IMG/VR virus record: IMGVR_UViG_3300028558_000024
Coordinates: 1-64,000 of that record
From: a virus
DNA: 64,000 bases
Direction: 5' to 3' (one strand)
Both the position numbers and the translations under genes were made by a program. The notes beneath the pieces are model-generated. The model saw only the letters and a program-made list of their open reading frames with translations. It did not search any database and had not been told where the DNA came from. Positions 1-64,000 of this stretch are shown here, piece by piece; positions within the stretch are counted from its first letter, which is position 1; the number at the start of each line of letters is the position of its first letter.

Positions 1-225
1 CAGCCGGACTTAAGGCACATGCATCGACAGCCGGACAAGAGGCACATGCATCGACAGCCGGAAATTGGGCACATGCATCGACAGCCGGACAAGAGGCACA
101 TGCATCGACAGCCGGACAAGAGGCACATGCATCGACAGCCGGAAATTGGGCACATGCATCGACAGCCGGACTTAAGGCACATGCATCGACAGCCGGACTT
201 AAGGCACATGCATCGACAGCCGGAC
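1..225 (+). repeat. Tandem 27-bp repeat array (8 full units plus a partial one)
   Basis: Units of 27 bp begin at 1, 28, 55, 82, 109, 136, 163 and 190, with a partial ninth at 217. About 21 bases (GGCACATGCATCGACAGCCGG) are identical in every unit, and only a block of about 6 bases varies, in three versions (acttaa, acaaga, aaattg). In the coding frame the variable block is two codons. Identity outside the variable codons points to recent expansion or gene conversion. Confidence 0.95.
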
Positions 226-425
226 AACACTCTGTGTCGTCCGGCCTCGGATTCAACAACCGAGCCAAAGCTGCAAAAGACGGCGCGATCGTTCTGGTCA
301 ATTCCGACCGATGGACTGGAGAAATTTTTGCAATCAGGGCCAGCAAGGTCGGCGAAAACGGCATCAAGCCCGATACCTGGTACGAACTTTCAAGGACGGG
401 CGAATTCCAAGAAATTGCAGAATAG
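1..425 (+). CDS. Nonapeptide-repeat protein, 5'-truncated by window edge
   Basis: The reading frame starting at base 3 is open from the window edge to the TAG at 423-425. It gives eight 9-residue repeats of the form A-G-x-x-A-H-A-S-T, where the variable pair is LK, QE, NW, QE, QE, NW, LK, LK. A conserved-looking globular C-terminus of about 65 residues follows and contains GENGIKPDTWYEL. Repeat proteins of this layout, with an 'A.AS..G' repeat and a GxxGIxPDTWY tail, are known from phages and prophages; their function is unknown. The repeat spacing recalls the beta-roll of YadA-type heads, which is an inference. A shorter GTG start at 234 would remove all the repeats and lacks a clear ribosome-binding site. 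The true N-terminus lies left of the window. Confidence 0.75.
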   Translation, partial: AGLKAHASTAGQEAHASTAGNWAHASTAGQEAHASTAGQEAHASTAGNWAHASTAGLKAHASTAGLKAHASTAGQHSVSSGLGFNNRAKAAKDGAIVLVNSDRWTGEIFAIRASKVGENGIKPDTWYELSRTGEFQEIAE

Positions 426-433
426 GAGGATTT

Positions 434-640
434 ATGGATAGTTGCAAATTTCGTTATCACCACATGCATCAAGATCGAAGATTGTCTTGCCCGAGTTGTG
501 GCGGGAGAGGCACAATCATAGTTACCGCAGAACGCGGCAAAACCCTCAACCAGCAACCCTCAACCCTCCGCTCAACCTTTAGAGCGTTTGTTGTTGCGCT
601 GGTCGATTTCATCAAATTTAAACTCGGATTCACTAAATAA
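434..640 (+). CDS. Small zinc-finger-like protein, 68 aa
   Basis: The ATG at 434 follows a strong ribosome-binding site (AGGAGGA at 424-430). The protein carries one CPSCGGRG knuckle near residue 20 and a hydrophobic, basic C-terminus (FRAFVVALVDFIKFKLGF), so it may touch a membrane or bind a partner. Its stop overlaps the start of the RecT-like gene (TAATG), which implies translational coupling. No family was recognised. Confidence 0.6.
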   Translation: MDSCKFRYHHMHQDRRLSCPSCGGRGTIIVTAERGKTLNQQPSTLRSTFRAFVVALVDFIKFKLGFTK

Positions 641-1704
641 TGACGACTCAAGAACAAGAAAAGAAGCAACTCCCCGCCACGACTGACGCGCTGACAGCGT
701 ATCCGGCGCTTTCAAACTGCGAAATGCACGACGGAAGTCTGCAAATCAACAGCTTTCCGGCTATTGTCGAATTCGCAAAAATGGCCGTAGGCTGCGGGTT
801 CTTTGAAGACACGAAAACCGCTAATCAGGCAATTATCAAAGTCTCTTGGGGTACTTCGGTTGGCTTGACTCCAATGGAGTCGATTAATGATGTTTACGTA
901 AATCGCGGCAAGTTCGGCGTTTGGGCAAAAGCGATTGCTAGAAAAATCAAATCGCATCCGCGCTATGACTACAAGGTGCGTGAGAACACTGTCAAACAGT
1001 GCGTCCTTGAGTGCTATATAGATGGCGAGCTGCAAAACGATCTCATCACGTACACAATGGAGCAGGCGATTGCAGCCGGAGTGACGGGCAATAAGCCGTG
1101 GAAGGTTACGCCCGCCAGGATGCTGTTTTACAAGGCGATCACCGAAGCCCAGATCGTTCACTTCCCCGACGTCTTCAAGGGAACAGTCATGTCTACCGAA
1201 GACATCCAAGACATGGAGTTTTCCGAAGCTTACAAAAAAGACCGTCCAAACATCGTCAAACAAGCCCAGCTTGAAGCAGCCCAGGACCGCGCAGCCGACA
1301 AGATTTTGACATCAAAACAACTCGACGAAGCCTTGGATGTCACTGAAGCTGAAGAAGTCCCCTTCGACGACGGCAAAGAAATTAGCCGAGAGCGTTCTCC
1401 CATTTTTCCTCAACCTAAACCAGAATTTCAAGACCGCCAAGAAGGTCGGGCGAGAGTTTTAGAACAGGAAGGCGAGAAGGAAGCAGCTGAAAAACTCCGT
1501 CAAGAGATGGCCGAGCATGAAAAATTAAAAGCCAGTGTAAAAGCCGTCAAATGGTCGGACGTGATTTTAAAAGCAACCCGTTCGAAATACGGCGCACCTC
1601 AAATTAAGGCATGGTTAGAGGCTCGTGGAGTGAATTGCGCAGATGCCGCAAATATCCCTCAAGCCCAATTGCAAGCTGCATTGGCTGAAATGGAACCTAA
1701 GTAA
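640..1704 (+). CDS. recT-like: RecT-like single-strand annealing protein
   Basis: This 354-aa protein has the layout of phage RecT/Bet-type annealing proteins. The N-terminal core contains GTSVGLTPMESINDVYVNRGK, and the middle matches the family pattern 'W...P..ML..KA...A....PDVF.G', here KPWKVTPARMLFYKAI then HFPDVFKG. The C-terminus is charged. Such proteins anneal complementary single strands during phage recombination and recombination-dependent replication. The next gene encodes a Gam-like domain, the classical partner that protects ends from host RecBCD, and a RuvC-like resolvase follows further on. Assignment is by motif pattern only. Confidence 0.7.
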   Translation: MTTQEQEKKQLPATTDALTAYPALSNCEMHDGSLQINSFPAIVEFAKMAVGCGFFEDTKTANQAIIKVSWGTSVGLTPMESINDVYVNRGKFGVWAKAIARKIKSHPRYDYKVRENTVKQCVLECYIDGELQNDLITYTMEQAIAAGVTGNKPWKVTPARMLFYKAITEAQIVHFPDVFKGTVMSTEDIQDMEFSEAYKKDRPNIVKQAQLEAAQDRAADKILTSKQLDEALDVTEAEEVPFDDGKEISRERSPIFPQPKPEFQDRQEGRARVLEQEGEKEAAEKLRQEMAEHEKLKASVKAVKWSDVILKATRSKYGAPQIKAWLEARGVNCADAANIPQAQLQAALAEMEPK

Positions 1705-1750
1705 ATAGTTTTACCCCCGCATTATCTCTTGCATACTCCCGAGGAAAACC

Positions 1751-3745
1751 GTGACCGTTGGCAAAGCAGAGCAGATTGGTATTTTTGCCGATAACCAGCC
1801 TGCAACACCTATCGTTGAAGAAGAAAAGGAAATTCCGCCGACACCCCTTGAAGGTGAGCGTTGGGTTGATTTTTCCAATCGCGATGAGTTCCTTTACAAC
1901 GGTCAGGGTTACTTCGAGTCAGTTACTTGCGAAAGACTCGTCAAGCTGATGCCCGACGGGAGCCACTTTTGCCAGGTTCTCCGGAAAGAGACTCCACTCA
2001 TCCGAATCGATATGTCACCGGAAGAAAAGTTCGCGGCTATTTTGGAAATCGCGGAGCGTCTCGGCCCTGATTATGTTCAGTTCGTTCACGACAAATTAGA
2101 AAGCATCCAATCCGATTTTTCACCAGAAAACAAAATTACATGGCTGGCTGTTAGGCAGGTCGAAGACGATTTGCAGCACTACCAGCGGGTTAAGACAAAG
2201 CCCAAAAAAGAGAAATCTCAAAAACAGCAGCAGAAAGAATTGGAAGAAAGTACTGAAAAGGAGCGCTTATCCGTGACGGTTCCAGCAGACAAAGAAGTTG
2301 ACGATTTCATTCAAGAATTAGCCCAGAGGGCAAATCGATTCATCAAACAAACCGGTAATCGTTCTCCTTTGACGCCTGTCGAGGCTGACGCACTGTTTAA
2401 AAAGCGTTTGATCGAATCGAAACTGAATGAAATTTTGACCCTTGCCGGTGAGCTCGGTTTCAGTGATGAAGACGGACAGGGCGAGGAAGAAAAGTTATTT
2501 CCAGGAGCAACAGACGAATCCGCAACTCCAACAAGCGAAGAAGTTGAAGTTGTTGAAGAGTTTGAAGTAGACGCTGAAACTGAAGGCGTTAAACCGGAAG
2601 GTGTTGCAACCAATATAGAGATTCCGATGCTTTTGGATGGGCAGCAAAAGGAGGAAGAGCCATGCGAGGCCGCTAAAAACGGCACCGAAGGGGAAACCGA
2701 CGCAAAATCAGTTGAGAATAACGACACGTCCGAGCCGGGGATTCCGGCTGCTGAGTCGTCAACGTTGGTGGATTCATCACCAACAACGTCTGAAGAGTTG
2801 TCACAACATACACCTTTGCTGCAACCTTCAACGGAGACGGATCAGGGCAAGGAATCTCCGGCAAAGACGGAAAATCGAACACTTGTCGAGTTAGAGAATG
2901 GCGATTTTGCTGATGTTGAAACCGGCGAAGTAGTCATTAGAGCCAATGTCATCAGACTGGCCGCAAGCGCCGAACTTGGCGAATTGTTGCCCGAACAAAA
3001 GAAGTTTGAAATTTGCGACGAAGAAAGCGCTGCAATCTTTATTGGAATGGTTAGACGCCGTCAAAACAATATCGTCGACGCATTGCAATTCGCTGCCTCG
3101 GTCATCAACAAAAACCTTTCTGAACTGAACGGACTGCAAGGCCGTTTCAACTATGAACTTAAAACCACTTGCGGTGGTTTGATGAAAAAGAAGAAAGACG
3201 GCTCATTCGACGGCAAGACTTTCAACACCCATAAAGGAAAAGTCTTCTTTAGAACATTCGGCGGTCTGGACGTTTACGACAAGAAAGAATTTCAGGCATG
3301 GGTCGCAAAACAACCTGAAAAAGAATGCCCGGATCTCGGGATTGAGATCGTTGAGTCGTGGTCGAAAACTGTTGTCGAACTTCCGTCTGACAACGACGCC
3401 GCAGTGATTGAAATGATCAAAGAGATGTGTCCCGAAGCCGTTATTCATCACACAGAGAAAGCCGTCACCCGCGAACCAAATATGGAAATCGTCGAAGCAT
3501 TTGTCAAAGACGGAAAAGAAATTCCAGGTTGCCGCTGGATCGAGCCAGACGAATTGGGAGAAGTGACATTTGGCGAAAGCACTGCTAGATCTGGATTTTC
3601 GCTTTCCGAGGCAGCAATAAGCAAACTCTTCAAGGGCGAAAGAAAAGACGTTCAAACCAAATTCATTGGATTGACTGACATCAGATATGCGACTCCATAC
3701 AAAGTCACGGAGGTCAAAAAAGAAGATGACGATAACGCTGCGTGA
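1751..3745 (+). CDS. Gam-like domain protein with long acidic linker, 664 aa
   Basis: GTG start at 1751 after CGAGGAAAA. Three parts are visible. Residues 1-210 are a mixed charged N-terminal region ending in a Lys/Gln/Glu-rich coiled stretch. Residues about 230-390 are an acidic, Ser/Thr/Glu-rich low-complexity linker. Residues about 395-530 carry a helical pattern typical of Gam-like host-nuclease inhibitors: 'FEICDEESAA...RRR', long helices, then GKVFFRTFGGLDVYDKKEFQAW. Gam proteins bind double-strand ends and block RecBCD-type nucleases, which fits the RecT-like neighbour. The protein is far longer than a typical Gam (100-180 aa), so other activities may sit in the N-terminal part. Confidence 0.55.
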   Translation: MTVGKAEQIGIFADNQPATPIVEEEKEIPPTPLEGERWVDFSNRDEFLYNGQGYFESVTCERLVKLMPDGSHFCQVLRKETPLIRIDMSPEEKFAAILEIAERLGPDYVQFVHDKLESIQSDFSPENKITWLAVRQVEDDLQHYQRVKTKPKKEKSQKQQQKELEESTEKERLSVTVPADKEVDDFIQELAQRANRFIKQTGNRSPLTPVEADALFKKRLIESKLNEILTLAGELGFSDEDGQGEEEKLFPGATDESATPTSEEVEVVEEFEVDAETEGVKPEGVATNIEIPMLLDGQQKEEEPCEAAKNGTEGETDAKSVENNDTSEPGIPAAESSTLVDSSPTTSEELSQHTPLLQPSTETDQGKESPAKTENRTLVELENGDFADVETGEVVIRANVIRLAASAELGELLPEQKKFEICDEESAAIFIGMVRRRQNNIVDALQFAASVINKNLSELNGLQGRFNYELKTTCGGLMKKKKDGSFDGKTFNTHKGKVFFRTFGGLDVYDKKEFQAWVAKQPEKECPDLGIEIVESWSKTVVELPSDNDAAVIEMIKEMCPEAVIHHTEKAVTREPNMEIVEAFVKDGKEIPGCRWIEPDELGEVTFGESTARSGFSLSEAAISKLFKGERKDVQTKFIGLTDIRYATPYKVTEVKKEDDDNAA

Positions 3746-4010
3746 TTTGTTGGCGGCGGCATTCGTTGAAAGTCAACTCAAGACGTCCATTCATTCCCGA
3801 ACCGCAGTCGAAAAAGCTTATGAATTAGCAGATTTAATTTATGACGATGTAGCAGAGGTAAGACGTGAAAAACCAAAAGATTCTAAGTGTGACGACGGTG
3901 ATTGCGTTTCAGCTAACGGCTGCGGTTCCGGCTTTCGCCCAAGAAAACAAACTCAAGCAACCAATTCAGGACGAAAAAATACTAACAGGACTCGTAAAGG
4001 TAACCCGTGA
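3726..4010 (+). CDS. Small hypothetical protein, 94 aa
   Basis: ATG at 3726 lies inside the end of the Gam-like gene. The N-terminal half (MTITLRDLLAAAFVESQ then KAYELADLIYDD) reads like a small helical phage protein. The second half, from about residue 47, overlaps the signal-peptide protein starting at 3865 by 146 bases and is low in complexity, so it may be a translated shadow. The N-terminal part is better supported than the C-terminal part. Confidence 0.45.
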   Translation: MTITLRDLLAAAFVESQLKTSIHSRTAVEKAYELADLIYDDVAEVRREKPKDSKCDDGDCVSANGCGSGFRPRKQTQATNSGRKNTNRTRKGNP

Positions 4011-4329
4011 GCCTAGAAAACACTGGTACACGCCTCATTTTAGAGGCGAGCCTACTTTCAAAATCCAAAACGCTGGCGGCGGGTTTGTCTCCTATTCAGA
4101 GGACCAATTCAAAACCCTCAAGAAGGCTTTTAAGAAGGCCAATCATGAATCCTTTCCGGATTTGCGCAGTTATGAAACGGCGCATCCTCGTTGGCACAAA
4201 ACGCAAATGGGCTTTCAACACTGGAACCCAGTATTGCAGGGCTCGTCATCGTTCGTCATCCCTGCGGGTGTTTTGGTTGGAGGGTACTGGGCCGGTCGGA
4301 CAAAGCAAACTGTGACGGTGCAGCAATGA
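3865..4329 (+). CDS. Secreted protein with Sec signal peptide, 154 aa
   Basis: GTG start at 3865 preceded by AGAGGTAAG. The first 26 residues form a textbook signal peptide: basic MKNQK, a hydrophobic core (ILSVTTVIAFQLTAAV) and a likely cleavage site after AFA. The mature part is basic and aromatic, and ends with a hydrophobic glycine-rich segment (FVIPAGVLVGGYWAG) that may be a second membrane segment. The family is unknown. Signal peptides on early phage proteins can mark envelope-active or superinfection-exclusion proteins; that role here is conjecture. Confidence 0.6.
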   Translation: MKNQKILSVTTVIAFQLTAAVPAFAQENKLKQPIQDEKILTGLVKVTREPRKHWYTPHFRGEPTFKIQNAGGGFVSYSEDQFKTLKKAFKKANHESFPDLRSYETAHPRWHKTQMGFQHWNPVLQGSSSFVIPAGVLVGGYWAGRTKQTVTVQQ

Positions 4330-4520
4330 TGAGCTGGAGATATTTCATAGCGTTTCTTTTTGTTCTTTCCATTAGAGCCGCTTGCATTCAAGAATCTTGG
4401 AACGCGGTCGCCCCTCTGTGGCATGTCGATTTCATGCAATGGTGGCAGCCGGCAATAATCGCATTCTCAACAATCCTTTGGAATACAAAAACGAGGTCAC
4501 CAAGTAATGTCAAAAACTGA
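4326..4520 (+). CDS. Small membrane protein, 64 aa
   Basis: Starts at ATG 4326 or the adjacent ATG 4329, overlapping the stop of the secreted protein. A hydrophobic N-terminal segment (FIAFLFVLSIRAAC) and a second aromatic-rich hydrophobic stretch around residues 32-50 suggest one or two membrane passes. Function unknown. Confidence 0.5.
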   Translation: MMSWRYFIAFLFVLSIRAACIQESWNAVAPLWHVDFMQWWQPAIIAFSTILWNTKTRSPSNVKN

Positions 4521-4863
4521 TTGGACAGAAAACATGCAAACCGAAAGGGATGTTACAAAGGCTTGGGCATCCGGTGGCAGCGATGCTGGTGCAGATTATG
4601 ACTTCCGAATTCTTAAAGTGGGAGGCCGATCACCGAAAGTTCTTGAAGAAGAAAACCAAAACCTTCTCGGCAAGATAGAACGCCTAAACAGACAAAGACT
4701 TGTCACGGCCGCAAAACTGGAAAACCAAAGCAGAAATTTGAAAGTCGTTAGAGAAGCTGTCGGGGAGTGCAATGAAGGCGGGAATAAACTTGCCGCAGCG
4801 TTGATTGAATCGATGCAGCGGGATTGCGAAATTCTTGAACATGAGTTGAGGAATTTCAGTTAG
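4507..4863 (+). CDS. Coiled-coil hypothetical protein, 118 aa
   Basis: Residues 45-118 are strongly alpha-helical with heptad spacing (LEEENQNLLGKIERLNRQRL and onward), consistent with a coiled-coil dimer. The N-terminal 40 residues are polar. It overlaps the preceding gene by 14 bases and abuts the RuvC-like gene (TAG ATG), so the genes are probably co-translated. No family recognised. Confidence 0.6.
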   Translation: MSKTDWTENMQTERDVTKAWASGGSDAGADYDFRILKVGGRSPKVLEEENQNLLGKIERLNRQRLVTAAKLENQSRNLKVVREAVGECNEGGNKLAAALIESMQRDCEILEHELRNFS

Positions 4864-5379
4864 ATGATCATTGTCGGCATTGATCCTGGTCAAAAAGGTG
4901 CTTTCGCCAAAATCAAAAATGGCGAGTTGGTTAAATGTGCCGATTTGCCGATCGCTTCGGTCGAAGTCGGCGGGAAAGAAAAACTCCATATGTTCGTTGA
5001 AGAAATTTTTGAACAGCTTGAATTGCAAGGTGAAAAGCCAAGCAACGTCCACACATTCATTGAAAAGCAGGGATATACGGGCGAGATGTTTGAAAAGATG
5101 ACAAAAGCCGCATTAGCCCGCTACATGTGCGCATATGGCGAGCTGATCGGCTACATCAAAGGCCGCGGATATGGATTGACCCTCGTTGCGCCGATAACTT
5201 GGATAAAGGGAATCAATGCCCCCGGTGGAAAAGATGGCCATATCGTCAAAGCCTACCAAGTCTTTCCCGGCAAAACCCATATGTTCAGAGGCGTGAAAGG
5301 ACAGACAAAAGACGGTCGAGCCGATGCCGCGCTGATTGCTTATTACGGACACCTATTCATAAACAAAGGACGATTCTAA
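4864..5379 (+). CDS. RuvC-like Holliday junction resolvase / RNase H-fold nuclease
   Basis: The 171-aa protein begins with the RuvC-fold signature GIDPGQKGA (residues 5-13, first catalytic Asp). It continues with an acidic FIEKQ strand around residue 66, AYGELIGYIKGRGY, and a C-terminal GRADAALIAYYG containing the last Asp. The length and the order of acidic residues match phage RuvC-type resolvases, which cut four-way or branched DNA before packaging. Its position just downstream of the recombination genes supports that role. Confidence 0.8.
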   Translation: MIIVGIDPGQKGAFAKIKNGELVKCADLPIASVEVGGKEKLHMFVEEIFEQLELQGEKPSNVHTFIEKQGYTGEMFEKMTKAALARYMCAYGELIGYIKGRGYGLTLVAPITWIKGINAPGGKDGHIVKAYQVFPGKTHMFRGVKGQTKDGRADAALIAYYGHLFINKGRF

Positions 5380-5817
5380 ATGAACTTCGAGCTGCCCGAT
5401 ATTCGCGCCAACCAAGCTGAGCGCCATGAAAACATCAAACAAATTATTGGCCCGGCGCCGACCCATCATGCCGATACAGTTGGGATGGCTCAATACATAG
5501 CCTACTTAGAAAAACAGACCGTCAAAGCCAACAAGAAAAATATTGGAGTCGAGAGGGAAATTGATATTTTGCTCCAAGTCATTGATGACCTTGAGCCAGA
5601 TAGGAAAATACAAAAGCAGCTCATAAAAGAAGCGGCAAAGAAAGTCCCGATGCCTGAATGGCTAAGGCTGCAGCTAATCAAAAAGTACGAAGAAGAGTGT
5701 CTCGCTGAGGCAAAAAGAAAGGAGAAAGAGGCAAAGAAAGCCAAGAAAAATATGAATGCTCCAGGGCAACTCTCAATCATGGATGAGCCTGGAGTTAAAG
5801 AAACAGAAGAAAACTAA
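5380..5817 (+). CDS. Charged helical hypothetical protein, 145 aa
   Basis: Directly follows the RuvC-like gene. Predominantly helical and highly charged, with a Lys/Glu-rich stretch at residues 105-125 (EAKRKEKEAKKAKK) and a C-terminal segment GQLSIMDEPG that resembles short clamp-binding peptides (QLxxxx); that last point is a guess. No domain recognised. Confidence 0.55.
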   Translation: MNFELPDIRANQAERHENIKQIIGPAPTHHADTVGMAQYIAYLEKQTVKANKKNIGVEREIDILLQVIDDLEPDRKIQKQLIKEAAKKVPMPEWLRLQLIKKYEEECLAEAKRKEKEAKKAKKNMNAPGQLSIMDEPGVKETEEN

Positions 5818-5848
5818 AACCCAAATTGGTCTTTGGAGATTTTAAAAA

Positions 5849-6217
5849 ATGGTGGAAGTTAAACGACAACTTCCCGGCTTCCAATCGCTTAAAGCTTGGG
5901 CGCAGGGACACGGAATCAAATACTCGAACGCTTATGGAATGCTCCAGCAAGGGAAATTCCAGCGCGAAGATTGGAAAAAAGTCGGGACTCGGTATTTTGT
6001 CAGACTCGGGGCAAATACAACCGGCGCCCTCAAACCAAGCCTTCCCGTCGGTCTAATAACCCTGTCGGAGTGGCAATCCCGGAATAATCAGTCTTACAAA
6101 ACAACAAAGAAATTCATTGCAACCGGAGCACTAAAACCCATTCCGTTTAGAGGAAGCATTTATTTGCACGAAGCAGCAATACCAGATATGGCGATTATTT
6201 CGGCGAGTGGAAGATAA
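5849..6217 (+). CDS. Putative DNA-binding protein with two HTH-like repeats, 122 aa
   Basis: Two similar segments are visible, FQSLKAWAQGHGIKYSNAYGMLQQGKF and LSEWQSRNNQSYKTTKKFIATGALKP. Both have the spacing of helix-turn-helix units of the excisionase/AlpA type ('A...G.....Y..++.G.+'), and each is followed by a short strand (TRYFVRL, GSIYLHEAA). It may be a small regulator. A GGAG ribosome-binding site lies about 10 bases upstream of the ATG. Confidence 0.5.
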   Translation: MVEVKRQLPGFQSLKAWAQGHGIKYSNAYGMLQQGKFQREDWKKVGTRYFVRLGANTTGALKPSLPVGLITLSEWQSRNNQSYKTTKKFIATGALKPIPFRGSIYLHEAAIPDMAIISASGR

Positions 6218-6219
6218 TC

Positions 6220-6576
6220 ATGAGCATAGAAGAAAACACAAAAGCAGCAAAACCTCCCCTCCATTTCAGGCTTTTACAAAGCATCGCCGGTGGTGATTTG
6301 GTTATTGAAACGCGGGCGCTTGAAGAAGAGCTCAAAGAAACTAAAAAACGAATTGCTTTCCATGAAGAGGAATTCTTGAGGGAAGAAGCAGGACGGATTG
6401 AACAGCTGCAAAGATTCAACAAACTATCCGAAGCAGTTGCGGTGATGTTGATTCATGAGCCTTCATACAAAACGGAACACGACGAGGCAGCCGAAGCTTT
6501 CAATCGGGTTCTGATTACGTATCAAGAATTGAATAACTATTCGCCAATCGTCGAAAAAGAGGCGACAGCAGAATGA
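6220..6576 (+). CDS. Helical hypothetical protein, 118 aa
   Basis: Residues 30-70 form a charged coiled-coil helix (ALEEELKETKKRIAFHEEEF), and the rest is also helical. Its end overlaps the methyltransferase start by 4 bases (ATGA), suggesting coupled translation. No family recognised. Confidence 0.55.
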   Translation: MSIEENTKAAKPPLHFRLLQSIAGGDLVIETRALEEELKETKKRIAFHEEEFLREEAGRIEQLQRFNKLSEAVAVMLIHEPSYKTEHDEAAEAFNRVLITYQELNNYSPIVEKEATAE

Positions 6577-8243
6577 GACAACTATCTTTGGTTGATGAAC
6601 TCGTAATTGATTTGTTTGCCGGCGGTGGAGGTGCTTCTCTCGGCATCGAACAAGCGCTCGGCCGGTCGGTTGACTACGCCGTCAACCATGACAAAGAAGC
6701 CATTGCAATGCACGAGGCAAATCACCCTGGCACCATTCACTATCAGTCCGACGTTTTTGAAGTTGATCCTCGTGAGGTTACTCACGGGCGTCCTGTCGGC
6801 TTGCTCTGGATGTCTCCAGATTGCAAGCACTTCAGCAAGGCAAAGGGAGCGGCACTTCTCGACAAGAAGATTAGGGGGCTCTGCTGGGTTGGGCTGAAGT
6901 GGGCTGCAATGGTTCGGCCGCGCGTCATCTTCATGGAAAACGTCGAAGAGTTTCAAACTTACGGACCACTGCTTGCAGACGGAACACCGGACCCTGATCA
7001 AAAGGGCAAGTTCTTTCTAAGTTTTCTACAGGCTTGGCGTCGACTTGGGTATCAACTCGAGCACCGTGAGCTCGTCGCTTATGAGTACGGCACGCCAACG
7101 ACCCGCAAGCGCTTCTTTCTAATTGCCCGTTGCGACGGGCAGCCGATAGTATGGCCGGCTAAAACTCATGGCAAACCTACAGACAAACGAGTCATTTCAG
7201 GCGAGTTGCTTCCATGGAGAACGGCCGCAGAGTGCATCGAATGGGGATTGCCGTCAGAGTCGATTTTTGACCGTAAAAAACCTCTCGTGGCTTCCACGAT
7301 GAGACGAATCGCTAAAGGTATTCAGAAGTACGTCATTGAGGCTAAAGAGCCGTTCATTGTCACATGCAACCACGGCGGCGAAGGCTTCAGAGGCAACGGC
7401 ATCAATCAGCCATTCAAGACGGTTACATCGGCACGAGACGCACATGGGCTGGTAGTCCCGACGTTAATTCAAACGGGATGGGGAGAACGAAACGGACAAT
7501 CACCCAGAGTGCCAGGACTTGAAAAGCCCCATGGTGTCGTAATGGCAGAGGGTATTAAGACCGCCCTGGTCTGTTATCACCTGTCGCACTTCCGCGATGC
7601 CCCAGGCGGAAAACCTCGAGACGTTTCCCTTGATGCTCCGACGCCGGCAATAACCGCGGGCGGAATTACGCTCTCGCTGCAGGCAGCAAACCTAATCAAG
7701 CAGTACTCAGGCAACTACGATGCCGGGGGAGTTGGCGCAAATGAACCTTTCCACACAGTTACAGAGAAAGATCATCATCGATTGGTGTCTGCGAATCTCG
7801 TTCGAATGTTCGGAACCAGCAACGGTGCATCGTGCGTTGAGCCGCTTGGAACCATCTGCACTCAAGGTGGCGGCAAAAGCTACCTGGTCGAATCTTTTCT
7901 GCAAACCTATAACGGCAACGGCGGCACTCATTCGATCAGCGATCCAATGAACACAGTAACAACGCGTGACAGATTGTCGTTGATTTCACTGGCCGGTATT
8001 CACTTTCAGATTGACGACATTCTTATGCGGATGCTAAAGCCTCGCGAATTATTCAGAGCTCAAGGGTTTCCCGACAGCTACATCATTGATCCATTGATTC
8101 CACGCGGCAAGAAGGGTGAACTAAAGGCACTGCCTCAATCCGCCCAGGTGCGAATGTGTGGGAATTCGGTTCCTCCACAATTTTCACATGCGCTAGTCGC
8201 GGCAAATTATCGAGAGACAAGAACGGCACGAAAGAGAGCTTAA
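6573..8243 (+). CDS. DNA cytosine-5 methyltransferase
   Basis: The 556-aa protein carries the ordered C5-methyltransferase motifs: I (DLFAGGGGASLGIEQ, residues 13-27), IV with catalytic Cys 84 in SPDCKHFS, VI (MENVEEF), VIII (TTRKRFFLIA), and C-terminal IX/X (FRAQGFPDSY, then MCGNSVPPQFSHAL). Motif IV is PDC rather than PC, a variant seen in a phage-typical C5 subfamily. Between VIII and IX there is a long insert (about residues 260-470) with repeated 'N-Q/E-P-F-x-T-V-T' elements, likely the target-recognition region. Probable role: self-methylation of phage DNA against host restriction. No cognate endonuclease is nearby. Confidence 0.93.
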   Translation: MRQLSLVDELVIDLFAGGGGASLGIEQALGRSVDYAVNHDKEAIAMHEANHPGTIHYQSDVFEVDPREVTHGRPVGLLWMSPDCKHFSKAKGAALLDKKIRGLCWVGLKWAAMVRPRVIFMENVEEFQTYGPLLADGTPDPDQKGKFFLSFLQAWRRLGYQLEHRELVAYEYGTPTTRKRFFLIARCDGQPIVWPAKTHGKPTDKRVISGELLPWRTAAECIEWGLPSESIFDRKKPLVASTMRRIAKGIQKYVIEAKEPFIVTCNHGGEGFRGNGINQPFKTVTSARDAHGLVVPTLIQTGWGERNGQSPRVPGLEKPHGVVMAEGIKTALVCYHLSHFRDAPGGKPRDVSLDAPTPAITAGGITLSLQAANLIKQYSGNYDAGGVGANEPFHTVTEKDHHRLVSANLVRMFGTSNGASCVEPLGTICTQGGGKSYLVESFLQTYNGNGGTHSISDPMNTVTTRDRLSLISLAGIHFQIDDILMRMLKPRELFRAQGFPDSYIIDPLIPRGKKGELKALPQSAQVRMCGNSVPPQFSHALVAANYRETRTARKRA

Positions 8244-8255
8244 GGAGAAAACATT

Positions 8256-8660
8256 TTGATTCACTGGCTAAAAACTAAAAACCCCTGGTTCGAAGAAGTC
8301 GCCGACTTCGACAAGACCTTTGAGATTCGCGAGAACGATCGCAAATTTCAAGTTGATGACATTTTGATTTTGGCTGAATTGAGTGATCCGAAGGATCCTC
8401 CGCGGCACGCAAATTCAACCGAGGCAGCCATTATTTGCCGAGTTACGAAAGTGCTCAAGCATGATGAATTTGAAGGACTTGCCGAAAATTACGTCGCGAT
8501 GGGACTTCATGTGCTCGGATTCATCATGCCCGACACTGGTCCATATGGCGGAAAAATCGACACGCTAAAACTCTTTGAGTATCACCGCACCAAAGTTGAA
8601 TCAACACAGTGGACTTCCACAACAAAGCGGAAGCCCGAGAACGCGGAGGTGAAACTCTAA
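8256..8660 (+). CDS. ASCH-domain / DUF3850-like protein, 134 aa
   Basis: TTG start at 8256 supported by AAGGAG at 8242-8247. The sequence HWLKTKNPWFEEV, KTFEIRENDRKFQVDDILILAEL and CRVTKVLK follows the DUF3850/ASCH pattern ('H.LK..P.YF..V..G.K..EIR.ND+.F.VGD.L.L.E'). ASCH folds are related to PUA domains and are thought to bind nucleic acid or modified nucleotides. The molecular role in phages is not established. Confidence 0.75.
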   Translation: MIHWLKTKNPWFEEVADFDKTFEIRENDRKFQVDDILILAELSDPKDPPRHANSTEAAIICRVTKVLKHDEFEGLAENYVAMGLHVLGFIMPDTGPYGGKIDTLKLFEYHRTKVESTQWTSTTKRKPENAEVKL

Positions 8661-9163
8661 TGCATCTCAGAACAATGCAACAGCACCTGCCCTGGACAAT
8701 TCCATACAGCGAGAAGTTTGAGGACAACAAGAGTAGTTACGCGGACATGCAACACGCGTTAATGCACATCGTTAAATCTGCCGGCATCATCGCGGGATTG
8801 ATTGACCAATACGATCACGGCGAACAACCCGATTACTCCTTCCCTGAGATAAGAAAGCGTACTTGCGATTTCGTCATGTGCGCACTGCGAATAGCTAACA
8901 CGGCGCCAAATGGTGCCTTCGATCTGCAAAGCGCCGTCCTGAACAGAATGAGTAGCGTCAATAACACAGACATTCGAGATCTCGACATCGCTCTGACCAA
9001 TACCGAAATCCTCATGTACGTCCTTGGCTGGCAGGGCGGGACAATCCATCAACTCTCAAAGGAGTTGGGGGTTAAGGATGACGTTATTTTGGATGCCAAC
9101 GCAGACAAAATGCGGGAATTAATTGCACTGGCGCAAATGATTAGGAATAAGAGGGAGAAGTAA
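8660..9163 (+). CDS. Hypothetical phage protein, 167 aa
   Basis: The ATG at 8660 overlaps the stop of the ASCH gene (TAATG). All-helical composition with two regions: residues 15-45 (YADMQHALMHIVKSAGIIAGL) and residues 95-150. No catalytic motif seen and no family recognised. Confidence 0.6.
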   Translation: MHLRTMQQHLPWTIPYSEKFEDNKSSYADMQHALMHIVKSAGIIAGLIDQYDHGEQPDYSFPEIRKRTCDFVMCALRIANTAPNGAFDLQSAVLNRMSSVNNTDIRDLDIALTNTEILMYVLGWQGGTIHQLSKELGVKDDVILDANADKMRELIALAQMIRNKREK

Positions 9164-9164
9164 A

Positions 9165-9419
9165 ATGTCCGCACAATCACAAAGGGAAGCAATTTTTACA
9201 ACTCGCGTCGGGAAGCTCATTGAGTCTCTTAACGAATGTCTTTGCAGTCCTGGACTTGCCTGCGCATATGCCAAAGGATTTAAAGACGAATGTGAAGCAG
9301 CGGCAAAGCATTATAAGGATCTCGGATGGGATGCGAGCGCCCAGGTCTATAGAGGAATGCAAATCCCTTGCAGCGAAGAGACATGGGAAGTTTCCGTATC
9401 TTATAGAGAGGCGAAATAA
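9165..9419 (+). CDS. Hypothetical protein, 84 aa
   Basis: Starts one base after the previous stop. Contains two Cys in CLCSPGLAC and a helical middle. No family recognised; support comes from tight packing in the operon. Confidence 0.5.
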   Translation: MSAQSQREAIFTTRVGKLIESLNECLCSPGLACAYAKGFKDECEAAAKHYKDLGWDASAQVYRGMQIPCSEETWEVSVSYREAK

Positions 9420-9571
9420 TGTATCACCAAATTGCCAAAAACCTCATAACAACTGCATTAAGACATGCAGGACCATTGATGATCACCGACAGAGAAGCAA
9501 TGGACGAATTGAAAGAAGCCCGAAAAGAAGCATGGGAGCAAATCAAGTTGATGCTGATTTGGGGGCTTTAA
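9419..9571 (+). CDS. Very small hypothetical protein, 50 aa
   Basis: The ATG at 9419 overlaps the preceding TAA (TAATG). Reading to TAA 9569-9571 gives a helical, basic-acidic peptide beginning MYHQIAKNLITTALRHAG. It overlaps the next gene by 40 bases. The call rests on the coupled start alone. Confidence 0.4.
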   Translation: MYHQIAKNLITTALRHAGPLMITDREAMDELKEARKEAWEQIKLMLIWGL

Positions 9572-9738
9572 TTCGAAGCTGGCGCAATAAAGTAAAACCC
9601 GATGATTCGATTGAACTTTGTGTTACTGCAAAGGGTTGGCTTCTTGAAGTTTGGTCGGTCCCGGAATGTGAAATCCATGACGGGCTTGGGAAACGTTTTG
9701 AAACTCCAGAAGAAGCCATCGCGAGGCTGAATGAGTGA
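9532..9738 (+). CDS. Hypothetical protein, 68 aa
   Basis: ATG at 9532 gives a compact alpha/beta sequence (SIELCVTAKGWLLEVWSVPE, then FETPEEAIARL). This resembles small phage proteins in which a beta-hairpin is followed by a helix that picks up row-like 'T.EEA...L' elements. A longer in-frame reading upstream is a shadow of the preceding genes. Confidence 0.5.
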   Translation: MGANQVDADLGALIRSWRNKVKPDDSIELCVTAKGWLLEVWSVPECEIHDGLGKRFETPEEAIARLNE

Positions 9739-10031
9739 TATTTGATCCCCATGCCTTTGTTGCCGCAGCGGTCCAATTCCGCGAACAAGAGGAATTGTAC
9801 GAATCCTATGGATTGGAAATCCTCCGCGACATGATCTCCTTTACATTGGACGAATTTGAAATTAATACGACGGTTAGATTCGAGATGAAAGAAGGCATTT
9901 GGGCCGAAAGGACTTACAAATTGCGGACGCCATATAGGGAATTGAAACATCAAGTCGAAAGCGATCAGAAATACCTGAAGAAGGCGTTCAATACGGTAAA
10001 AGCAATGATTAAAACAGGGGTAAAAATCTAA
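9735..10031 (+). CDS. Hypothetical protein, 98 aa
   Basis: GTG start at 9735 overlapping the previous stop (GTGA). Helical, charged, with no recognised motif. The length and coupled start make it a plausible gene. Confidence 0.5.
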   Translation: MIFDPHAFVAAAVQFREQEELYESYGLEILRDMISFTLDEFEINTTVRFEMKEGIWAERTYKLRTPYRELKHQVESDQKYLKKAFNTVKAMIKTGVKI

Positions 10032-10034
10032 GTA

Positions 10035-10598
10035 ATGACAGCATACGATGGCTATGTTTTCGTCGACACCGAGACGGGCGGGTTAGATCCTCTAAAACAC
10101 CCAATTCTTGAAATTGCCGCCATAAGAACTGATTTGGATTTCCGCATAAGAGAATACTGGCGCAGCTATATAAAACCTCATTCAACACTGCTTTGCACTC
10201 CGGAAGCTTTAGAAATCACCGGCATCAACCTGGACGACCTAGCAAACGAACCAAACGAGGCGGATGTTGCCGATACTTTTAAACAATTCTTGTCCGGTCG
10301 GGGCAATTTGAGATTTGCCGGCTTCAACTGCAAATATGATTTGGGAATGTTGGAGGCGATGAAAGAACGCGCCGGAATTGAGATGTGGGGTTTTTATACG
10401 CCGTGGCTTTGCTTGCTTGAAGAAGCTCGAGAAAAATTGCCGAATTTGCCGAAGGTTTGGAATGAAAGGTGGAAGAAAAATCAGACTCATACGCTTGAAT
10501 TGGTTTGCAAACACCTCGGCATTGATATAAGCGGAGCCCATGGCGCGGCGTTTGACATTTATGCGACGGTCCAGGTGGCGAGGAAATTGATGAGATGA
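10035..10598 (+). CDS. DEDDh 3'-5' exonuclease (DnaQ-like), 187 aa
   Basis: Exo I motif FVDTETGGLD (residues 9-18, Asp and Glu), Exo II region FNCKYDLGMLE with a conserved Asp, and Exo III as HGAAFDI near residue 176 give the DEDDh set. Such proteins act as proofreading or single-strand exonucleases. As a stand-alone phage protein it could serve recombination or DNA turnover. No DNA polymerase is visible in the window. Confidence 0.85.
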   Translation: MTAYDGYVFVDTETGGLDPLKHPILEIAAIRTDLDFRIREYWRSYIKPHSTLLCTPEALEITGINLDDLANEPNEADVADTFKQFLSGRGNLRFAGFNCKYDLGMLEAMKERAGIEMWGFYTPWLCLLEEAREKLPNLPKVWNERWKKNQTHTLELVCKHLGIDISGAHGAAFDIYATVQVARKLMR

Positions 10599-10732
10599 AC
10601 GAACAGGATCGCGCATACGATGCATTGGTAAATGGTCGAGCATTGTCTTGGCTCATGGAAAATTGCGCTCCTTGTGACGACGCCGATTGCGAAGAATGCA
10701 AAACAGTAAAAGAAGAAAAGGAAGAAGAATGA
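10595..10732 (+). CDS. Small Cys-rich protein, 45 aa
   Basis: The ATG at 10595 overlaps the exonuclease stop. The sequence has CAPCDDADCEEC, four closely spaced cysteines able to bind a metal, and an acidic-basic tail. Coupled on both sides by ATGA overlaps. Confidence 0.5.
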   Translation: MNEQDRAYDALVNGRALSWLMENCAPCDDADCEECKTVKEEKEEE

Positions 10733-10932
10733 CATCACTAAACACCCGCGGCCCAGCAATCCGAATCGCGAAACTAAACAAGCAAATCAAGGAGTTGAGG
10801 AAGGCGTTGGAGTTTTATGCGGCGGAAGAAACTTATACAACCCCAATAAATGCATTCTTCAATGATCCGACGTTGCTGCTTGGTCCGATCAAAAGCGACA
10901 AAGGCAAAATCGCACGGGAGGCATTGAAGTGA
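10729..10932 (+). CDS. Hypothetical protein, 67 aa
   Basis: The ATG at 10729 overlaps the previous TGA. The N-terminal half is a coiled-coil-like helix (IAKLNKQIKELRKALEFYA). Function unknown. Confidence 0.5.
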   Translation: MTSLNTRGPAIRIAKLNKQIKELRKALEFYAAEETYTTPINAFFNDPTLLLGPIKSDKGKIAREALK

Positions 10933-11114
10933 TGGCGGAATTTATACTCGGACTCGGGATTGGTTCAATCATAAGCGTCTTAGTGACTCATTTATTTAGC
11001 TGGGCTGTAGAGGACGCAGCAGAAAAGAAGATCAAGAGAATACAAGACGTCCGAGAAAGACGTGAATTAGAGTGGGAGTTGGAGCGAAATGACAAATCAA
11101 CAAACAACAATTGA
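10932..11114 (+). CDS. Single-pass membrane protein, 60 aa
   Basis: The ATG at 10932 shares a base with the preceding stop; a GTG at 10929 is the alternative start. Residues 4-24 (FILGLGIGSIISVLVTHLF) form one transmembrane helix, followed by a long charged helix. The layout is that of a small inner-membrane phage protein with a cytoplasmic coiled tail. Confidence 0.55.
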   Translation: MAEFILGLGIGSIISVLVTHLFSWAVEDAAEKKIKRIQDVRERRELEWELERNDKSTNNN

Positions 11115-11262
11115 ATACCCAGTTAAAGCCAAGAAAGGTTTTGGAAATTGGTGGATTGTAGTCGACAGAAACGACAAAACCATTGTAAAAGCCAAGTGCG
11201 AAGGGGAAGCCGAGGATATTGCGGAGCAGATGAATGCGCAGAAGGAGAGTGAGGGCAAATGA
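11089..11262 (+). CDS. Hypothetical protein, 57 aa
   Basis: ATG at 11089 with GGAG upstream (GTTGGAGCGAA). A beta-rich core (GFGNWWIVVDRNDKTIVKAKC) is followed by a helix (EGEAEDIAEQMN). This strand-strand-helix pattern is common in small phage accessory proteins. It overlaps the membrane protein by 26 bases. Confidence 0.5.
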   Translation: MTNQQTTIEYPVKAKKGFGNWWIVVDRNDKTIVKAKCEGEAEDIAEQMNAQKESEGK

Positions 11263-11714
11263 CACACAAGTATAAAGAAGGCTTTTGCCTAATGCAGTAC
11301 GAATCGGCAGACGGACAAACCAGAGAAACCATATGGAATAGTCGCAATGGTGTAACGCCTTTTGCGGTGGTTTCAATAGATGGCGTACATATGCAGCATG
11401 TCGATTGGCATGAGGACAAGTTTGCGCCTTATCACGTTCCGTCCGTAGGTTCGCGAATCTTCGTTGATTTGACACCCGAGAACGCGCATCAACAAGCAGT
11501 GGCGTATGTCGAAAAATATTGGGACTGGGACGGTGGCGCCAAAATGAAAGATCACTATTCCGACAAAGAAACAGCGATTCAGGGGTTTGTCGAGATATGG
11601 ACCGCCGATAAGGGCAGCCCGACAATTATTGAAGTGACTGAAGAATTGCACGAATTTTATAAAACCAACAAACGCGACATCCCGCAAGGAATGATCAAGG
11701 TGAGGTTTGCTTGA
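11259..11714 (+). CDS. Hypothetical protein, 151 aa
   Basis: ATGA-coupled to the preceding gene. The protein has many aromatic residues and a mixed alpha/beta appearance, but no motif was recognised. Confidence 0.6.
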   Translation: MTHKYKEGFCLMQYESADGQTRETIWNSRNGVTPFAVVSIDGVHMQHVDWHEDKFAPYHVPSVGSRIFVDLTPENAHQQAVAYVEKYWDWDGGAKMKDHYSDKETAIQGFVEIWTADKGSPTIIEVTEELHEFYKTNKRDIPQGMIKVRFA

Positions 11715-12238
11715 GTAGCGAACACCACTTCAAACTTCTCCGAATCCCGCGACTATCCGAGCGCAGAATGTCGGAGATTCTCAGGGCCATTCTTTGCACA
11801 GGCTCAACAATAACCGCGACTCAAATTGGCGATAAGCAATTTATGAGGCTTAAGCCTGATTGGACTTGGGCTGAGATGATCGTCAAAATCCCTCGCAAAT
11901 CAAAATATGAGAATGACTTGGTTTATCCGACGAATGTTTCATGGTTTGAAAAGATCAAAGGCGTTGAGGTTTTGGAGCCGCCAGGACCGTTGCACATAAA
12001 CGAAGCACGATTTGCGGATAAGGTGTTTGAGAAGGGGTTTGAGCAATCCAAAGAAAAGCTTTTGGAGAAAATCAAAGACGCCAAAACGATTGGGATTTCG
12101 CCTGAGAAAGAAAAGGAAATCTTGGCAGTTATTAAGGAAGCCCAAGCCGTAACAAAACAAATGAAAGAAGCGAGAAAAATAAAACCGGAAAGTCTATTCA
12201 CCGTATATGGTGACGAGGCAAAGGAGTCGGGGTTGTGA
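11711..12238 (+). CDS. Hypothetical protein, 175 aa
   Basis: TTG start at 11711 in TTGA overlap with the previous stop. The N-terminal half is mixed. Residues 95-160 form long charged helices (KVFEKGFEQSKEKLLEKI...), probably a coiled coil. No family recognised. Confidence 0.55.
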   Translation: MSSEHHFKLLRIPRLSERRMSEILRAILCTGSTITATQIGDKQFMRLKPDWTWAEMIVKIPRKSKYENDLVYPTNVSWFEKIKGVEVLEPPGPLHINEARFADKVFEKGFEQSKEKLLEKIKDAKTIGISPEKEKEILAVIKEAQAVTKQMKEARKIKPESLFTVYGDEAKESGL

Positions 12239-12981
12239 GAGCACTGGAATACAAAGAGATAAAGTTTGGTGAGCTGCGAATTTACCCAGAAAAGCCCGAA
12301 CGCATCGAAACTCACCACATCATCAACATGCTTGAAGCGCGCTATAACCCATTAGACCGGCGCGGCGAATGGGCTGGATTTGCTGAAGTTTCTGACGGAA
12401 CCGGCGGCAAGAAAACAGGTGGCATAGACTTTTGGGCGATTAATTGCTGGTCCGGCAATACCCGATTTGCATATGAAATCAAAGTCAGTCGCGCCGATTT
12501 CTTGAAAGAGATGAAGTCGCCGGCAAAACGTAGAAAAGCGCTTCTAATCAGCAATCACTATTTTTTCATTGCACCAAAAGGAATGCTCAAAACAGAAGAG
12601 ATCCCGCCCGAATGCGGATTGAAAGAAGTTGAATGGGTTTCAAATGAATCCGAGGTCAACGACGCCATTAGACGAAACAAAGACCGAGACGAACGCGGCT
12701 GGGTCGGACATGTCACGGTGCCTGAACTCGGCTTGTATTTAAAGTCAACTCTCAAGCTTGATTCGCCCTATCGTGACTCAATACCGCCTTCATGGAATTT
12801 CGTGGCCAGTTTATTCCGGCGCATGACTGAGATGGAGCGAACAAGACAAGAAAAACTATTGGAGATAGAAAATGCCAAAAACCAAGAGCAAACCAACTTC
12901 AGTCCTGAACTACGATCCGAATCTGCGTTGGAATACCCAAACGGTCAAGATAACGCTCGGAACTTGGGATTACAGAGCTGA
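12235..12981 (+). CDS. PD-(D/E)XK nuclease-like protein (MmcB-type pattern)
   Basis: GTG start at 12235. The central region GGIDFWAI...FAYEIKVSRADFLKEMKSPAKRRKALLISNHYFFIAPKGM follows the pattern of PD-(D/E)XK-fold proteins: Asp before a strand, then E-x-K on the next strand (D about 64, EIK about 82-84). MmcB-family and related phage proteins share 'YE+K.S..DF..D.K....+......Y...P.G'. Function is probably DNA repair- or nuclease-related, though activity is unproven. The last 37 residues overlap the next gene in another frame and look unlike the rest. Confidence 0.6.
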   Translation: MRALEYKEIKFGELRIYPEKPERIETHHIINMLEARYNPLDRRGEWAGFAEVSDGTGGKKTGGIDFWAINCWSGNTRFAYEIKVSRADFLKEMKSPAKRRKALLISNHYFFIAPKGMLKTEEIPPECGLKEVEWVSNESEVNDAIRRNKDRDERGWVGHVTVPELGLYLKSTLKLDSPYRDSIPPSWNFVASLFRRMTEMERTRQEKLLEIENAKNQEQTNFSPELRSESALEYPNGQDNARNLGLQS

Positions 12982-13255
12982 GCGAGCGGTCCAGGTTGGC
13001 GGCAATTGCTTTGGATTCTCAGTTCTTGAAGCGGCTTTTGAATCACTTTTCGAACAAATTCGCGAAGAAAACTCGGTTCCCGATGATTGCGAGAATGATG
13101 AAATCTGCGAAGAAAATGACTTTTCAATTCTAATGCACAGAGAGCACGACGGCGCCGATCTACTCTGTGAACCCGATCAAGACGATTGCGAGGAATGGCT
13201 AAAGCAGCTTGTTATCGCGATGGAAATTGTTGACATTCAGAAGGATAAACCATGA
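12872..13255 (+). CDS. DUF5406-like hypothetical protein, 127 aa
   Basis: The first ATG at 12872 lies 110 bases inside the upstream gene. The core ITLGTWDYRAERAVQVGGNCFGFSVLEAAFESL resembles small phage proteins with 'L..WDY......+.GNC.G' (DUF5406-type), and the C-terminal half is acidic with several Cys. No later in-frame start keeps the WDY core, so the long overlap seems real or reflects loss of an upstream stop. Confidence 0.5.
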   Translation: MPKTKSKPTSVLNYDPNLRWNTQTVKITLGTWDYRAERAVQVGGNCFGFSVLEAAFESLFEQIREENSVPDDCENDEICEENDFSILMHREHDGADLLCEPDQDDCEEWLKQLVIAMEIVDIQKDKP

Positions 13256-13578
13256 GCTATGACGACATCGAAAGACGCGAAGAAGTGCTTGAAAAGTATT
13301 CGAAAAACATGGAGGGGCATCAATTCACCTATGTTCAGCATGACAATGCAACATTGACTCAGGTTTGCACACAATGCTGGGCGGTTAAAGGAACTCACTC
13401 GGCTTGGGCGATGTGCTCAAAGAAGAATGTTTGGCCCGAACTTCGATACAAAGCAGCGCTTAGAGAACTTGAGGGGCTGAGGGCGAAGCGATCAGAAATC
13501 AATGCCGAGATTCACGAAAAGCTAATGGAAATCGACCAACACAAACGGGAAATGGAGGCGTTGAAAGTTGAAGAGTAA
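13252..13578 (+). CDS. Hypothetical protein with Cys pair and coiled-coil C-terminus, 108 aa
   Basis: ATGA overlap with the previous gene. The first half has a VCTQCWAV knuckle and a third Cys (MCSKKN). The second half (residues 65-108) is a charged helix (LRELEGLRAKRSEINAEIHE). Function unknown. Confidence 0.55.
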   Translation: MSYDDIERREEVLEKYSKNMEGHQFTYVQHDNATLTQVCTQCWAVKGTHSAWAMCSKKNVWPELRYKAALRELEGLRAKRSEINAEIHEKLMEIDQHKREMEALKVEE

Positions 13579-13768
13579 GAAACCAGAATGGAAAACAAAA
13601 ACAACCATCAATAACGCTATGGCTCGCAATGAAGAGACTCGGCAGCACTTGAAGGCTGAGTTGTGGAAAGTGATTGAAGAAAAGACCCGTGATACGGACG
13701 CGGAAACAATGAACGACCTTTCTGATGCGTTGGCATGGCGTGTTATGAGCTATTTCGGCTATATGTAA
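13568..13768 (+). CDS. Hypothetical protein, 66 aa
   Basis: TTG start at 13568 overlapping the end of the previous gene by 11 bases. Basic N-terminus (KSKKPEWKTKT) and helical C-terminus. The TTG start and small size limit confidence. Confidence 0.45.
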   Translation: MKSKKPEWKTKTTINNAMARNEETRQHLKAELWKVIEEKTRDTDAETMNDLSDALAWRVMSYFGYM

Positions 13769-13779
13769 GGAGAGAAAAA

Positions 13780-14055
13780 ATGACACTACAACTCAACCCA
13801 GCTAAAGAAAACATCCCCCTGTCTGCTAGAGAAACTTTGGAATTTCTTGAAAAACAGGGGTTTAAAGTTGAGCTTGAATATTGCAGGGAAAGCGCATACA
13901 GCGCAACAATCAAAGACAAAAACGGAGCTTGTCTTGCAACAGCCGGCGGGGCAAAAATTGGGAAAGCAATCTCGTCGGCTTACGGATCGTTTGTGAGAAC
14001 TGCAGCTTATCAGGCGAATTGGGCCGGTCCACAAAAAGGGAAGGTGATTGGGTGA
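13780..14055 (+). CDS. Hypothetical protein, 91 aa
   Basis: ATG at 13780 follows AAGGAGAG at 13767-13774, a strong ribosome-binding site. An alpha-beta-beta-helix arrangement (ETLEFLEKQGFKVELEY, YSATIKDKNGACLATAGG, then a helix) suggests a compact domain. Family not recognised. Confidence 0.6.
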   Translation: MTLQLNPAKENIPLSARETLEFLEKQGFKVELEYCRESAYSATIKDKNGACLATAGGAKIGKAISSAYGSFVRTAAYQANWAGPQKGKVIG

Positions 14056-14375
14056 TTTCTTGCCATTTGATTGTTGGCGATTATAGGCTTTCGGGTAATA
14101 TCGAAAATGATACTGAATGCTCCGTGAACATTTTTGATTTTGAGACTTATCCTATGTCGGCAGCAGTGGCGGCAGTTTGCTGCGAGAAATTCAACAAGAT
14201 AATTGATGAAGGGCCCGAGCGTGAGATCTCTCTTTTCTTTCCCAGGAAAAGACAAAAGCAGACCTTTCATGGAAGGCTATTGATAGCTTGTTTGCCGGAT
14301 GCAAAAAGCCACCAAGGCGATCAAAAATTGCGTGTTAGGTTTCGGGTCGACAAATTTATCGCGCATACGGTTTGA
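14052..14375 (+). CDS. Hypothetical protein, 107 aa
   Basis: GTG start at 14052 in GTGA overlap. The first 45 residues are beta-rich (ISCHLIVGDYRLSGNIE). A helix containing AAVAAVCCEKFNKI follows, then a basic C-terminal half. Function unknown. Confidence 0.45.
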   Translation: MISCHLIVGDYRLSGNIENDTECSVNIFDFETYPMSAAVAAVCCEKFNKIIDEGPEREISLFFPRKRQKQTFHGRLLIACLPDAKSHQGDQKLRVRFRVDKFIAHTV

Positions 14376-14382
14376 GGTTGAG

Positions 14383-14700
14383 ATGTTCACGCAAGAAGAA
14401 ATCATTCTCCTTAACGGGCTGCTTTGTCATCCAAATCGCGGATGGCATCACGCGCACGAAATCATGTATGAGGTGCTGTGCTTGGAGAAAACAGACCACT
14501 ACCGAGCAATAGCCCGAGTGAAGATTGGCGCAATTACAAAAAAAGATCCGAATCTGATTGAAGCTAAGACTCAAGAAGGACCGTGGCGAGTAAACCGCAA
14601 ATATCTTCTTGATTCGTATTTGCAGCGGCCAGTGGCTAACGATAAACCAAAAACAGAGTCTAGTTATGTAGAACAACTTGAAGCGGCGGGGATGATATGA
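14383..14700 (+). CDS. Hypothetical protein, HTH-like, 105 aa
   Basis: ATG at 14383 with GAGGTTGAG just upstream. The sequence TQEEIILLNGLLCHPNRGWHHAHEIMYEVLCLEK has helix spacing like a winged-helix unit. The next part includes a wing-like 'NLIEAKTQEGPWRVNRKYL'. The DNA-binding role is inferred. Confidence 0.5.
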   Translation: MFTQEEIILLNGLLCHPNRGWHHAHEIMYEVLCLEKTDHYRAIARVKIGAITKKDPNLIEAKTQEGPWRVNRKYLLDSYLQRPVANDKPKTESSYVEQLEAAGMI

Positions 14701-14972
14701 CCAACGAAGAAGAAAAAGCAATGAGAATGAACCAATACCGCCACTTCAAAACTGTTGAAGAGTTTGAGGATTTTGCATGGGGCGAATGGCACCGGTTGCG
14801 GTCTGTTCTGCTGAAACCAAAAGAAGAACTGTCGAACTGCGGGAAAAGATACTTGATGGCTCAACTGAATATGGTCGAGTATTTCCTTGGCGCTGATTCA
14901 AGCTGTGAGCAGTGGCCTTATGAAAAAATTGCCAAATCAATTCGGTGCGTGAAAGGTAGGAAGGTGTATTGA
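14697..14972 (+). CDS. Hypothetical protein, 91 aa
   Basis: ATGA overlap with the preceding gene. Mostly helical, with no motif recognised. It is followed within two bases by the next start. Confidence 0.5.
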   Translation: MTNEEEKAMRMNQYRHFKTVEEFEDFAWGEWHRLRSVLLKPKEELSNCGKRYLMAQLNMVEYFLGADSSCEQWPYEKIAKSIRCVKGRKVY

Positions 14973-14973
14973 T

Positions 14974-15279
14974 ATGAATAACGACCTTCGAAAGAAACGA
15001 ATTGAAGAGATAAAAGGGCGACTAGATCGAGTTGAGTGCAATGCCGCAGTGAATGCTTTCCCTGTCGGTGACATGAAGTGGACAATCCAAGAATTACGGT
15101 GGCTGCTCGGCTTAACTGAACGCTTTGAAAAAATCCGTGAAACCTTCCGGCACATTCAAACAAATTGCGGCTCCGATCTTTGCAGCGGTCACGATGTTTG
15201 CTGCGAAGACTGCCCGGACGATAGGTTTACTGATGCGCTAGAGGAATATTTGCTTTACATGGAAGGGGCTGAAGGATGA
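14974..15279 (+). CDS. Cys-rich hypothetical protein, 101 aa
   Basis: ATG at 14974 after AGGAAGGTG. A helical N-terminus is followed by a cysteine cluster CGSDLCSGHDVCCEDC (residues 66-81), a likely metal site. Function unknown. Confidence 0.55.
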   Translation: MNNDLRKKRIEEIKGRLDRVECNAAVNAFPVGDMKWTIQELRWLLGLTERFEKIRETFRHIQTNCGSDLCSGHDVCCEDCPDDRFTDALEEYLLYMEGAEG

Positions 15280-15584
15280 GCTACTTATCGGAAATTGTCG
15301 TCATCTGCGACAACGGTCACGCTTACAATGACCTCAACAACGTCGAGCTTATTTATCAGTGGCTTCAACAGCAAGAACACTACGTTGAACACGTGAGTAT
15401 GCAGAAGAATGACGGAGATTTGGCGATTTCCTATTTCTTCGGAAGAATCAACAATCTCGACACTGATGCACTAATTGAGTACATCAAAAGCCTGCCGCGA
15501 TGGTCGGATCAGTTATCGGTGCTAGTCAATAAAGACGGCGGGCATGTTGAGCAAGTGATTGGGTACCACAAACGAAATGACTGA
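15276..15584 (+). CDS. Hypothetical protein, 102 aa
   Basis: ATGA overlap. The beta-alpha-beta look (EIVVICDNGHAY, VELIYQWLQQQ, DLAISYFFGRINNL) suggests a small ferredoxin-like fold. No catalytic motif was identified. Confidence 0.5.
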   Translation: MSYLSEIVVICDNGHAYNDLNNVELIYQWLQQQEHYVEHVSMQKNDGDLAISYFFGRINNLDTDALIEYIKSLPRWSDQLSVLVNKDGGHVEQVIGYHKRND

Positions 15585-16011
15585 GAAGAAACAAATGAAC
15601 GAGTGTATTTGCACTGCAATGGACGGCAGAGGAAGAAGCCCTTGCGGCGTTCGATGCCCTGCACACCCATTAACGAAAATGTGTATTGACTGCAAAGAGA
15701 AGGAAATTAGCGACTCACCCGATAGGTGTTGGCCATGCCAATCAAAATGGAACGACGCAAACCGTCCGAAATCTTGCAAGCACATAAACAAGGCTTACGT
15801 CTCAATAATCGACTCGTTCCACGCTTTAGAAAGAATGGCGACAAGCCTTAATCCAGACCCGATCATCTCAAAACGAGTCAAGTTCGAAGTCGCACCTGGT
15901 CAAACTAAAGAAGAATACGATGAGCAAGCAAAGAAGCTCAGAGAGGTTTGGCATTGGGTAATTGAAAAAATGCATGTCGAGTACAAACATCACAATTGGT
16001 TTGAGGAATAA
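15577..16011 (+). CDS. Zinc-binding-like hypothetical protein, 144 aa
   Basis: The ATG at 15577 overlaps the previous stop. The first 70 residues contain seven Cys and one His in pairs (CICTAMDG, CGVRCPAH, CIDCKEKE, CWPCQSK), probably two zinc sites. The rest is helical. A TTG at 15559 is an alternative start. Confidence 0.55.
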   Translation: MTEKKQMNECICTAMDGRGRSPCGVRCPAHPLTKMCIDCKEKEISDSPDRCWPCQSKWNDANRPKSCKHINKAYVSIIDSFHALERMATSLNPDPIISKRVKFEVAPGQTKEEYDEQAKKLREVWHWVIEKMHVEYKHHNWFEE

Positions 16012-16430
16012 TGGGAACGAATTATTACTTACTGAAAGACGTTTGCAAGCATTGCGGCCGTGGCGATGACAAAATCCACTTGGGAAAATGTTCTTCCGGC
16101 TGGGCGTTCACCTTTCGTGGCTACAGAGAAAACGATCCGAATAATGGAATTGATGGCGTGAAAGTCGAATGCATTGAAGACTGGCTCAACCTGATTAGAC
16201 ACACTCCGAATTCAAAGATCGTTGATGAATACGGCAGAGAAGAAAACCAAGAAGACTTCATAACATCGGCTGTATATCACGGCTTTAACTACGAAAAGCG
16301 AACTGGACGAAAGGCGCTTCAACACGCCGAATATTCTCACAACCAGAAAGACCCGATGTTTAGGCGCCATGCGCTAGAAACAGATGAAATGATCGGCGGT
16401 CACAGTTTTACTTTTGTGGAGTTCAGCTAA
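16011..16430 (+). CDS. Conserved phage protein of the 'MGTNYY' type, 139 aa
   Basis: The N-terminus MGTNYYLLKDVCKHCGR, followed by IHLGKCSSGWAFTFRGY, matches a widely distributed small protein of phages and bacteria. That family has a CxxCG knuckle followed by 'IHIGK.S.GW.F.F'. Its function is unknown; the Cys pair suggests a metal site. Confidence 0.65.
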   Translation: MGTNYYLLKDVCKHCGRGDDKIHLGKCSSGWAFTFRGYRENDPNNGIDGVKVECIEDWLNLIRHTPNSKIVDEYGREENQEDFITSAVYHGFNYEKRTGRKALQHAEYSHNQKDPMFRRHALETDEMIGGHSFTFVEFS

Positions 16431-16582
16431 TGCCTTGTAAATCAGTCTGTAAAACCTGCAATGGAATCGGACAGTTTATTTGCGAGTGCAACATTTGCAC
16501 GAATGAAATTTTTGCCGATGAAAAGACACCACATGACGGACCATGCACGGATTGCAAAGGAACGGGATACGAGAAAGAATGA
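16430..16582 (+). CDS. DnaJ-type zinc-finger peptide, 50 aa
   Basis: ATG at 16430 overlaps the previous TAA. The sequence has CKTCNGIG, CECNIC and CTDCKGTG, the CxxCxGxG spacing of DnaJ-like zinc knuckles. Such peptides may act as small metal-binding adaptors; the role here is unknown. Confidence 0.55.
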   Translation: MPCKSVCKTCNGIGQFICECNICTNEIFADEKTPHDGPCTDCKGTGYEKE

Positions 16583-16722
16583 GCATGTTTGACTACGCCT
16601 GCTCGGAATGCAAATTCTGCACATTCCACTGTAAATGTGATGAAACTGGTGAATGGATTAAATATCCAGATGAAGAACCTTGCCCCGATTGTGACGACGA
16701 AGCGGAGAAGCATTTGCACTAA
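16579..16722 (+). CDS. Small Cys-rich protein, 47 aa
   Basis: Coupled by ATGA to the zinc-finger peptide and by TAATG to the Dam-like gene. Contains CSECKFCTFHCKC and a C-terminal CPDCDD, enough for two metal sites. Third consecutive small Cys-rich gene. Confidence 0.5.
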   Translation: MSMFDYACSECKFCTFHCKCDETGEWIKYPDEEPCPDCDDEAEKHLH

Positions 16723-17276
16723 TGGTTAGAGTCTCAGCCGGTCCCGATTCAAAACAGGACTACCAAACCGATCCGAAATTCATTGAAGCAGCCGAAGCCA
16801 GATTCGGGCCGATCAGCTTTGATTTGGCTGCGCATAGCTTCAACACTCAACACGAGAAATACTTTTGTGCCCCTGAGCTCCGGTTTGAAAATCCTCTCGC
16901 CTATGGCGTCGATGCCTTCGCACATGACTGGGGCGAACTCAGCCAAACCCTGAAAGCTGGCACTCTCATGTGGCTAAATTGCGAGTTCAACGACTGCGAC
17001 AGTTGGGCCTACAAGTGCCGACAATCAGCCCCATATCTAAAACACGGAGTAAGAATCGGACTACTGACCCCGGCGGCCGTCGGGGCAAAATGGTACATTG
17101 AAAATGTCCACCAAAGAGGCTACAACACCATTCTGGACGGCCGGTTGACCTTCGTCGGACAAGAACACCCATTCCCCAAAGACTGCCAATTCACAATTTA
17201 TTCACGCGACGACATGAAAGGCTATGAGATTTGGCCGTGGCGCGATGAGCTTTTAAAGCGGAAGCAATTGTGTTAG
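16722..17276 (+). CDS. Dam-like phage N6-adenine methyltransferase family protein with degenerate active site
   Basis: This 184-aa protein has the layout of the phage Dam family: DYQTDPKFIEAAEARFGPISFDLAAHSFNTQHEKYF at the N-terminus (SAM-binding side), a central hydrophobic strand, then GLLTPAAVGAKWY and GRLTFVGQE. In this family the catalytic motif is (D/N)PP(F/Y) after a 'LWLN' strand. Here the equivalent site reads WLNCEFND (residues 84-91), so both prolines are replaced. Either the enzyme is inactive and acts as a binding protein, or the motif is a tolerated variant. It is last in the left early operon. Confidence 0.6.
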   Translation: MVRVSAGPDSKQDYQTDPKFIEAAEARFGPISFDLAAHSFNTQHEKYFCAPELRFENPLAYGVDAFAHDWGELSQTLKAGTLMWLNCEFNDCDSWAYKCRQSAPYLKHGVRIGLLTPAAVGAKWYIENVHQRGYNTILDGRLTFVGQEHPFPKDCQFTIYSRDDMKGYEIWPWRDELLKRKQLC

Positions 17277-17370
17277 AGAATAGACCTTAGTCAATATACA
17301 TGAGACTTTCGGCAGAAAGCATGGACAGAACACCGAGAACCGCATATATAGCGGGATACCGGACGAAAAA

Positions 17371-17420
17371 CTTTTAGTAGCGCTTTTTTAAAAAGCCGTT
17401 TACGATCATAAAACTAAAAG
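17371..17420. promoter_or_regulatory. Nested inverted repeats in AT-rich DNA upstream of the primase gene
   Basis: The 180-base gap before the primase-helicase gene holds outer arms CTTTTAGT (17371-17378) and ACTAAAAG (17413-17420). These enclose the palindrome GCTTTTTTAAAAAGC (17382-17396). A TATATA-containing stretch precedes it at about 17344. This is the only sizeable gap in the early region and could hold an origin, a promoter or an operator. The rest of the gap shows nothing clear. Confidence 0.4.
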
Positions 17421-17456
17421 ATTAGCCGAATAACCCCCAAACTTTGTCCCGCGCCA

Positions 17457-19919
17457 ATGTCACGACGCGGAAGGAAACTTGTGTCGAAAGCTGCCGAGAT
17501 TGCCCTTTTCTATACACCTGATGCTGAGATAGATTCGGAAGGCAATTACAAAATCAACTGTCCCAACCCTGGACACCCCGACAATAATCCCAGCTGCATA
17601 GTAAAGGACCGCGACAACGGCGGTGTCGCTGTTTGGTGTTTCGTCTGCCGAGATTCCCCGGCCATTCTTGCTGGTATGAAAGCTGATGGAATTTATGGAG
17701 CGCCCAAAGACCAGGGTGCAACAAGAAGAAAGATGTCGCCAAATAATCCTGCACCTATAGCGGCTCCGGTGGCACAAAAGAAAAAGAAGGAAATAAAGTA
17801 TCGCGATGAACTTCCCCAAAACCACGAAGGCAGTTTTGAATATAAGCGGAAAGGCGAAATCGCCTATGTAAAACAGCGCTATACAATCAAGGGCGAGAGA
17901 GTCTTTGGTTATTGGACCTTCGACAAAGAGAAGAATCAGTGGAAAAACACCCGAGAAGGTGTCGAGCCTATTATTTGGCAAATCGACAAAATTGAAGAAG
18001 CTGCAGCCCAGCAAGAACCGATCTTCATAGTTGAAGGCGAAAAGGATGTTCTAACAATTGAAAGAATCTCCGAAGGTGTCTTGTTTGCAACAACAAGCGA
18101 CACGTCAAGTTTCTGGCCTGAACAGCACACTGAAGCCCTAAAGGGTGCATCTTGTGTTTACATCATTCCAGACAATGACAAAGCCGGTGAAAAACACCTA
18201 AATGTTGTCGGCGCAAAACTTGTTGAGGCTGGATTTGAGACGAAAGTCATTAGACTGCCTGGCGTCAAAGACAAGGGTGATATTACAGACTGGATAGAAG
18301 AGAACGGCAAAACCTTTGAAGATCTTGTCTATGCAATGGAGGCGGCGACGCCTTTTGAACTGCCGCAAGCGGTGGAAGAACCTCAATTGAACTTCGCGTC
18401 ACTAGAAACATCCGCTAAAGAAAAGCTACCACCAATAACTAAAGATGAACTCCGGGCGAAAAGAGAACAAAAACGAAACGGCGGACTAGATCTGCTGGAC
18501 CTCGGAGATTCGCCGGCGGGCGACATCGCAAACGGGAAAAGGCTAATTCGTTTTGCCGACGGGAATCTCAAATGGGCGACCGAGGGCATTTGGTGTCGAT
18601 ACCAAGACGGCATCTGGCGGCAAACTGATGACAGGCAGGTTGAAGTGAGTGGAATGGCTCAGCAAGTAATGCCGCTTATAACAAAGGAAGCCGAAGCCTT
18701 AGAAGGCATTGCCGATCATGCGCTGCAAAAAGAAATGGTGAAATGGGCCAAGGAATGCAACACGCATTTGGTTCGAGTTAAAGCCATGGTCGAAGCCGCG
18801 AAACCTCATGCTATGTGCTCGATTAAGGATTTCGACAATGAGAAACATATCGTCAACCTCAAAAATGTGCTGGTTGATCTAAGAACCGGAAAGGCGATGC
18901 CGCACGACAGAGCGCGGATGAATATGAAGCAGATCGGCATTAATTACAATCCGAATGCTGATTCTCCGGATTGGCGCGAATTCATTGAGCAAATTACCAA
19001 CGGTGATTATGAAAAAGCTGCTTTCATTCAAAAGATGGCCGGATATTCATTAACCGGCGAAACCAAAGAGCAAAAGGCGATATTTCTGCACGGGCCGGGC
19101 GGGAACGGTAAAGGCATCCTGGTCAATACCTTGCTTAAGGTCAATCAGGGGTACGGTACGATGGCGCGGAAAGAGATGTTTATGCAAACGCATTTGAAAG
19201 ACCATTCGGATAATGCGTCGGTACTGCTGGGCAAGCGATTCGTCTCCATTAGTGAAATTGAACAGAAAGACAGGATCAATCAAGGCTTCTTTAAAGACGT
19301 GACCGGAGGCGACAGGGTTCGTGGCCGGTTGATGCGCTGTGAATCGTTTGAGTATTTCCCTGAAGCGAAGTTATGGTTCTCGACCAACTTCCTGCCTGGA
19401 ATCGACGATTCTTCGGAATCGGTCTGGAGAAGAATTCTTGTTGTGAACCTTGATCAAATCTTCGACAATCCAGATGTAAATTTAGCCGATCGCCTATCCA
19501 CTCCCGAAAACCTTGAGGGTATTTTGAAATGGATAATTGATGGTGCGGGAGCCTGGTACAGAGAAGGTCTATGTCCGCCACGAATAATTATTGATGACAC
19601 CAAAGCATATAGAGGCGATCAAGATCGACTCGGTAATTATTTGGCTGAGTGTGTCGAATTCGGGCCTTATGAATGCACAACCAAGGATTTCTTTGAAGAT
19701 TGGTCCATTTACTGTAAGGCGGGTAATTTCCATCCCGGACAACTCATGCCTTTCGGCAAGAATTTAAAGAACCGCGTTTTGCGTGAGAAATTGGCAGTTG
19801 AGCCAAAAAAATGGACTAATGGGAATGGTTTCTCTGGGATGATTCCGACTCGAGTCAAAGAAAGAGAAGCCAGTGGGAACTATTTGGGCAAGCGCACAGA
19901 GAAAGAAGACGAAGATTAG
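17457..19919 (+). CDS. Primase-helicase (CHC2-like zinc region, TOPRIM, D5_N/SF3 helicase)
   Basis: The 820-aa replication protein has, in order: a zinc-finger region CPNPGHPDNNPSC ... CFVC (residues 30-65); a TOPRIM domain with IFIVEGEKDVLT and YIIPDNDKAGEKH (about 190-275); a D5_N-type region (about 400-520); and an SF3 helicase with Walker A GPGGNGKG (about 545-552), a later SISEIE acidic motif and SESVWRRI. The C-terminus carries a winged-helix-like stretch (FFEDWSIYCKAG). It would prime and unwind DNA at the fork. A GTG at 17481 with GGAAGGAAA upstream is a better-supported start than the ATG at 17457. Confidence 0.88.
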   Translation: MSRRGRKLVSKAAEIALFYTPDAEIDSEGNYKINCPNPGHPDNNPSCIVKDRDNGGVAVWCFVCRDSPAILAGMKADGIYGAPKDQGATRRKMSPNNPAPIAAPVAQKKKKEIKYRDELPQNHEGSFEYKRKGEIAYVKQRYTIKGERVFGYWTFDKEKNQWKNTREGVEPIIWQIDKIEEAAAQQEPIFIVEGEKDVLTIERISEGVLFATTSDTSSFWPEQHTEALKGASCVYIIPDNDKAGEKHLNVVGAKLVEAGFETKVIRLPGVKDKGDITDWIEENGKTFEDLVYAMEAATPFELPQAVEEPQLNFASLETSAKEKLPPITKDELRAKREQKRNGGLDLLDLGDSPAGDIANGKRLIRFADGNLKWATEGIWCRYQDGIWRQTDDRQVEVSGMAQQVMPLITKEAEALEGIADHALQKEMVKWAKECNTHLVRVKAMVEAAKPHAMCSIKDFDNEKHIVNLKNVLVDLRTGKAMPHDRARMNMKQIGINYNPNADSPDWREFIEQITNGDYEKAAFIQKMAGYSLTGETKEQKAIFLHGPGGNGKGILVNTLLKVNQGYGTMARKEMFMQTHLKDHSDNASVLLGKRFVSISEIEQKDRINQGFFKDVTGGDRVRGRLMRCESFEYFPEAKLWFSTNFLPGIDDSSESVWRRILVVNLDQIFDNPDVNLADRLSTPENLEGILKWIIDGAGAWYREGLCPPRIIIDDTKAYRGDQDRLGNYLAECVEFGPYECTTKDFFEDWSIYCKAGNFHPGQLMPFGKNLKNRVLREKLAVEPKKWTNGNGFSGMIPTRVKEREASGNYLGKRTEKEDED

Positions 19920-19977
19920 TTTTGCCGCTTGAGTTGAATGAAATTACGCTGCTCTTAATTCCATGAGAGCCGTAAAA

Positions 19978-20511
19978 ATGTCATTTGATTACAAATCAGA
20001 CCCCCGCTTTGAAAAACTCGTCGGCTATGTGCTGAAAAGCGAAGGCGGATTTGTTAATGACCCGCACGACAAAGGCGGGCCAACCAAGTGCGGCATCGCT
20101 CTTAACTTCAACAATCTAATTTGCCGGCAATTCGGTATCGTCGACGCTAATACAATGCGCGACATAATGACGCCTGAAATTGCCAAGAAAATCTATTTCC
20201 ACAAATACTGGACATCAGTCGGCTGTGAAAGAATTGCGTCAGATCGGCTGGCATATATCCATTTTGATTGTGCCGTAAATTGTGGCGTTGGCGCTGCATC
20301 ATCGGTCCTGATTCATTTGACCAATGGAAACAAATTGCCTTATTTCGAGGCTGAAGGCAAAAACGCTGCATTGTGGGAACAAGCGTTCAAAGAATATGAC
20401 GAGGCCCGGCGAAGATATTACAATCGATGCCGCGACAAAGACCGCTACCTGAAAGGCTGGTTGAATCGGTTGGCATTTGTTGAGAAAGTTGCCAAAACGT
20501 TGCCGGATTAA
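19978..20511 (+). CDS. Endolysin, GH108-type N-acetylmuramidase
   Basis: The motif EGGFVNDPHDKGGPTKCGI (residues 22-40) is the signature of GH108 muramidases; the first Glu is the catalytic residue. It is followed by IYFHKYWTSVGCERIASDRLAYIHFDCAVNCG, and the C-terminal YLKGWLNRL matches the family's peptidoglycan-binding end. Length 177 aa is typical. No signal peptide is visible, so release should need a holin. The two-membrane-segment protein at 59,165 is the best holin candidate. An upstream ATG at 19963 would add five residues but lacks a ribosome-binding site. Confidence 0.9.
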   Translation: MSFDYKSDPRFEKLVGYVLKSEGGFVNDPHDKGGPTKCGIALNFNNLICRQFGIVDANTMRDIMTPEIAKKIYFHKYWTSVGCERIASDRLAYIHFDCAVNCGVGAASSVLIHLTNGNKLPYFEAEGKNAALWEQAFKEYDEARRRYYNRCRDKDRYLKGWLNRLAFVEKVAKTLPD

Positions 20512-20519
20512 CCGGCAAC
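20499..20519. terminator. Perfect hairpin holding both convergent stop codons
   Basis: GTTGCCGG (20499-20506), loop ATTAA, CCGGCAAC (20512-20519). The TAA of the endolysin and the TAA of the reverse-strand gene both lie in the 5-base loop. The position between convergent genes fits a bidirectional terminator, but the T-run is short (only GTTTT on the minus side), so it may instead be an mRNA 3'-end stabiliser. Confidence 0.5.
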
Positions 20520-20711
20520 CTGCAACATGGAAGCGGCGAAAGCTTCATGATCAAACTTAGGCTTAAGCGGGCTTAGTGTGCTGAGAGCAAATTCGACAAG
20601 TTCGTCTTCTGTCCACAAATACGGGCGAGACAAGGGGCTCAAAACAGATATTGCCTGCCTTGTAATGGCGGCGATTTGCTTCTTCTGTTCGGCTGAAAGT
20701 TCATTGTTCAT
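20508..20711 (-). CDS. Hypothetical protein, 67 aa (reverse strand)
   Basis: Helical protein starting MNNELSAEQKKQIAAITRQ. It converges with the endolysin gene with a 4-base overlap. No family recognised. It is the last gene of the reverse-strand block. Confidence 0.5.
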   Translation of the reverse strand: MNNELSAEQKKQIAAITRQAISVLSPLSRPYLWTEDELVEFALSTLSPLKPKFDHEAFAASMLQVAG

Positions 20712-20723
20712 CTAGCTATTCTA

Positions 20724-20960
20724 CTACGACAACAAGGCCTGTAAATCCGACGCCAAAGACAACAAAGGCCCATCGACTGGACGACGATTTTTTAAAATGT
20801 GCCGCCGATTACGACGAATCTCACATCCAGTCGCATCAACAAGAGAAGTATTGCGGTTGGAAATTGAGTGAACGTACAAAACAGTTTCGGAATCGATTGA
20901 AATGCGATCCAGGAAACTATCGGCACAGCACGGACAAAGGCGTTTAACGAGAGTGCTCAT
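20724..20960 (-). CDS. Zinc-knuckle hypothetical protein, 78 aa (reverse strand)
   Basis: Translation from the ATG at 20960 gives STLVKRLCPCCADSFLD then a beta-rich tail with EIRRNRRHILKNRRP. A longer start at 21029 would overlap the upstream gene by 38 bases. The CPCC knuckle and the basic C-terminus suggest nucleic-acid binding, which is an inference. Confidence 0.45.
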   Translation of the reverse strand: MSTLVKRLCPCCADSFLDRISIDSETVLYVHSISNRNTSLVDATGCEIRRNRRHILKNRRPVDGPLLSLASDLQALLS

Positions 20961-20991
20961 ATGCTGGTATTGTGCCCGGTGGCAGCCGGAT

Positions 20992-21282
20992 TTAGTCGTC
21001 AAAAATGGGATCTGCCATTCTTGCCACAATTGTCAAAATCGGGCCTTGTTCATCAACAAACGGATAGATTCCGTAGATTTCATAACCTCGGTCTTCCATC
21101 TTGTTAAGGTCGGCTTTTAGCTGGTCACCGGGACGCGAATGATCGCAAGCCCAATACCACCGCTCTGTCTTGTAATAATCGGAGCCGTCAGTCGTTAATT
21201 CGAAAACGCCTTGCTTGGCCAATGGCAGTTCCGTCATAGCGCGGCGGCGAGAAAACAATGAATCGTAGTCTGTATCTGGCAT
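20992..21282 (-). CDS. Hypothetical protein, 96 aa (reverse strand)
   Basis: The ATG at 21282 follows GGAAGG on the minus strand, better than the longer start at 21321. The sequence includes YKTERWYWACDHSRPGDQLKADLNKMEDRGYEIYGIYPF, a compact alpha/beta domain. No family recognised. Confidence 0.55.
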   Translation of the reverse strand: MPDTDYDSLFSRRRAMTELPLAKQGVFELTTDGSDYYKTERWYWACDHSRPGDQLKADLNKMEDRGYEIYGIYPFVDEQGPILTIVARMADPIFDD

Positions 21283-21286
21283 AGCC

Positions 21287-21823
21287 TTACCTTCCTTTTT
21301 GAGATTCGAAGAAACCGTCAAAGGCCTCTTTCATATACCGATAAACCAAAACCTCAAGATCGTCGACTGGATAGCCGGATTTCGACATGTCATCCAATTG
21401 CTTAAGCTTAGATTTGAGGAAAGAACCAAACTGCGGCATTTTGTCGTCGAGCTCTAATTGGACGATCTTGACTTGCTTTGGAGACTTATTTACCTTAATA
21501 AACCGCTTTTGTATTCCGATCCGATGTTGATGCTCGTGGCGAAATTTTGCGGACAAGGTGGCCTTTTGTAGCGAATCAACATGAAAGCGATATGAGACAC
21601 CCAAGCGGTCACGAATCTTTTCCTCGACAAGCGATGCAACAATCTTTCCAAAAAGCTGCATAGAAGGAATTTCAATTTCTTGCACGAGGCACCATTTTTC
21701 AAATCCTTTGAACAATTCGCCCGCACGCATCGTAATTGCAAGCCTACATTCCCGATTCGCCCGCCCATACTCGATTATGTAGATGTAGATCGCGCAAGTG
21801 CTGCAATCCGTTGTATTTTCCAT
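21287..21823 (-). CDS. Protein with primase C-terminal-like winged-helix segment, 178 aa (reverse strand)
   Basis: ATG at 21823 (MENTTDC); a GCGGAG element lies upstream on the minus strand. Residues 35-85 read 'LFKGFEKWC....IPSMQLFGKIV....IRDRLGVSYRFH'. This has the spacing of the small winged-helix domain at the C-terminus of phage and satellite D5-type primases ('L...F..W......+....FG..L.....K.+...G..Y'). The rest is charged and helical. A DNA-binding role at the adjacent motif array is plausible but inferred. It is probably the first gene of the three- or four-gene minus-strand operon. Confidence 0.5.
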   Translation of the reverse strand: MENTTDCSTCAIYIYIIEYGRANRECRLAITMRAGELFKGFEKWCLVQEIEIPSMQLFGKIVASLVEEKIRDRLGVSYRFHVDSLQKATLSAKFRHEHQHRIGIQKRFIKVNKSPKQVKIVQLELDDKMPQFGSFLKSKLKQLDDMSKSGYPVDDLEVLVYRYMKEAFDGFFESQKGR

Positions 21824-22012
21824 TAATCCCAAACTCCGCAATGCCGTTGCTCTATGTAGGCTGTGACCATAACAAGATCGGTCATGTGCCTTCAACATAC
21901 ATCAAGAACACGAAATGCAATCACTAAATAGACTCTCATTCTTCGCTGAATTTCAAAGGACAAAAAAGCATCAAATCGCTGAAATGCCCAAAGTTCGTTC
22001 GGCGACCAAGTC

Positions 22013-22292
22013 TGCCTCCATATGCCTCCATACCATTTGCTTAGTTAAAACACTGAACTGCGCCGACTCTTACTAAAATATGGAGGCATGGAGGCAGCTT
22101 TCTTTATCTCTGAAATACAAGTGTCTTGTATAAGTGTCTAGCCGTACTACTCTCTTTGTCTTCTTTTTCTTTTATTGTATAAATCAAGAAAATGCCTCCA
22201 TTGCCTCCATTAAGTCTGAAAAAGCAACAAACACCATAGATTCGGGATGGAGGCAAAAATCAAATGCCTCCATTTTGCCTCCATTGCCTCCA
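22013..22292. repeat. Iteron-like array of TGCCTCCAT / ATGGAGGCA motifs
   Basis: The 9-base motif TGCCTCCAT occurs at 22013, 22023, 22193, 22202, 22265 and 22276, with a one-mismatch copy at 22285. The inverse ATGGAGGCA occurs at 22080, 22088 and 22247. Copies sit in pairs, some tail-to-head with a shared base. They fill a 597-base gap (21,824-22,420) with no convincing gene. The array lies upstream of the minus-strand gene at 21,823 and downstream of the recombinase. Direct repeats AAGTGTCT at about 22,119 and 22,131 lie inside it. Confidence 0.85.
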
Positions 22293-22362
22293 CAAGAATT
22301 AAATGACTCGCAAGTCAGTTATGTAACCCTGTTGCATATACGTTTTTAATGAGTCTAAATCG

Positions 22363-22391
22363 CAATAAAAACAGGCGAGTCATCCCCGCCC
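22363..22391 (-). terminator. Rho-independent terminator of the serine recombinase gene
   Basis: On the minus strand, a GGGCG / CGCCT stem (about 5 pairs, one G-U) with a 9-base loop is followed by GTTTTTATT, 30-60 bases past the recombinase stop. The same bases also take part in a wider inverted repeat ATGACTCGC (22303-22311) / GCGAGTCAT (22375-22383). Confidence 0.5.
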
Positions 22392-22420
22392 GTGGTGATT
22401 GGTAGTCGATTGGATATGCT

Positions 22421-23005
22421 TTAGGCGTTCCGCTTCGAAATCGCCAAGACCGTGTTGGGGCTGATGTGCAATTCAGCGGCGATCCAGCGGTAGCTGCGAC
22501 CTTCCGAAATCAATTCCATCACGCGTTTGTCGTTGGTTGTCGTGGTTCCGCTTGGACGGCCGAGGGTTTTGCCTTTGCGCTTCGCTTCTTCGAGTCCCGA
22601 CATTACGCGTTCGCGAATCAAATCCTTTTCAAATTCGGCGAAGGCACCCATAACCGTTGCAATCATCTTGCCTTGTGCGGTCGACAGATCGAACGTCATG
22701 CCAGTTTGGGCAATCAAACTCACGCCAACCGATTGCAATGCGCTGAGCGTTTCAATTAGGTCGATTGTTGAGCGTCCCCAACGGGACATCTCTGTGACGA
22801 GGACAACATCAATCTTTCTAGCTTGTGCAAGGTCCAATACTTTCTTGCGTTCTGCGCGGTCCCGCTTGCCGCCAGATGCCTTTTCAGTGTAGATGCCTAT
22901 TACTTCATAGCCTGCCTTGGCTGCATATTGCTGTAGGTCTGCTATTTGGCGTGCGCAGTCCTGGTCTTTGGTTGAGACTCTGGCATAGATTGCTGCTTGT
23001 ACCAA
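22421..23005 (-). CDS. Small serine recombinase (resolvase/invertase family)
   Basis: This 194-aa protein has the full small-serine-recombinase layout. IYARVST carries the nucleophile Ser 11; KASGGKRDRAERKKV, LVTEMSRWGRS and the E-helix region GKMIATVMGAFAEFEKDLIRERV follow; the C-terminal helix-turn-helix is SYRWIAAELHISPNTVLAI. The start is TTG at 23005 with GAGGGGGA on the minus strand. Such enzymes resolve cointegrates or dimers, or invert segments; they are not typical phage integrases. A palindrome that could be its site lies 56 bases upstream. Confidence 0.93.
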   Translation of the reverse strand: MVQAAIYARVSTKDQDCARQIADLQQYAAKAGYEVIGIYTEKASGGKRDRAERKKVLDLAQARKIDVVLVTEMSRWGRSTIDLIETLSALQSVGVSLIAQTGMTFDLSTAQGKMIATVMGAFAEFEKDLIRERVMSGLEEAKRKGKTLGRPSGTTTTNDKRVMELISEGRSYRWIAAELHISPNTVLAISKRNA

Positions 23006-23060
23006 TTAATCCCCCTCGACCTGTATGGCTGGTCATGCCCGTCCGTTGGTATGGATATAG

Positions 23061-23092
23061 TGTAACTCCAAAACAGATGTTTTATAGTTACA
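23061..23092. promoter_or_regulatory. 32-bp near-perfect palindrome, candidate recombinase site
   Basis: Left arm TGTAACTCCAAAACA (23061-23075), central GA, right arm TGTTTTATAGTTACA (23078-23092). Thirteen of fifteen arm positions are symmetric. Small serine recombinases cut at a central dinucleotide in an imperfect palindrome of about 28-30 bp, usually close to their own gene. The site lies in the recombinase promoter region, so it may also be an operator. Confidence 0.6.
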
Positions 23093-23096
23093 CCTC

Positions 23097-23363
23097 ATGC
23101 AATTAACCTTTGCATCAACTGCGCATCGCACCAACAATCAATACATGGACACAGAGCAACCCCTCAATCCATCAATAGATAGAACGACCGCAGCACCGAA
23201 CAAGGACTGCGCCTGGTGTGCTGGTATGGGCGGATATAGGGCACAGCCCTGCATCTGCCAATGCCTCAATCCATGCTGCAATCCATTAAGTGATAGCGAT
23301 GTGGACAGAGCAACAGCCCGAGAAGCCGCACTAGACGTGCTCTTCGGCGATAAGAAAGTTTAG
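23097..23363 (+). CDS. Cys-rich hypothetical protein, 88 aa
   Basis: Starts at ATG 23097 or ATG 23145. The middle has CAWCAGMGGYRAQPCICQCLNPCC, eight cysteines in 30 residues, with a CAWCxGxGG knuckle like DnaJ-type zinc ribbons. The stop lies in a GC-rich hairpin. It is transcribed away from the recombinase. Confidence 0.5.
   Translation: MQLTFASTAHRTNNQYMDTEQPLNPSIDRTTAAPNKDCAWCAGMGGYRAQPCICQCLNPCCNPLSDSDVDRATAREAALDVLFGDKKV
23100..23118. repeat. 19-bp direct repeat, left copy
   Basis: CAATTAACCTTTGCATCAA occurs here and again, identically, at 29951-29969. Chance identity of this length in 64 kb is unlikely (about 0.01 expected). This copy begins 8 bases after the palindrome. Confidence 0.75.
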
Positions 23364-23396
23364 GGGGCACCCCCTAAATGGAGGGACGAACCTCCG
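23359..23396 (+). terminator. Two GC-rich hairpins after the Cys-rich gene
   Basis: TTTAGGGGG (23359-23367) pairs with CCCCCTAAA (23370-23378) with a minimal loop. A second stem, GGAGG / CCTCC with a 6-base loop, spans about 23380-23396. No T-run follows directly, although a T7 stretch lies near 23,430. Factor-independent termination is possible but not certain. Confidence 0.35.
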
Positions 23397-23447
23397 AGCG
23401 GCGTTACCCCCTCCCTCAAATTTTCCAATTTTTTTGGAGTATATACA

Positions 23448-23672
23448 TTGCATATACGTATTAACACTTTCCTGATCGCCTCAGTTTTCCTGCTTTCCTC
23501 GCTGTTTGTTGCCCCTCTACCGTCCGAAGCGAAAGGTCTTGGACGTAAATTACTCGGCGCCCCTTTTTGGGCTGTTGGTTTTGTCGCGACTCTTGTTGCT
23601 GATGTGACGTTGGTTCCTTTGAAGGACGGCGCGTTGCATTACGTTCGCAAGCCTGCGGTTCGGGGGTGGTAG
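23448..23672 (+). CDS. Secreted small protein, 74 aa
   Basis: TTG start at 23448 after GGAG. A signal peptide (INTFLIASVFLLSSLFVAPLPSEA) with a likely cut after SEA is followed by a second hydrophobic segment (APFWAVGFVATLVADVTLVPL). Exported or membrane-anchored; family unknown. Confidence 0.5.
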   Translation: MHIRINTFLIASVFLLSSLFVAPLPSEAKGLGRKLLGAPFWAVGFVATLVADVTLVPLKDGALHYVRKPAVRGW

Positions 23673-23674
23673 TG

Positions 23675-23923
23675 ATGGACGCCATTCTCAACGCCCTTCG
23701 CAATTCCGAATCACCTGCTGTTTTAGAGAAGATGGTTCTTTTCTTCTTTTACGACCAGGTGCTTGTAATGGATCGTCCTGCTGATAAGGCGATGGAAATT
23801 GCAAAGAAAGAGACTGAGATATTTATGCAATCGCTTGAATTGCTCGATGCTGAGCCGCTGCCGGTTCCAACTGAGCATCATTGCGGTTTAGATCCTTGTC
23901 CAACTGCGGGGTGTTCTGAGTAA
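23675..23923 (+). CDS. Hypothetical protein, 82 aa
   Basis: ATG at 23675, nested in a GTGGTAGTGATG cluster. Helical, with a hydrophobic patch (MVLFFFYDQVLVMD) and a Cys-containing C-terminus. ATG-coupled to the next gene (TAATG). Confidence 0.5.
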   Translation: MDAILNALRNSESPAVLEKMVLFFFYDQVLVMDRPADKAMEIAKKETEIFMQSLELLDAEPLPVPTEHHCGLDPCPTAGCSE

Positions 23924-24123
23924 TGGCTAACGAAATCTGTTTTACCGTTCCTGGCTGGCTTGTGATTTTGATTGCAACCGGATGCGCTTTGACTGTTCAG
24001 GCGTTGGTTATGACTTTACTTGTCCATTTTAGTGTCATCGACTGCATTATGGTGACTGGCAAGAAGCCGCGGGGCTGGGTTAAGACTTGGCTTTCGCACA
24101 AAGCGAGAGGTGGCAGCGAATGA
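23923..24123 (+). CDS. Membrane protein, 66 aa
   Basis: One or two transmembrane helices at residues 10-45 (GWLVILIATGCALTVQALVM and onward), with a basic C-terminal tail. Function unknown; part of a run of small envelope proteins. Confidence 0.5.
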   Translation: MANEICFTVPGWLVILIATGCALTVQALVMTLLVHFSVIDCIMVTGKKPRGWVKTWLSHKARGGSE

Positions 24124-24317
24124 TTCCCTCTTCCCGCACCCTTTTCGCCATAATCAATTTCCTCGAAGGTCAGTTGGACTTTTGGAACGGTTGTTATGCT
24201 TTGGTTTCAATGCTTCTCGGCGCCGTAATTTTCGCCCCAATTTTCCTCCCGATCATTGTTTTGCATTGGCTTTGCTGCCGTCTTTTGGTTGAAGTTGAGA
24301 GGCGTTGCTGTGACTGA
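24120..24317 (+). CDS. Membrane protein, 65 aa
   Basis: The ATG at 24120 overlaps the previous TGA. Residues 25-55 (CYALVSMLLGAVIFAPIFLP and onward) form one or two membrane helices; the end has CC pairs. Holin-like by size only. Confidence 0.5.
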   Translation: MIPSSRTLFAIINFLEGQLDFWNGCYALVSMLLGAVIFAPIFLPIIVLHWLCCRLLVEVERRCCD

Positions 24318-24684
24318 TTCTTCTCAATATGGCTTTGCATGTTTTGACATGCGCACTGAATTGCAGAAACGCAAAGAATGGGCGGTGATGTTTTTGTCTG
24401 GCGAGAAAGAGTTTTGTAAGGAGAATTTGTCGGTCGGCGACATGAAACTCTACGAGGAACAAGCCCGGAACGTTTTGAAATTCACAGTCGCGGAAGAGAC
24501 TTTGCGGACTATGTTGGATCGAGGCGTTGAACTTTCTTCGAATTTGGCCACTGTTTCAATTGCCATCGCCGATCAAATGGTTTCAATCTTTCCCGTGACA
24601 TCTCCGAAACCTTCGCCGAATATGGTCACAGTTGTTATGAATCCGCCTCAGCCTCCGACGCCACAAGTGGAGAAAACGCCATGA
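24310..24684 (+). CDS. Hypothetical protein, 124 aa
   Basis: GTG start at 24310 overlaps the previous gene by 8 bases. Helical in the first two thirds, then a Pro/Thr-rich tail (PPQPPTPQVEKTP). No family recognised. Confidence 0.5.
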   Translation: MTDSSQYGFACFDMRTELQKRKEWAVMFLSGEKEFCKENLSVGDMKLYEEQARNVLKFTVAEETLRTMLDRGVELSSNLATVSIAIADQMVSIFPVTSPKPSPNMVTVVMNPPQPPTPQVEKTP

Positions 24685-25016
24685 CATTTGATTCTTGTTT
24701 GAATATCCGGCCAGTTCCTGGCGAAACTTACTCGATGGTTTACGGGTTGTTGCCTTGCCCGTTTTGCGGCGATAACAATCAACTCCTAAAAACTCAAAAC
24801 GACGGGAAGAACTGTTACTACTATTTGTCGTGCCGTTTGCATTCATGTTTATTGGGTCGAACTCGCGCGCACCGTTCAAAGGACAAGCTTTTTCGAACTT
24901 GGAATAACAGAATTTCCAAGGCTACTCCAGCGGTTCAAACATACAAACCGGAACCGGCTTTTTCACCATTGCAATCGTTTGCTTTGTGGTTCCGTGAATT
25001 TTTCTTAGGTAAATAA
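24681..25016 (+). CDS. Lar-like zinc-ribbon protein (restriction-alleviation family pattern)
   Basis: The segment LLPCPFCGDNN ... YYLSCRLHSCLLG ... WNNRI has the spacing of Lar-type proteins (LKPCPFCG, then CxxC-like pair, then a final W-N-x-R). Lar proteins of lambdoid prophages modulate type I restriction-modification; many family members are annotated by this zinc ribbon alone. Here the second pair is CRLHSC. The anti-restriction role is inferred and fits the methyltransferases in the window. Confidence 0.6.
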   Translation: MTFDSCLNIRPVPGETYSMVYGLLPCPFCGDNNQLLKTQNDGKNCYYYLSCRLHSCLLGRTRAHRSKDKLFRTWNNRISKATPAVQTYKPEPAFSPLQSFALWFREFFLGK

Positions 25017-25354
25017 TGCTGCGCAATTATACTTTCAGGCGTTTTTCTTTAATAACCATTGCCGTAATTATACTTAGCTTTAATTACCGTTCCGGGGCAA
25101 ATGCCGACGATTCTCCCAAACCCTGCTGCCCATCAATTCACGAAGAGTTCTCGATTTTTCGCGCTGAAACAACTGATCGGGTGGATGATTTGGAGCGGAA
25201 AAACCGGTTATTGACCGATCAGGTCGATACTTTGTGCTTGGATTTTGAACGACTCAAATCAAAACTTAGCCCAAAGCCGAAGCGCTACCACATCAAAGCA
25301 ACCGATCATAATTGCGACAGAGTTGGTGGTAAGGCTGTGAAATCGACATATTAA
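25016..25354 (+). CDS. Secreted coiled-coil protein, 112 aa
   Basis: Basic N-terminus (MLRNYTFRRFS), hydrophobic core (LITIAVIILSF) and a likely cut after ANA form a signal peptide or anchor. Residues 42-85 are a coiled coil (DRVDDLERKNRLLTDQVDTL). The shape recalls Rz-type spanin subunits, but no endolysin or holin gene is adjacent, so this is only a possibility. Confidence 0.5.
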   Translation: MLRNYTFRRFSLITIAVIILSFNYRSGANADDSPKPCCPSIHEEFSIFRAETTDRVDDLERKNRLLTDQVDTLCLDFERLKSKLSPKPKRYHIKATDHNCDRVGGKAVKSTY

Positions 25355-25387
25355 CCCGATATGTCGAAGAATCCGGAGTAGATCGAC

Positions 25388-25501
25388 ATGTTATTACTCG
25401 TTGACGATTTCTGGTTCGGTGTTTTATGTGGCTCAGGCGGCTTGTCCTTGTTTTTGTTGATTTGTTTAGCGTTAGTTTTTGATTTTGGAGTTTTAGAATA
25501 A
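25388..25501 (+). CDS. Tiny membrane peptide, 37 aa
   Basis: ATG at 25388. The peptide is almost wholly hydrophobic after residue 8 (GGLSLFLLICLALVFDFG). A second peptide of the same length follows three bases later. Weak evidence beyond composition. Confidence 0.35.
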   Translation: MLLLVDDFWFGVLCGSGGLSLFLLICLALVFDFGVLE

Positions 25502-25503
25502 TT

Positions 25504-25617
25504 ATGCATATTCCCGAATTTTGGCAAGGTGTTCTATCCGTGATCGGCATTGAAGTTCTTTTAGTGGCAATCGGTTACGGCGTTTTGTGCTGGATGATGC
25601 AGGGGTTAGCTGGCTAG
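25504..25617 (+). CDS. Tiny membrane peptide, 37 aa
   Basis: ATG at 25504. One transmembrane helix (VLSVIGIEVLLVAIGYGVL) in a 37-residue peptide. It pairs with the preceding peptide of the same length, suggesting a two-component membrane unit. Confidence 0.35.
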   Translation: MHIPEFWQGVLSVIGIEVLLVAIGYGVLCWMMQGLAG

Positions 25618-25621
25618 TTTT

Positions 25622-25879
25622 ATGAACAAAGGCACCCTCAAAAAACTCAACGAGATTTTGGAGCTTGCGGCGGACAATATCTTTTCCTTGCTAGATTCTG
25701 CGCAGTCTCTCAAGATTGAAATTGCAATTCCAGACGAAGAGACTGATAGGACGTTTTATAACTGCTATGAATTTTTCTCAGAACCCAATGAAATCAAGGC
25801 GGAAACCAATGAAAAAGGTACTCACGCTGGCTCTGGTTGCTGCGGTTTCCATGAATGCATTTACAATGGCGCCGGCTGA
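25622..25879 (+). CDS. Hypothetical protein, 85 aa
   Basis: ATG at 25622. The N-terminal 60 residues (KKLNEILELAADNIFSLLDS...) are helical and acidic. The last 23 residues overlap the next gene's signal-peptide coding region and look like shadow sequence. Confidence 0.45.
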   Translation: MNKGTLKKLNEILELAADNIFSLLDSAQSLKIEIAIPDEETDRTFYNCYEFFSEPNEIKAETNEKGTHAGSGCCGFHECIYNGAG

Positions 25880-26246
25880 AGCCTTTCCTTCCTTCAAAAA
25901 AGTCGCAAAAGGCATTTTTCGCGCAGTTGAATTGCCTTTGATGGTTGGACTTGGTGGCGTTCTCGGAATAACTGTCGGCGCAATTGCAGGCGGCGGCATG
26001 GGCATAACTGCTGGTGCAATGGCCTGGTATGACGTCGGCGAGCAGGATAAACAGCTTGAGGCTGCCAAAGAAAACGCTGCGAAGATGTTGGAAGATCTCA
26101 AAAATCATGTTCCAACCCCAGAAGAGCAAAAGCGCAGCGACGAAATGGATGCGCTTATGAAAGAAGGCGAGAGATTGTTGAAGGAATTCGACACTCTCAA
26201 CGCAAAACCCTCCGCTCTCCCCGATCCCGTAGAGGTAAAACCCTAA
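25809..26246 (+). CDS. Secreted glycine-zipper protein, 145 aa
   Basis: ATG at 25809. A signal peptide (KKVLTLALVAAVSMNAFTMA) ends at AEA. Residues 45-75 (MVGLGGVLGITVGAIAGGGM and onward) form a glycine-zipper membrane segment, and the rest is a charged helix (EQDKQLEAAKENAAKMLEDL). Glycine zippers oligomerise in membranes, so an envelope-active role is possible. Confidence 0.55.
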   Translation: MKKVLTLALVAAVSMNAFTMAPAEAFPSFKKVAKGIFRAVELPLMVGLGGVLGITVGAIAGGGMGITAGAMAWYDVGEQDKQLEAAKENAAKMLEDLKNHVPTPEEQKRSDEMDALMKEGERLLKEFDTLNAKPSALPDPVEVKP

Positions 26247-26630
26247 ATGACCGCATTTGATCAAGCTTTGTTTTTACTCTCGGCCCGCTGCAAAAAAATC
26301 GAAGAAGATTTGGGGGTTTGCGTCTCTCAAGTTGTCTTAGAATGCGACAAAAAAGATGGCGCAGGGACTGTGCGCAAACTTTACAGCAAATTCGATGGCA
26401 ATTTCGTTGATATGAGCCGTCACGAAGAATCCGTCGCCGAGACTCCAAACCCCGAACCTGGACCCGAAGTCGTTTTGCAAAACGATCAAATCTTCGCACC
26501 TCCGGCTTTGCCCGATGAAGCTCCTGTCGAAAGAGTCGAGGTTTTACCGCCTATTGTTGAAGAAATTCCAGTCGAAGCTTTGCCGGCAGACGATGAATCC
26601 CAATCCTCTCAGTCGAAGAAGAAAAAATGA
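26247..26630 (+). CDS. Hypothetical protein with Pro/Glu-rich tail, 127 aa
   Basis: The N-terminal 55 residues look folded; residues 60-127 are Pro/Glu/Val-rich and end SSQSKKKK. Low complexity suggests a flexible linker. It overlaps the next gene by 4 bases. Confidence 0.5.
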   Translation: MTAFDQALFLLSARCKKIEEDLGVCVSQVVLECDKKDGAGTVRKLYSKFDGNFVDMSRHEESVAETPNPEPGPEVVLQNDQIFAPPALPDEAPVERVEVLPPIVEEIPVEALPADDESQSSQSKKKK

Positions 26631-27313
26631 CCTATTCCCTCGAAATCTCATTAGCTGCACTTTCAAAACTGCAGTCTATTGTTGAATGTCAAAAAGCTGA
26701 TCAAGAGTTGTTGGCTCGAGTCTTGACGGATGCTGTCGAACATTTTGAACGGAATCGAAAAATTCCGGCGCGCAGGACTGATGTCAAACTCTTTACACCG
26801 CCTCCAGTCGCCGGATTTCATCGTGTGCCGGTTTTAGAACCAATTGCCGACAAACCTGAGCCAATTTCTTCTGCGCCCGCGCAAGTGCCAGATGATGTCA
26901 TTGTCGATGCCTGCAAAGCAATAACCGAAAAACTCGCCAAAGTTCATAAGCTTATGGATGAGCCCAAGAAGCCGGAAGAAGAAGAAGAAGAAGAAGCTTG
27001 CAAAATAAAGGATGCTGGTTTTAGAGAGTGGGAAATTAGCAAAACAGGAAAGGTTGTTGAAAAAGAAACTTCGATAAACCAAAAACCACGGAATGACGGC
27101 TTAATGACCGGAGGGATGCTCAAACCATGCGTCAAATGCGACAAAGTCAAACCAAGCAGATGGATGGAAAGGGAAGCGAAAAAGCCCTATGCCTATTCCG
27201 GCTGGTGTTTGAATTGTTCATTCCAGCGCGATCAAATCGACGAACCGAAGAATAAAGACGGCACCCCGCGAAAGCAAATGTGTCCAGCGCCCAAACAAGG
27301 CGTTGAATTTTAG
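26627..27313 (+). CDS. Zinc-ribbon protein with acidic linker, 228 aa
   Basis: A helical N-terminus, a Pro-rich middle, a poly-Glu run from a GAA microsatellite (about 26,975-26,995), and a C-terminal zinc ribbon CVKCDKVKPSRW ... CLNCSFQRD. The ribbon resembles those in the next operon's 237-aa protein. A strong terminator lies 120 bases downstream. Confidence 0.55.
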   Translation: MTYSLEISLAALSKLQSIVECQKADQELLARVLTDAVEHFERNRKIPARRTDVKLFTPPPVAGFHRVPVLEPIADKPEPISSAPAQVPDDVIVDACKAITEKLAKVHKLMDEPKKPEEEEEEEACKIKDAGFREWEISKTGKVVEKETSINQKPRNDGLMTGGMLKPCVKCDKVKPSRWMEREAKKPYAYSGWCLNCSFQRDQIDEPKNKDGTPRKQMCPAPKQGVEF

Positions 27314-27434
27314 AAAATGAGGCAATTTTCACCGTTTCCCGCTGAGAATCTTGTTTGTTGTACTTTCGTCGGCATTGTGCAAATATTTTAGAGACAGTCA
27401 GCGATAAGTCCTCCCTACCAAAACAGCCAACCTG

Positions 27435-27472
27435 AGCCGTTTTCATTACGAAGACGGCTTTTGTTGTTTTTC
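27435..27472 (+). terminator. Rho-independent terminator
   Basis: AGCCGTTTTC (27435-27444), loop ATTAC, GAAGACGGCT (27450-27459) pair over 10 positions with one G-U, followed directly by TTTTGTTGTTTT. It ends the secreted/zinc-ribbon operon. The 229-base gap also holds a possible promoter (TATTAT near 27,508) before the GGAGG of the next gene. Confidence 0.85.
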
Positions 27473-27542
27473 AAATTCCCCGCACGATTTCGAAATTTCA
27501 CGTATCGTATTATTTGGTTACGGAATCTTTGGAGGGTCTTAA

Positions 27543-28256
27543 ATGCTTCGAAACTGCACGTCTTGCGGTCTTAGCCGAGATCCCCTGATTTGGTTCTCCG
27601 AAGAAAACCCTGATAATTGCCGAGAATGTCTTTTTAAAACCGATCGCTTTAGTGCAACGACAATCGCCTTTGTCGGCGCCATGATTGTTGCGGCTTCCAC
27701 TTCGCGCCGGACGACTGAATATGACCCAACCTGGTTAAGTCGAACAGCCGTCCAAGTCAAAAAGGCTATTCGGAAAGTTGCCGAGACTGTTTCTCCAATT
27801 GTCGCGGCTGAAAGTCGCCCCAAGGATGAACCGCCTGTTGGTGAGCAGAAATGGCTCTTAAGAAAACCCGAGAAGTGCGCCAATTGCAATCAAGGGAATA
27901 TGCTGTTTTCTGAGCACTCGACCGATCTAAATCTTGAATGCTGGAGTAATCTTTGCAAAGTATGTCTTTTGATCATGAACCGATATTTAGACAACTTGGC
28001 AAAACAGGCAGCCATGAAGGTTGACGATAAAAAGCGCGTCGAGGCGATTACTTTTAAAGCTATTGAAAAAACCCGCGTGGAAACCTATCAGATCCGCTGC
28101 ATGTCTTGTAAAATCCCCCGCGATCCAACAAAAGTCGCTGTGGTCGGCGCGGTTTGCGAATTTTGCATAGACGAAACTCGGGCTTATGATTTTTGGGAAG
28201 TTCACGAAGCGCATATGAAGCACCAAAAGCACAACCCGACAATGAGGATGATGTGA
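27543..28256 (+). CDS. Protein with three paired zinc knuckles, 237 aa
   Basis: ATG at 27543 with GGAGGGT upstream. Three CxxC...CxxC ribbons are visible: CTSCGLSRDPLIWFSEENPDNCREC, CANC ... CKVC, and CMSCKIPRDPTKV ... CEFC. The first and third share an 'SC..(R)D(P)' core, so they are internal duplicates. Residues 40-60 are mildly hydrophobic. Tandem ribbons suggest nucleic-acid or protein binding; no enzyme domain is seen. Confidence 0.6.
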   Translation: MLRNCTSCGLSRDPLIWFSEENPDNCRECLFKTDRFSATTIAFVGAMIVAASTSRRTTEYDPTWLSRTAVQVKKAIRKVAETVSPIVAAESRPKDEPPVGEQKWLLRKPEKCANCNQGNMLFSEHSTDLNLECWSNLCKVCLLIMNRYLDNLAKQAAMKVDDKKRVEAITFKAIEKTRVETYQIRCMSCKIPRDPTKVAVVGAVCEFCIDETRAYDFWEVHEAHMKHQKHNPTMRMM

Positions 28257-28516
28257 TGGTTGAAATGAGAATTTTCCACTGCCGCGATCATGCCTTTGGC
28301 GGACAAGTTTCGGAATTTGCCAATCATATTGAACAGCGCCCGCTTGCAATTAACGAATTTGGCGAATGCGGCACGAGATTTATTAATGGTGACATCGGCC
28401 GACTTTTAGATCACGATTGTCGCAAACCCGCTGTCGAAGAAATTTTGTTGAAGAAGGTCAGGATAGACGGGGATATGTACTCAGTAGATCCTGAAGACTA
28501 CATGTTGGAGAGGTAG
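28256..28516 (+). CDS. Hypothetical protein, 86 aa
   Basis: The ATG at 28256 overlaps the preceding TGA. Compact alpha/beta sequence beginning VEMRIFHCRDHAFGGQV. It is followed within 4 bases by the methyltransferase gene. Family not recognised. Confidence 0.5.
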   Translation: MVEMRIFHCRDHAFGGQVSEFANHIEQRPLAINEFGECGTRFINGDIGRLLDHDCRKPAVEEILLKKVRIDGDMYSVDPEDYMLER

Positions 28517-28519
28517 ATT

Positions 28520-29791
28520 TTGAAGAAAGAAGTATTGGGCGAACATCTAGCAATCAAGCCACGTTTAGTGAGTGAGCTTATTCCCTATGCCAGAAACGCG
28601 AAAAATCACCCCGAGGAACAAATTTCCAAAATTGCTGCCAGTATAAAAGAATTTGGCTTCAATAATCCCGTTGCTGTCGATGGTGATAACGGCATAATCG
28701 CCGGCCATGGCCGTGTTATGGCAGCGCAGAAACTTGGACTTAAAACTGTTCCGACCGTTGAACTGTCGCACTTATCCGAGACGCAAAAACGCGCATATAT
28801 CATCGCTGATAATAAGACCGCAGAATCAGACTGGCTGGGCGAAATGCTCTCTCTGGAAATGAAAGAACTCGCTCTTGAAGACGATTTTGACATGTCTCTT
28901 TTAGGATTCGACAAAGACGAATTAGGCGAATTCCTCAACTACAAAACCTCTGAATTGCCGGCAGGTGGATTGACTGATGAAGACGAAGAGCCGCCACCGC
29001 CTGAAGATCCAGTTACAAAACTGGGGGATGTTTGGATTCTCGGAAATCACCGTCTAATGTGTGGTGATTCAACGCAAATCGATCAGGTTGAAGTTTTGCT
29101 CGACGGCGAAAAGGCTGACATCACCTTTACAGATCCGCCCTATGGCGTTGCATATACCGGAGGCGCCAAGAAGCGAGAAGCATTAGCCAACGATGAGCGG
29201 GGCACCGTTATTTATGACGAAGTGCTCCCAGTGATAGCTTTGGTAACGAAGAAGGGCGCACCACTTTACCTTTGGTATGCTGATGTGGTATTAGCAGCCG
29301 CAGCCGCAGCCGCAGCCGCAGCCGGTTACGAAATTAAGGCTCAAATTGCTTGGGTAAAAAATAATGCTCAATTCGTCACGTCGGCGCATTACAAGGGCAA
29401 GCACGAGCTTTGTATGTATGCTCACCAGAAAGGCGAGCGGGCTCCTTGGTATGGTCCGAACAATGAAGTCACCGTTTGGAATGTTGATCGCGCAAACAAG
29501 AACGAATATCACCCGACGCAAAAGCCTGTTGCCCTTTCAGAAAAGGCATTAACCAATTCTTCGAAGACTGGCGATATTGTCTTAGATCTTTTTGGCGGAT
29601 CTGGCTCAACAATGATCGGAGCTGAAAAGATTGGCCGTCATGCTCGCCTTATGGAATTGCAGCCAACCTATTGCGACGTCATCGTCAAACGATGGCAAGA
29701 ATTCACCGGCAAACAAGCCACCCTCGAACTTGATGGATTGACGTTTAATCAGTACTCGAAAGAGAGAAAGTCTTTGTCTAAAAAGGCTTAA
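28520..29791 (+). CDS. ParB-like nuclease domain fused to DNA methyltransferase
   Basis: TTG start. Residues 10-130 form a ParB/Srx-like domain (LIPYARNAKNHPEEQISKI, GIIAGHGRVMAAQKLG, IIADNKTAESDW). Residues 165-423 form an amino-methyltransferase with catalytic motif TDPPYGVAYTGG, a YHPTQKPVAL turn and the SAM-binding DLFGGSGSTMIGAEKIGR. This two-domain layout is common in phages and prophages, where it methylates N6-adenine or N4-cytosine. The helix after the YLWYADVV strand holds an uninterrupted alanine run coded by a GCAGCC repeat. Confidence 0.9.
   Translation: MKKEVLGEHLAIKPRLVSELIPYARNAKNHPEEQISKIAASIKEFGFNNPVAVDGDNGIIAGHGRVMAAQKLGLKTVPTVELSHLSETQKRAYIIADNKTAESDWLGEMLSLEMKELALEDDFDMSLLGFDKDELGEFLNYKTSELPAGGLTDEDEEPPPPEDPVTKLGDVWILGNHRLMCGDSTQIDQVEVLLDGEKADITFTDPPYGVAYTGGAKKREALANDERGTVIYDEVLPVIALVTKKGAPLYLWYADVVLAAAAAAAAAAGYEIKAQIAWVKNNAQFVTSAHYKGKHELCMYAHQKGERAPWYGPNNEVTVWNVDRANKNEYHPTQKPVALSEKALTNSSKTGDIVLDLFGGSGSTMIGAEKIGRHARLMELQPTYCDVIVKRWQEFTGKQATLELDGLTFNQYSKERKSLSKKA
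29294..29323 (+). repeat. Hexanucleotide repeat (GCAGCC)5 inside methyltransferase gene
   Basis: Five exact GCAGCC units encode ten alanines in the ParB-methyltransferase. Length changes would stay in frame and would only lengthen or shorten the helix. Confidence 0.95.
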
Positions 29792-29805
29792 CCCTTAATA
29801 ATCTA

Positions 29806-29889
29806 GTTGCGGAGCCATGTTTGGACTTAGCGCCAGTCCGAGCGCAACTCCGCGCCAACTTCTAAATATCTGCCGAACTTAACGCAGAT
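29806..29889 (+). other. Structured intergenic stretch upstream of terminase
   Basis: GTTGCG (29806-29811) pairs with CGCAAC (29843-29848) and encloses GGACT / AGTCC (29823-29827, 29835-29839). ATCTGC (29868-29873) pairs with GCAGAT (29884-29889). The location directly before the terminase genes is where cos or pac signals commonly lie; a structured leader is equally possible. Confidence 0.4.
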
Positions 29890-29950
29890 CCCTTGGCTCT
29901 AATTCGTCGGTGAGATCGCCGGATTGGGGATTCAAGGCGTTTGCTTTGTC

Positions 29951-29969
29951 AATTAACCTTTGCATCAAA
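29951..29969. repeat. 19-bp direct repeat, right copy
   Basis: Identical to 23100-23118 (CAATTAACCTTTGCATCAA). It lies 26 bases before the terminase small-subunit start, so it could be a shared promoter or packaging element as well as a recombination remnant. Confidence 0.75.
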
Positions 29970-29994
29970 TTAAATTGTCGGCAAATTATGAGTT

Positions 29995-30570
29995 ATGCCG
30001 AAGAAGAAACTCCCTGCAAAAACATTGGAAGGCACGATTGCTCGAGAGTCGAAGAAATCGTCCGACGTCTTTAATCCAGAGACTCTAACCGCGATCCAAG
30101 TCCTTGCCGCGTGCTGTTTCACGGACAAGGAAATTGCTTTAGAGCTTGGAATGAGCGTTCAAAAGCTGGCCGAGAACAAGAAAAAATATCAAGCGTTTGC
30201 CGAAGCCGTTGAACTTGGTCGAATGAAGGCAAAGAAAAAATGGGGTAAAGCCTTACTTCGAAAAATCGATGAAGGCGATATGCAGGCGATCAAATTCTAC
30301 GGAACTCACGTTTTGAAGATGTCGGCGCCAAGGGCGGACGAAGACGCCGGGAAAGGAAGCACGACAAATATTGTCGTTTTCTCCCCTGAAGACATGCAAA
30401 AAGACGCTTGGCAAAAAATGGTTGAAGAAGCGAAGAAGCGCGCAACTGAAGCAGAGCCACAGCCAGAAGAAGAAAAGCCGGAATGGATGCAAGGCGACAA
30501 CGTCATTGATCTGCCGGCAATAACTTTAAACCCAGCATCAAGGGAGATTCCGCAAAGTGGAACTTCCTAA
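29995..30570 (+). CDS. Terminase small subunit-like protein, 191 aa
   Basis: A helix-turn-helix segment (LTAIQVLAACCFTDKEIALELGMSVQKLAENKKKY, residues 29-65) is followed by helices, including AKKKWGKALLRKIDEGDMQAIKFY. This matches the 'WKRAL.+....GD..A..WYL' pattern of HTH-type small terminases. It overlaps the large-subunit start by 14 bases. The small subunit recognises phage DNA and recruits the large subunit. Confidence 0.75.
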   Translation: MPKKKLPAKTLEGTIARESKKSSDVFNPETLTAIQVLAACCFTDKEIALELGMSVQKLAENKKKYQAFAEAVELGRMKAKKKWGKALLRKIDEGDMQAIKFYGTHVLKMSAPRADEDAGKGSTTNIVVFSPEDMQKDAWQKMVEEAKKRATEAEPQPEEEKPEWMQGDNVIDLPAITLNPASREIPQSGTS

Positions 30571-33049
30571 GATCGATTCATCAAATGTGGCGCCATTTGA
30601 AGTAAAGCCGCAGCCAGGCCCGCAACTGTTTTTAGTTACCTGTCCCTACCAGGACATCTTTTTTGGCGGCCAGCGTGGTGGCGGGAAAGCTCAAACGCTT
30701 GACTCTGTGGTGCATACGCCGTTTGGACCGAAACGAATGGGCGACATAAAGTTGGGCGATCAGGTCTGCAATCCCGAGGGTGGAATCGCCAATGTAATCG
30801 CAATTCATCCTCAACCAAAGCAGCAAATCTACAAAGTAACTATGGCTGACGGTGCGACGACTCGCGTCACCGGTGGGCACATTTGGCTTTCGCGGATTGT
30901 CGGGCAGAAACTCAAAGCGAAAAGGCGATGGATGCACGTTTCTCGTTATTTGTATGAGGGAAGAGATTATCTCAACTGGAAGCTCTTCACGACGCTTCAA
31001 CTTAAGGAATGGATCGCCAAAGGACCAGCGAGCCACAACAGCAGACTGCCAGTCTTGCCTTTGCCACAACCGTTGACCTATACCGTGAGTGGACGGAACC
31101 CCGCCAAAATTGATCCTTACATTCTTGGTTTGATCATTGGAGATGGGCATTGCGGTGACACCGGTATTGGCATCACTTCTGCCGATAAAGAGATTGGAGA
31201 CATGCTACTCCAACTGGGCTTTGTTGAAAACCGGAAGCCCGGAAATGCAGCATCAACCTATTTAGCTCGAGGGGAAATATTTCAAACCTTAAGAACAGCC
31301 CTTCAGCAGCTCGATCTGTACGGCTGTAAATCCAATAGCAAATTCATCCCCCGCCAGTTTCTCTACGGTTCAATTGAAAACAGGTGGGAGTTACTTCGTG
31401 GGTTGATGGATTCGGACGGTTCGGCAACTCCAGAGGGCAAGTTGAATTACTCGTCGGTGAGCAAACGCTTAGCCGACGAAGTCCGCACTTTGATTGAAGG
31501 ACTCGGTGGCTGGGCGACCATATGGGAGAAGCCAGGAAAATATAGAAACGAAGAAGGCGAAATAGTTGAATGCCAGATTTCTTACAACCTTTACATTAAG
31601 CTTCAAGACCACAGTCAAGCATTTCGGCTTAAACGAAAGAAGGAGAGAGCGGCCAAGTATTCATTCAATGGTGGCGCTGATCAATGGCGCAAAATTGTCT
31701 CCATTGAAGAAGACGGCTTTGAAGAAGCTCAGTGCATAACAGTCGATCATCCGAACGGGCTTTACCTCACAGATAATTGCATTGTCACCCACAACAGTTT
31801 CGCAGTTCTTCTCGACTTTATTTATCATGCTGCAAAATACGGCGAACACGCTGTCGGCTTGATTGTTCGTGAATCGTATAAAGAGCTTCAGGATTTCAAT
31901 GAAAAGAAAGCCATGCCAATTCTGTTTCGGCTTGGCTGGGATTGGAACGTTGGACGACAGACATGGTATGCGCCCAACGGGGCCACTCTTCGCATGGGGC
32001 ACATGGCGACTCAAAAGGACGCAAATAAGCTCCTTGGCGCCGAGCTAACCTGGTTTGCTGTTGAAGAAATTGGTAATTTTCCAAACGACAACATCGACAA
32101 GCCGGAGCCCGGATCTAACGTCGGACTCGACATGATTCGCGGATCGATGAGATCGGCTCACGGTGTACCTGTTCGCTTCCTTTGTACTGGAAATCCAGGC
32201 GGAATTGGGCATCGCTGGATCAAAGCGCGGTACGTTGATCCGGCTCCGCCGATGACACCTTTTAAAGACGAAGAAACAGGTCAGTGGCGCGTTTTCATAC
32301 CTTCTTCAACAAAAGATAATCCGATTTTGATGGAAAGCGATCCCGAGTACGTGGATCGTTTGCGTGCCGTCGGATCGAAAGCCCTGCAAAAGGCATGGAT
32401 CGAAGGCGACTGGGAAATTTCACTCAAAGGCGAGATTTTTGAACGCCCCTGGTTCGGCTGGTACGACTGGAATCCGGAAGACGCGATTATGCCTCGCATT
32501 GGCATTGGCTCCAAGTGTCCGCCGATTCATGGCCGATTTTCATCATGGGATACGGGCTGCAAAGTCGAAGAGGTTCATTCTAAGACAGCCGGACTTACCT
32601 GGGCGACTTCCGTCAATGAAATTTTCATTCTCGATATGTTTAACAAGCGAGTTCAATTTCCTGTACTCGTCGATACAGTCAAGATGTCTTCTCGAAAATG
32701 GAGACCAGAAGCAATTTGGGTCGAGGAAAGATCTTCCGGCATTCAATTGGTTCAAACATTGCGCACTGGAACACAACTCCCAATCAAGCCAGTTCAGGTC
32801 ACCCGTGACAAAGAGAGCCGAGCTCATGCCGTCAGCGCCGGATTGACGACAGGAAAAGTACTTTTGCCCTCCAAGTGTCCATGGGCTTACGATTTGTTGG
32901 AAGAGCTTTGCGCATATCCACAAAAAGGCGAAAGCGATTTAGTCGACGCTTTCACTTTGGGAATGTCTCAGATTTCTTATTCCGAAGAAAGAATCAAGAA
33001 ATTCAGGAATAGCGCAGGATACCGAAACCGCTCAATTTACGGAAGATAG
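30557..33049 (+). CDS. terL: Terminase large subunit interrupted by an intein
   Basis: GTG start; 830 aa before splicing, 461 after. The N-extein ends FFGGQRGGGK (residues 35-44) and the C-extein begins SFAVLL, so the intein splits the Walker A P-loop (GGQRGGGK|S). After the intein come TWFAVEEIGNFP (Walker B/catalytic acid), VRFLCTGNPGG and the nuclease domain with SSWDTGCK, a WVEERSSG acidic strand and a final DLVDAFTLG. The protein packages DNA through the portal and cuts concatemers. Splicing must occur before the ATPase can work. Confidence 0.95.
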   Translation: MELPKIDSSNVAPFEVKPQPGPQLFLVTCPYQDIFFGGQRGGGKAQTLDSVVHTPFGPKRMGDIKLGDQVCNPEGGIANVIAIHPQPKQQIYKVTMADGATTRVTGGHIWLSRIVGQKLKAKRRWMHVSRYLYEGRDYLNWKLFTTLQLKEWIAKGPASHNSRLPVLPLPQPLTYTVSGRNPAKIDPYILGLIIGDGHCGDTGIGITSADKEIGDMLLQLGFVENRKPGNAASTYLARGEIFQTLRTALQQLDLYGCKSNSKFIPRQFLYGSIENRWELLRGLMDSDGSATPEGKLNYSSVSKRLADEVRTLIEGLGGWATIWEKPGKYRNEEGEIVECQISYNLYIKLQDHSQAFRLKRKKERAAKYSFNGGADQWRKIVSIEEDGFEEAQCITVDHPNGLYLTDNCIVTHNSFAVLLDFIYHAAKYGEHAVGLIVRESYKELQDFNEKKAMPILFRLGWDWNVGRQTWYAPNGATLRMGHMATQKDANKLLGAELTWFAVEEIGNFPNDNIDKPEPGSNVGLDMIRGSMRSAHGVPVRFLCTGNPGGIGHRWIKARYVDPAPPMTPFKDEETGQWRVFIPSSTKDNPILMESDPEYVDRLRAVGSKALQKAWIEGDWEISLKGEIFERPWFGWYDWNPEDAIMPRIGIGSKCPPIHGRFSSWDTGCKVEEVHSKTAGLTWATSVNEIFILDMFNKRVQFPVLVDTVKMSSRKWRPEAIWVEERSSGIQLVQTLRTGTQLPIKPVQVTRDKESRAHAVSAGLTTGKVLLPSKCPWAYDLLEELCAYPQKGESDLVDAFTLGMSQISYSEERIKKFRNSAGYRNRSIYGR
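30689..31795 (+). other. Class 3 intein with LAGLIDADG homing endonuclease, 369 aa
   Basis: The intein runs from Ala (codon 30689) to Asn (codon 31793) before +1 Ser. It lacks the usual first-residue nucleophile. Block A is SVVHTPFGPKRMGDIKLGD. Block B is TGGHIW, with Trp two residues after His (B:12). Block F is AQCITVDHPNG with Cys at F:4. Block G is CIVTHN with Thr at G:5. These Trp, Cys and Thr residues are the WCT signature of class 3 inteins. Between blocks B and F lie two LAGLIDADG motifs, ILGLIIGDG (about residue 190 of the precursor) and LLRGLMDSDG (about residue 280). Confidence 0.9.
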
Positions 33050-34693
33050 ATGCTCAAGTATTTGCAAGAAACACTCAAGAACGACAGACCGGCTTGGCAA
33101 AATGCTGATGATCGCTTTTGTGATTTAGATTTACGCGATAAGTTTCTTTCCTCTCAAGCTTACGACCACCTGAAACACAACTTTTCGCAGGAAGAGGATA
33201 GCAATCAGGATTTCATACCTATATATAAGCGTCGGCCTTCAGTTATCTACCCTTATGCTTCGGCAATTTCGGCTCTCGTTGCTCGCAAAACCTTTGGCGG
33301 ACGTCATGCGCCCAGATTGACTCACGATAAAGACGAAGTTCGAATGAAGGTTGAAAGGCTTCTCCAAGAGGCCAAGTTTAGCCGACTCATGATCCAAATA
33401 GCCAAATGGGCGTCTGTTGGTTCGATGGGCGTTACGTACAAAATTTTAGGCGAAGGCGACAAAGGCAAAATCATTGCAACGCCATGGAGAGCGAAATATT
33501 GCACTCCCAGATATGACAAGATGCAGAATTTGAAGTCTTTGCGGATTGCCTATCCGACCTGCGGTTATGAGTTTTTGGCTCGAGGCTGGGACAAAGACAT
33601 TAAAGGCGATCCAATTATTGCAACCGGAAATTATTGGCGGATTGTCGATCAGACTAAAGAGTACGAACGTTCTTATACGCCAATTTTCGAAAGTATGTGG
33701 AAGCCGTCTGATGGCGATAGTCTTTTGCAATTCAATGAGAAGGAAGACGAGGTCAAACACAATCTCGGCATTGTTCAAGCGCATTGGTTCACCAATTCAA
33801 CAACCGGCTCACTTCCAGACGGCGAATGCTTGTTTGGTGCCGCTCTTCCCATTTGCATAGATATTGACTTCACTTTATCTTCGCTTGGCCGGGCCATCAG
33901 ATACAACGCCTCGCCCCAGGTCGTCACAATTGGCGAAATGGTTGACGGCAATGGCGGAGCAGCCGAGGACGGCAAGCCCAAGGCTCGTTCACCACATATG
34001 ATGCTGATGTTTTACGCCGGCGAGAAAGACGCGGGCGGCGGAACCGTTAATGCTGGCGATGCCAAACTTCTTGAAATGACCGGGGAAGGCATCAAAATTG
34101 GTTTGGAGTATGTCCAGTTTCTACGGAAATTGGCCCAAGAATCAACTGCAGCGATCGTAAAAGATCCCGATCATGCCGGAACATTGATCACCGGGGCTGC
34201 CATGGATTCTTTTGATGATAACTTCATCGACCTTATCCAAGATCTTCGCTGCTGCCTTGGCGATGACGGGACATTGCAACTCACTCGCCAAATGTGTCTT
34301 GTTGCAATTGCAGCCAAACACCCAATCATGGCGGGCGTTAACGTCGAGGATATTGACGGTCTTAAATATCAATGGCCCAAAGTTCACGAGCTGACGCCTC
34401 AAGACCTACAACAACTTGTCGCTTCTTTTGTTCAAGCAATTACCGGGCCGACTGCCAAGGGCGCCATGGGCGGCTTGGTTCAGTTACCGGGCTGGAAGCC
34501 TCTAATCGATCCCGAGGACGCCCGTAATTACATCTACGACAATTGCGATTTTCCAGTTGAGTCGACTGACTATATAGAGGATGGGATTTTACCTGACGGC
34601 GAGAAGGATGACGGCAAAACCGCCATAGACACGCCTGATGAGTCTGATGTTTTGCCACCAAATGAAAAATTGAAAAAAGGAGTTACAGGCTAA
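33050..34693 (+). CDS. Portal protein, 547 aa
   Basis: Directly follows the terminase. Size, position and features fit a portal: N-terminal YLQETLKNDRPAWQNADDRF, a beta-rich middle, a long stem helix (TGEGIKIGLEYVQFLRKLAQE) and a helical C-terminus with PQDLQQLVASFVQAI. Portals form the dodecameric ring at the capsid vertex through which DNA passes. Sequence assignment is by context and layout. Confidence 0.75.
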   Translation: MLKYLQETLKNDRPAWQNADDRFCDLDLRDKFLSSQAYDHLKHNFSQEEDSNQDFIPIYKRRPSVIYPYASAISALVARKTFGGRHAPRLTHDKDEVRMKVERLLQEAKFSRLMIQIAKWASVGSMGVTYKILGEGDKGKIIATPWRAKYCTPRYDKMQNLKSLRIAYPTCGYEFLARGWDKDIKGDPIIATGNYWRIVDQTKEYERSYTPIFESMWKPSDGDSLLQFNEKEDEVKHNLGIVQAHWFTNSTTGSLPDGECLFGAALPICIDIDFTLSSLGRAIRYNASPQVVTIGEMVDGNGGAAEDGKPKARSPHMMLMFYAGEKDAGGGTVNAGDAKLLEMTGEGIKIGLEYVQFLRKLAQESTAAIVKDPDHAGTLITGAAMDSFDDNFIDLIQDLRCCLGDDGTLQLTRQMCLVAIAAKHPIMAGVNVEDIDGLKYQWPKVHELTPQDLQQLVASFVQAITGPTAKGAMGGLVQLPGWKPLIDPEDARNYIYDNCDFPVESTDYIEDGILPDGEKDDGKTAIDTPDESDVLPPNEKLKKGVTG

Positions 34694-35046
34694 TGGCTAA
34701 TGGCGACAGTATTTATTTAGTCAACGGTGTTGCGCCGACAACCTATAAAGGTTGGAAAGCGCTTGACGCATCGAGTGCAACCTCTGGCGATTCGGGCTGG
34801 CTTGATCCGTTGCCCTATTCGAAATTTTCGCTTGAAGTGACGGGAATCGCTGCCGGCGACAAAGTCAAACTCTGGGGCACGAATAAAGAATTTCCGCTGT
34901 CGAGTGATGCGGGCCAATTGATTGGCGCCGAATTGACAGCAAATGGATATACGCAATTCACCGGCTCTTATGCCAGATTGCGTGTTACACAGAGCGCTAA
35001 TGCTGGCGGTGGTTCTGTCACTGCCGTTTTATTGGCGACAAAATAA
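34693..35046 (+). CDS. Beta-rich virion protein, 117 aa
   Basis: TAATG-coupled to the portal gene. It is all-beta (SGDSGWLDPLPYSKFSLEVTG, then YTQFTGSYARLRVTQSANAGGG). A similar protein is encoded at 50,843 between the spike and the gp25-like gene. Probably a head decoration or structural accessory; exact role unknown. Confidence 0.6.
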   Translation: MANGDSIYLVNGVAPTTYKGWKALDASSATSGDSGWLDPLPYSKFSLEVTGIAAGDKVKLWGTNKEFPLSSDAGQLIGAELTANGYTQFTGSYARLRVTQSANAGGGSVTAVLLATK

Positions 35047-35063
35047 GGAGAATCAAACCAACC

Positions 35064-35735
35064 ATGTCAGACGAAACCCCTAAAAACGTCGAAGACCCCA
35101 AGCAAGAAGATCCGTCCAAAAACCAAGATCCTCCAAAGAAGGAAGATAAATCCGCTGGCGACGACAAGCGAAAAGCTTGGAGTACGGACGATTATGAACA
35201 TGAACTGTCGAAAGTTCGAGGCGAAGCAGCCGAAAAGAGAAAAGCTCTTAGCGACTTGCAAAAGAAACTCGATGCTCACGAAGAAGAAAAGAGCAAAGCT
35301 GAAACAGACCGACTGAAAGCTGAAGGCAAATTCAAAGAAGCTGCCGAGAAAGCCGAGAAGGATCTCCAAGACTACAAGAAGATAGCCGAACAACGCGCAA
35401 TCAAAGCTGAAGCGAAAGCCGCGGCAATTGCTGCCGGCATGAATCCCAATGCGGCCAAGTTTCTTGATACGACAAATGTCAAATATGACGATGCCGGAGA
35501 GCTTTCCGGAATCGAAGAAGCCATTGCTCAAATGAAGAAGGATCTGCCTGAAGTTTTCAAAAAGGAATCCGACACTTCCAAAGACGTAAAACCAACTGGC
35601 TCGGAGAAAGATGATCCGCCTCCCGCCAAAAAGGGAACAACTCCAACCGCAATGGCAACTGACTCGAAAGGCAATTTCCTGATCTCCGACAAAGATCTCG
35701 ATAAAGCGATCAAGGAAATGGCCAAAAAAATATAG
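35064..35735 (+). CDS. Capsid scaffolding protein, 223 aa
   Basis: ATG at 35064 after AAGGAG. Highly charged Lys/Glu-rich coiled coil at residues 45-130 (SKVRGEAAEKRKALSDLQKK...), with a short C-terminal amphipathic helix (ISDKDLDKAIKEMAKKI) of the kind that contacts the capsid. Position just before the major capsid gene is typical. Confidence 0.8.
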   Translation: MSDETPKNVEDPKQEDPSKNQDPPKKEDKSAGDDKRKAWSTDDYEHELSKVRGEAAEKRKALSDLQKKLDAHEEEKSKAETDRLKAEGKFKEAAEKAEKDLQDYKKIAEQRAIKAEAKAAAIAAGMNPNAAKFLDTTNVKYDDAGELSGIEEAIAQMKKDLPEVFKKESDTSKDVKPTGSEKDDPPPAKKGTTPTAMATDSKGNFLISDKDLDKAIKEMAKKI

Positions 35736-35768
35736 TTGACAAAAGTCAAAGCAGCTATCAATGATTGT

Positions 35769-35800
35769 GGAGTAGGTCAGGCACCTACTCCAATCTTTTT
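35769..35800 (+). terminator. Rho-independent terminator / first CAGGC-loop hairpin
   Basis: GGAGTAGGT (35769-35777), loop CAGGC, ACCTACTCC (35783-35791), then AATCTTTTT. A perfect 9-pair stem with a T-run after the scaffold gene. A TTGACA at 35735-35740 upstream could belong to a promoter. Confidence 0.8.
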
Positions 35801-35801
35801 A

Positions 35802-35871
35802 GAGCCAGGCGCTCCGTGCGGGTTGTAACCGCAACGTAAATCTCTCAAAAACTAGTCCGGGCCAGGCGCCC
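35802..35871 (+). promoter_or_regulatory. Structured leader of the major capsid gene with two more CAGGC-loop hairpins
   Basis: GAGC-CAGGC-GCTC spans 35802-35814 and GGGC-CAGGC-GCCC spans 35859-35871. Between them TGCGG / CCGCA with a 7-base loop forms a third stem (about 35817-35833). The stems differ in sequence while the five-base loop is identical to that of the terminator, so the loop, not the stem, appears conserved. The capsid ribosome-binding site AGAGGGG follows. Confidence 0.6.
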
Positions 35872-35907
35872 TCAGTGTCACACAAGACTAAGAGGGGTTT
35901 CCTTATA

Positions 35908-37290
35908 ATGTCCGGCAATTTCCAAAATCTTCCAACAGCTCTGCAAGTAGTCATTCAACAAGGATGGCTTGAACGCAAAATTAGAGCCGCATTGCAAAAC
36001 AAACTTGCATATCGCGCTCTCGTAGAAAAAGAAACTTTCCCAACTAGAATTGGCGAAGCTTTCAAAAGAACTCGCACAGCGATGTTGCCGGCTGTCGTTA
36101 AGAAGCTCGTTCCGTCGGATATGTCCAACGCAGCTTCTTTGACCAATGGACAAACCGCGCAAACCGCTCCTGGCTATGAACAATGGGACGTAACTCTTGA
36201 AGAGCACGGCACTTTCCTTGGCTTGAACCGCAAGCAAGACAAGGTTTCTCTCGTCAATAACTACTTGAGAAATGCTGGCTTGCTGGCCAATCAATCAGCC
36301 AAGTCTCAAGAACACATGGCTCGCAATCCCTTGTTTGGCGCTTATCTGAGTGGAAACAGCTATGTTGTAACAGCATTGGGTGCAGGCACAAGCACGACCG
36401 CGCTCGTTAATGACATTCGCGGCTTCGACACTGTTTTGATTGCAAACGGCACTCTGGCAGCTACAAGCGTTTCAAATCCTTTGACTTGTTATGCAACCAA
36501 GCCGGATAACACCGTTGTCACTCTTTCGGTGACGGGCGTTGTCGCAGAAGGTACAAATCACAGCTCTGCTTCTCAGCTCTCTTCGGACGGCGTTGAACAG
36601 GGCGGAATCTCCGGCACTTTGACTTTTGCTGATGCTGGCGGCACTTTGCCGGACGGTACAGTTATCAAAGCAATCCATGGTTCAACCATTTTGCGCCCGA
36701 AAGGCAAAACTCGCACTTCAGCCTTGCTGGGCGGCGACATGCTGACTCTCTCATTGCTTTTGGATGCAAAGCTTGCACTGGAAAACAATGGCGTTTCCGG
36801 AGCAATTGATTGCGTTCTTGATCCTTCTTCATTGCGTCAACTGTATGCCGATCCTGAATTCCAGAATCTTCACACTGGCGGCAGAGCTGATACTGAAATG
36901 AATACTGGCATGATTTCAGCAATTCTCGGAATCAATTTCCGCACAACTACTGAAGCATTCCAGCAACCGGCATTCTCCGGAACCGGCGCTCACAACATTC
37001 CTGTTGCTGTCCGTAGACCAATTCTTGTCAGCGAAGGCTGCATTGTTGAATCGACTTTCGAAGCCGATACTGAACAGGAAGATCAAACCATCCATAACAT
37101 CGTCACCGTTGACGGCGTTAATTTCATCGACAGACCATCCTTGGACGTTTTCGCTCAAAACGTCACACAGGCATGGGAATGGACCGGTTGTTACAGTGTT
37201 CCACAAGACCAATCGATGACAGCGGCGATTATGCCGACTGCATCCGGCGCCCGCTACAAGCGCGCTGTGGTTATCGAGCACGCAGGCTAA
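35908..37290 (+). CDS. Major capsid protein, 460 aa
   Basis: ATG at 35908 with AGAGGGG upstream; a longer in-frame reading lacks a site. Position after scaffold, size and content (EKETFPTRIGEAFKRTR near the N-terminus, QYEQWDVTLEEHG-like segment, ending YKRAVVIEHAG) fit an HK97-type major capsid protein. An inserted beta-rich domain lies at about residues 150-255. A separate leader with hairpins suggests strong, individually controlled expression. Confidence 0.75.
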   Translation: MSGNFQNLPTALQVVIQQGWLERKIRAALQNKLAYRALVEKETFPTRIGEAFKRTRTAMLPAVVKKLVPSDMSNAASLTNGQTAQTAPGYEQWDVTLEEHGTFLGLNRKQDKVSLVNNYLRNAGLLANQSAKSQEHMARNPLFGAYLSGNSYVVTALGAGTSTTALVNDIRGFDTVLIANGTLAATSVSNPLTCYATKPDNTVVTLSVTGVVAEGTNHSSASQLSSDGVEQGGISGTLTFADAGGTLPDGTVIKAIHGSTILRPKGKTRTSALLGGDMLTLSLLLDAKLALENNGVSGAIDCVLDPSSLRQLYADPEFQNLHTGGRADTEMNTGMISAILGINFRTTTEAFQQPAFSGTGAHNIPVAVRRPILVSEGCIVESTFEADTEQEDQTIHNIVTVDGVNFIDRPSLDVFAQNVTQAWEWTGCYSVPQDQSMTAAIMPTASGARYKRAVVIEHAG

Positions 37291-37310
37291 GCCTTTCGGC
37301 GAGGGGAGTG

Positions 37311-37332
37311 AGCGGACCCGAAAGGGTCCGCT
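37311..37332 (+). terminator. GAAA-tetraloop hairpin after the major capsid gene
   Basis: AGCGGACCC (37311-37319), GAAA loop, GGGTCCGCT (37324-37332): nine perfect pairs with a GNRA tetraloop. It has no T-run, so it is more likely a processing or stability element, or a partial attenuator that keeps capsid mRNA above that of downstream genes. Confidence 0.55.
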
Positions 37333-37367
37333 TACATAATTAAGAGTTTTCTGGAGAACAAAAAACA

Positions 37368-38543
37368 ATGTCGCTGAATCCTAATGCAAGACTTCTGCCT
37401 GCTTTGAACGCTTCAACTATGGTCAATGGGCAAGTCGTTCCACTTTCTCCTTCTGATCAACTTGCATCGGACGCGAGACTTTTGGCGACCGCGACAATAA
37501 CCGTCGGGGGTTCAATTACGAACCTCGACAAATTGCGAGTAAGGATTAAATCAGGCGCTCTTGAGATTGATGTAACTGCCGCCATGACGGGCGGTGACAC
37601 TACCACTACCGCAGCGGCCAAAGTTGCAGCCGCAATCAATGCAAATGCGACTTTGCGAGATCTTGGTTATGCAGCTTCTTCGGCTGCAGCTATCGTAACT
37701 TTGACCGGTTATGGACCAATTCCAATGATTGTCGCTCTCGATTCATGGGCCGAGTCGGCTGGTTTGACTTTGACGTGCGGCGGGACGGTCACTTCCGGCG
37801 AAATGGAAATCGTCAAATTCGTTTCTGATTTGCTTCCGCTTGGATACAAATATGTCAAGGTTCTTTCAGCTTCGACAACTACTGCGCGCGCAACCGCAAT
37901 CAAAAACGCTATTAATGCTGATGTTGATCTTGCCAATGCCGCCATTACTGCAACATCTTCTTCGGCTATTGTCACAATCGACTTGAGTGCAGTTGATTCT
38001 GACGTCACCGTGACTTCTTATGCATGGCAACCTTCGGCAACCGTTACTGTCGGCGGCACGCCTGCTGATGGCAATGCGCCTATTTTGGTTTTCACTGCAA
38101 CTGGCTTGCCTGGTGGAGATACCACGATCAACTATACCGTTTCGGGATCACCGACGACAACTCAAGTCGCAACTGCCTTGGCGGGCGTCATTAACGCAAA
38201 TTCTGAACTTATTGCAGCAGGTATCACAGCCAGCCCATCAGGAGCTGTCGTGACCGTGACCTTGCCCGACAATATTGGCGGCATCGTTCTTTCCAGAACA
38301 AATGACACCACGACTTACACTTTGAGCGCTGGTCCGACTGAAACTATTGTCAAAGCCGCCGAAGCAACTGAAACTATGACAATTTCACAGGTTTTCACGG
38401 GCGGAGGCGGCCCGATTCTGCCAACCGCAGATTTCCAATACATGTACAACGGACAACCCCTGTCTTTCAGAGCTGGCTTCCCCGCGGAAGTTACAAGTGA
38501 CCTTTTGACAATGCTTCTGAGGGACGCACAACAGATCTCTTAA
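37368..38543 (+). CDS. Virion protein with three repeated small domains, 391 aa
   Basis: GGAG-preceded ATG at 37368. Three similar units of about 80-90 residues are visible at about 40-120, 140-225 and 225-325. Each has a beta-strand entry, an 'A.A..INA...L..AG..A' helix and a closing 'AIVTLT' strand pair. The C-terminus (FQYMYNGQPLSFRAGFPAEVTSDLLTMLLRDA) looks like a separate docking part. Probably a head or neck structural protein; exact role unknown. Confidence 0.6.
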   Translation: MSLNPNARLLPALNASTMVNGQVVPLSPSDQLASDARLLATATITVGGSITNLDKLRVRIKSGALEIDVTAAMTGGDTTTTAAAKVAAAINANATLRDLGYAASSAAAIVTLTGYGPIPMIVALDSWAESAGLTLTCGGTVTSGEMEIVKFVSDLLPLGYKYVKVLSASTTTARATAIKNAINADVDLANAAITATSSSAIVTIDLSAVDSDVTVTSYAWQPSATVTVGGTPADGNAPILVFTATGLPGGDTTINYTVSGSPTTTQVATALAGVINANSELIAAGITASPSGAVVTVTLPDNIGGIVLSRTNDTTTYTLSAGPTETIVKAAEATETMTISQVFTGGGGPILPTADFQYMYNGQPLSFRAGFPAEVTSDLLTMLLRDAQQIS

Positions 38544-38558
38544 GGAGTTCATTCCAAA

Positions 38559-38882
38559 ATGGCAACCAATCCCCCCGCCGAAACAACAACCTCAACCAAA
38601 ACAGCCGCTCAAGAAAAACTTGAAGAATTGAAGCGGAATGCAATTGCAAAAAACCAACCGGCCGCAGCCGACAAAATTGAAGCCTACAGAATTTCAGCAG
38701 ATTGCAGAACTGCTTTGCACGGTTCGATTGTTTCTTACAAGAAAGACGACATTGTTTCCGATCCTGGAATGATCGTTCAATTGAAAGCGCAAGGAATAGA
38801 CATGCTTCCGATTGAAGCGGCTTTCCATGAATGCCCAAATTGCAAATCCAGGTTCGCGGCGGCCACAGCAGAAAGGAAGTAA
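38559..38882 (+). CDS. Small virion-region protein with zinc knuckle, 107 aa
   Basis: Helical N-terminus followed by a compact beta part (TALHGSIVSYKKDDIVSDPGMI) and a C-terminal FHECPNCKSRF knuckle. It has TAA-ATG spacing to the next gene. Role unknown. Confidence 0.55.
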   Translation: MATNPPAETTTSTKTAAQEKLEELKRNAIAKNQPAAADKIEAYRISADCRTALHGSIVSYKKDDIVSDPGMIVQLKAQGIDMLPIEAAFHECPNCKSRFAAATAERK

Positions 38883-39668
38883 ATGCTCACCGACATGGAA
38901 CGAGTCGCAATCAGAAGTCACCTCGGGTATCCGCCCGTTGGTGCTCCGCAGATTGCGCCGGGCCGCGTCGGGCGTTATTTGCTCACGAATATCGATCTTT
39001 CCGTTTATGACGACTCTTTCAATGCTTTGGAGTTTCGTTTAAACCGTTTGCGTGCAGCAGAAGAAGTCCTTTTAACTGGCGCTGCATATGGGGCAATTTA
39101 TTTCGGAAACCTTCAGCCGTTCACGACAGCTGATTCAATCACGATAACGATTACTCAAGGGACGGCGATTGATAAGGAATTGACTTACACCGCCTTAAAT
39201 GGCGAGAAGCTCATTCCGTTCATGACAAGGATTTCAACAGCAATCAATCAAGACGTTGATTTGACGGCCGCCGGCTTTACTGGCTCCTTCCCAAATGACG
39301 GCTCAATGAGTGAATTCGCGATCTTTGCTCCCGTGGAATTTGAAATTGCTATCACCACGACCGGCAATATGCTGGCTACTTTGAGCGGCTTTGGCAAGCT
39401 GCCGAATATGCACTTTGATTCTTGTTGCGATTCGGGCGAAGTCGTTTATGGACTGATCAATATCTGTGATGCTTTGGAAAATGCGATTGCAGGCTCATCT
39501 AAACAACTTGGCTTTGCCAGAACAGGCGATGTCTACTTTAATGGCCGTGTTTTGAGAGAAAGAGAAAAACTCTACCAAAGATATAGGAAGCGTTTGGCCG
39601 AATTTCTGAAAGTGCCATTCTTTGCAAGTAGCACGGGCGGCGGTGGGGCTGGAAGGTTTGTCTGCTAA
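38883..39668 (+). CDS. Head-tail connector-like protein, 261 aa
   Basis: MLTDMERVAIRSHLGYPPV at the N-terminus and a helical C-terminus (RVLREREKLYQRYRKRLAEFL) with an inserted beta domain at about residues 75-165. The helical shell resembles adaptor/connector proteins that bind under the portal. Assigned mainly by position. Confidence 0.5.
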   Translation: MLTDMERVAIRSHLGYPPVGAPQIAPGRVGRYLLTNIDLSVYDDSFNALEFRLNRLRAAEEVLLTGAAYGAIYFGNLQPFTTADSITITITQGTAIDKELTYTALNGEKLIPFMTRISTAINQDVDLTAAGFTGSFPNDGSMSEFAIFAPVEFEIAITTTGNMLATLSGFGKLPNMHFDSCCDSGEVVYGLINICDALENAIAGSSKQLGFARTGDVYFNGRVLREREKLYQRYRKRLAEFLKVPFFASSTGGGGAGRFVC

Positions 39669-40456
39669 TGTGCAATTCAATGGCGCGAGAGATACAAGCG
39701 CTCAGGAATTGCGCTAAAGGTCTGGAAGCCTCAATGAGTGGGGTTCCTTTTGACGTTTATCGCCTCAAATCGACGGTGAGCGGAGACTTCATCCAGGACG
39801 CAACCCGGATCGCTCAAAACGTCATGATTTCCTATACGGTGAAAACCTCTAAGGATGTCGAAGGTTCGATGGAAGTCCCGAAATGGCAGGAGCTTGTTGT
39901 TTATGCAGTCACAGGCAATTTTGCGCAATTTCATGTCGGTGACGTGTTTGTCTGCCGTGACACTGTTGCTGGGGATAACCATATACGGTTACCGGGTACG
40001 CGAGAACTTAACGCATTTGCGCTGGCCTCGGACGCCTTTCTAAAACTGTCGCTCGGAGCTCGGATAAACACCCAAATTTCAATCAGTCGTCAGTCAAAGA
40101 CAACCAATGATGAAGGATTCTTTGATCCGACGGCTAAAAATTCCCAAGTTCTCAAAATCAACAACGGCCGCTGTCAGTTGATGCCTTCCGAATCGAAGCC
40201 GCACATAATACCGGCCGGGCTTGTAGCTGCACGCGGAACCTATGGTGAAAGAGACTTTGACGGCGTTCCCGCAATGGAAAGGAAGTCTTCTTGGATTTGC
40301 TTCGTTCCGCCTTTGCCGGGATTGAAATTTAGAGAAGGCGATCGCATCCAAGGACAAGACGGAGCCCTTTATAAAGTTGTCGTCGCATATACGGAAGAGG
40401 TTGGCTTTATTGGTTCTCAGTTGTTTTTAGAACGCGAAAACGCGCAACCCGGTTAA
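39668..40456 (+). CDS. Neck/tail completion-region protein, 262 aa
   Basis: TAATG-coupled to the previous gene. Beta-rich with two SH3-like features (FHVGDVFVCRD, KFREGDRIQGQDGALYKVVV), consistent with a head-completion or tail-adaptor protein. No named family recognised. Confidence 0.5.
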   Translation: MCNSMAREIQALRNCAKGLEASMSGVPFDVYRLKSTVSGDFIQDATRIAQNVMISYTVKTSKDVEGSMEVPKWQELVVYAVTGNFAQFHVGDVFVCRDTVAGDNHIRLPGTRELNAFALASDAFLKLSLGARINTQISISRQSKTTNDEGFFDPTAKNSQVLKINNGRCQLMPSESKPHIIPAGLVAARGTYGERDFDGVPAMERKSSWICFVPPLPGLKFREGDRIQGQDGALYKVVVAYTEEVGFIGSQLFLERENAQPG

Positions 40457-40461
40457 ACGAA

Positions 40462-41352
40462 ATGGCGACAGTAACTCAAATCATGCAAAAAGTTAAGGCC
40501 GTCATCGAGGCGGCTGTCGCTGATTTGTTGATTGACGGGAATCCGGCCGACATAACCGTCGGACTTGGCTGGCCGGATGTTGAAAGATTGCAAGATGTCG
40601 CCCGCGGCAAGATGTTGATCTCGGTCCATGAGCGCTTAACTGGAAAGGTTCCGCGCAGGTACTTGAACCAAACCCAGCAATTCACCCCGCTTCCTTGCGG
40701 AATCGCGGCTGTTTTGTCAAATGATGTAATCGGCCCGACTGGCTCAGAAACTTTGACTTTGTCATTCTCGGTCGGCTCAAGTGCCGTCAACCAATATGAC
40801 GGCGTCGGACTTGGCGCGGCATTTGGTTTTCTCGAGTCTGGCGCGACTGTGATTGCGAGCACCGGCAATTCTCTTCATGACGTTGCATCGGCGTTGGCAA
40901 CAAACATTAATGCGACCGATGTTTTGTCTGATTGGATTTCCGCCTCGGCAACTGGCGCTGTCGTTACTTTGACAAATCTCTTATCCGCGCCTTTGAAAAT
41001 TGCCAAAGGCGTCGGGAACAGAACTATCAGAACGAAGGAAACCGGCAGAGAACAAGCCGATCTTCAAATAACGCTCTGGGCCGACTCACAAAAGTCGCGT
41101 TATTCCATTGGGGATATCATCCAACCTCTTTTGAACGACCTTGAAGATCAAGGAAGAGTCCAAATCAATGCCGGCGACCACGCAAACTTTGGCTATAACG
41201 GCTCAATGAATAATGATGCCGACGTCCAAAAAAACACTTATCGAAGGGAATTTTTGCTTAGTGCTGAATATTCAGTTAGAAAAACAGACTTCGCATACCC
41301 TGTCTTGGCTCAAATTCACACTTATAACAATCCAAGAAATCCCGCGACTTAA
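40462..41352 (+). CDS. Tail terminator-like protein with inserted domain, 296 aa
   Basis: The N-terminal helix (IMQKVKAVIEAAVADLL) and the C-terminal 'YSIGDIIQPLLNDLEDQ...' with a final strand (NTYRREFLLSAEYSV) resemble tail-terminator proteins. An insertion at about residues 90-190 is of the same kind as in neighbouring proteins. The sheath gene begins 90 bases later. Confidence 0.5.
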   Translation: MATVTQIMQKVKAVIEAAVADLLIDGNPADITVGLGWPDVERLQDVARGKMLISVHERLTGKVPRRYLNQTQQFTPLPCGIAAVLSNDVIGPTGSETLTLSFSVGSSAVNQYDGVGLGAAFGFLESGATVIASTGNSLHDVASALATNINATDVLSDWISASATGAVVTLTNLLSAPLKIAKGVGNRTIRTKETGREQADLQITLWADSQKSRYSIGDIIQPLLNDLEDQGRVQINAGDHANFGYNGSMNNDADVQKNTYRREFLLSAEYSVRKTDFAYPVLAQIHTYNNPRNPAT

Positions 41353-41442
41353 CTTGACGCGCCAAAACTTTGTTTTGCATCGCCCAAAATCTCCGCTTAC
41401 GTTTGATATCGAGGGCAGAGATATCAGTTTGGAGATCCGCAA

Positions 41443-43017
41443 GTGGCACAGATTATTCAGTCGAGTTCTTTCAATCCGATCAATCTTCGGGCAAACGGTC
41501 TTTATATCGTTCGCCGTCCACCTTCGGGATTTAAAGCCGCAGTCGCAACCGATGTAATTGGATTTGTCGGTGGAGCTGATTGGGGTAAACGAAATCAACC
41601 AACTCTAGTTGGTGATGTGCGAGCTTACGGCCGCGCATTCGGCCCCTTGAATGCAGCGTCTTTGACTGATGTTCATGACATGGCGATTGCAATCAATGTC
41701 GCCTTCTCCCAATCCGCTGGCGGAAGCCCTATAGAGGCGCTCTGTGTTGCCGTAGATGACGGCACGGCTGATTATGCAACGATTGCCCTTGTTGACACTT
41801 CCGGCTCTCCTAAAGCCGGTGGATCGCTCACCGCAAGATGCGTCGGGACTGCTGGTAACGCAATTACCGTCAATTTTGCAGCTGGCACAGTCACCAATAC
41901 CGTAAACGTCAAGATTTTTGCCTTCGATGGCGCCGATTCTGAAATTTACGAAAACCTTCCTTCTGCCGGAGCTGGTGTTTTCTGGGCTTCCTTGAAACAA
42001 GCCGTCAATTTCGGAAATACTTTGCGTCCACCTTCTAAGCTCGTTCGCTTCGTTGACGGAGTTGACGTTGCAACCGCAATCACTCCAGCGCTTGGCACCT
42101 TTGATTTGACCGGTGGATTGTCTGGCCGTTCCGGAATCGACTCAGCCGACTTGCTTGGTTCTGATTCCTCAGTTCCAAAAACCGGCGCCTATTCGTTGCG
42201 TTCGCAAGATCCTTCTCCGTCTGTCGTTGTCCTTTGCGGCAACTATGACAATACAATCTATTCAAGCCTTAAGACTCTCGCTGAGTCCGAAGGCTGGATT
42301 CAATTGCTCGATTTTAGCGCTGGTACTTCAAGCGCAACTGCAAAGGCTAACAAGAAAACCTATGCCGTTGACTCGTTCAACGTCGGCTATTGCTGGAACC
42401 AAACCTACATTTACGACTCAGTCAACGGACTCACCAGGCTTCTGCCGGCGTCTTACACGATTGGCGGCAGGATTGTTTCATTGCAACCTCAAGAGTCCTG
42501 CGGAAACAAGGAAGTCTTCGGTATTGTCGGAACAGAAAGAAACGATCCTTCAACTGGCGATGTTCCATTCAGTGAATCGGAAGAAGGAGATTTGGAGCAA
42601 TCGGGAATCCTCTTCATCAAGAGAGGTATTCCACGCAATGCCAACATCTTTGGGATCAAGCACGGGATGTCATCGCTCACTGGTTTCAATACTTCAAACC
42701 TTGCGCATACCCGCATAATCACATTCTTGTTTAAGACCGTTGAGTCTGCTGTCGGCCAGTTTGTCGAAGAAATTCAAACCACTGATGTCGATGATCAAAC
42801 CCGTTTGGGCGTCGAAACGGCTGTTAATTCAGTTCTGATCGAAGCTCAGAAAAATAGACTGGTCGATCAATTCAAGGTCCAATGCGATCTCGACAACAAC
42901 AGCCCAGCAACAATCGCCGCTGGTCAACTCAACTACAAGACCGAGATCCGCCCAATTGGACATGCCCGATTCATCATCTGGGATTTCACCTATGACGTGA
43001 ACGCCCAGGTCGCCTAA
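41443..43017 (+). CDS. Tail sheath protein, 524 aa
   Basis: GTG start preceded by GGAG. The C-terminal region has the sheath-like segments (RLGVETAVNSVLIEAQKNRLVDQFKV and the terminal HARFIIWDFTYDVNAQ), and the middle carries a 'P.PSVVVLCGNYDN' strand. Size and position before the tube gene support the call. A contractile sheath makes this a myovirus. Confidence 0.75.
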   Translation: MAQIIQSSSFNPINLRANGLYIVRRPPSGFKAAVATDVIGFVGGADWGKRNQPTLVGDVRAYGRAFGPLNAASLTDVHDMAIAINVAFSQSAGGSPIEALCVAVDDGTADYATIALVDTSGSPKAGGSLTARCVGTAGNAITVNFAAGTVTNTVNVKIFAFDGADSEIYENLPSAGAGVFWASLKQAVNFGNTLRPPSKLVRFVDGVDVATAITPALGTFDLTGGLSGRSGIDSADLLGSDSSVPKTGAYSLRSQDPSPSVVVLCGNYDNTIYSSLKTLAESEGWIQLLDFSAGTSSATAKANKKTYAVDSFNVGYCWNQTYIYDSVNGLTRLLPASYTIGGRIVSLQPQESCGNKEVFGIVGTERNDPSTGDVPFSESEEGDLEQSGILFIKRGIPRNANIFGIKHGMSSLTGFNTSNLAHTRIITFLFKTVESAVGQFVEEIQTTDVDDQTRLGVETAVNSVLIEAQKNRLVDQFKVQCDLDNNSPATIAAGQLNYKTEIRPIGHARFIIWDFTYDVNAQVA

Positions 43018-43076
43018 TCAATCCCATCACAACCAGCCGAAAGCCAGTCAGGAAGCCAGAAAGGAGATAACCGCAA

Positions 43077-43535
43077 ATGTCGGATCAAGTGATTCAAGAC
43101 TTTAACATCGGAAAAGACGCGACAGTAATGTTCAAGTTTCCGAGTGGGCAAGTTATCTCCGGCGTTCAGCTGGCGCACATCGAATCGGTCAGCGTTAAGC
43201 GTCTCCAAAAGATGACCGAAAAGACGCCGATGACAAACAATGGCGATACTCTTCGTCGCTCTCATCCGCAAGGATACGAGCTGACAATGAAATGCACCCG
43301 TTATAACGGCAACTTGACTGAAGTTTTCACTCAGATGGATGAGAACTACAGAAACAGCGGATTGCCACAACGTTTTGATGTAAACATCACCGTTAGAAAC
43401 CCTGATGGCACCTTGAATCAAGGCACATTCACCAATTGCGTTTTTGAAAACTTCGGCTTCGGCGACTTCGAAGGAATCGATGCCGTCAGTCAAGACGTGA
43501 GCATGAAGGCTCAAAGATACGTAAAAACAAAATAG
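43077..43535 (+). CDS. Tail tube protein, 152 aa
   Basis: ATG at 43077 after AAAGGAGA. Beta-rich, about 150 residues, directly after the sheath gene. It contains 'HPQGYELTMKCTRYNGNLTEVF' and 'RFDVNITVRNPDGTLNQGTF', in line with tube folds of contractile tails. Forms the inner tube that passes DNA. Confidence 0.7.
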   Translation: MSDQVIQDFNIGKDATVMFKFPSGQVISGVQLAHIESVSVKRLQKMTEKTPMTNNGDTLRRSHPQGYELTMKCTRYNGNLTEVFTQMDENYRNSGLPQRFDVNITVRNPDGTLNQGTFTNCVFENFGFGDFEGIDAVSQDVSMKAQRYVKTK

Positions 43536-43543
43536 AGGACTGA

Positions 43544-44083
43544 ATGTCAGACAAAGAACCCCCCGCCGGCAGTTATGACCGGAATGTAAAACGCTCTGTA
43601 AAAGTCGAAAGAAGAAAAGACAATTTTGCGCAGGCAACGGAAAGAGAAGCGGCCCAAAGGGAGCAACTCGAAAACCAAGAAGCGGCCGCAAATCAAGTCA
43701 TGGACGCGCTTGCTGCTGGCTCCATTCAGCCGCAGGAGCCTCCGCAATTGACTCGCGAGCGCAGAAGAGATCCCGTCGAATTTCAAATACCAAACGGACT
43801 GACTATTCAGATGGCGCCTCCTAGAGAAGCCATTCAATTTCGCATTGCCAAAATCTACAAGCAAGAGCTCAATGTGGATCAGTCGGTAATTTATGCAAAA
43901 GCTATTTTGCATATTACGAAGATCAACAACGAATTTATTTCACCTCCGACAGACCGAATACAGCTTGAGCTTATCGCTAACAGGCTTGAGACAGACGGGC
44001 TCGAAATGGTTGCAAACAAAATGATTGAGCATTTTATGGGCATCGATTTAGATGCTCTTAAAAAAAATATGCTCGGATTTTGA
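43544..44083 (+). CDS. Tail assembly chaperone, upstream part (gpG-like), 179 aa
   Basis: Charged N-terminal half, then a helical domain (FRIAKIYKQELNVDQSVIYAKAIL...). Located between tube and tape measure, where chaperones that coat the tape measure are found. An A8 run lies at 44060-44067, close to the 3' end, and a second open frame overlaps it. Confidence 0.65.
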   Translation: MSDKEPPAGSYDRNVKRSVKVERRKDNFAQATEREAAQREQLENQEAAANQVMDALAAGSIQPQEPPQLTRERRRDPVEFQIPNGLTIQMAPPREAIQFRIAKIYKQELNVDQSVIYAKAILHITKINNEFISPPTDRIQLELIANRLETDGLEMVANKMIEHFMGIDLDALKKNMLGF

Positions 44084-44243
44084 CCATTACGAAATAGTCT
44101 TTCTAGTTCGCAATGGACTCGACTATCAAGAGGCGCTTAATATGCATCCAATGGAGCGTCGAGCATGGTTCTATCAGCTTGCCATGATGGATGGAAATGA
44201 AGTGAACTGGGAGACGGGAAGAGTTTCGAAAAGGAAGAAGTAA
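44052..44243 (+). CDS. Tail assembly chaperone, downstream part (gpT-like), 63 codons
   Basis: The frame is +1 (equivalently -2) relative to the upstream chaperone and continues with VFLVRNGLDYQEALNMHPMERRAWFYQLAMM, a sequence with the look of chaperone extensions. It could be made as a frameshifted fusion at the A8 run or from the ATG at 44052, which has no clear ribosome-binding site. In many tailed phages the second chaperone is made only by frameshifting. Confidence 0.6.
   Translation: MLLKKICSDFDHYEIVFLVRNGLDYQEALNMHPMERRAWFYQLAMMDGNEVNWETGRVSKRKK
44060..44067 (+). promoter_or_regulatory. A8 slippery run, candidate frameshift site
   Basis: In the zero frame the codons are CTT AAA AAA AAT ATG. 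A lysyl-tRNA on the second AAA can re-pair after a +1 or -2 shift and continue ATA TGC TCG in the downstream chaperone frame. Confidence 0.5.
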
Positions 44244-44767
44244 TGTCAAAAACATTCGACAGCTTCTTCCTCGCATCACAGCACTGGAAGACCCGCGTTA
44301 AGCCAGCCGTTAAAAGAAACCTTCAGGGCAGCCTGCAAATGCTCGCTCAGGGCGTTCAAAAGCGTGCAATTGATTCTGTCGGACATTACCAACCGGCAAT
44401 TTCGCCTTTCCCGGAATGGGCACCCTTAGCGCCCGCGACAATTGCGCGAAAAATGCGGGGAAGAAGAGGCCGCGGCTGGGGATTGAATGGCAATCCAGAT
44501 TCTCCGCTTTATCGCACTGGCGAATTTAGAAAGCACATTTTCTATCGAATCAATCAGCGAGATTTGACCGCGACAATCGGAACGACAAAGGATTACATCG
44601 TCAATACGGAACTCGGAACGTCGCGAATGCCACCAAGACCCGTGTTTGGTCCGGCCGCTATGCGAGAAGTTCCTTTGCAGCTTTCAAGCATTCAAGCCAA
44701 TATGGTTATGGGTTTATTCGGTACTTTCGCAAACGGCAAAGCAACCGGTATTTTCATTGGTGACTAA
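44243..44767 (+). CDS. Tail completion / virion morphogenesis-like protein, 174 aa
   Basis: TAATG-coupled. The pattern 'W.PLAPATIARK', 'SPLYRTGEFRKHIFY', 'YIVNTELGTSRMPPRPVFGPA' matches HK97-gp10/Mu-gpG-type morphogenesis proteins ('L..TG.L...I', 'E.GT..MP.RPF'). These join or complete the tail. Confidence 0.7.
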   Translation: MSKTFDSFFLASQHWKTRVKPAVKRNLQGSLQMLAQGVQKRAIDSVGHYQPAISPFPEWAPLAPATIARKMRGRRGRGWGLNGNPDSPLYRTGEFRKHIFYRINQRDLTATIGTTKDYIVNTELGTSRMPPRPVFGPAAMREVPLQLSSIQANMVMGLFGTFANGKATGIFIGD

Positions 44768-46774
44768 ATGCTCAATCTTTTCAAAGTCGGTGTAACTGTC
44801 CAGCTTCTTGATCGCGTTTCAGGAGGTCTTGATTCCATTGGGACGGCTTTAGATCGGGCACAAAAACATACTGGCGCTTATCAGGATTCATTAAAGGGCT
44901 TGCAGGCGCATATAGACAAGCTGAGCGCTATCAAATCTATCGGCGAAATGGGCTTTCACGATAGCGTCGGAATGCTTGATGCGATGATCGATCCGGCCAA
45001 GGAATATACATCCCAGATTATCCGAATGAATATGGCCGGTCTTGAGCACGAAACGATCGCCAAAAACATTGGCACAGCATGGGAAGTCGCCGGGAAAGTG
45101 ATGACGACGACTGCAACGGATAACCTGAAAACGCTTTCGGAGCTTTATGGTGTTATCACAGAGAAAGGCGGAACCATGGAAGAAGCTCGAAATCTTCTTC
45201 CGCGCTTTCAAGAAATGAAAATGGTTTTGATGGCTGGCTCAGAGCATCCAATTGAAGGGCTTAGAGTAGAGGGACTTGCTTATGATGCTGTAAAAGCCGC
45301 TGAAATGGTTGGAAAAACCGGACAAGAAGGCATCGTTCACATGGCCGACATGATGGAAAAGGTCATGATTGCATCCGGTGGCAAAATCACTCCAACTGAC
45401 TATCAAAACTTTTTCAAATATGCCGGACAGGCGAAGATGAGCCTTTCCGAGAACGAACTTTTTGGAGTTCTCCCGGAATTGATGATTGAAATGAAATCAC
45501 GAGGCGGCGGCTCAGGCGGCTCAGGCGGACCCGGAACCATGTATGCCTCATTATTCTCGACGCTCGTCCAGGGCACCATGAGCAAAGCAACGGCAGGACA
45601 TCTTCAGGAACTCGGTCTGATGAGCGGCGAAATGCTTAAAACAACGACGACCGGAACAGTCGCGGAAGGGCTTACATGGAAGGATGTCGCGGGCACAGAT
45701 CCAAGCAAATGGATCATGCAGAAGCTTATCCCAGCAATCATGGCAAAGCATCCTGATCTTGAAGGCAACGAAGTTGGAATGGCGATGGAAATTGCCAAAG
45801 TCATGAAGGGCCCGAGGAAAACCACGGCCTTGATTGGTGAAATCTTCAACAAGGAAACAGCGGGCATTATTGCGAAGTTTCGCGAAAACCGTGAGCGTGT
45901 TTTGCCGCACGATCAACTTGTCGAACAAGCCAAGACTAGCCCGCGCGTTCTTGATGCGTCATTTGCTGCGCAGTGGGAAAGCTTGATGACTGTTTTCGGC
46001 AATGAAATTATGCCGTTCTTCACTCCAATGGTTCGCGAATTGACGGCAGGTTTAAAAGGCGTTGCGGCATTCATGCGCGATCACAAATGGGTTGCTCAAA
46101 TGTCAGTGATGGGAGTTGCTTTAGGCGGTCTTGGAATGGGAATCCTTGCCCTCGGTGCAACCGCTGGGCTGACGGCAATTGCATTCGCTCCGTTAATGGC
46201 ATTTTTGCCTGAAATTGGATTTGCGGCTGGGATTGCCGCAGCCGGAGTAACTTGGCTTGGCGCAACTTTCCTGTATTTACAAAAAGCGACCGCGAATATT
46301 GGCAATGGCATAGCCAGTGGTGTCGAATTAGCAAAAACTGCTTGGACAAACTTTGGACAGTTTGCCATGGAAACAATCGCGACGATTATTGAGCAGGGCG
46401 GTATTCAAATTGCTGGGCTTGTTTCGCTTTTCGATCAAAACAAAGGCGCGGAGATCTATGCAGCCAGCACAAATATGGCGCAAGGCCTTCGCGATTCCAC
46501 TATGTTTGGCAGCCCAAAAACCGGGCCGTACTTGTCCGAAATTCGCGACGAGCAATGGCAAAACGGAAATGGAATAGATGGACAGAATATGCATCACAAG
46601 CATGAAGTCAATATTGCAGCAGGTGCAATCAATGTCGTCGCTCAAGCTGGACAAAGCGCTGAAGAAATCGCCCAAAAAGTAATTGAAGAAATCAACAAGG
46701 CGATTCTCAAGGGCATCCAAACCAGCGGCCCTGGAATTGGCATCATGAGCAGCCCTGTCTTTGGTGGCACTTAA
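44768..46774 (+). CDS. Tape measure protein, 668 aa
   Basis: Long mostly helical protein immediately downstream of the chaperones. Residues about 440-510 form a cluster of hydrophobic helices (VMGVALGGLGMGILALG and onward) typical of the membrane-penetrating part. A Gly/Ser spacer (RGGGSGGSGGPG) lies near residue 247. It sets tail length and is ejected with the DNA. Confidence 0.85.
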   Translation: MLNLFKVGVTVQLLDRVSGGLDSIGTALDRAQKHTGAYQDSLKGLQAHIDKLSAIKSIGEMGFHDSVGMLDAMIDPAKEYTSQIIRMNMAGLEHETIAKNIGTAWEVAGKVMTTTATDNLKTLSELYGVITEKGGTMEEARNLLPRFQEMKMVLMAGSEHPIEGLRVEGLAYDAVKAAEMVGKTGQEGIVHMADMMEKVMIASGGKITPTDYQNFFKYAGQAKMSLSENELFGVLPELMIEMKSRGGGSGGSGGPGTMYASLFSTLVQGTMSKATAGHLQELGLMSGEMLKTTTTGTVAEGLTWKDVAGTDPSKWIMQKLIPAIMAKHPDLEGNEVGMAMEIAKVMKGPRKTTALIGEIFNKETAGIIAKFRENRERVLPHDQLVEQAKTSPRVLDASFAAQWESLMTVFGNEIMPFFTPMVRELTAGLKGVAAFMRDHKWVAQMSVMGVALGGLGMGILALGATAGLTAIAFAPLMAFLPEIGFAAGIAAAGVTWLGATFLYLQKATANIGNGIASGVELAKTAWTNFGQFAMETIATIIEQGGIQIAGLVSLFDQNKGAEIYAASTNMAQGLRDSTMFGSPKTGPYLSEIRDEQWQNGNGIDGQNMHHKHEVNIAAGAINVVAQAGQSAEEIAQKVIEEINKAILKGIQTSGPGIGIMSSPVFGGT

Positions 46775-47748
46775 TGGTTGGCGGCAACATATTTCCAGGT
46801 GGAGGCTTTGCAGTTCCTGCTGGGACGCCCGCAAATTCGGCAAACAGTTCAAGCAGTGGCGAAGATCCGCTCAAGCTTGGCGGGCTGACAATTGAGAATT
46901 TTGCCGCACCCGACGAATTAGCGATCGGCTTGCAAAAGGCCTTTTGTATCCACGATTTCCCTGGCGGTGAAAGAGAACTTCAAATCTGGGGCGAGTTTTA
47001 TAAGTCGATTACATGGACCGGGCTTTTGCTTGGTTCGGATGCCGAAGACAGGGCTCATCAGCTCGAGACTTTCATGAAGCGCAAATCAAGCAAGGTGCTT
47101 GAATGGCGCGGTTACCGTTTAGATGTCGAGATTGTCGATTTCGTCGCTAAAATTCTTTGGCGCAATGAGATTGAATATACAATCGAAGTCGTTCCCTATA
47201 GAGTTCAGAATGCCGCTGGTGGCAACCAATTCAACTCACCCGAAGCGATTCTTGATGCGAGTTTTGCGCAAGCCTCTGAAGCGGCTGGAGGACAAAGCCC
47301 TCCCTTTGAATTGCAGGCTGCCAAAGAACAAATCGACGATCTTCAGGATTTGGTCGAACAAAACTTGAAAGAATCCAATGGGAAAGTTTCAGACATTGAT
47401 CCTTCAATAAGACTTTTTCTGGCAACCCAAGCCGCGACGATCAATTCGGGGCTTTTCAATATCATGCAATCCTCGGGGCCGGTGATTTCCTCGAAAGCTG
47501 CCGACCTGCGGACATATATGCAAGTCGTTCAAAACACGCTTAACGCGCCCGAGAAGCAATACAAAATGGTTCGTTATATAAATCCAAATCTCCTTAAAAT
47601 TGCATCCGCTGAATATGGTGACGCCTCTTTATGGACCGTTATTAGGGACGCAAACGGTTTAGTCGATCAAGTTCTTGTCGGCGAATATGTTTTGAAGATT
47701 CCCTTGAATCCAACCACCGCTCAAACAACGACACAGCCGGTTTTCTAA
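46774..47748 (+). CDS. Tail/baseplate protein with LysM-like C-terminus, 324 aa
   Basis: TAATG-coupled to the tape measure. The N-terminal half contains 'ERELQIWGEFYKSITWTG' and 'KVLEWRGYRLDVEIVDF', as in tail proteins that bridge hub and tube. The last 55 residues (LLKIASAEYGDASLWTVIRDANGLVDQVLVGEYVLKIP) read like a LysM-type domain used in baseplate hubs. Confidence 0.65.
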   Translation: MVGGNIFPGGGFAVPAGTPANSANSSSSGEDPLKLGGLTIENFAAPDELAIGLQKAFCIHDFPGGERELQIWGEFYKSITWTGLLLGSDAEDRAHQLETFMKRKSSKVLEWRGYRLDVEIVDFVAKILWRNEIEYTIEVVPYRVQNAAGGNQFNSPEAILDASFAQASEAAGGQSPPFELQAAKEQIDDLQDLVEQNLKESNGKVSDIDPSIRLFLATQAATINSGLFNIMQSSGPVISSKAADLRTYMQVVQNTLNAPEKQYKMVRYINPNLLKIASAEYGDASLWTVIRDANGLVDQVLVGEYVLKIPLNPTTAQTTTQPVF

Positions 47749-47752
47749 ATAA

Positions 47753-49006
47753 ATGGGCGACATCAAAACCTACGAAACGACTGTGCTGATTGATAAGCAG
47801 GAAGTTCCATGCAAGGGCTGGAATATAACCGGGGGCGCCTTTGGCTCGGTTGGCACTGTCAGGCTTACGACGACATGCGAAATGCTCGACGCTGCCGGCG
47901 TTGATTTAGTTGGACTGGTCGATGCTTCAAAAATCATTCCCATTGACGTTTTCATTGATATTGATGGCAAGAAAACCCAGATTTTTGGCGGCTTTTATGA
48001 TGACAATGATGGCGAATGGCCGCAGGAAGAAATAACTCTCAACGGCCGCGACTGGGCAGGCCTTTTGATGGATAAGAAATCCTGCATTGCCGGGGAGACG
48101 AAGACTGTCGAACGCATCGTGACAGAACTTTGCCAATTTAGCGGCATAACTCCACAAATCACCGGAAATGCTGATGTAAAGCCAGGAACAGATTTAAACG
48201 GCGCCAATATTTTGACAATGGGTCCGCAAGAGCATTGGTCAGTCATCCAAAAACTGGCCCAGTTCCTTGGCTATGAAGTGACGGTCCTTCCGCAAAAGAT
48301 CCTTGTGTTTGGCCCGCCCGATTTGAATCCACCGCAAAGGACTTTCCACTATAAAGCCGATCCGGGTTCGAAGCCTGATTTGATCAAGCTGTTAAAACTC
48401 CATACCAAAAACAATAATCGCCGGAATAAGACTTTCAGAGTTGTTGTAACGAGCTGGGACCAACAAAGAGTCGCTAGATCAACCGGACAAGCCGTTGTCC
48501 TTGGCGATGACGTTTCAAATACTGGGCTTGGCAAATCAACCTACAATCCTTCAACCGGTCAGATTCAGACTTCCATTTCGACAGGCGGAAGCATTCCAGC
48601 TGGCATTTATGGTGGTTCAAGTGGTCCAATTGTTTCCAATACCATTGACGACAAGCTGAAAGACAAGCCAATCTTCAGATTCAACAGATCGGGACTTTCC
48701 CCGGCTCAAGCCCAGAAAGAGGCGGACTCAATCGCTCAAGATCTTGCAAAGCGAGAATTTGTCATTACTGGCGTCATCTCGGGAATGCCGGAAATAAAAG
48801 CACATGATCGCCTGACGATTGAAGATCATGAAAAGGGATTGCTTAAACCATTTGCGAGCCGGGGCTATAGCATTGTCGGCTTTGAGCATTCATTCTCGAT
48901 GAATGAAAGAAACACCGAGTACACGACAAAGTTTTCAGCAGTGGCAATTCCACCGGGCATCTCCGATGATGTTTCTGCAACCTTCGCTAATTGGTCGACG
49001 ACTTAA
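47753..49006 (+). CDS. Baseplate hub protein, late control D-like, 417 aa
   Basis: Position between LysM-like protein and spike, plus 'IFGGFYDDNDGEWPQEEITLNGRDWAGLLMDK' and a 'KAHDRLTIEDHEKGL' C-terminal barrel segment, fit the gpD/gp27 family of trimeric hubs. It would attach the spike to the tail tube. Confidence 0.7.
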   Translation: MGDIKTYETTVLIDKQEVPCKGWNITGGAFGSVGTVRLTTTCEMLDAAGVDLVGLVDASKIIPIDVFIDIDGKKTQIFGGFYDDNDGEWPQEEITLNGRDWAGLLMDKKSCIAGETKTVERIVTELCQFSGITPQITGNADVKPGTDLNGANILTMGPQEHWSVIQKLAQFLGYEVTVLPQKILVFGPPDLNPPQRTFHYKADPGSKPDLIKLLKLHTKNNNRRNKTFRVVVTSWDQQRVARSTGQAVVLGDDVSNTGLGKSTYNPSTGQIQTSISTGGSIPAGIYGGSSGPIVSNTIDDKLKDKPIFRFNRSGLSPAQAQKEADSIAQDLAKREFVITGVISGMPEIKAHDRLTIEDHEKGLLKPFASRGYSIVGFEHSFSMNERNTEYTTKFSAVAIPPGISDDVSATFANWSTT

Positions 49007-50815
49007 ATGCTTTCACATCACGAATTTGTCCACTTAATCAAACAAGTCTGCGCGCAGCAAATGCAGGATATTCGCGCGGTCAGAATTGGACATATTTCGT
49101 CTTATGACAAGGCCACAAATCACGTCCGAGTCGTTATGCCTGATTTGACCGATCAAAACGGCGTGCCGATTGTTTCTCCTTGGATGCCTTTAGGCGTTCC
49201 AATGGTCGGAGCTGGGTTTGGAATGCTCTATTATCCGCACGGCGGAGCAACTCCAGATAATCCGGCTATTGGTGAGCAAGTCACTGTCCTACTTTTGGAA
49301 AGAGATTCTGGCTTTTCATTCTCGGCCAGTATGCACTATACAAGCATTCAGCCACCGCCGACGCCGACTGATTTCCAGCCCGGAGAGTTTTTAATCCGGC
49401 ATGAGTCAAGCGCGTTTGTCCGCATGTACAAAAATGGCGATATTGGTATAAGCGCTGCAAATGACATGTTTTTGCTCGCCGCCAATGATGTGACGGTAGC
49501 GGCGGGCCGCGATCTCAATCTTTCAGCCCAAAGAGACATCATTGCTCTTGCCGGTCAAAATATAACCGGAGAAGCCGATAAGGAAAGTATCCAATTCACG
49601 GCCAAAAAGAACTTCACCGTTCAGGCTGAGCGAAATATCTCAATGGCGGCGGAAGAAGATTTCAATGCACTTGCATCAAAAGACATGAGCTTAACCGCTC
49701 AGGAAAATCTCGATGCAAATGCCAAGAAGGTTTCAATTCAGGCATCAGACGACGCGAGCCTGTTGGCTACAAAGACAATCACTATCGCAGGCGGAACGTC
49801 TGTCACGACAAGCGCCAGAACGGTAACAATCGACGCCGATACAACAGCTCGGATTCAAGGCGGACAACACGCTTATTTAACAGCGGCGGCCGTCAATATC
49901 TATGCTGCCAAAGATCTGGGTCCGTCCATTTCAACAACTCTTTCAACTAGGACAAGGCCAGCCACCCAAGAGGCTATTTCCGATATCAAGATAAACGGAA
50001 AGTCGGTAAGCATTTTGCGCGGAGCCGTTGCCCGCATCTTCAATCAAAACGATGTCGCTGCCGGCAATCAAAAAGGCATTCCAATTATGAATGGTCCGGC
50101 AAATGCTGAGATCATTCTAGGTGGTCGAACTGTCACAACTCAAAATCCTGCTTTTAGCGAAGCGAAAGACGGTGAGGTTATCGTTGATGCAGACAATTTC
50201 ATCAAACTCAACTCAAAGAAAAAGATCGACATAATTGCAAAAACCAATCTGAAAATCGACTCGCAAGATGCTGTCATCAATTCAAGCCGGACAATGGCTA
50301 TTTCTTCTCCAAGTATCAAAATTCGCGCCATAAACCAGACCGACTCAGATTTGACCTTGCTTGGAAGCCGAATAAATATCTCAACAAGCTCAGATTTCAC
50401 CGATACCGCATACAAGCAAATTGGAATTACCACTCCGACAGATGGCGATATGCTTTTAACAAGTGGCGGCAAACTGACAGCGGTCATTGCTGACGAGATT
50501 GATATTTCATCGACAAATGATTGCTCGATTCATACAACTGGCGGCGGGAATTTGTTCCTCGGCCTTGCGCAAGCAGGACCAATTACAATCGATTGCAATA
50601 ATACGATGTCGATTTTGAGCGCGTCAGGTGTTGCCACGACATTGATTGGCGGACAAGGCATCAATACCTTCAAGAAGCTCATGACAGAGGATTTCCTGGA
50701 TCTTTACAATGCTCACGAGCATAGCGGTATATTCCCAGGCAGCGGAAATTCTGGCGCACCTTTGACGCCGGGAACCGCAGATGTGTATTGCACTCACGTC
50801 TTGGAGGCTGCTTAA
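49007..50815 (+). CDS. Baseplate spike protein (gpV/gp5-like), 602 aa
   Basis: The OB-fold-like N-terminus (residues 20-120: AVRIGHISSYD ... GEQVTVLLLERDSG) is followed by a long repeated region of 8-residue-type beta-helix units (VTVAAGRDLNLSAQRDIIALAGQ and onward). These are the hallmark of cell-puncturing spikes. The C-terminal HEHSGIFPGSGNSGAPLTPG is the typical cap segment. Confidence 0.85.
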   Translation: MLSHHEFVHLIKQVCAQQMQDIRAVRIGHISSYDKATNHVRVVMPDLTDQNGVPIVSPWMPLGVPMVGAGFGMLYYPHGGATPDNPAIGEQVTVLLLERDSGFSFSASMHYTSIQPPPTPTDFQPGEFLIRHESSAFVRMYKNGDIGISAANDMFLLAANDVTVAAGRDLNLSAQRDIIALAGQNITGEADKESIQFTAKKNFTVQAERNISMAAEEDFNALASKDMSLTAQENLDANAKKVSIQASDDASLLATKTITIAGGTSVTTSARTVTIDADTTARIQGGQHAYLTAAAVNIYAAKDLGPSISTTLSTRTRPATQEAISDIKINGKSVSILRGAVARIFNQNDVAAGNQKGIPIMNGPANAEIILGGRTVTTQNPAFSEAKDGEVIVDADNFIKLNSKKKIDIIAKTNLKIDSQDAVINSSRTMAISSPSIKIRAINQTDSDLTLLGSRINISTSSDFTDTAYKQIGITTPTDGDMLLTSGGKLTAVIADEIDISSTNDCSIHTTGGGNLFLGLAQAGPITIDCNNTMSILSASGVATTLIGGQGINTFKKLMTEDFLDLYNAHEHSGIFPGSGNSGAPLTPGTADVYCTHVLEAA

Positions 50816-50842
50816 TTGATTTAGGCAATTGGAGATCTAAAA

Positions 50843-51196
50843 GTGGCAAACGGCGAAGTATTAGACACACTCTCTTCCGGCGCAGAGGAATGGCAGCTCA
50901 TTAGATTTCTTGATGAGGTCAGCGCAGCGGCAGACTCTGATTGGCTTGAAGCGCATATATTCCGCGACGGAACGCTTGATGTTAAGACTTCTGGCTCGCC
51001 GACATTCTCAATCAGCGTCCAAGGCTGCAATGATGATGGGAAGCCGAGCATAAACTATATCGGTCCCAACTTGATTTCGGCAATAACCGCAATCGGTATC
51101 TACGACCTGGCCAAGCTGCCCGTTCGCTGGATAAGAGTCAAGACAACTTATTCCGGCTCCGGAACAATCTCCGTTAACGGAAATCTCTGCACTTAA
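50843..51196 (+). CDS. Beta-rich virion protein, 117 aa
   Basis: GTG start at 50843. It looks like a second member of the family encoded at 34,693: both start MANG, share 'DS.WL.......L.V...G' and end in a beta pair around 'VRWIRVKTTYSGSGTIS' / 'ARLRVTQSANAGGGSVT'. Probably a structural accessory. Confidence 0.55.
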   Translation: MANGEVLDTLSSGAEEWQLIRFLDEVSAAADSDWLEAHIFRDGTLDVKTSGSPTFSISVQGCNDDGKPSINYIGPNLISAITAIGIYDLAKLPVRWIRVKTTYSGSGTISVNGNLCT

Positions 51197-51612
51197 TGAC
51201 GACTTTCGCCCTTGATACAAACGGCGATTTGATCCGCACCGATAGCGGCTCATATTTGCTTGTTGACGGGCTTAATGAAATCACGGAACGCATAATCCGG
51301 CGAGCAGTTACAAATCCTTCTGGAGTCTCGGCAACAGGTCAGGCAATTGCCGGAGATTACATTTATCACCCAGATTATGGTCTTGGCTTGGCCGCTTATG
51401 TCGAGGGAGTCACAACTTCCGATATTTTCCAGAAGCTGAGTAGCATCATCAGGCAAGCAGTTCTTGAAGATATTGGCACGGACAAGAATTTTGAGCCGGA
51501 AGTCATTGCAGTCGAGCAGACCTTTGACACTCTTTCCATTGGTACAAAGTTTCGCACCGTCAACGGCGAGCAGGGCGATTTTACTTTGGATTTCCAACTC
51601 CCCTCCCCATAA
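51196..51612 (+). CDS. gp25-like baseplate wedge protein, 138 aa
   Basis: TAATG-coupled. 'GDYIYHPDYGLGLAAYVEGVTTSDIFQKLSSIIRQAVLEDIGT' and the later 'DFTLDFQL' fit the gp25/W family: a small lysozyme-like-fold wedge that starts sheath assembly. Confidence 0.75.
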   Translation: MTTFALDTNGDLIRTDSGSYLLVDGLNEITERIIRRAVTNPSGVSATGQAIAGDYIYHPDYGLGLAAYVEGVTTSDIFQKLSSIIRQAVLEDIGTDKNFEPEVIAVEQTFDTLSIGTKFRTVNGEQGDFTLDFQLPSP

Positions 51613-51645
51613 GCTGAATTTAGCTTTTGCGGGGAGACTGGGCAT

Positions 51646-52800
51646 TTGGCGATCGTTGTCAAAACACATGCGAAGTTCGTTTCGGACATGGCCGCATCTT
51701 GGGCGGCGGATCTTGGCATTGAGCCGTCATTGCCTGAAGGCGATCCGGTTCTTGCGTGGTTTGAAAGTGTCGCATCCCAATTAGAAAACGTTCTCGGGCA
51801 AATTCAGGTTATTAACGCCTTTGCAAGAGCCTCAACCGCAAATGGCGCTGATTTGGACAGTTTCTTTGACGGCGACTTTGGTTTTCCGCGACTGCAGCCG
51901 CAGAAAGCAAACGGAATCGTCACCTTCTCTTTGAGAAGTATTAGAAATACCGCGACTGTCATCAATTTGGGCTCCCTTGTTCAAAACGCCGATGGAAGCC
52001 AAGTTTTTGAAGTTATCGCAGATACAAATATTGCGGGTTGGTCTTCCGAGCAAAATGCATATCTCATCCCGTCCGGGCAGCTCTCAGTAGATGCCCGCGT
52101 CAGGGCTTTACTAGCGGGCAGTGGCGGCGACCTCCAACCCGGTAAAGTGATTTCCATAATCACAGGCAATGCCGACGCAGTAACAAACGAAAACGCCTTC
52201 TCGGGCGGCACAGACGTTGAGACTGATGCAGATTATAGAAAACGCTTCCCGCTTTGGATAAATTCACGGTCGAAAGCGACGAGAGATGCGATTTTTGAAG
52301 CCGTTATTGAATTGGTTCCAAACGTCAAACTCGTCGAGAACCGCAGACCTCCAACCGAGGATGTTCCCGATGGTCCCGAAGAAGAAGCATATTTCACCGT
52401 CATTATTGACGACGGCACGGGCGATCCGCCTGATTCATTGATAACTCTCGTCACTCAAGCAGTCGAGGCAGTTCGCGGTTTTACGATTGAATTTTCGGTA
52501 ATTAAGCCGCAAGCCGAAGATCTTCAAGTTGCCATGACAATCAACGTCGATCCTGATTTTGAGGAAGGCACTGTCTCGGGCAATGTTAGAACGGCCCTTT
52601 TTGAATATGTGAATGGTCTTGAAATTGGCAAATCGCTTTATCTATCAAAACTCATTACAGTCGCGTCAAATGTTGAAGGTGTCTTAAATGTTGAGGCTGA
52701 GTCAACAACTGTAAACACCCTTGAGCAAGACTTTGTGGCAACGCAATTCCAAGTTTTGAGACTTGCCGAAGAAGATTTGGCCGTTACGGTTGATTCATAA
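51646..52800 (+). CDS. Baseplate J-like protein, 384 aa
   Basis: TTG start. The J-like core has 'VNAFARASTANGADLDSFFDGDFGFPR', 'GTDVETDADYRKRFPLWI' and a beta-barrel insert with 'GLEIGKSLYLSKLITVASNVEGVLNV'. Baseplate J proteins form the wedge scaffold linking gp25 to gpI and the fibres. Confidence 0.85.
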   Translation: MAIVVKTHAKFVSDMAASWAADLGIEPSLPEGDPVLAWFESVASQLENVLGQIQVINAFARASTANGADLDSFFDGDFGFPRLQPQKANGIVTFSLRSIRNTATVINLGSLVQNADGSQVFEVIADTNIAGWSSEQNAYLIPSGQLSVDARVRALLAGSGGDLQPGKVISIITGNADAVTNENAFSGGTDVETDADYRKRFPLWINSRSKATRDAIFEAVIELVPNVKLVENRRPPTEDVPDGPEEEAYFTVIIDDGTGDPPDSLITLVTQAVEAVRGFTIEFSVIKPQAEDLQVAMTINVDPDFEEGTVSGNVRTALFEYVNGLEIGKSLYLSKLITVASNVEGVLNVEAESTTVNTLEQDFVATQFQVLRLAEEDLAVTVDS

Positions 52801-54176
52801 TGACTTCTGAAAGATCGACCAATCTCCCGACTATTGATGCGGATGCATGGGCAGTCCGTATTCTCGACGTTTTCCCTGAAGCATGGTCAAACAGTGCTTC
52901 GCGGAATCCCGGCGGCGAAATTTACGCCTTGATGAAAGCAGTCGGAGAAGAATTAGACATCTTCAACAAGAATCTTCAGTATGTTTTGGATGCTTCAAGA
53001 ATAAGCACCGCAACAGATGAGGCGCTTGATCGAGTTGCGCAGGACTATTACGGCCCGACAGCAGTTGCAAAACAGGAAATTATCCGAGCGCCTGGTGAGG
53101 ATGACGACACTTTCCGCGCCCGTATCAAAGCCAGTCTTCTCCTGCCTTTAGGCACAAGAGCCGCAATCATTGAACTCATAACTAGACTGACCGGTCAAGC
53201 TCCAAGAGTCATGGAACCATGGAATCTCAACGATACGGCCGCTTGGGATGCCTTTAGTTATTGGGATATTGACACGGTCGACAACCCTTCAAGGTACGCC
53301 GATCCTTCTTTGCGCGGACAAGGTTTTGTCGAGTCACCTTTGCCCAATTTCCAGGGCGATGGCATCCCCAATCCGCTTTGGTGTTACGACGAAGGCGCTT
53401 GTTATGACACCTTTTCGGCATACTGGCTTGATGCTAGTTCGACATGGTTTTTGAATATCAAGAAGTTGGACGATCTTCTAAACAAGACGAAAGTCTTTGG
53501 AACGAGGATTTGGCGCAGATATTTAAGTCAACCTCTAACGTCTTGGGCTCTTGGTGGTTCAAAAGGGGTTGTTGAAGACGCTTTGTTTACGGAGATTGAG
53601 GTATTTCCTCAATTTGCCAATACCTTCTCGGTAATTGCCTCAGCTAATTGGAACACGTCAATTGATGTTGATTACATATCCAACAGCAAATTCAGGCTGA
53701 CTTTCGGAACTCCGCCTCCGCCTGGCGGCGGTTCAGTTGATTGGCTTGCGGCTCCTGTCACTGTGCCGGGATTTGCCACTATTCCGATGAATATTGGACA
53801 GACCGAAATGGATATTACCGTTGTTCCGGAATTGCTTGGCCGCAATTTGTTTGTCTCTCCAAACTGGAACTCGAGCTTTTGGATGACTGCGACAGATGTC
53901 GAGAATAAATCAGTTGAGTTTGATGTTCCTGCGCCGAATTTCGGACAAGTTTCGACGGTTCTTATAGCTCAAGACAAGAGCGGTTTTGAAAGCGTTGAGC
54001 CCGGAACGGTTGAGACAATCGTCAATTTGGATGCGAAGACACCCTATCAGGCTTTTGTAATTCCTTCATGGAACACAATTTGCGAGATAGACAAGTCCGA
54101 CGATCACATCACAGTCAAATATTCGACGCCACCAACAGAAGCAGGAATTATCTTTTGGGGCTTCCACGACGTCTAA
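52800..54176 (+). CDS. Baseplate I-like / tail protein with three C-terminal repeats, 458 aa
   Basis: The N-terminal part (DVFPEAWSNSASRNPGGEIYALMKAVGEELD and 'ALDRVAQDYYG', 'FRARIKASLLLP') is of the tail protein I type. From residue about 275, three units of about 45 residues follow, each with a W-N core: 'SANWNTS', 'SPNWNSS', 'IPSWNTI'. They start at about residues 275, 348 and 417. The repeats are probably beta-sandwich units mediating fibre contact. Confidence 0.65.
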   Translation: MTSERSTNLPTIDADAWAVRILDVFPEAWSNSASRNPGGEIYALMKAVGEELDIFNKNLQYVLDASRISTATDEALDRVAQDYYGPTAVAKQEIIRAPGEDDDTFRARIKASLLLPLGTRAAIIELITRLTGQAPRVMEPWNLNDTAAWDAFSYWDIDTVDNPSRYADPSLRGQGFVESPLPNFQGDGIPNPLWCYDEGACYDTFSAYWLDASSTWFLNIKKLDDLLNKTKVFGTRIWRRYLSQPLTSWALGGSKGVVEDALFTEIEVFPQFANTFSVIASANWNTSIDVDYISNSKFRLTFGTPPPPGGGSVDWLAAPVTVPGFATIPMNIGQTEMDITVVPELLGRNLFVSPNWNSSFWMTATDVENKSVEFDVPAPNFGQVSTVLIAQDKSGFESVEPGTVETIVNLDAKTPYQAFVIPSWNTICEIDKSDDHITVKYSTPPTEAGIIFWGFHDV

Positions 54177-54243
54177 AGTTAGTTTTGCCTTGAGACAAAC
54201 CCGCCAATACGCTTGATCCAGAATCTCTGGAGTAAAAGAAAGC

Positions 54244-55500
54244 GTGGACCGGCCAAAAATCTATTCGCAGGCTAATATCCGAATCTTCGATCATGCCAAA
54301 GGTTGGCAAGACATGCTCAAAGGCTTCGGTGGACTTGCAGAAGATCTTTTTGGCGGCACCGTCACGATCATTACAAAGTTTGTTGCGACCCAACAGAGTC
54401 CGGCTTCGCTAATCATCAATCTCACCGAAGGCAGGACTTACCAGCTTTCTGCAATAGATGGAACGGCTTACTCTTCACTGCCCGCCAATTCGGAAATCAT
54501 ATATCAACAAGGTTATGCACCGGCTCAAACGCTCACCTTTAACACCTCTGGATTGACTTCCGGGCAATCAAAATATGCCCTTGTCGTTTGCAGATTTACT
54601 CAACCCGACGAAATAAGGCCCGACGATCCTACAGACGGTGTCTTGGCTTTCTTTAACGCAGCAAATCCGGCCCAACCTCTTCAAGGCCCTGGAAATTCTG
54701 GCGCAGCGTTAACAACTGTCCGCAAAGGATTGGCAGAAGTTTCTATCGTTTATGGAACGGCGGCCACAACGGGAACTCAAACACCACCGCCAGTACCGGC
54801 CGGCTACGTACCAATGTATTTGGTTTCTATAGCCTTTGGACAAACCGCAATCACAACAGGACAGATTGAAGTTTCCGGTCCCGACGCTCACCCCAGCGCC
54901 GAAGTAGCACCGTTTGCCGGTGGACTTTATAGCCACCGGCATACAGGTGTTGTCGGGCAAGCCCATCAAATCGATCTCGAGTCAGAGGTGACAGGCGTTT
55001 TGCCTTTTGATAATTTGCTGATGACTTCAAATGCCTCGGCCGGAAAGATTCCAAACTTAAGACTTGGAACTGGCGATCCAAATGGCACTTTGGCAGGCGG
55101 AGTTGGTGACGAGTACTTCCAAACTTCAACAAACGTTCTTTGGTTTTGCGTAACAGCCGGCAGCTCATCGACTGCTGTTTGGTCGCCGTCCGGTCCTGTC
55201 GCTCCGCAGATTTACAGCTCTTTCCCTCTGGTTTTAACGCAAACGAGCGGAACGTCCGGGCTGAACATGTCGGCTGATGGAAATATCACTCTGCCTGATA
55301 CGGCCTTGGCATGGGAACTCAAAATCGCCCGCACCGATTCAAACACTGGAGTCATTGGCACGCTGATTCCTCATGCTGGCGATAGTTTCCTGAGTGGCGC
55401 CTCTTCTCTGACGATAGATTCCGGCGATGTTTGGCATCTTCAATCGATTGTCGGCGCGAACAAAATCTTAGTTTTGAGTCAATTCAAAGGTGGAGTGTAA
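54244..55500 (+). CDS. Tail fibre-like protein, 418 aa
   Basis: GTG start preceded by GGAGTAAA. The N-terminus includes 'RTYQLSAIDGTAYSSLP' and the middle 'GGLYSHRHTGVVGQAH', a histidine-rich fibre-type motif. The C-terminal 100 residues are beta-rich. Reads as a fibre or fibre-hub protein downstream of the I-like protein. Confidence 0.6.
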   Translation: MDRPKIYSQANIRIFDHAKGWQDMLKGFGGLAEDLFGGTVTIITKFVATQQSPASLIINLTEGRTYQLSAIDGTAYSSLPANSEIIYQQGYAPAQTLTFNTSGLTSGQSKYALVVCRFTQPDEIRPDDPTDGVLAFFNAANPAQPLQGPGNSGAALTTVRKGLAEVSIVYGTAATTGTQTPPPVPAGYVPMYLVSIAFGQTAITTGQIEVSGPDAHPSAEVAPFAGGLYSHRHTGVVGQAHQIDLESEVTGVLPFDNLLMTSNASAGKIPNLRLGTGDPNGTLAGGVGDEYFQTSTNVLWFCVTAGSSSTAVWSPSGPVAPQIYSSFPLVLTQTSGTSGLNMSADGNITLPDTALAWELKIARTDSNTGVIGTLIPHAGDSFLSGASSLTIDSGDVWHLQSIVGANKILVLSQFKGGV

Positions 55501-56624
55501 TGTTTAGGAAATTTCTTGCGCCCTTGATGGTCGCGCTTATTTTGTCGTCAACACTTTCGGCCTCCGCCGAATACCGATCAAGGTCTGTCGATTTTGGCGG
55601 TGACGGAAGATTGGGCAATGTGGCCATTTCTTCGAACACTTCCGAAACTTCGACGGTGCAAAAGAATTATGCCGGTCTGACGGTAAACAATTCGATTACT
55701 TATAGCCTCAAACATGGCTCGGTAATTAATTGCGTTAATACGCTGACGGTTAATGGAACCCTTCTTGTTCTGGCTGGATTCCCTGGCGGAGCAGCCAGCA
55801 CTGGACGTCTTGCAACGTCTGGAGCTGGCGCTGGCGGCGGTCAGGCTCCGGCTGTTTCTAACAAAAATAATTCCGGTTCAGGCGGCGGCGGCAATGGTGG
55901 CAATGGTGGAAACGGAGGCAACAATACCTCTGGCACTTCTCCCAGCAATGGCGGCCGCGCAATTGGCGGTCCTGACTGGACGTATGGCGGCGGCGGTGGC
56001 GCCGGACAGGCTGATTCATCATCCGATCTTGGAACTGTTGGCGGGGACGGTGCCGGATCTCTCCGGGTACTTGCAGTTAGATCTATTTCAATTCCTTCCG
56101 GTGGTCTAATTAAGGCCAATGGCGGAAATGGAACTTCCGGCTCTTTAAATACGACCGGATCAGGCGGTGGCGCAGGTGGACAAATTCTTCTCTATTCGCT
56201 CACTTCCATTGTCAACAATGGTGGCATCGAGGCGAAAGGCGGCAACGGTGGAAACGGCGTCGGCTCTGGTAACGCAGGCGGAGGTGGTGGCGGAGGCGGC
56301 GTGGTCCTTCAATTTGCTCCCGTGACGAGCGGCAGCGGCACGATTACGCTGACCGGTGGAGCGCCGGGGACTGGTCAAACGCAAATGACCTCGGGCGGAA
56401 CTGGCGTCTCAATCACTATCAATGATTATCCGAATTTGCCTTTGATCGGCGAAGTTGATTTCCGTATGGGCGAGATCTGCAAAATGGCTCGCAAAAATGG
56501 TGGCAGCATTGTCATAAATGATATCGAGCCCTTCCTGGCTGCATTGCCTCAGCCTGATACTTTCCACGGCTCACGCGATTTGATGCCTTTGGCTATTTTG
56601 AATCGGAGAAAATATGCTGCGTAA
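55500..56624 (+). CDS. Glycine-rich adhesin with signal peptide, 374 aa
   Basis: The ATG at 55500 overlaps the previous stop. The first 24 residues (MFRKFLAPLMVALILSSTL and onward) form a Sec signal peptide with a likely cut after ASA. Residues about 110-290 hold many Gly-rich runs (GGNGGNGGN, GGGGGAGQ) alternating with folded segments, as in polyglycine-II sandwich adhesins. A C-terminal cap (HGSRDLMPLAILNRRKYAA) resembles that of the next protein. Confidence 0.7.
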   Translation: MFRKFLAPLMVALILSSTLSASAEYRSRSVDFGGDGRLGNVAISSNTSETSTVQKNYAGLTVNNSITYSLKHGSVINCVNTLTVNGTLLVLAGFPGGAASTGRLATSGAGAGGGQAPAVSNKNNSGSGGGGNGGNGGNGGNNTSGTSPSNGGRAIGGPDWTYGGGGGAGQADSSSDLGTVGGDGAGSLRVLAVRSISIPSGGLIKANGGNGTSGSLNTTGSGGGAGGQILLYSLTSIVNNGGIEAKGGNGGNGVGSGNAGGGGGGGGVVLQFAPVTSGSGTITLTGGAPGTGQTQMTSGGTGVSITINDYPNLPLIGEVDFRMGEICKMARKNGGSIVINDIEPFLAALPQPDTFHGSRDLMPLAILNRRKYAA

Positions 56625-58743
56625 AAGCCTTTTACTGGCTGCAATTCTTTCATTTTTGACTGCACCTCAAGCGGCCAAGGCGGATGATGTCGGCTTGTTT
56701 TTCCGCAAGCCTGCCGATGTTGGTGCGCCCGTTGTAAATAAAACAATGGTCGTTGATCCGACTGACGGAGCGCTCAAAGTTTATGGCTCGCTTGGATGGG
56801 CAAATAAGACTTTGCCTCAAGCCGCCCTCGACGCTTCGACAGCTCCGACAATCAATGACGATTCAGGCGATGGATACTCAATTGGTTCTTTCTGGTTTGA
56901 TTCAGTTTCCGGTCAATTCTATGTCTGCACGGATGCAACTCTTGGAGCCGCTTCCTGGGCGCTCATTACGTCGGGAACCGTTTCGCCGACTGATTTAACT
57001 AATGCGACAAAAACGAAGCTTACAACCGCCGACATCTTCTCCGATTTCAAAGTTTCCGGATTTGGTTCCACAGATCCTGGCGCAGTTTTAGCAATGACAA
57101 CTCCTTCCGGCGTTGCCTATGCTGGCGGAGTGCGTGTTTCGTATGGCTCAAATGCTCACACTTACACCGCTTCAAAAGATACCTATGACTATCTGCAAAG
57201 CGACGGAACGACCAATCATATTGCCGTAAACAATGGCGCATCAGCTCCAACCGGTCAGCCCGGATTGTTGCTTCAAAAGGTTGTCACGAATGGGACCGAA
57301 ATAACTGCAGTCACAACGCTTGCACCGGCAACTCCAACTTTCAGCGTCGGCACGGCCACTTTAAGCACCGACGCTCTTGGTCTTGGACAAGCAAATACGC
57401 TTTATGCGCCGATTTCTTTTACGACTTCAAAAACTCAGGCTTATGTTTATTGCGTCCAGGACAGCGCCGACGGCGTTCCAAACTTCCGTCTTTTGACCAA
57501 TGGTCATTTGCCTGTCGTTAACGTCGCTCATGGTGGCATGGGAACTGCTGTAACGCCAAATGCGCTCGGTCTTTATTATTCCAATGGAACAACTGGCGCT
57601 CTTGTTTCTGCGCCGGCAGCTGCTTTCTCTATTCCAATCACAAACTCAGGAAATACGGGCTGGGAATATATCACCAAAGACGATCTAGCCACTTACATTG
57701 GCGGTGGTGGAGGAGGCGGCGGTTCAGATGAATCTTTCTTCGGCGGCGGAGGTACTGAGACTGGCTTGACCCAGGGCACAGGCACATTTATACATCCATT
57801 CACTACCGACAACACTACATTTTTGATCGATACGGGAAATACCGTCGACTATGCAAGTGGCACTGTTATTAATGCCAATTCGACAATAACCGTTACCGGA
57901 ACCCTGAATGTAACTGCCTCAGCTGCGGGCGGCGTTGGAACTTCAGACAAATCCTCAATGGAGCCAGGCGGCGGAGTTAACGGTGGACACGTTGGCCGAG
58001 TTGTTGATGTTGCAGCTGGCGGCGGCGGCGGTGGCTGTGGTGGTCACGGTGGGAACGGTGGATCGGTAACGTCGGGCACGATTGGTGGACTTGGAGGGCA
58101 GGCATTTGCTGAAGGCGATGCTTATTTGCTCCGTGGTCTAACCGGCTCTGGTGGCGCGGCTGGTGAAGCCGGTACAGGCGCTGGAGGTGACGGCGGAAAA
58201 GGCGGCGGCTTCCTTGCTCTTAATGCCGTAGGTTCAATCCTTGTCGACGGCGTCATAAATGCAAAAGGCGCCAATGGCTCGGCTGGAACTACCCAAGCAG
58301 GCGGCGGCGGAGCTGGATCGGGTGGAGTGGTTGAAATTGCAAGCCAAGCGTCAATTACAATTACCGGAACCGTCAATGTATCGGGCGGCAATGGCGGTGC
58401 TGGTGCCGGTTCAACCGACGGCGGCGGCGGAGCTGGCGGTGGCGGAATAGTGATTTTGATTGCTCCTTCTGTCGATTTTTCAGGCGGCACAATTACTTTG
58501 TCACACGGAACAGCCGGAACTCACGGCACTCAAACGGCCAGCGCCGGAACCGACGGCTTCATTCTAGAGATTGATGTGACTCCAAACGAGCCGATCAATT
58601 TGATTCATGGTTCTGGCGGGGCTTTCTTGCTTGATGAGGCTCGCAAAGAGCGACTTGCGACAGGTGCAAAAATCATTCGCTGGGACGCGGCCAAATATCA
58701 CGCCTTAATGAAGAAAGCTTTGACGATGCGTTCGGCTGGCTAG
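56614..58743 (+). CDS. Large glycine-rich tail fibre/adhesin with signal peptide, 709 aa
   Basis: Starts 11 bases before the end of the previous gene. A signal-peptide-like start (MLRKSLLLAAILSFLTAPQAAKA) precedes a beta-rich shaft with fibre-type segments ('GSFWFDSVSGQFYVCTDA', 'GGMGTAVTPNALGLYY'). Residues about 450-640 contain dense Gly runs (GGGGGGCGGHGGNGG). The C-terminus resembles that of the preceding protein ('...LATGAKIIRWDAAKYHALMKKALT'). Likely receptor-binding tip. Confidence 0.7.
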   Translation: MLRKSLLLAAILSFLTAPQAAKADDVGLFFRKPADVGAPVVNKTMVVDPTDGALKVYGSLGWANKTLPQAALDASTAPTINDDSGDGYSIGSFWFDSVSGQFYVCTDATLGAASWALITSGTVSPTDLTNATKTKLTTADIFSDFKVSGFGSTDPGAVLAMTTPSGVAYAGGVRVSYGSNAHTYTASKDTYDYLQSDGTTNHIAVNNGASAPTGQPGLLLQKVVTNGTEITAVTTLAPATPTFSVGTATLSTDALGLGQANTLYAPISFTTSKTQAYVYCVQDSADGVPNFRLLTNGHLPVVNVAHGGMGTAVTPNALGLYYSNGTTGALVSAPAAAFSIPITNSGNTGWEYITKDDLATYIGGGGGGGGSDESFFGGGGTETGLTQGTGTFIHPFTTDNTTFLIDTGNTVDYASGTVINANSTITVTGTLNVTASAAGGVGTSDKSSMEPGGGVNGGHVGRVVDVAAGGGGGGCGGHGGNGGSVTSGTIGGLGGQAFAEGDAYLLRGLTGSGGAAGEAGTGAGGDGGKGGGFLALNAVGSILVDGVINAKGANGSAGTTQAGGGGAGSGGVVEIASQASITITGTVNVSGGNGGAGAGSTDGGGGAGGGGIVILIAPSVDFSGGTITLSHGTAGTHGTQTASAGTDGFILEIDVTPNEPINLIHGSGGAFLLDEARKERLATGAKIIRWDAAKYHALMKKALTMRSAG

Positions 58744-58798
58744 ATAGTAGATCTATCAAACCCCTCTATCGTCGAAACCCAAATTTTTCGGAGTTATC

Positions 58799-59131
58799 AT
58801 GTCCTTCCCATTCCAAAATCTTTTCACTGAAAAAGCTTCAGCCGCACTTGTCGGCGCCGTTACCGATGCCGCTAAAGGCATTGACGAAAACCATGATGGT
58901 ATTCCAGACATCGAGCAAGGTCAAACCGCGTTTGGGAAAATCGTCGGCGGAGCCACCAAGGCAATCAATGCATCCGGCTTTCTGGCATTCATTGCCGTTA
59001 TTGCCGATGCAGCTTCAAAGCTCGATGTGCCGGCAGCCAAAGAAGGCTTTGAGCAGGCAATTGAAGGCGCACACGAAGTTTATGCAATCGTGACAGGCGT
59101 TATCGCGAAGTTTAACCCGCCGAAAGTATAA
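58799..59131 (+). CDS. Small protein with Ca-binding-like loop, 110 aa
   Basis: ATG at 58799 after GGAG. It contains DENHDGIPDIEQ, the spacing of a D-x-N-x-D-G-x-x-D calcium loop, and a hydrophobic helix (GFLAFIAVIADAASKL) that might insert in a membrane. Function unknown; holin-region position only. Confidence 0.55.
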   Translation: MSFPFQNLFTEKASAALVGAVTDAAKGIDENHDGIPDIEQGQTAFGKIVGGATKAINASGFLAFIAVIADAASKLDVPAAKEGFEQAIEGAHEVYAIVTGVIAKFNPPKV

Positions 59132-59164
59132 AAGGAATCAAGGGGCCAACTGGAGACATGGGGA

Positions 59165-59539
59165 TTGAAAGACAATGACGTTAACAATGATCCTTTGCGG
59201 AATCGTGTTATTTCTGATGCGTCCGGTCCTCACGTTATTGGACACCAGCCAAGCGCGTCATCACACGAATCCCTCGCCCGCTTTGAGGCCATTCACGAAG
59301 AAGTCCAAAGTGTCAAAGACAGCGTAAAAAGCGACAATTTGATTGTTTGGACAAAGCAATTCTGCACAATTCTGGGCGGAATCAGCTTTCTTTACCTCAT
59401 AACGATTGATGCGCTATTCCAATGGAACAAAACGCCCTACAACACCCCTGAAATGGCTTGGGTGATTACGGTCGCCCTAGTGAGCGGAAATGTATTCGAT
59501 CTTTTGGCGCAGTATATACAAAGACTCCGCGGTAAATGA
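59165..59539 (+). CDS. Holin-like membrane protein, 124 aa
   Basis: TTG start at 59165 after GGAGACATGGGG. The first 60 residues are polar; two membrane helices follow (ILGGISFLYLITIDALF and WVITVALVSGNVFDLLA). The two-helix topology and location after the fibre genes fit a holin or holin-like protein, though the endolysin gene lies 39 kb away. Confidence 0.5.
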   Translation: MKDNDVNNDPLRNRVISDASGPHVIGHQPSASSHESLARFEAIHEEVQSVKDSVKSDNLIVWTKQFCTILGGISFLYLITIDALFQWNKTPYNTPEMAWVITVALVSGNVFDLLAQYIQRLRGK

Positions 59540-59658
59540 GAGTCTATTCACCGATTGCCTTGGGCACTTCTGACGCATAATGAATGCATTCGAACGCAAC
59601 TGAATGCGTCTGTATGGAAATGAATAGGAGCGGCACCCCTTGCGGGCGCTGATTTTTT

Positions 59659-59946
59659 GTGCCTAGAAAAGCATTAGACCCTGGAGACAAATTTCTTGAT
59701 GCCGTGCAAGCGGCCGAGTTGATTGGCTTTAGCCGAAATACTTTTATAAAGATGGTCATGGAAGGAGAATTTCCCGTTCCTTATATGAAGATCGGGAACA
59801 AATACCGCTTCAGAAGAAAGGACATGGAGGCTGTCATCGATACCTTGACTGTAAATGGAAGCTTCGATCCTTCATTGACGATAAAGCCTCCGGTTGTATC
59901 GGAAGAAGAAGCTGACGAGATTTTGGGCACCGATGAAGACGATTAA
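59659..59946 (+). CDS. Helix-turn-helix (MerR/excisionase-like) protein, 95 aa
   Basis: GTG start at 59659. 'FLDAVQAAELIGFSRNTFIKMVMEGEFPVPYMKIGNKYRFRRKDME' is a classical excisionase/MerR-type HTH (helix-turn-helix plus wing). The upstream gap (59,540-59,658) holds inverted repeats around GAATGCATTC and a GC-rich stem ending GATTTTTT. First gene of the right-hand early cluster, so a regulator is likely. Confidence 0.7.
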   Translation: MPRKALDPGDKFLDAVQAAELIGFSRNTFIKMVMEGEFPVPYMKIGNKYRFRRKDMEAVIDTLTVNGSFDPSLTIKPPVVSEEEADEILGTDEDD

Positions 59947-60181
59947 TTGGGCGTGGACGCGGAGAGAAGAACCCGAACTCATTCGCGATACTTATCCTCT
60001 CGTTATAGCGCAGTGTGTTTTTTTGCTTCCCGGCGAATTGTTTCTCTTTCGAAACACCGCAGAAGAAGCTGACTGGACAAGACGATATCCAGACCCGAAG
60101 AAAAGAAAAGTAGCCAGATTGGCCGAACGTTTTAGATCAGCAGGAATGAAAGTCGAGGACAGCACAGAAAATGCCCAATGA
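59933..60181 (+). CDS. Hypothetical protein, 82 aa
   Basis: ATG at 59933 inside the end of the HTH gene. 'YPLVIAQCVFLLPGELFLFRNTAEEADW' then a basic helix. Function unknown. Confidence 0.45.
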   Translation: MKTINWAWTRREEPELIRDTYPLVIAQCVFLLPGELFLFRNTAEEADWTRRYPDPKKRKVARLAERFRSAGMKVEDSTENAQ

Positions 60182-60434
60182 ATCACCGATGCTCTCAGAC
60201 GCCATAACAAATGCGACCGTTACTTTGACCGAGCGGCAATGGTCGACGGTTGTATCGGCTCTTCGTTTTTACACAGGGCTGCTGGTGAATCCTGAGAACA
60301 AAAGCGACTTCGCTGCGGTTGCCGACATTGATCCATCTTCGCTTTATCGATCGCTTTGCATTCAACTTGGATTGGTCAACGAAGACAGCAATATCAAATT
60401 GAAAGACCCATACACCGGAGATGTTATCGAATGA
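60171..60434 (+). CDS. Hypothetical protein, 87 aa
   Basis: ATG at 60171 overlaps the previous gene by 11 bases. Helical (LTERQWSTVVSALRFYTGLL) with an acidic tail. No family recognised. Confidence 0.45.
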   Translation: MPNESPMLSDAITNATVTLTERQWSTVVSALRFYTGLLVNPENKSDFAAVADIDPSSLYRSLCIQLGLVNEDSNIKLKDPYTGDVIE

Positions 60435-60523
60435 TCGAAGCAGCTTTGATGGTACTTGCGGCGTTTGCAATCTCAGCAATATCGCAGTGGTTTTACGAGA
60501 ATTTTGAAGAGGGACAAGACTGA
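60431..60523 (+). CDS. Tiny membrane peptide, 30 aa
   Basis: The ATG at 60431 is coupled by ATGA overlap. One hydrophobic helix (AALMVLAAFAISAISQWF) and an acidic tail. Overlaps the next start by one base (TGATGG). Confidence 0.35.
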   Translation: MIEAALMVLAAFAISAISQWFYENFEEGQD

Positions 60524-60855
60524 TGGGAGTAGCTAGAGAATACGAAGTACGGCGACTCGTTCAAGACGAATGCGCCAAATACATAAACGGCGACAAGCAC
60601 CATAAGATCGTCACGCCTGGTCAAAAATTGATTGCACTCGGAGCGACGATAAACAAACTCGGCACAATTATTAGTCATCAAAGAAGAACCATTCGAGCAC
60701 AAAGAGAAACGATCAGAGGGCTTGAATTGGCTATATCAAAAGACCCTGATTATCTCCGCATTTTTGAGCAGAATCGTGGGCAAATGGCTGAATTCATAAA
60801 AGCTTTTGTCGAGTGCAAAATACCAGAGCCGCCGGAACCCAAAGAAACAACATGA
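60523..60855 (+). CDS. Hypothetical protein, 110 aa
   Basis: Helical N-terminal part (VREYEVRRLVQDE-like) and a basic coiled stretch (SHQRRTIRAQRETIRGLELA). No recognised domain. Ends in ATGA overlap with the next gene. Confidence 0.5.
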   Translation: MGVAREYEVRRLVQDECAKYINGDKHHKIVTPGQKLIALGATINKLGTIISHQRRTIRAQRETIRGLELAISKDPDYLRIFEQNRGQMAEFIKAFVECKIPEPPEPKETT

Positions 60856-61166
60856 CCTTCAAATTTACGCCGCATACAAATCCGCCGAAGAAAGGCGACA
60901 TTTTTCACATCGTTCAAACCTTCGCCGGCAAAACGACAATTGAACACGCGACTGTCAAAACCGTGCATATGAGCAAATTCCTCTGCATGAGAAGGTTTGC
61001 AGGACGCACCTCGCAAATCGGCTTTTACAAAGATCCGAATGCGGATGGAAGCCACACAATAAGCGGCGGAATCCCTTACGTTTCAAATGCGCGCGCATGG
61101 CCCGACAGCAAAAAGGAAATGGCATTGGCCGAGTTTTACAGAAGAGGTGGAAAAGACAATGCCTGA
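60852..61166 (+). CDS. Hypothetical protein, 104 aa
   Basis: ATGA-coupled. Beta-rich (PKKGDIFHIVQTFAGKTTIEHATVKTVHMSKFL), with an SH3-like look. No family recognised. Confidence 0.5.
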   Translation: MTFKFTPHTNPPKKGDIFHIVQTFAGKTTIEHATVKTVHMSKFLCMRRFAGRTSQIGFYKDPNADGSHTISGGIPYVSNARAWPDSKKEMALAEFYRRGGKDNA

Positions 61167-61356
61167 TTTTGTCGTTTACCGAACCAGAACAATCAAAGAA
61201 TGCGCCAATGTAAACGCTTCGGACGAGGATGAGGCCGAAGAGAAAGCTGATGATCTTGGTGATGAAAGCTGGGCAGAGCAAGACGAAGATGTCCGTATAG
61301 ACAGGGTTTTTCTAGCCGATGAACATGAAGCGGAAAGAGATTTTGACTGTGAATGA
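61159..61356 (+). CDS. Acidic hypothetical protein, 65 aa
   Basis: ATG at 61159. Short beta start (DFVVYRTRTIKECANVNA) followed by strongly acidic residues (EDEAEEKADDLGDESWAEQDEDVR). Such acidic small proteins can mimic DNA, but nothing specific supports that here. Confidence 0.45.
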   Translation: MPDFVVYRTRTIKECANVNASDEDEAEEKADDLGDESWAEQDEDVRIDRVFLADEHEAERDFDCE

Positions 61357-62563
61357 ACTTGAAACAAAACAAACCGAGTTAACCGACGAGCAAAAAGCCG
61401 CAGTCGAGTACATTCGCGCCAATGCATGGAAAGGGCTTGTTGCTTTGGCGGGTCCGGCTGGAAGTGGAAAAACTACGGTCATTAAAAGTCTCGTAGATGT
61501 GCTTAGGCAGCCGGTCTTGGCGAGTGCCATGACAAATAAGGCCGCTTGCGTTTTAAGAAAAAAGGGTATCGATGCCGTTACTTTCCATCAAGCTTGCATG
61601 GCGCCAATCTTCAAACCGCCACTCCATGATATTGCGCGTTTTCTCAATGAAGCTGACGAGAAGAAAGTTAAATACCCCGAAGAGTTGAAGGCTGAATATT
61701 CAGAAGAGGAATTATTCAAAGCTCTTTTGGCGACTCGCAGAACGGGCATCAACTCTGGAATGCGGGCGCTCGGAATCACGAATATTTTTTCGTATATTTC
61801 GGGATGGATTGCCGCTGGAAAGAAAGAGGGAACGCTTATTGTCGACGAAGCTTCGATGCTCGGCGACAGAGAGCTAGAGATTGCGCAAGAAGTATTCGAC
61901 TGTGTAATCTTGATCGGAGATACGCACCAGCTGCCACCCGTCAAGAGTTCTCCCGTCTTCTGGGAAGTTGAAAATCGTATTGAATTGACAAAGATTCACC
62001 GCCAGGCCGAAGGTTCGCAGCCTCTTCAGATCGCAACGAAAATCAGAATGGGGCAAATGGTGCCGATGTCGCCACGCAAGAACATTGATTATGAATTGTG
62101 CAAAGCTGGTATGCCGGTAATTTGCTGGAAAAATGTGACGAGAACCAGGCTAACCAACGAGATCCGAAAAGCGCTTGGCTATGAGGGCTTACCGCCACAA
62201 GAAGGCGAGTATTTGATTTGTCGAAACACGCAGGATAAAGACGCGAAGCTTCGAGGACTTTTCAATAATTCAATTTGGCGAGTCGTAAATTCAATCGACT
62301 GGGTCTGCACCTTGGAGAGTGATGACGGCGAAATCCTGAACGGTGAGCACGTCTTTGATGAAGACGCTCAAGTCGGAGATGGAGTTCCGTATCGGTTTGC
62401 TTATTGTCTAACAGCTCATTCGAGCCAGGGTTCGGAGTGGGAAAGCATCCAAATTCACGCGCCGGACGCGTCGGCTGTGCTGAATTTCAAGAAAGACGAA
62501 GGCGCAAAATGGCTTTATACCGCCGTTACACGAGCAAAGGGGGAATTGCGATGGGTAATTTAG
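61319..62563 (+). CDS. SF1 helicase (RecD/Dda-like), 414 aa
   Basis: Walker A GPAGSGKTT (about residues 45-53), Walker B-like LIVDEASMLGD (about 180), motif III 'LIGDTHQLPPV' and C-terminal 'FAYCLTAHSSQGSEWE' plus 'LYTAVTRAKGELR' are the RecD/Dda signature set. Phage Dda-like helicases unwind DNA during replication and recombination. Start may be GTG 61349 (8-base overlap) instead of ATG 61319 or 61325. Confidence 0.9.
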   Translation: MNMKRKEILTVNELETKQTELTDEQKAAVEYIRANAWKGLVALAGPAGSGKTTVIKSLVDVLRQPVLASAMTNKAACVLRKKGIDAVTFHQACMAPIFKPPLHDIARFLNEADEKKVKYPEELKAEYSEEELFKALLATRRTGINSGMRALGITNIFSYISGWIAAGKKEGTLIVDEASMLGDRELEIAQEVFDCVILIGDTHQLPPVKSSPVFWEVENRIELTKIHRQAEGSQPLQIATKIRMGQMVPMSPRKNIDYELCKAGMPVICWKNVTRTRLTNEIRKALGYEGLPPQEGEYLICRNTQDKDAKLRGLFNNSIWRVVNSIDWVCTLESDDGEILNGEHVFDEDAQVGDGVPYRFAYCLTAHSSQGSEWESIQIHAPDASAVLNFKKDEGAKWLYTAVTRAKGELRWVI

Positions 62564-62727
62564 AATCCGAAAATCATCGTTTGACCTGTCTCGTTTGCAT
62601 CGAAACCGGAAGCTGCAAAACCCGACGGGAGATTGAGGCGGAAGAGGGAACGCGGTCGGTAGTTGTCGCCTATTGCGGCGATGAGCATCAAATGCAAGCA
62701 CTTCGCAAAATTTGGGAGAACGAATAA
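62551..62727 (+). CDS. Hypothetical protein, 58 aa
   Basis: ATG at 62551 with AAGGGGGAA upstream, inside the end of the helicase gene. Contains 'CLVCIETGSCKTR' with several Cys. Function unknown. Confidence 0.5.
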   Translation: MGNLESENHRLTCLVCIETGSCKTRREIEAEEGTRSVVVAYCGDEHQMQALRKIWENE

Positions 62728-63059
62728 TGTGGGCAGGTCCAGGAATGCCGGGGTGTGAAGGCGTTGAAACTCAAGAACAGAAGCCGCTCTCCTTGCGATT
62801 GAGAATTGCCGCTCAATATTTTGCCGAATGTTATTTTGGCAAATTATATGATGCGACCACAGAGCATCGCATGAAGACTGAGGCGGCTGTTAAGGTCTTC
62901 GAGAAACTACTTAAAGAGGTCGAAGATATTCAGGAGAAAAACAATCGACGCCTTCAAATGCTGATGCGAATTCGCAATATCGCATATGAAAAGCATCAGC
63001 CGGATCGGTGGGCTATCTATGATGTTCGCGCTGAATTTAGGGGCTCGACTCCGTTATGA
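62727..63059 (+). CDS. Hypothetical protein, 110 aa
   Basis: ATG at 62727 in TAATG overlap. Helical from residue 25 (RLRIAAQYFAECYFGKLYD...). No family recognised. Confidence 0.5.
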   Translation: MWAGPGMPGCEGVETQEQKPLSLRLRIAAQYFAECYFGKLYDATTEHRMKTEAAVKVFEKLLKEVEDIQEKNNRRLQMLMRIRNIAYEKHQPDRWAIYDVRAEFRGSTPL

Positions 63060-63256
63060 AGTGGCTCAAAAAACTCCTTAACGCTGGTTATCGCGTCGAC
63101 ACCCTCCCAAATCAAAACGGTGATGGGCGGTTTATTGTGAGAGTTTGGCTCTATTTTGGGCCAGATATTATGAATCGGAAAGTCGTTTTCGACGACTGCG
63201 AATGGGATGTTGAATCAATGTATCAAGCGGCTTGTCAGAGGCTGGGGGTTAAGTGA
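63056..63256 (+). CDS. Hypothetical protein, 66 aa
   Basis: ATGA-coupled. Compact alpha/beta (KWLKKLLNAGYRVDTLPNQNGDGRFIVRVWLYFG). Ends overlapping the adenine methylase start (GTGA). Confidence 0.5.
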   Translation: MKWLKKLLNAGYRVDTLPNQNGDGRFIVRVWLYFGPDIMNRKVVFDDCEWDVESMYQAACQRLGVK

Positions 63257-64000
63257 AATACAGAAGTTGCATCCGATACCCCGGAGGCAAACAACGGCAC
63301 TTAAAATACCTAGTCCCTTTGATGCCCAAAGGAGTCTTTGAGATGCGTGACGTTCTGTGCGGTGGAGCTTCGGTTTCACTAGCAGCGGCAAAAGAAGGCA
63401 TCGCCAAACGTTACTGGCTCAACGACCTTTTCTATCCGGTTTTCAATTTCTGGCATATCGTGAGCAGACTCGGGCAAGAGCTTGTGAACGAAGTTTTCTT
63501 CATTCACGAATTGACTGACGAAAAACTGAGGGAAAGAGTCTTAGAAGGCAAAGAAAGACTACTCGCAAACAAGCCATACGACTCACTTCTTATGGCAACT
63601 GATTTCTTTATCCTCAATCGCTGCAGCTTTTCAGGTTCAACTCTTTGCGGCGGATTGAAAGGAAAGATTCGCGAACGTTTCAACCTAAGCAACATCACCC
63701 GAATTCTCGATTGCTATGTCGTTATGAAGGATTTCGGATTCACGGGCGTCGACTTTTCAACAGTTATTCAAAAGGGTGGCACGGAATCTTTCCTGTTTTG
63801 CGATCCGCCATATATCTCCGCTTCCAAGCTTTACGGCAATGGTGGTGATCTACACGACGACTTCGATCACCTTAAACTAGCGGAGTTGCTTCACGAAACC
63901 GATCACAAATTCATGTTGACCTATGACGATCATTATCTGATTCGGCGCTGGTATGGCGGATTCAACATCCGCGAACTTGGCGTCACAAACTCAATGGACA
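63253..64000 (+). CDS. DNA adenine methylase, D12 class (Dam-like), 3'-truncated by window edge
   Basis: GTG at 63253 overlaps the preceding stop. The frame is open to the window end (249 codons). It has IRYPGGKQRHLKYLVPLMP at the N-terminus (SAM-binding region), the 'F..GGASVSL' equivalent CGGASVSLA, a central helical target-recognition part, and the catalytic FCDPPYISASKLYGN at about residues 183-197. The DPPY motif is intact, unlike in the Dam-like protein at 16,722. It would methylate N6-adenine. Confidence 0.9.
   Translation, partial: MKYRSCIRYPGGKQRHLKYLVPLMPKGVFEMRDVLCGGASVSLAAAKEGIAKRYWLNDLFYPVFNFWHIVSRLGQELVNEVFFIHELTDEKLRERVLEGKERLLANKPYDSLLMATDFFILNRCSFSGSTLCGGLKGKIRERFNLSNITRILDCYVVMKDFGFTGVDFSTVIQKGGTESFLFCDPPYISASKLYGNGGDLHDDFDHLKLAELLHETDHKFMLTYDDHYLIRRWYGGFNIRELGVTNSMD

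Follow-up and report, generated by a model that had tools for sequence, protein, structure and literature searches.

A predicted class 3 intein with a LAGLIDADG endonuclease splits the Walker A motif of a tailed-phage terminase large subunit

A putative packaging ATPase gene in a virus record of 77,097 bases (IMG/VR record IMGVR_UViG_3300028558_000024) is interrupted within its Walker A motif, which raises the question of what the interrupting element is and whether it could set the time of DNA packaging. A preliminary description had taken the insertion for a class 3 intein of an uncommon kind, which might time packaging by disabling the ATPase until splicing. The analysis covered 64,000 nucleotides of the record (positions 1 to 64,000), referred to here as the window; the terL features given below are all on the plus strand.

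The interrupted terL gene and the intein boundaries

The terL gene (positions 30557 to 33049; 830 codons, GTG start) was translated as a single open frame, and its start overlaps the end of an upstream terminase small subunit-like open reading frame (29995 to 30570; phrog_309). The first 44 amino acids form the N-extein (30557 to 30688), which ends with the Walker A residues GGQRGGGK, and the C-extein (31796 to 33049; 417 amino acids and the stop codon) begins with Ser+1, the Walker A Ser, and would supply the remaining ATPase domain and an RNase H-like nuclease domain. The C-terminal part matches PHROG terminase large subunit families, Pfam Terminase_6C and NCBIfam TIGR01630, and a sequence search found no solved structure for the C-extein. 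Taken together, the two ends of the open reading frame are predicted to be a terminase large subunit (TerL) with a Walker A ATPase and an RNase H-like nuclease, in which the Walker A motif is regained only once the exteins join. Genes for a major head protein and a tail sheath lie downstream of terL, and the virus is therefore a contractile-tailed phage. The packaging region was compared at the nucleotide level with phage records, and no match was found. The portal, major capsid and sheath proteins encoded at 33050 to 43017 are 26 to 33 % identical to those of Komagataeibacter phage phiKX1; this phage was considered as a source of an empty site and rejected, its terminase having no detectable relation despite the related capsid, portal and sheath.

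The intein (30689 to 31795) comprises 369 amino acids, from Ala1 to Asn369 (precursor residues 45 to 413), and was delimited by translation and empty sites; alignment, tree and profile also support it as an intein. It begins with AQTLDS and finishes with CIVTHN, followed by SFAVLLDF, and it splits the Walker A motif between Lys and Ser (GGQRGGGK↓AQTL...IVTHN↓SFAV; arrows mark the splice junctions). Intein-free TerL relatives (L007, L008, L009, L010, L011 and L014), a search for which had been proposed as a check in the preliminary description, were retrieved with the C-extein, the closest being 37 to 39 % identical. At the homologous position these carry a contiguous GG(A/G)RGGGK↓(T/S), for example GGARGGGK↓TFGL, and lack any insertion. 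Because they are contiguous across the Walker A motif, both splice junctions are exact to the residue and agree with those first proposed, and, judged against them, no alternative boundary gives Cys or Ser at position 1.

A profile built from the alignment A2, in which the window intein is one row, locates 30689 to 31795 in the 77-kb record at E = 2.6e-120, and full-length matches to the nearest inteins have E values of about 1e-94 to 1e-89; judged from these sequences, an intein match by chance is excluded. The Pfam Intein_splicing match is below its cutoff (E 0.0047), and a search of the record with PF14890 gave no match because this profile scores the window intein below cutoff. Profile A2 found no second intein of the same family in the record, even at E 10. 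The C5-cytosine methyltransferase encoded at 6573 to 8243 (556 amino acids) has conserved parts separated by about 240 additional residues with repeated TVT...H-like motifs; this segment was inspected by eye as a candidate second intein and rejected, having no intein blocks. GC content and codon positions gave no signs of recent acquisition (GC3 0.51 against 0.48). The overlapping contigs L001 and L002 carry the same intein, the last 150 residues being unchanged in L002; no population differences were found within the intein in L002, and the differences in L002 and L006 fall outside it.

Splicing residues, phylogeny and predicted fold

Class 3 inteins are defined by the lack of a nucleophile at position 1, the WCT residues, Ser or Thr at +1 and an obligatory Cys at F:4 (PMC3196547, PMC5222942). 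Position 1, with the boundary taken from the empty sites, is Ala1 and thus neither Cys, Ser nor Thr, as had been noted at the outset. The N-terminal half of the HINT domain (30689 to 30898), containing blocks A and B, aligns to the class 3 DnaB inteins 6bs8 and 6rix and includes His64 (B:10; 30878 to 30880) and Trp66 (B:12; 30884 to 30886). Blocks F and G (31733 to 31795) include Cys349 (F:4; 31733 to 31735), Thr367 (G:5; 31787 to 31789) and His368-Asn369 (G:6 and G:7; 31790 to 31795), and the next codon is that of Ser+1. Alignments A1 and A2 place Trp66, Cys349 and Thr367 at the three WCT positions, where the preliminary description had put them. When the window intein was aligned with 15 inteins of phages that infect different hosts, all 16 sequences shared Trp66, Cys349, His64, His368 and Asn369, and 15 of them had Thr367.

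A non-redundant set of 172 inteins was assembled from phage inteins and from IMG/VR and GTDB genome loci, most relatives having been retrieved with a seed taken from the second LAGLIDADG motif in a class 3 profile. Trp B:12 was present in 170, Cys F:4 in 171, Thr G:5 in 170 and His B:10 in all 172, and the full WCT set in 168 of the 172, a fraction that is not an unbiased census because the relatives were retrieved with a class 3 profile. Position 1 was Ala in 124 of these inteins, and Ser or Cys in only 12. Several members combine the class 1 and class 3 nucleophiles by having the full WCT set together with Cys1 (L075, L094) or Ser1 (L022, L042, L057, L072, L106, L113, L120, L180, L188), and are possibly useful for the question of class 3 origin. 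The intein of Lactococcus phage AM4 (L033, annotated terminase large subunit, GK↓T site) has Cys1, Cys F:4 and Thr G:5 with Ile replacing Trp B:12, and forms a long branch among class 3 inteins. In L003, a terminase-like protein (660 to 3059) has an intein at GK↓T with Ala1, Cys F:4, Thr G:5 and Asn at the expected Trp B:12. An apparent class 1 mini-intein (Cys1, no endonuclease) was seen near the end of the 1 to 1377 frame of L017, in the TerL nuclease domain and not the ATPase domain.

A phylogeny with class 3 inteins had also been proposed initially, and in a maximum-likelihood tree of 57 rows, including nine class 1 inteins, the window intein fell among the class 3 inteins, nearest to the TerL inteins L037, L038 and L044. 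Eight of the nine class 1 rows split off at an SH-aLRT of 99; the full split of class 3 from class 1, including the divergent L030, had a support of only 64. The class 3 label requires one change on this tree. The AlphaFold model of the intein (pLDDT 91.5, pTM 0.90) matched the class 3 DnaB inteins 6riy and 6rix with TM scores up to 0.82 over the target, and also 6bs8 over the splicing part, and the modelled fold is that of a HINT (Hedgehog/intein) splicing domain.

That the boundary was misjudged and the intein belongs to class 1 or class 2 has a next to negligible probability: a missing N-terminal nucleophile is a class 2 feature too, but class 2 has been described only from KlbA (PMC3196547), the boundary is fixed by the empty-site relatives, and the intein has Trp B:12, Cys F:4 as well as Thr G:5 and groups with class 3 in the tree. 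The element is thus supported as a class 3 intein by every sequence criterion, and its splicing chemistry would be that of this class.

The endonuclease, homing and known relatives

A LAGLIDADG homing endonuclease domain is predicted at about residues 141 to 309 (31109 to 31615), where the Pfam LAGLIDADG_3 and Hom_end matches are both above cutoff. The first motif is LGLIIGDGH (intein residues about 146 to 154; acidic Asp152) and the second is LLRGLMDSDG (about 235 to 244; acidic Asp241 and Asp243), and all three Asp residues are invariant in a 40-sequence alignment. The AlphaFold model matched PI-SceI over the whole length (E 1e-16) and I-DmoI over the nuclease part. The two helices, the acidic residues and the fold identify the domain as a predicted nuclease of the LAGLIDADG type. 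The original reading of a class 3 intein carrying such an endonuclease is therefore backed by the alignments and the tree as well as by the structure model and the empty sites.

With these residues at hand, a decayed intein that splices poorly or not at all, leaving terL dead or complemented by other phages, appears extremely unlikely. Class 3 intein pseudogenes do exist, such as Arthrobacter Arth_1007 (PMC3196547), but the catalytic residues of the splicing and nuclease domains are all intact here, the frame is open, also across the intein in other overlapping contigs, and a non-splicing intein in an essential packaging gene should be lethal.

The IMG/VR contigs L037, L038 and L044, neighbours of the window intein in the tree, carry class 3 inteins in the Walker A motif of TerL-like proteins that are 36 to 41 % identical to it over the full length (41 % for L037, 40 % for L038), whereas their exteins are distant from the window TerL (23 % identity, no significant match and 25 %, respectively). 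The closest TerL exteins (L007 to L011) carry no intein. This mismatch between intein and extein similarity, together with the intein-free closest exteins, fits homing of the intein into a Walker A target that divergent terminases share, as far as sequence comparison can indicate.

The supposition that class 3 inteins are uncommon proved wrong, because class 3 P-loop inteins are numerous in phages and bacteria and cases in TerL have already been published. The window intein is matched by 762 phage records, 550 of them over at least 80 % of its length, and the confirmed candidates number at least 596 on viral contigs and at least 588 in genomes. Besides the WCT count given above, the insertion site is the P-loop GK↓S/T in 160 of 171 relatives, and the window TerL has significant similarity to the C-exteins of at least eleven other intein loci. 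Among isolated phages, a terminase or terminase-like protein is split by a class 3 intein at GK↓S/T in Parabacteroides phage PF672P2 (L018), Thiohalocapsa phage MD04 (L020), Salmonella phage 66FD (L031), Escherichia phage Ec_Makalu_002 (L034) and Mycobacterium phage Traaww1 (L029), and Kelley et al. 2016 described TerL1-a inteins at the P-loop as well as class 3 inteins in TerL of mycobacteriophages (PMC5050341). The window intein adds to these already known class 3 P-loop TerL inteins and is of an ordinary kind.

TerL1-a likewise interrupts the Walker A motif of the terminase large subunit after Lys and before Ser or Thr (Lys↓Thr in TerL1-a; PMC5050341), and the intein of phage Traaww1, an example from this group, has Ala1, WCT and THN↓T after GK. 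The mycobacteriophage inteins differ in terminase family, host and +1 residue (Thr there, Ser in the window), and that of Traaww1 is only about 28 % identical to the window intein. Parabacteroides phage PF672P2 (OP172820.1) resembles the window in site (GGQPGGGK↓A...THN↓T), class and endonuclease architecture, and differs in that its intein is 33 % identical and its extein, a terminase-like protein annotated as hypothetical, is divergent. Mycobacterium smegmatis DnaBi1 and M. chimaera DnaB1 (6bs8, 6rix) share the HINT fold and the class 3 chemistry proposed for the window intein, and have a P-loop site in which the Walker A Ser is the +1 nucleophile, as in the window (PMC6195587). In contrast to the window intein with its endonuclease, these are mini-inteins without one, in DnaB, and their redox Cys48 and B-block Asp are absent from the window intein. 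As a single case the window intein is ordinary; it is a clean addition to the numerous endonuclease-bearing class 3 inteins that occupy P-loops in phages and bacteria, most of them unannotated, and the set of 172 sequences could address the origin of class 3 splicing and the frequency of intein jumps between unrelated terminases.

Proposed splicing, packaging timing and other features of the window

The element is very probably a mobile class 3 intein that has entered the Walker A motif of TerL in a tailed phage and that splices and homes; it is best viewed as a tolerated selfish element rather than as a packaging switch. By analogy with class 3 biochemistry, which has been demonstrated for P-loop relatives such as Msm DnaB-1 (PMC5222942, PMC6195587), Cys349 would attack the Lys44-Ala1 peptide bond after translation with the assistance of His64, Trp66 and Thr367, the acyl group would move to Ser+1, and Asn369 would cyclise as the exteins join and GGQRGGGKS is regained. 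Because the intein site interrupts the Walker A motif, TerL is expected to lack normal ATP binding before splicing, and an ATP-binding TerL would arise only afterwards. This part of the initial proposal follows from the anatomy of the gene; published work has argued likewise for multimers of TerL (PMC5050341) and for DnaB, in which the P-loop Ser doubles as a splicing residue (PMC6195587). At the DNA level, the LAGLIDADG domain would cut terL P-loop sites that lack the intein, and homing would then place a copy of the intein gene there. Divergent terminases would have this target in common through their conserved Walker A codons; efficient splicing would allow the selfish intein to be tolerated.

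The other part of the proposal, that splicing times packaging, was speculative and found no supporting feature in this sequence, and would require slow or conditional splicing. Delayed or redox-controlled splicing, by which the packaging ATPase would become active only at a late stage of infection or when conditions are favourable, is considered very unlikely. Oxidation does inhibit Msm DnaBi1, a related class 3 intein at a P-loop (PMC6195587), but the redox partner Cys48 of that intein corresponds to Ile47/Tyr48 in the window intein. A Cys364 is found at G:2, where Cys occurs in 15 of the 172 sequences including that of the window, and offers a thin lead; a conditional splicing reaction, for example through a Cys349-Cys364 redox pair, that holds back packaging-motor assembly to a late stage of infection is less likely still. 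That such inteins are widespread and patchily distributed at one and the same DNA site is explained by homing without any benefit, and an efficiently spliced selfish homing intein, the splicing being predicted from sequence, would account for all observations.

Two repeats were also observed in the window. A perfect GCAGCC hexamer repeat of 5.2 copies (29294 to 29324) encodes poly-Ala in the ParB-N6/N4 methyltransferase open reading frame at 28520 to 29791, and positions 1 to 226 contain about eight 27-bp tandem repeats with the consensus CAGCCGGACATAAGGCACATGCATCGA.
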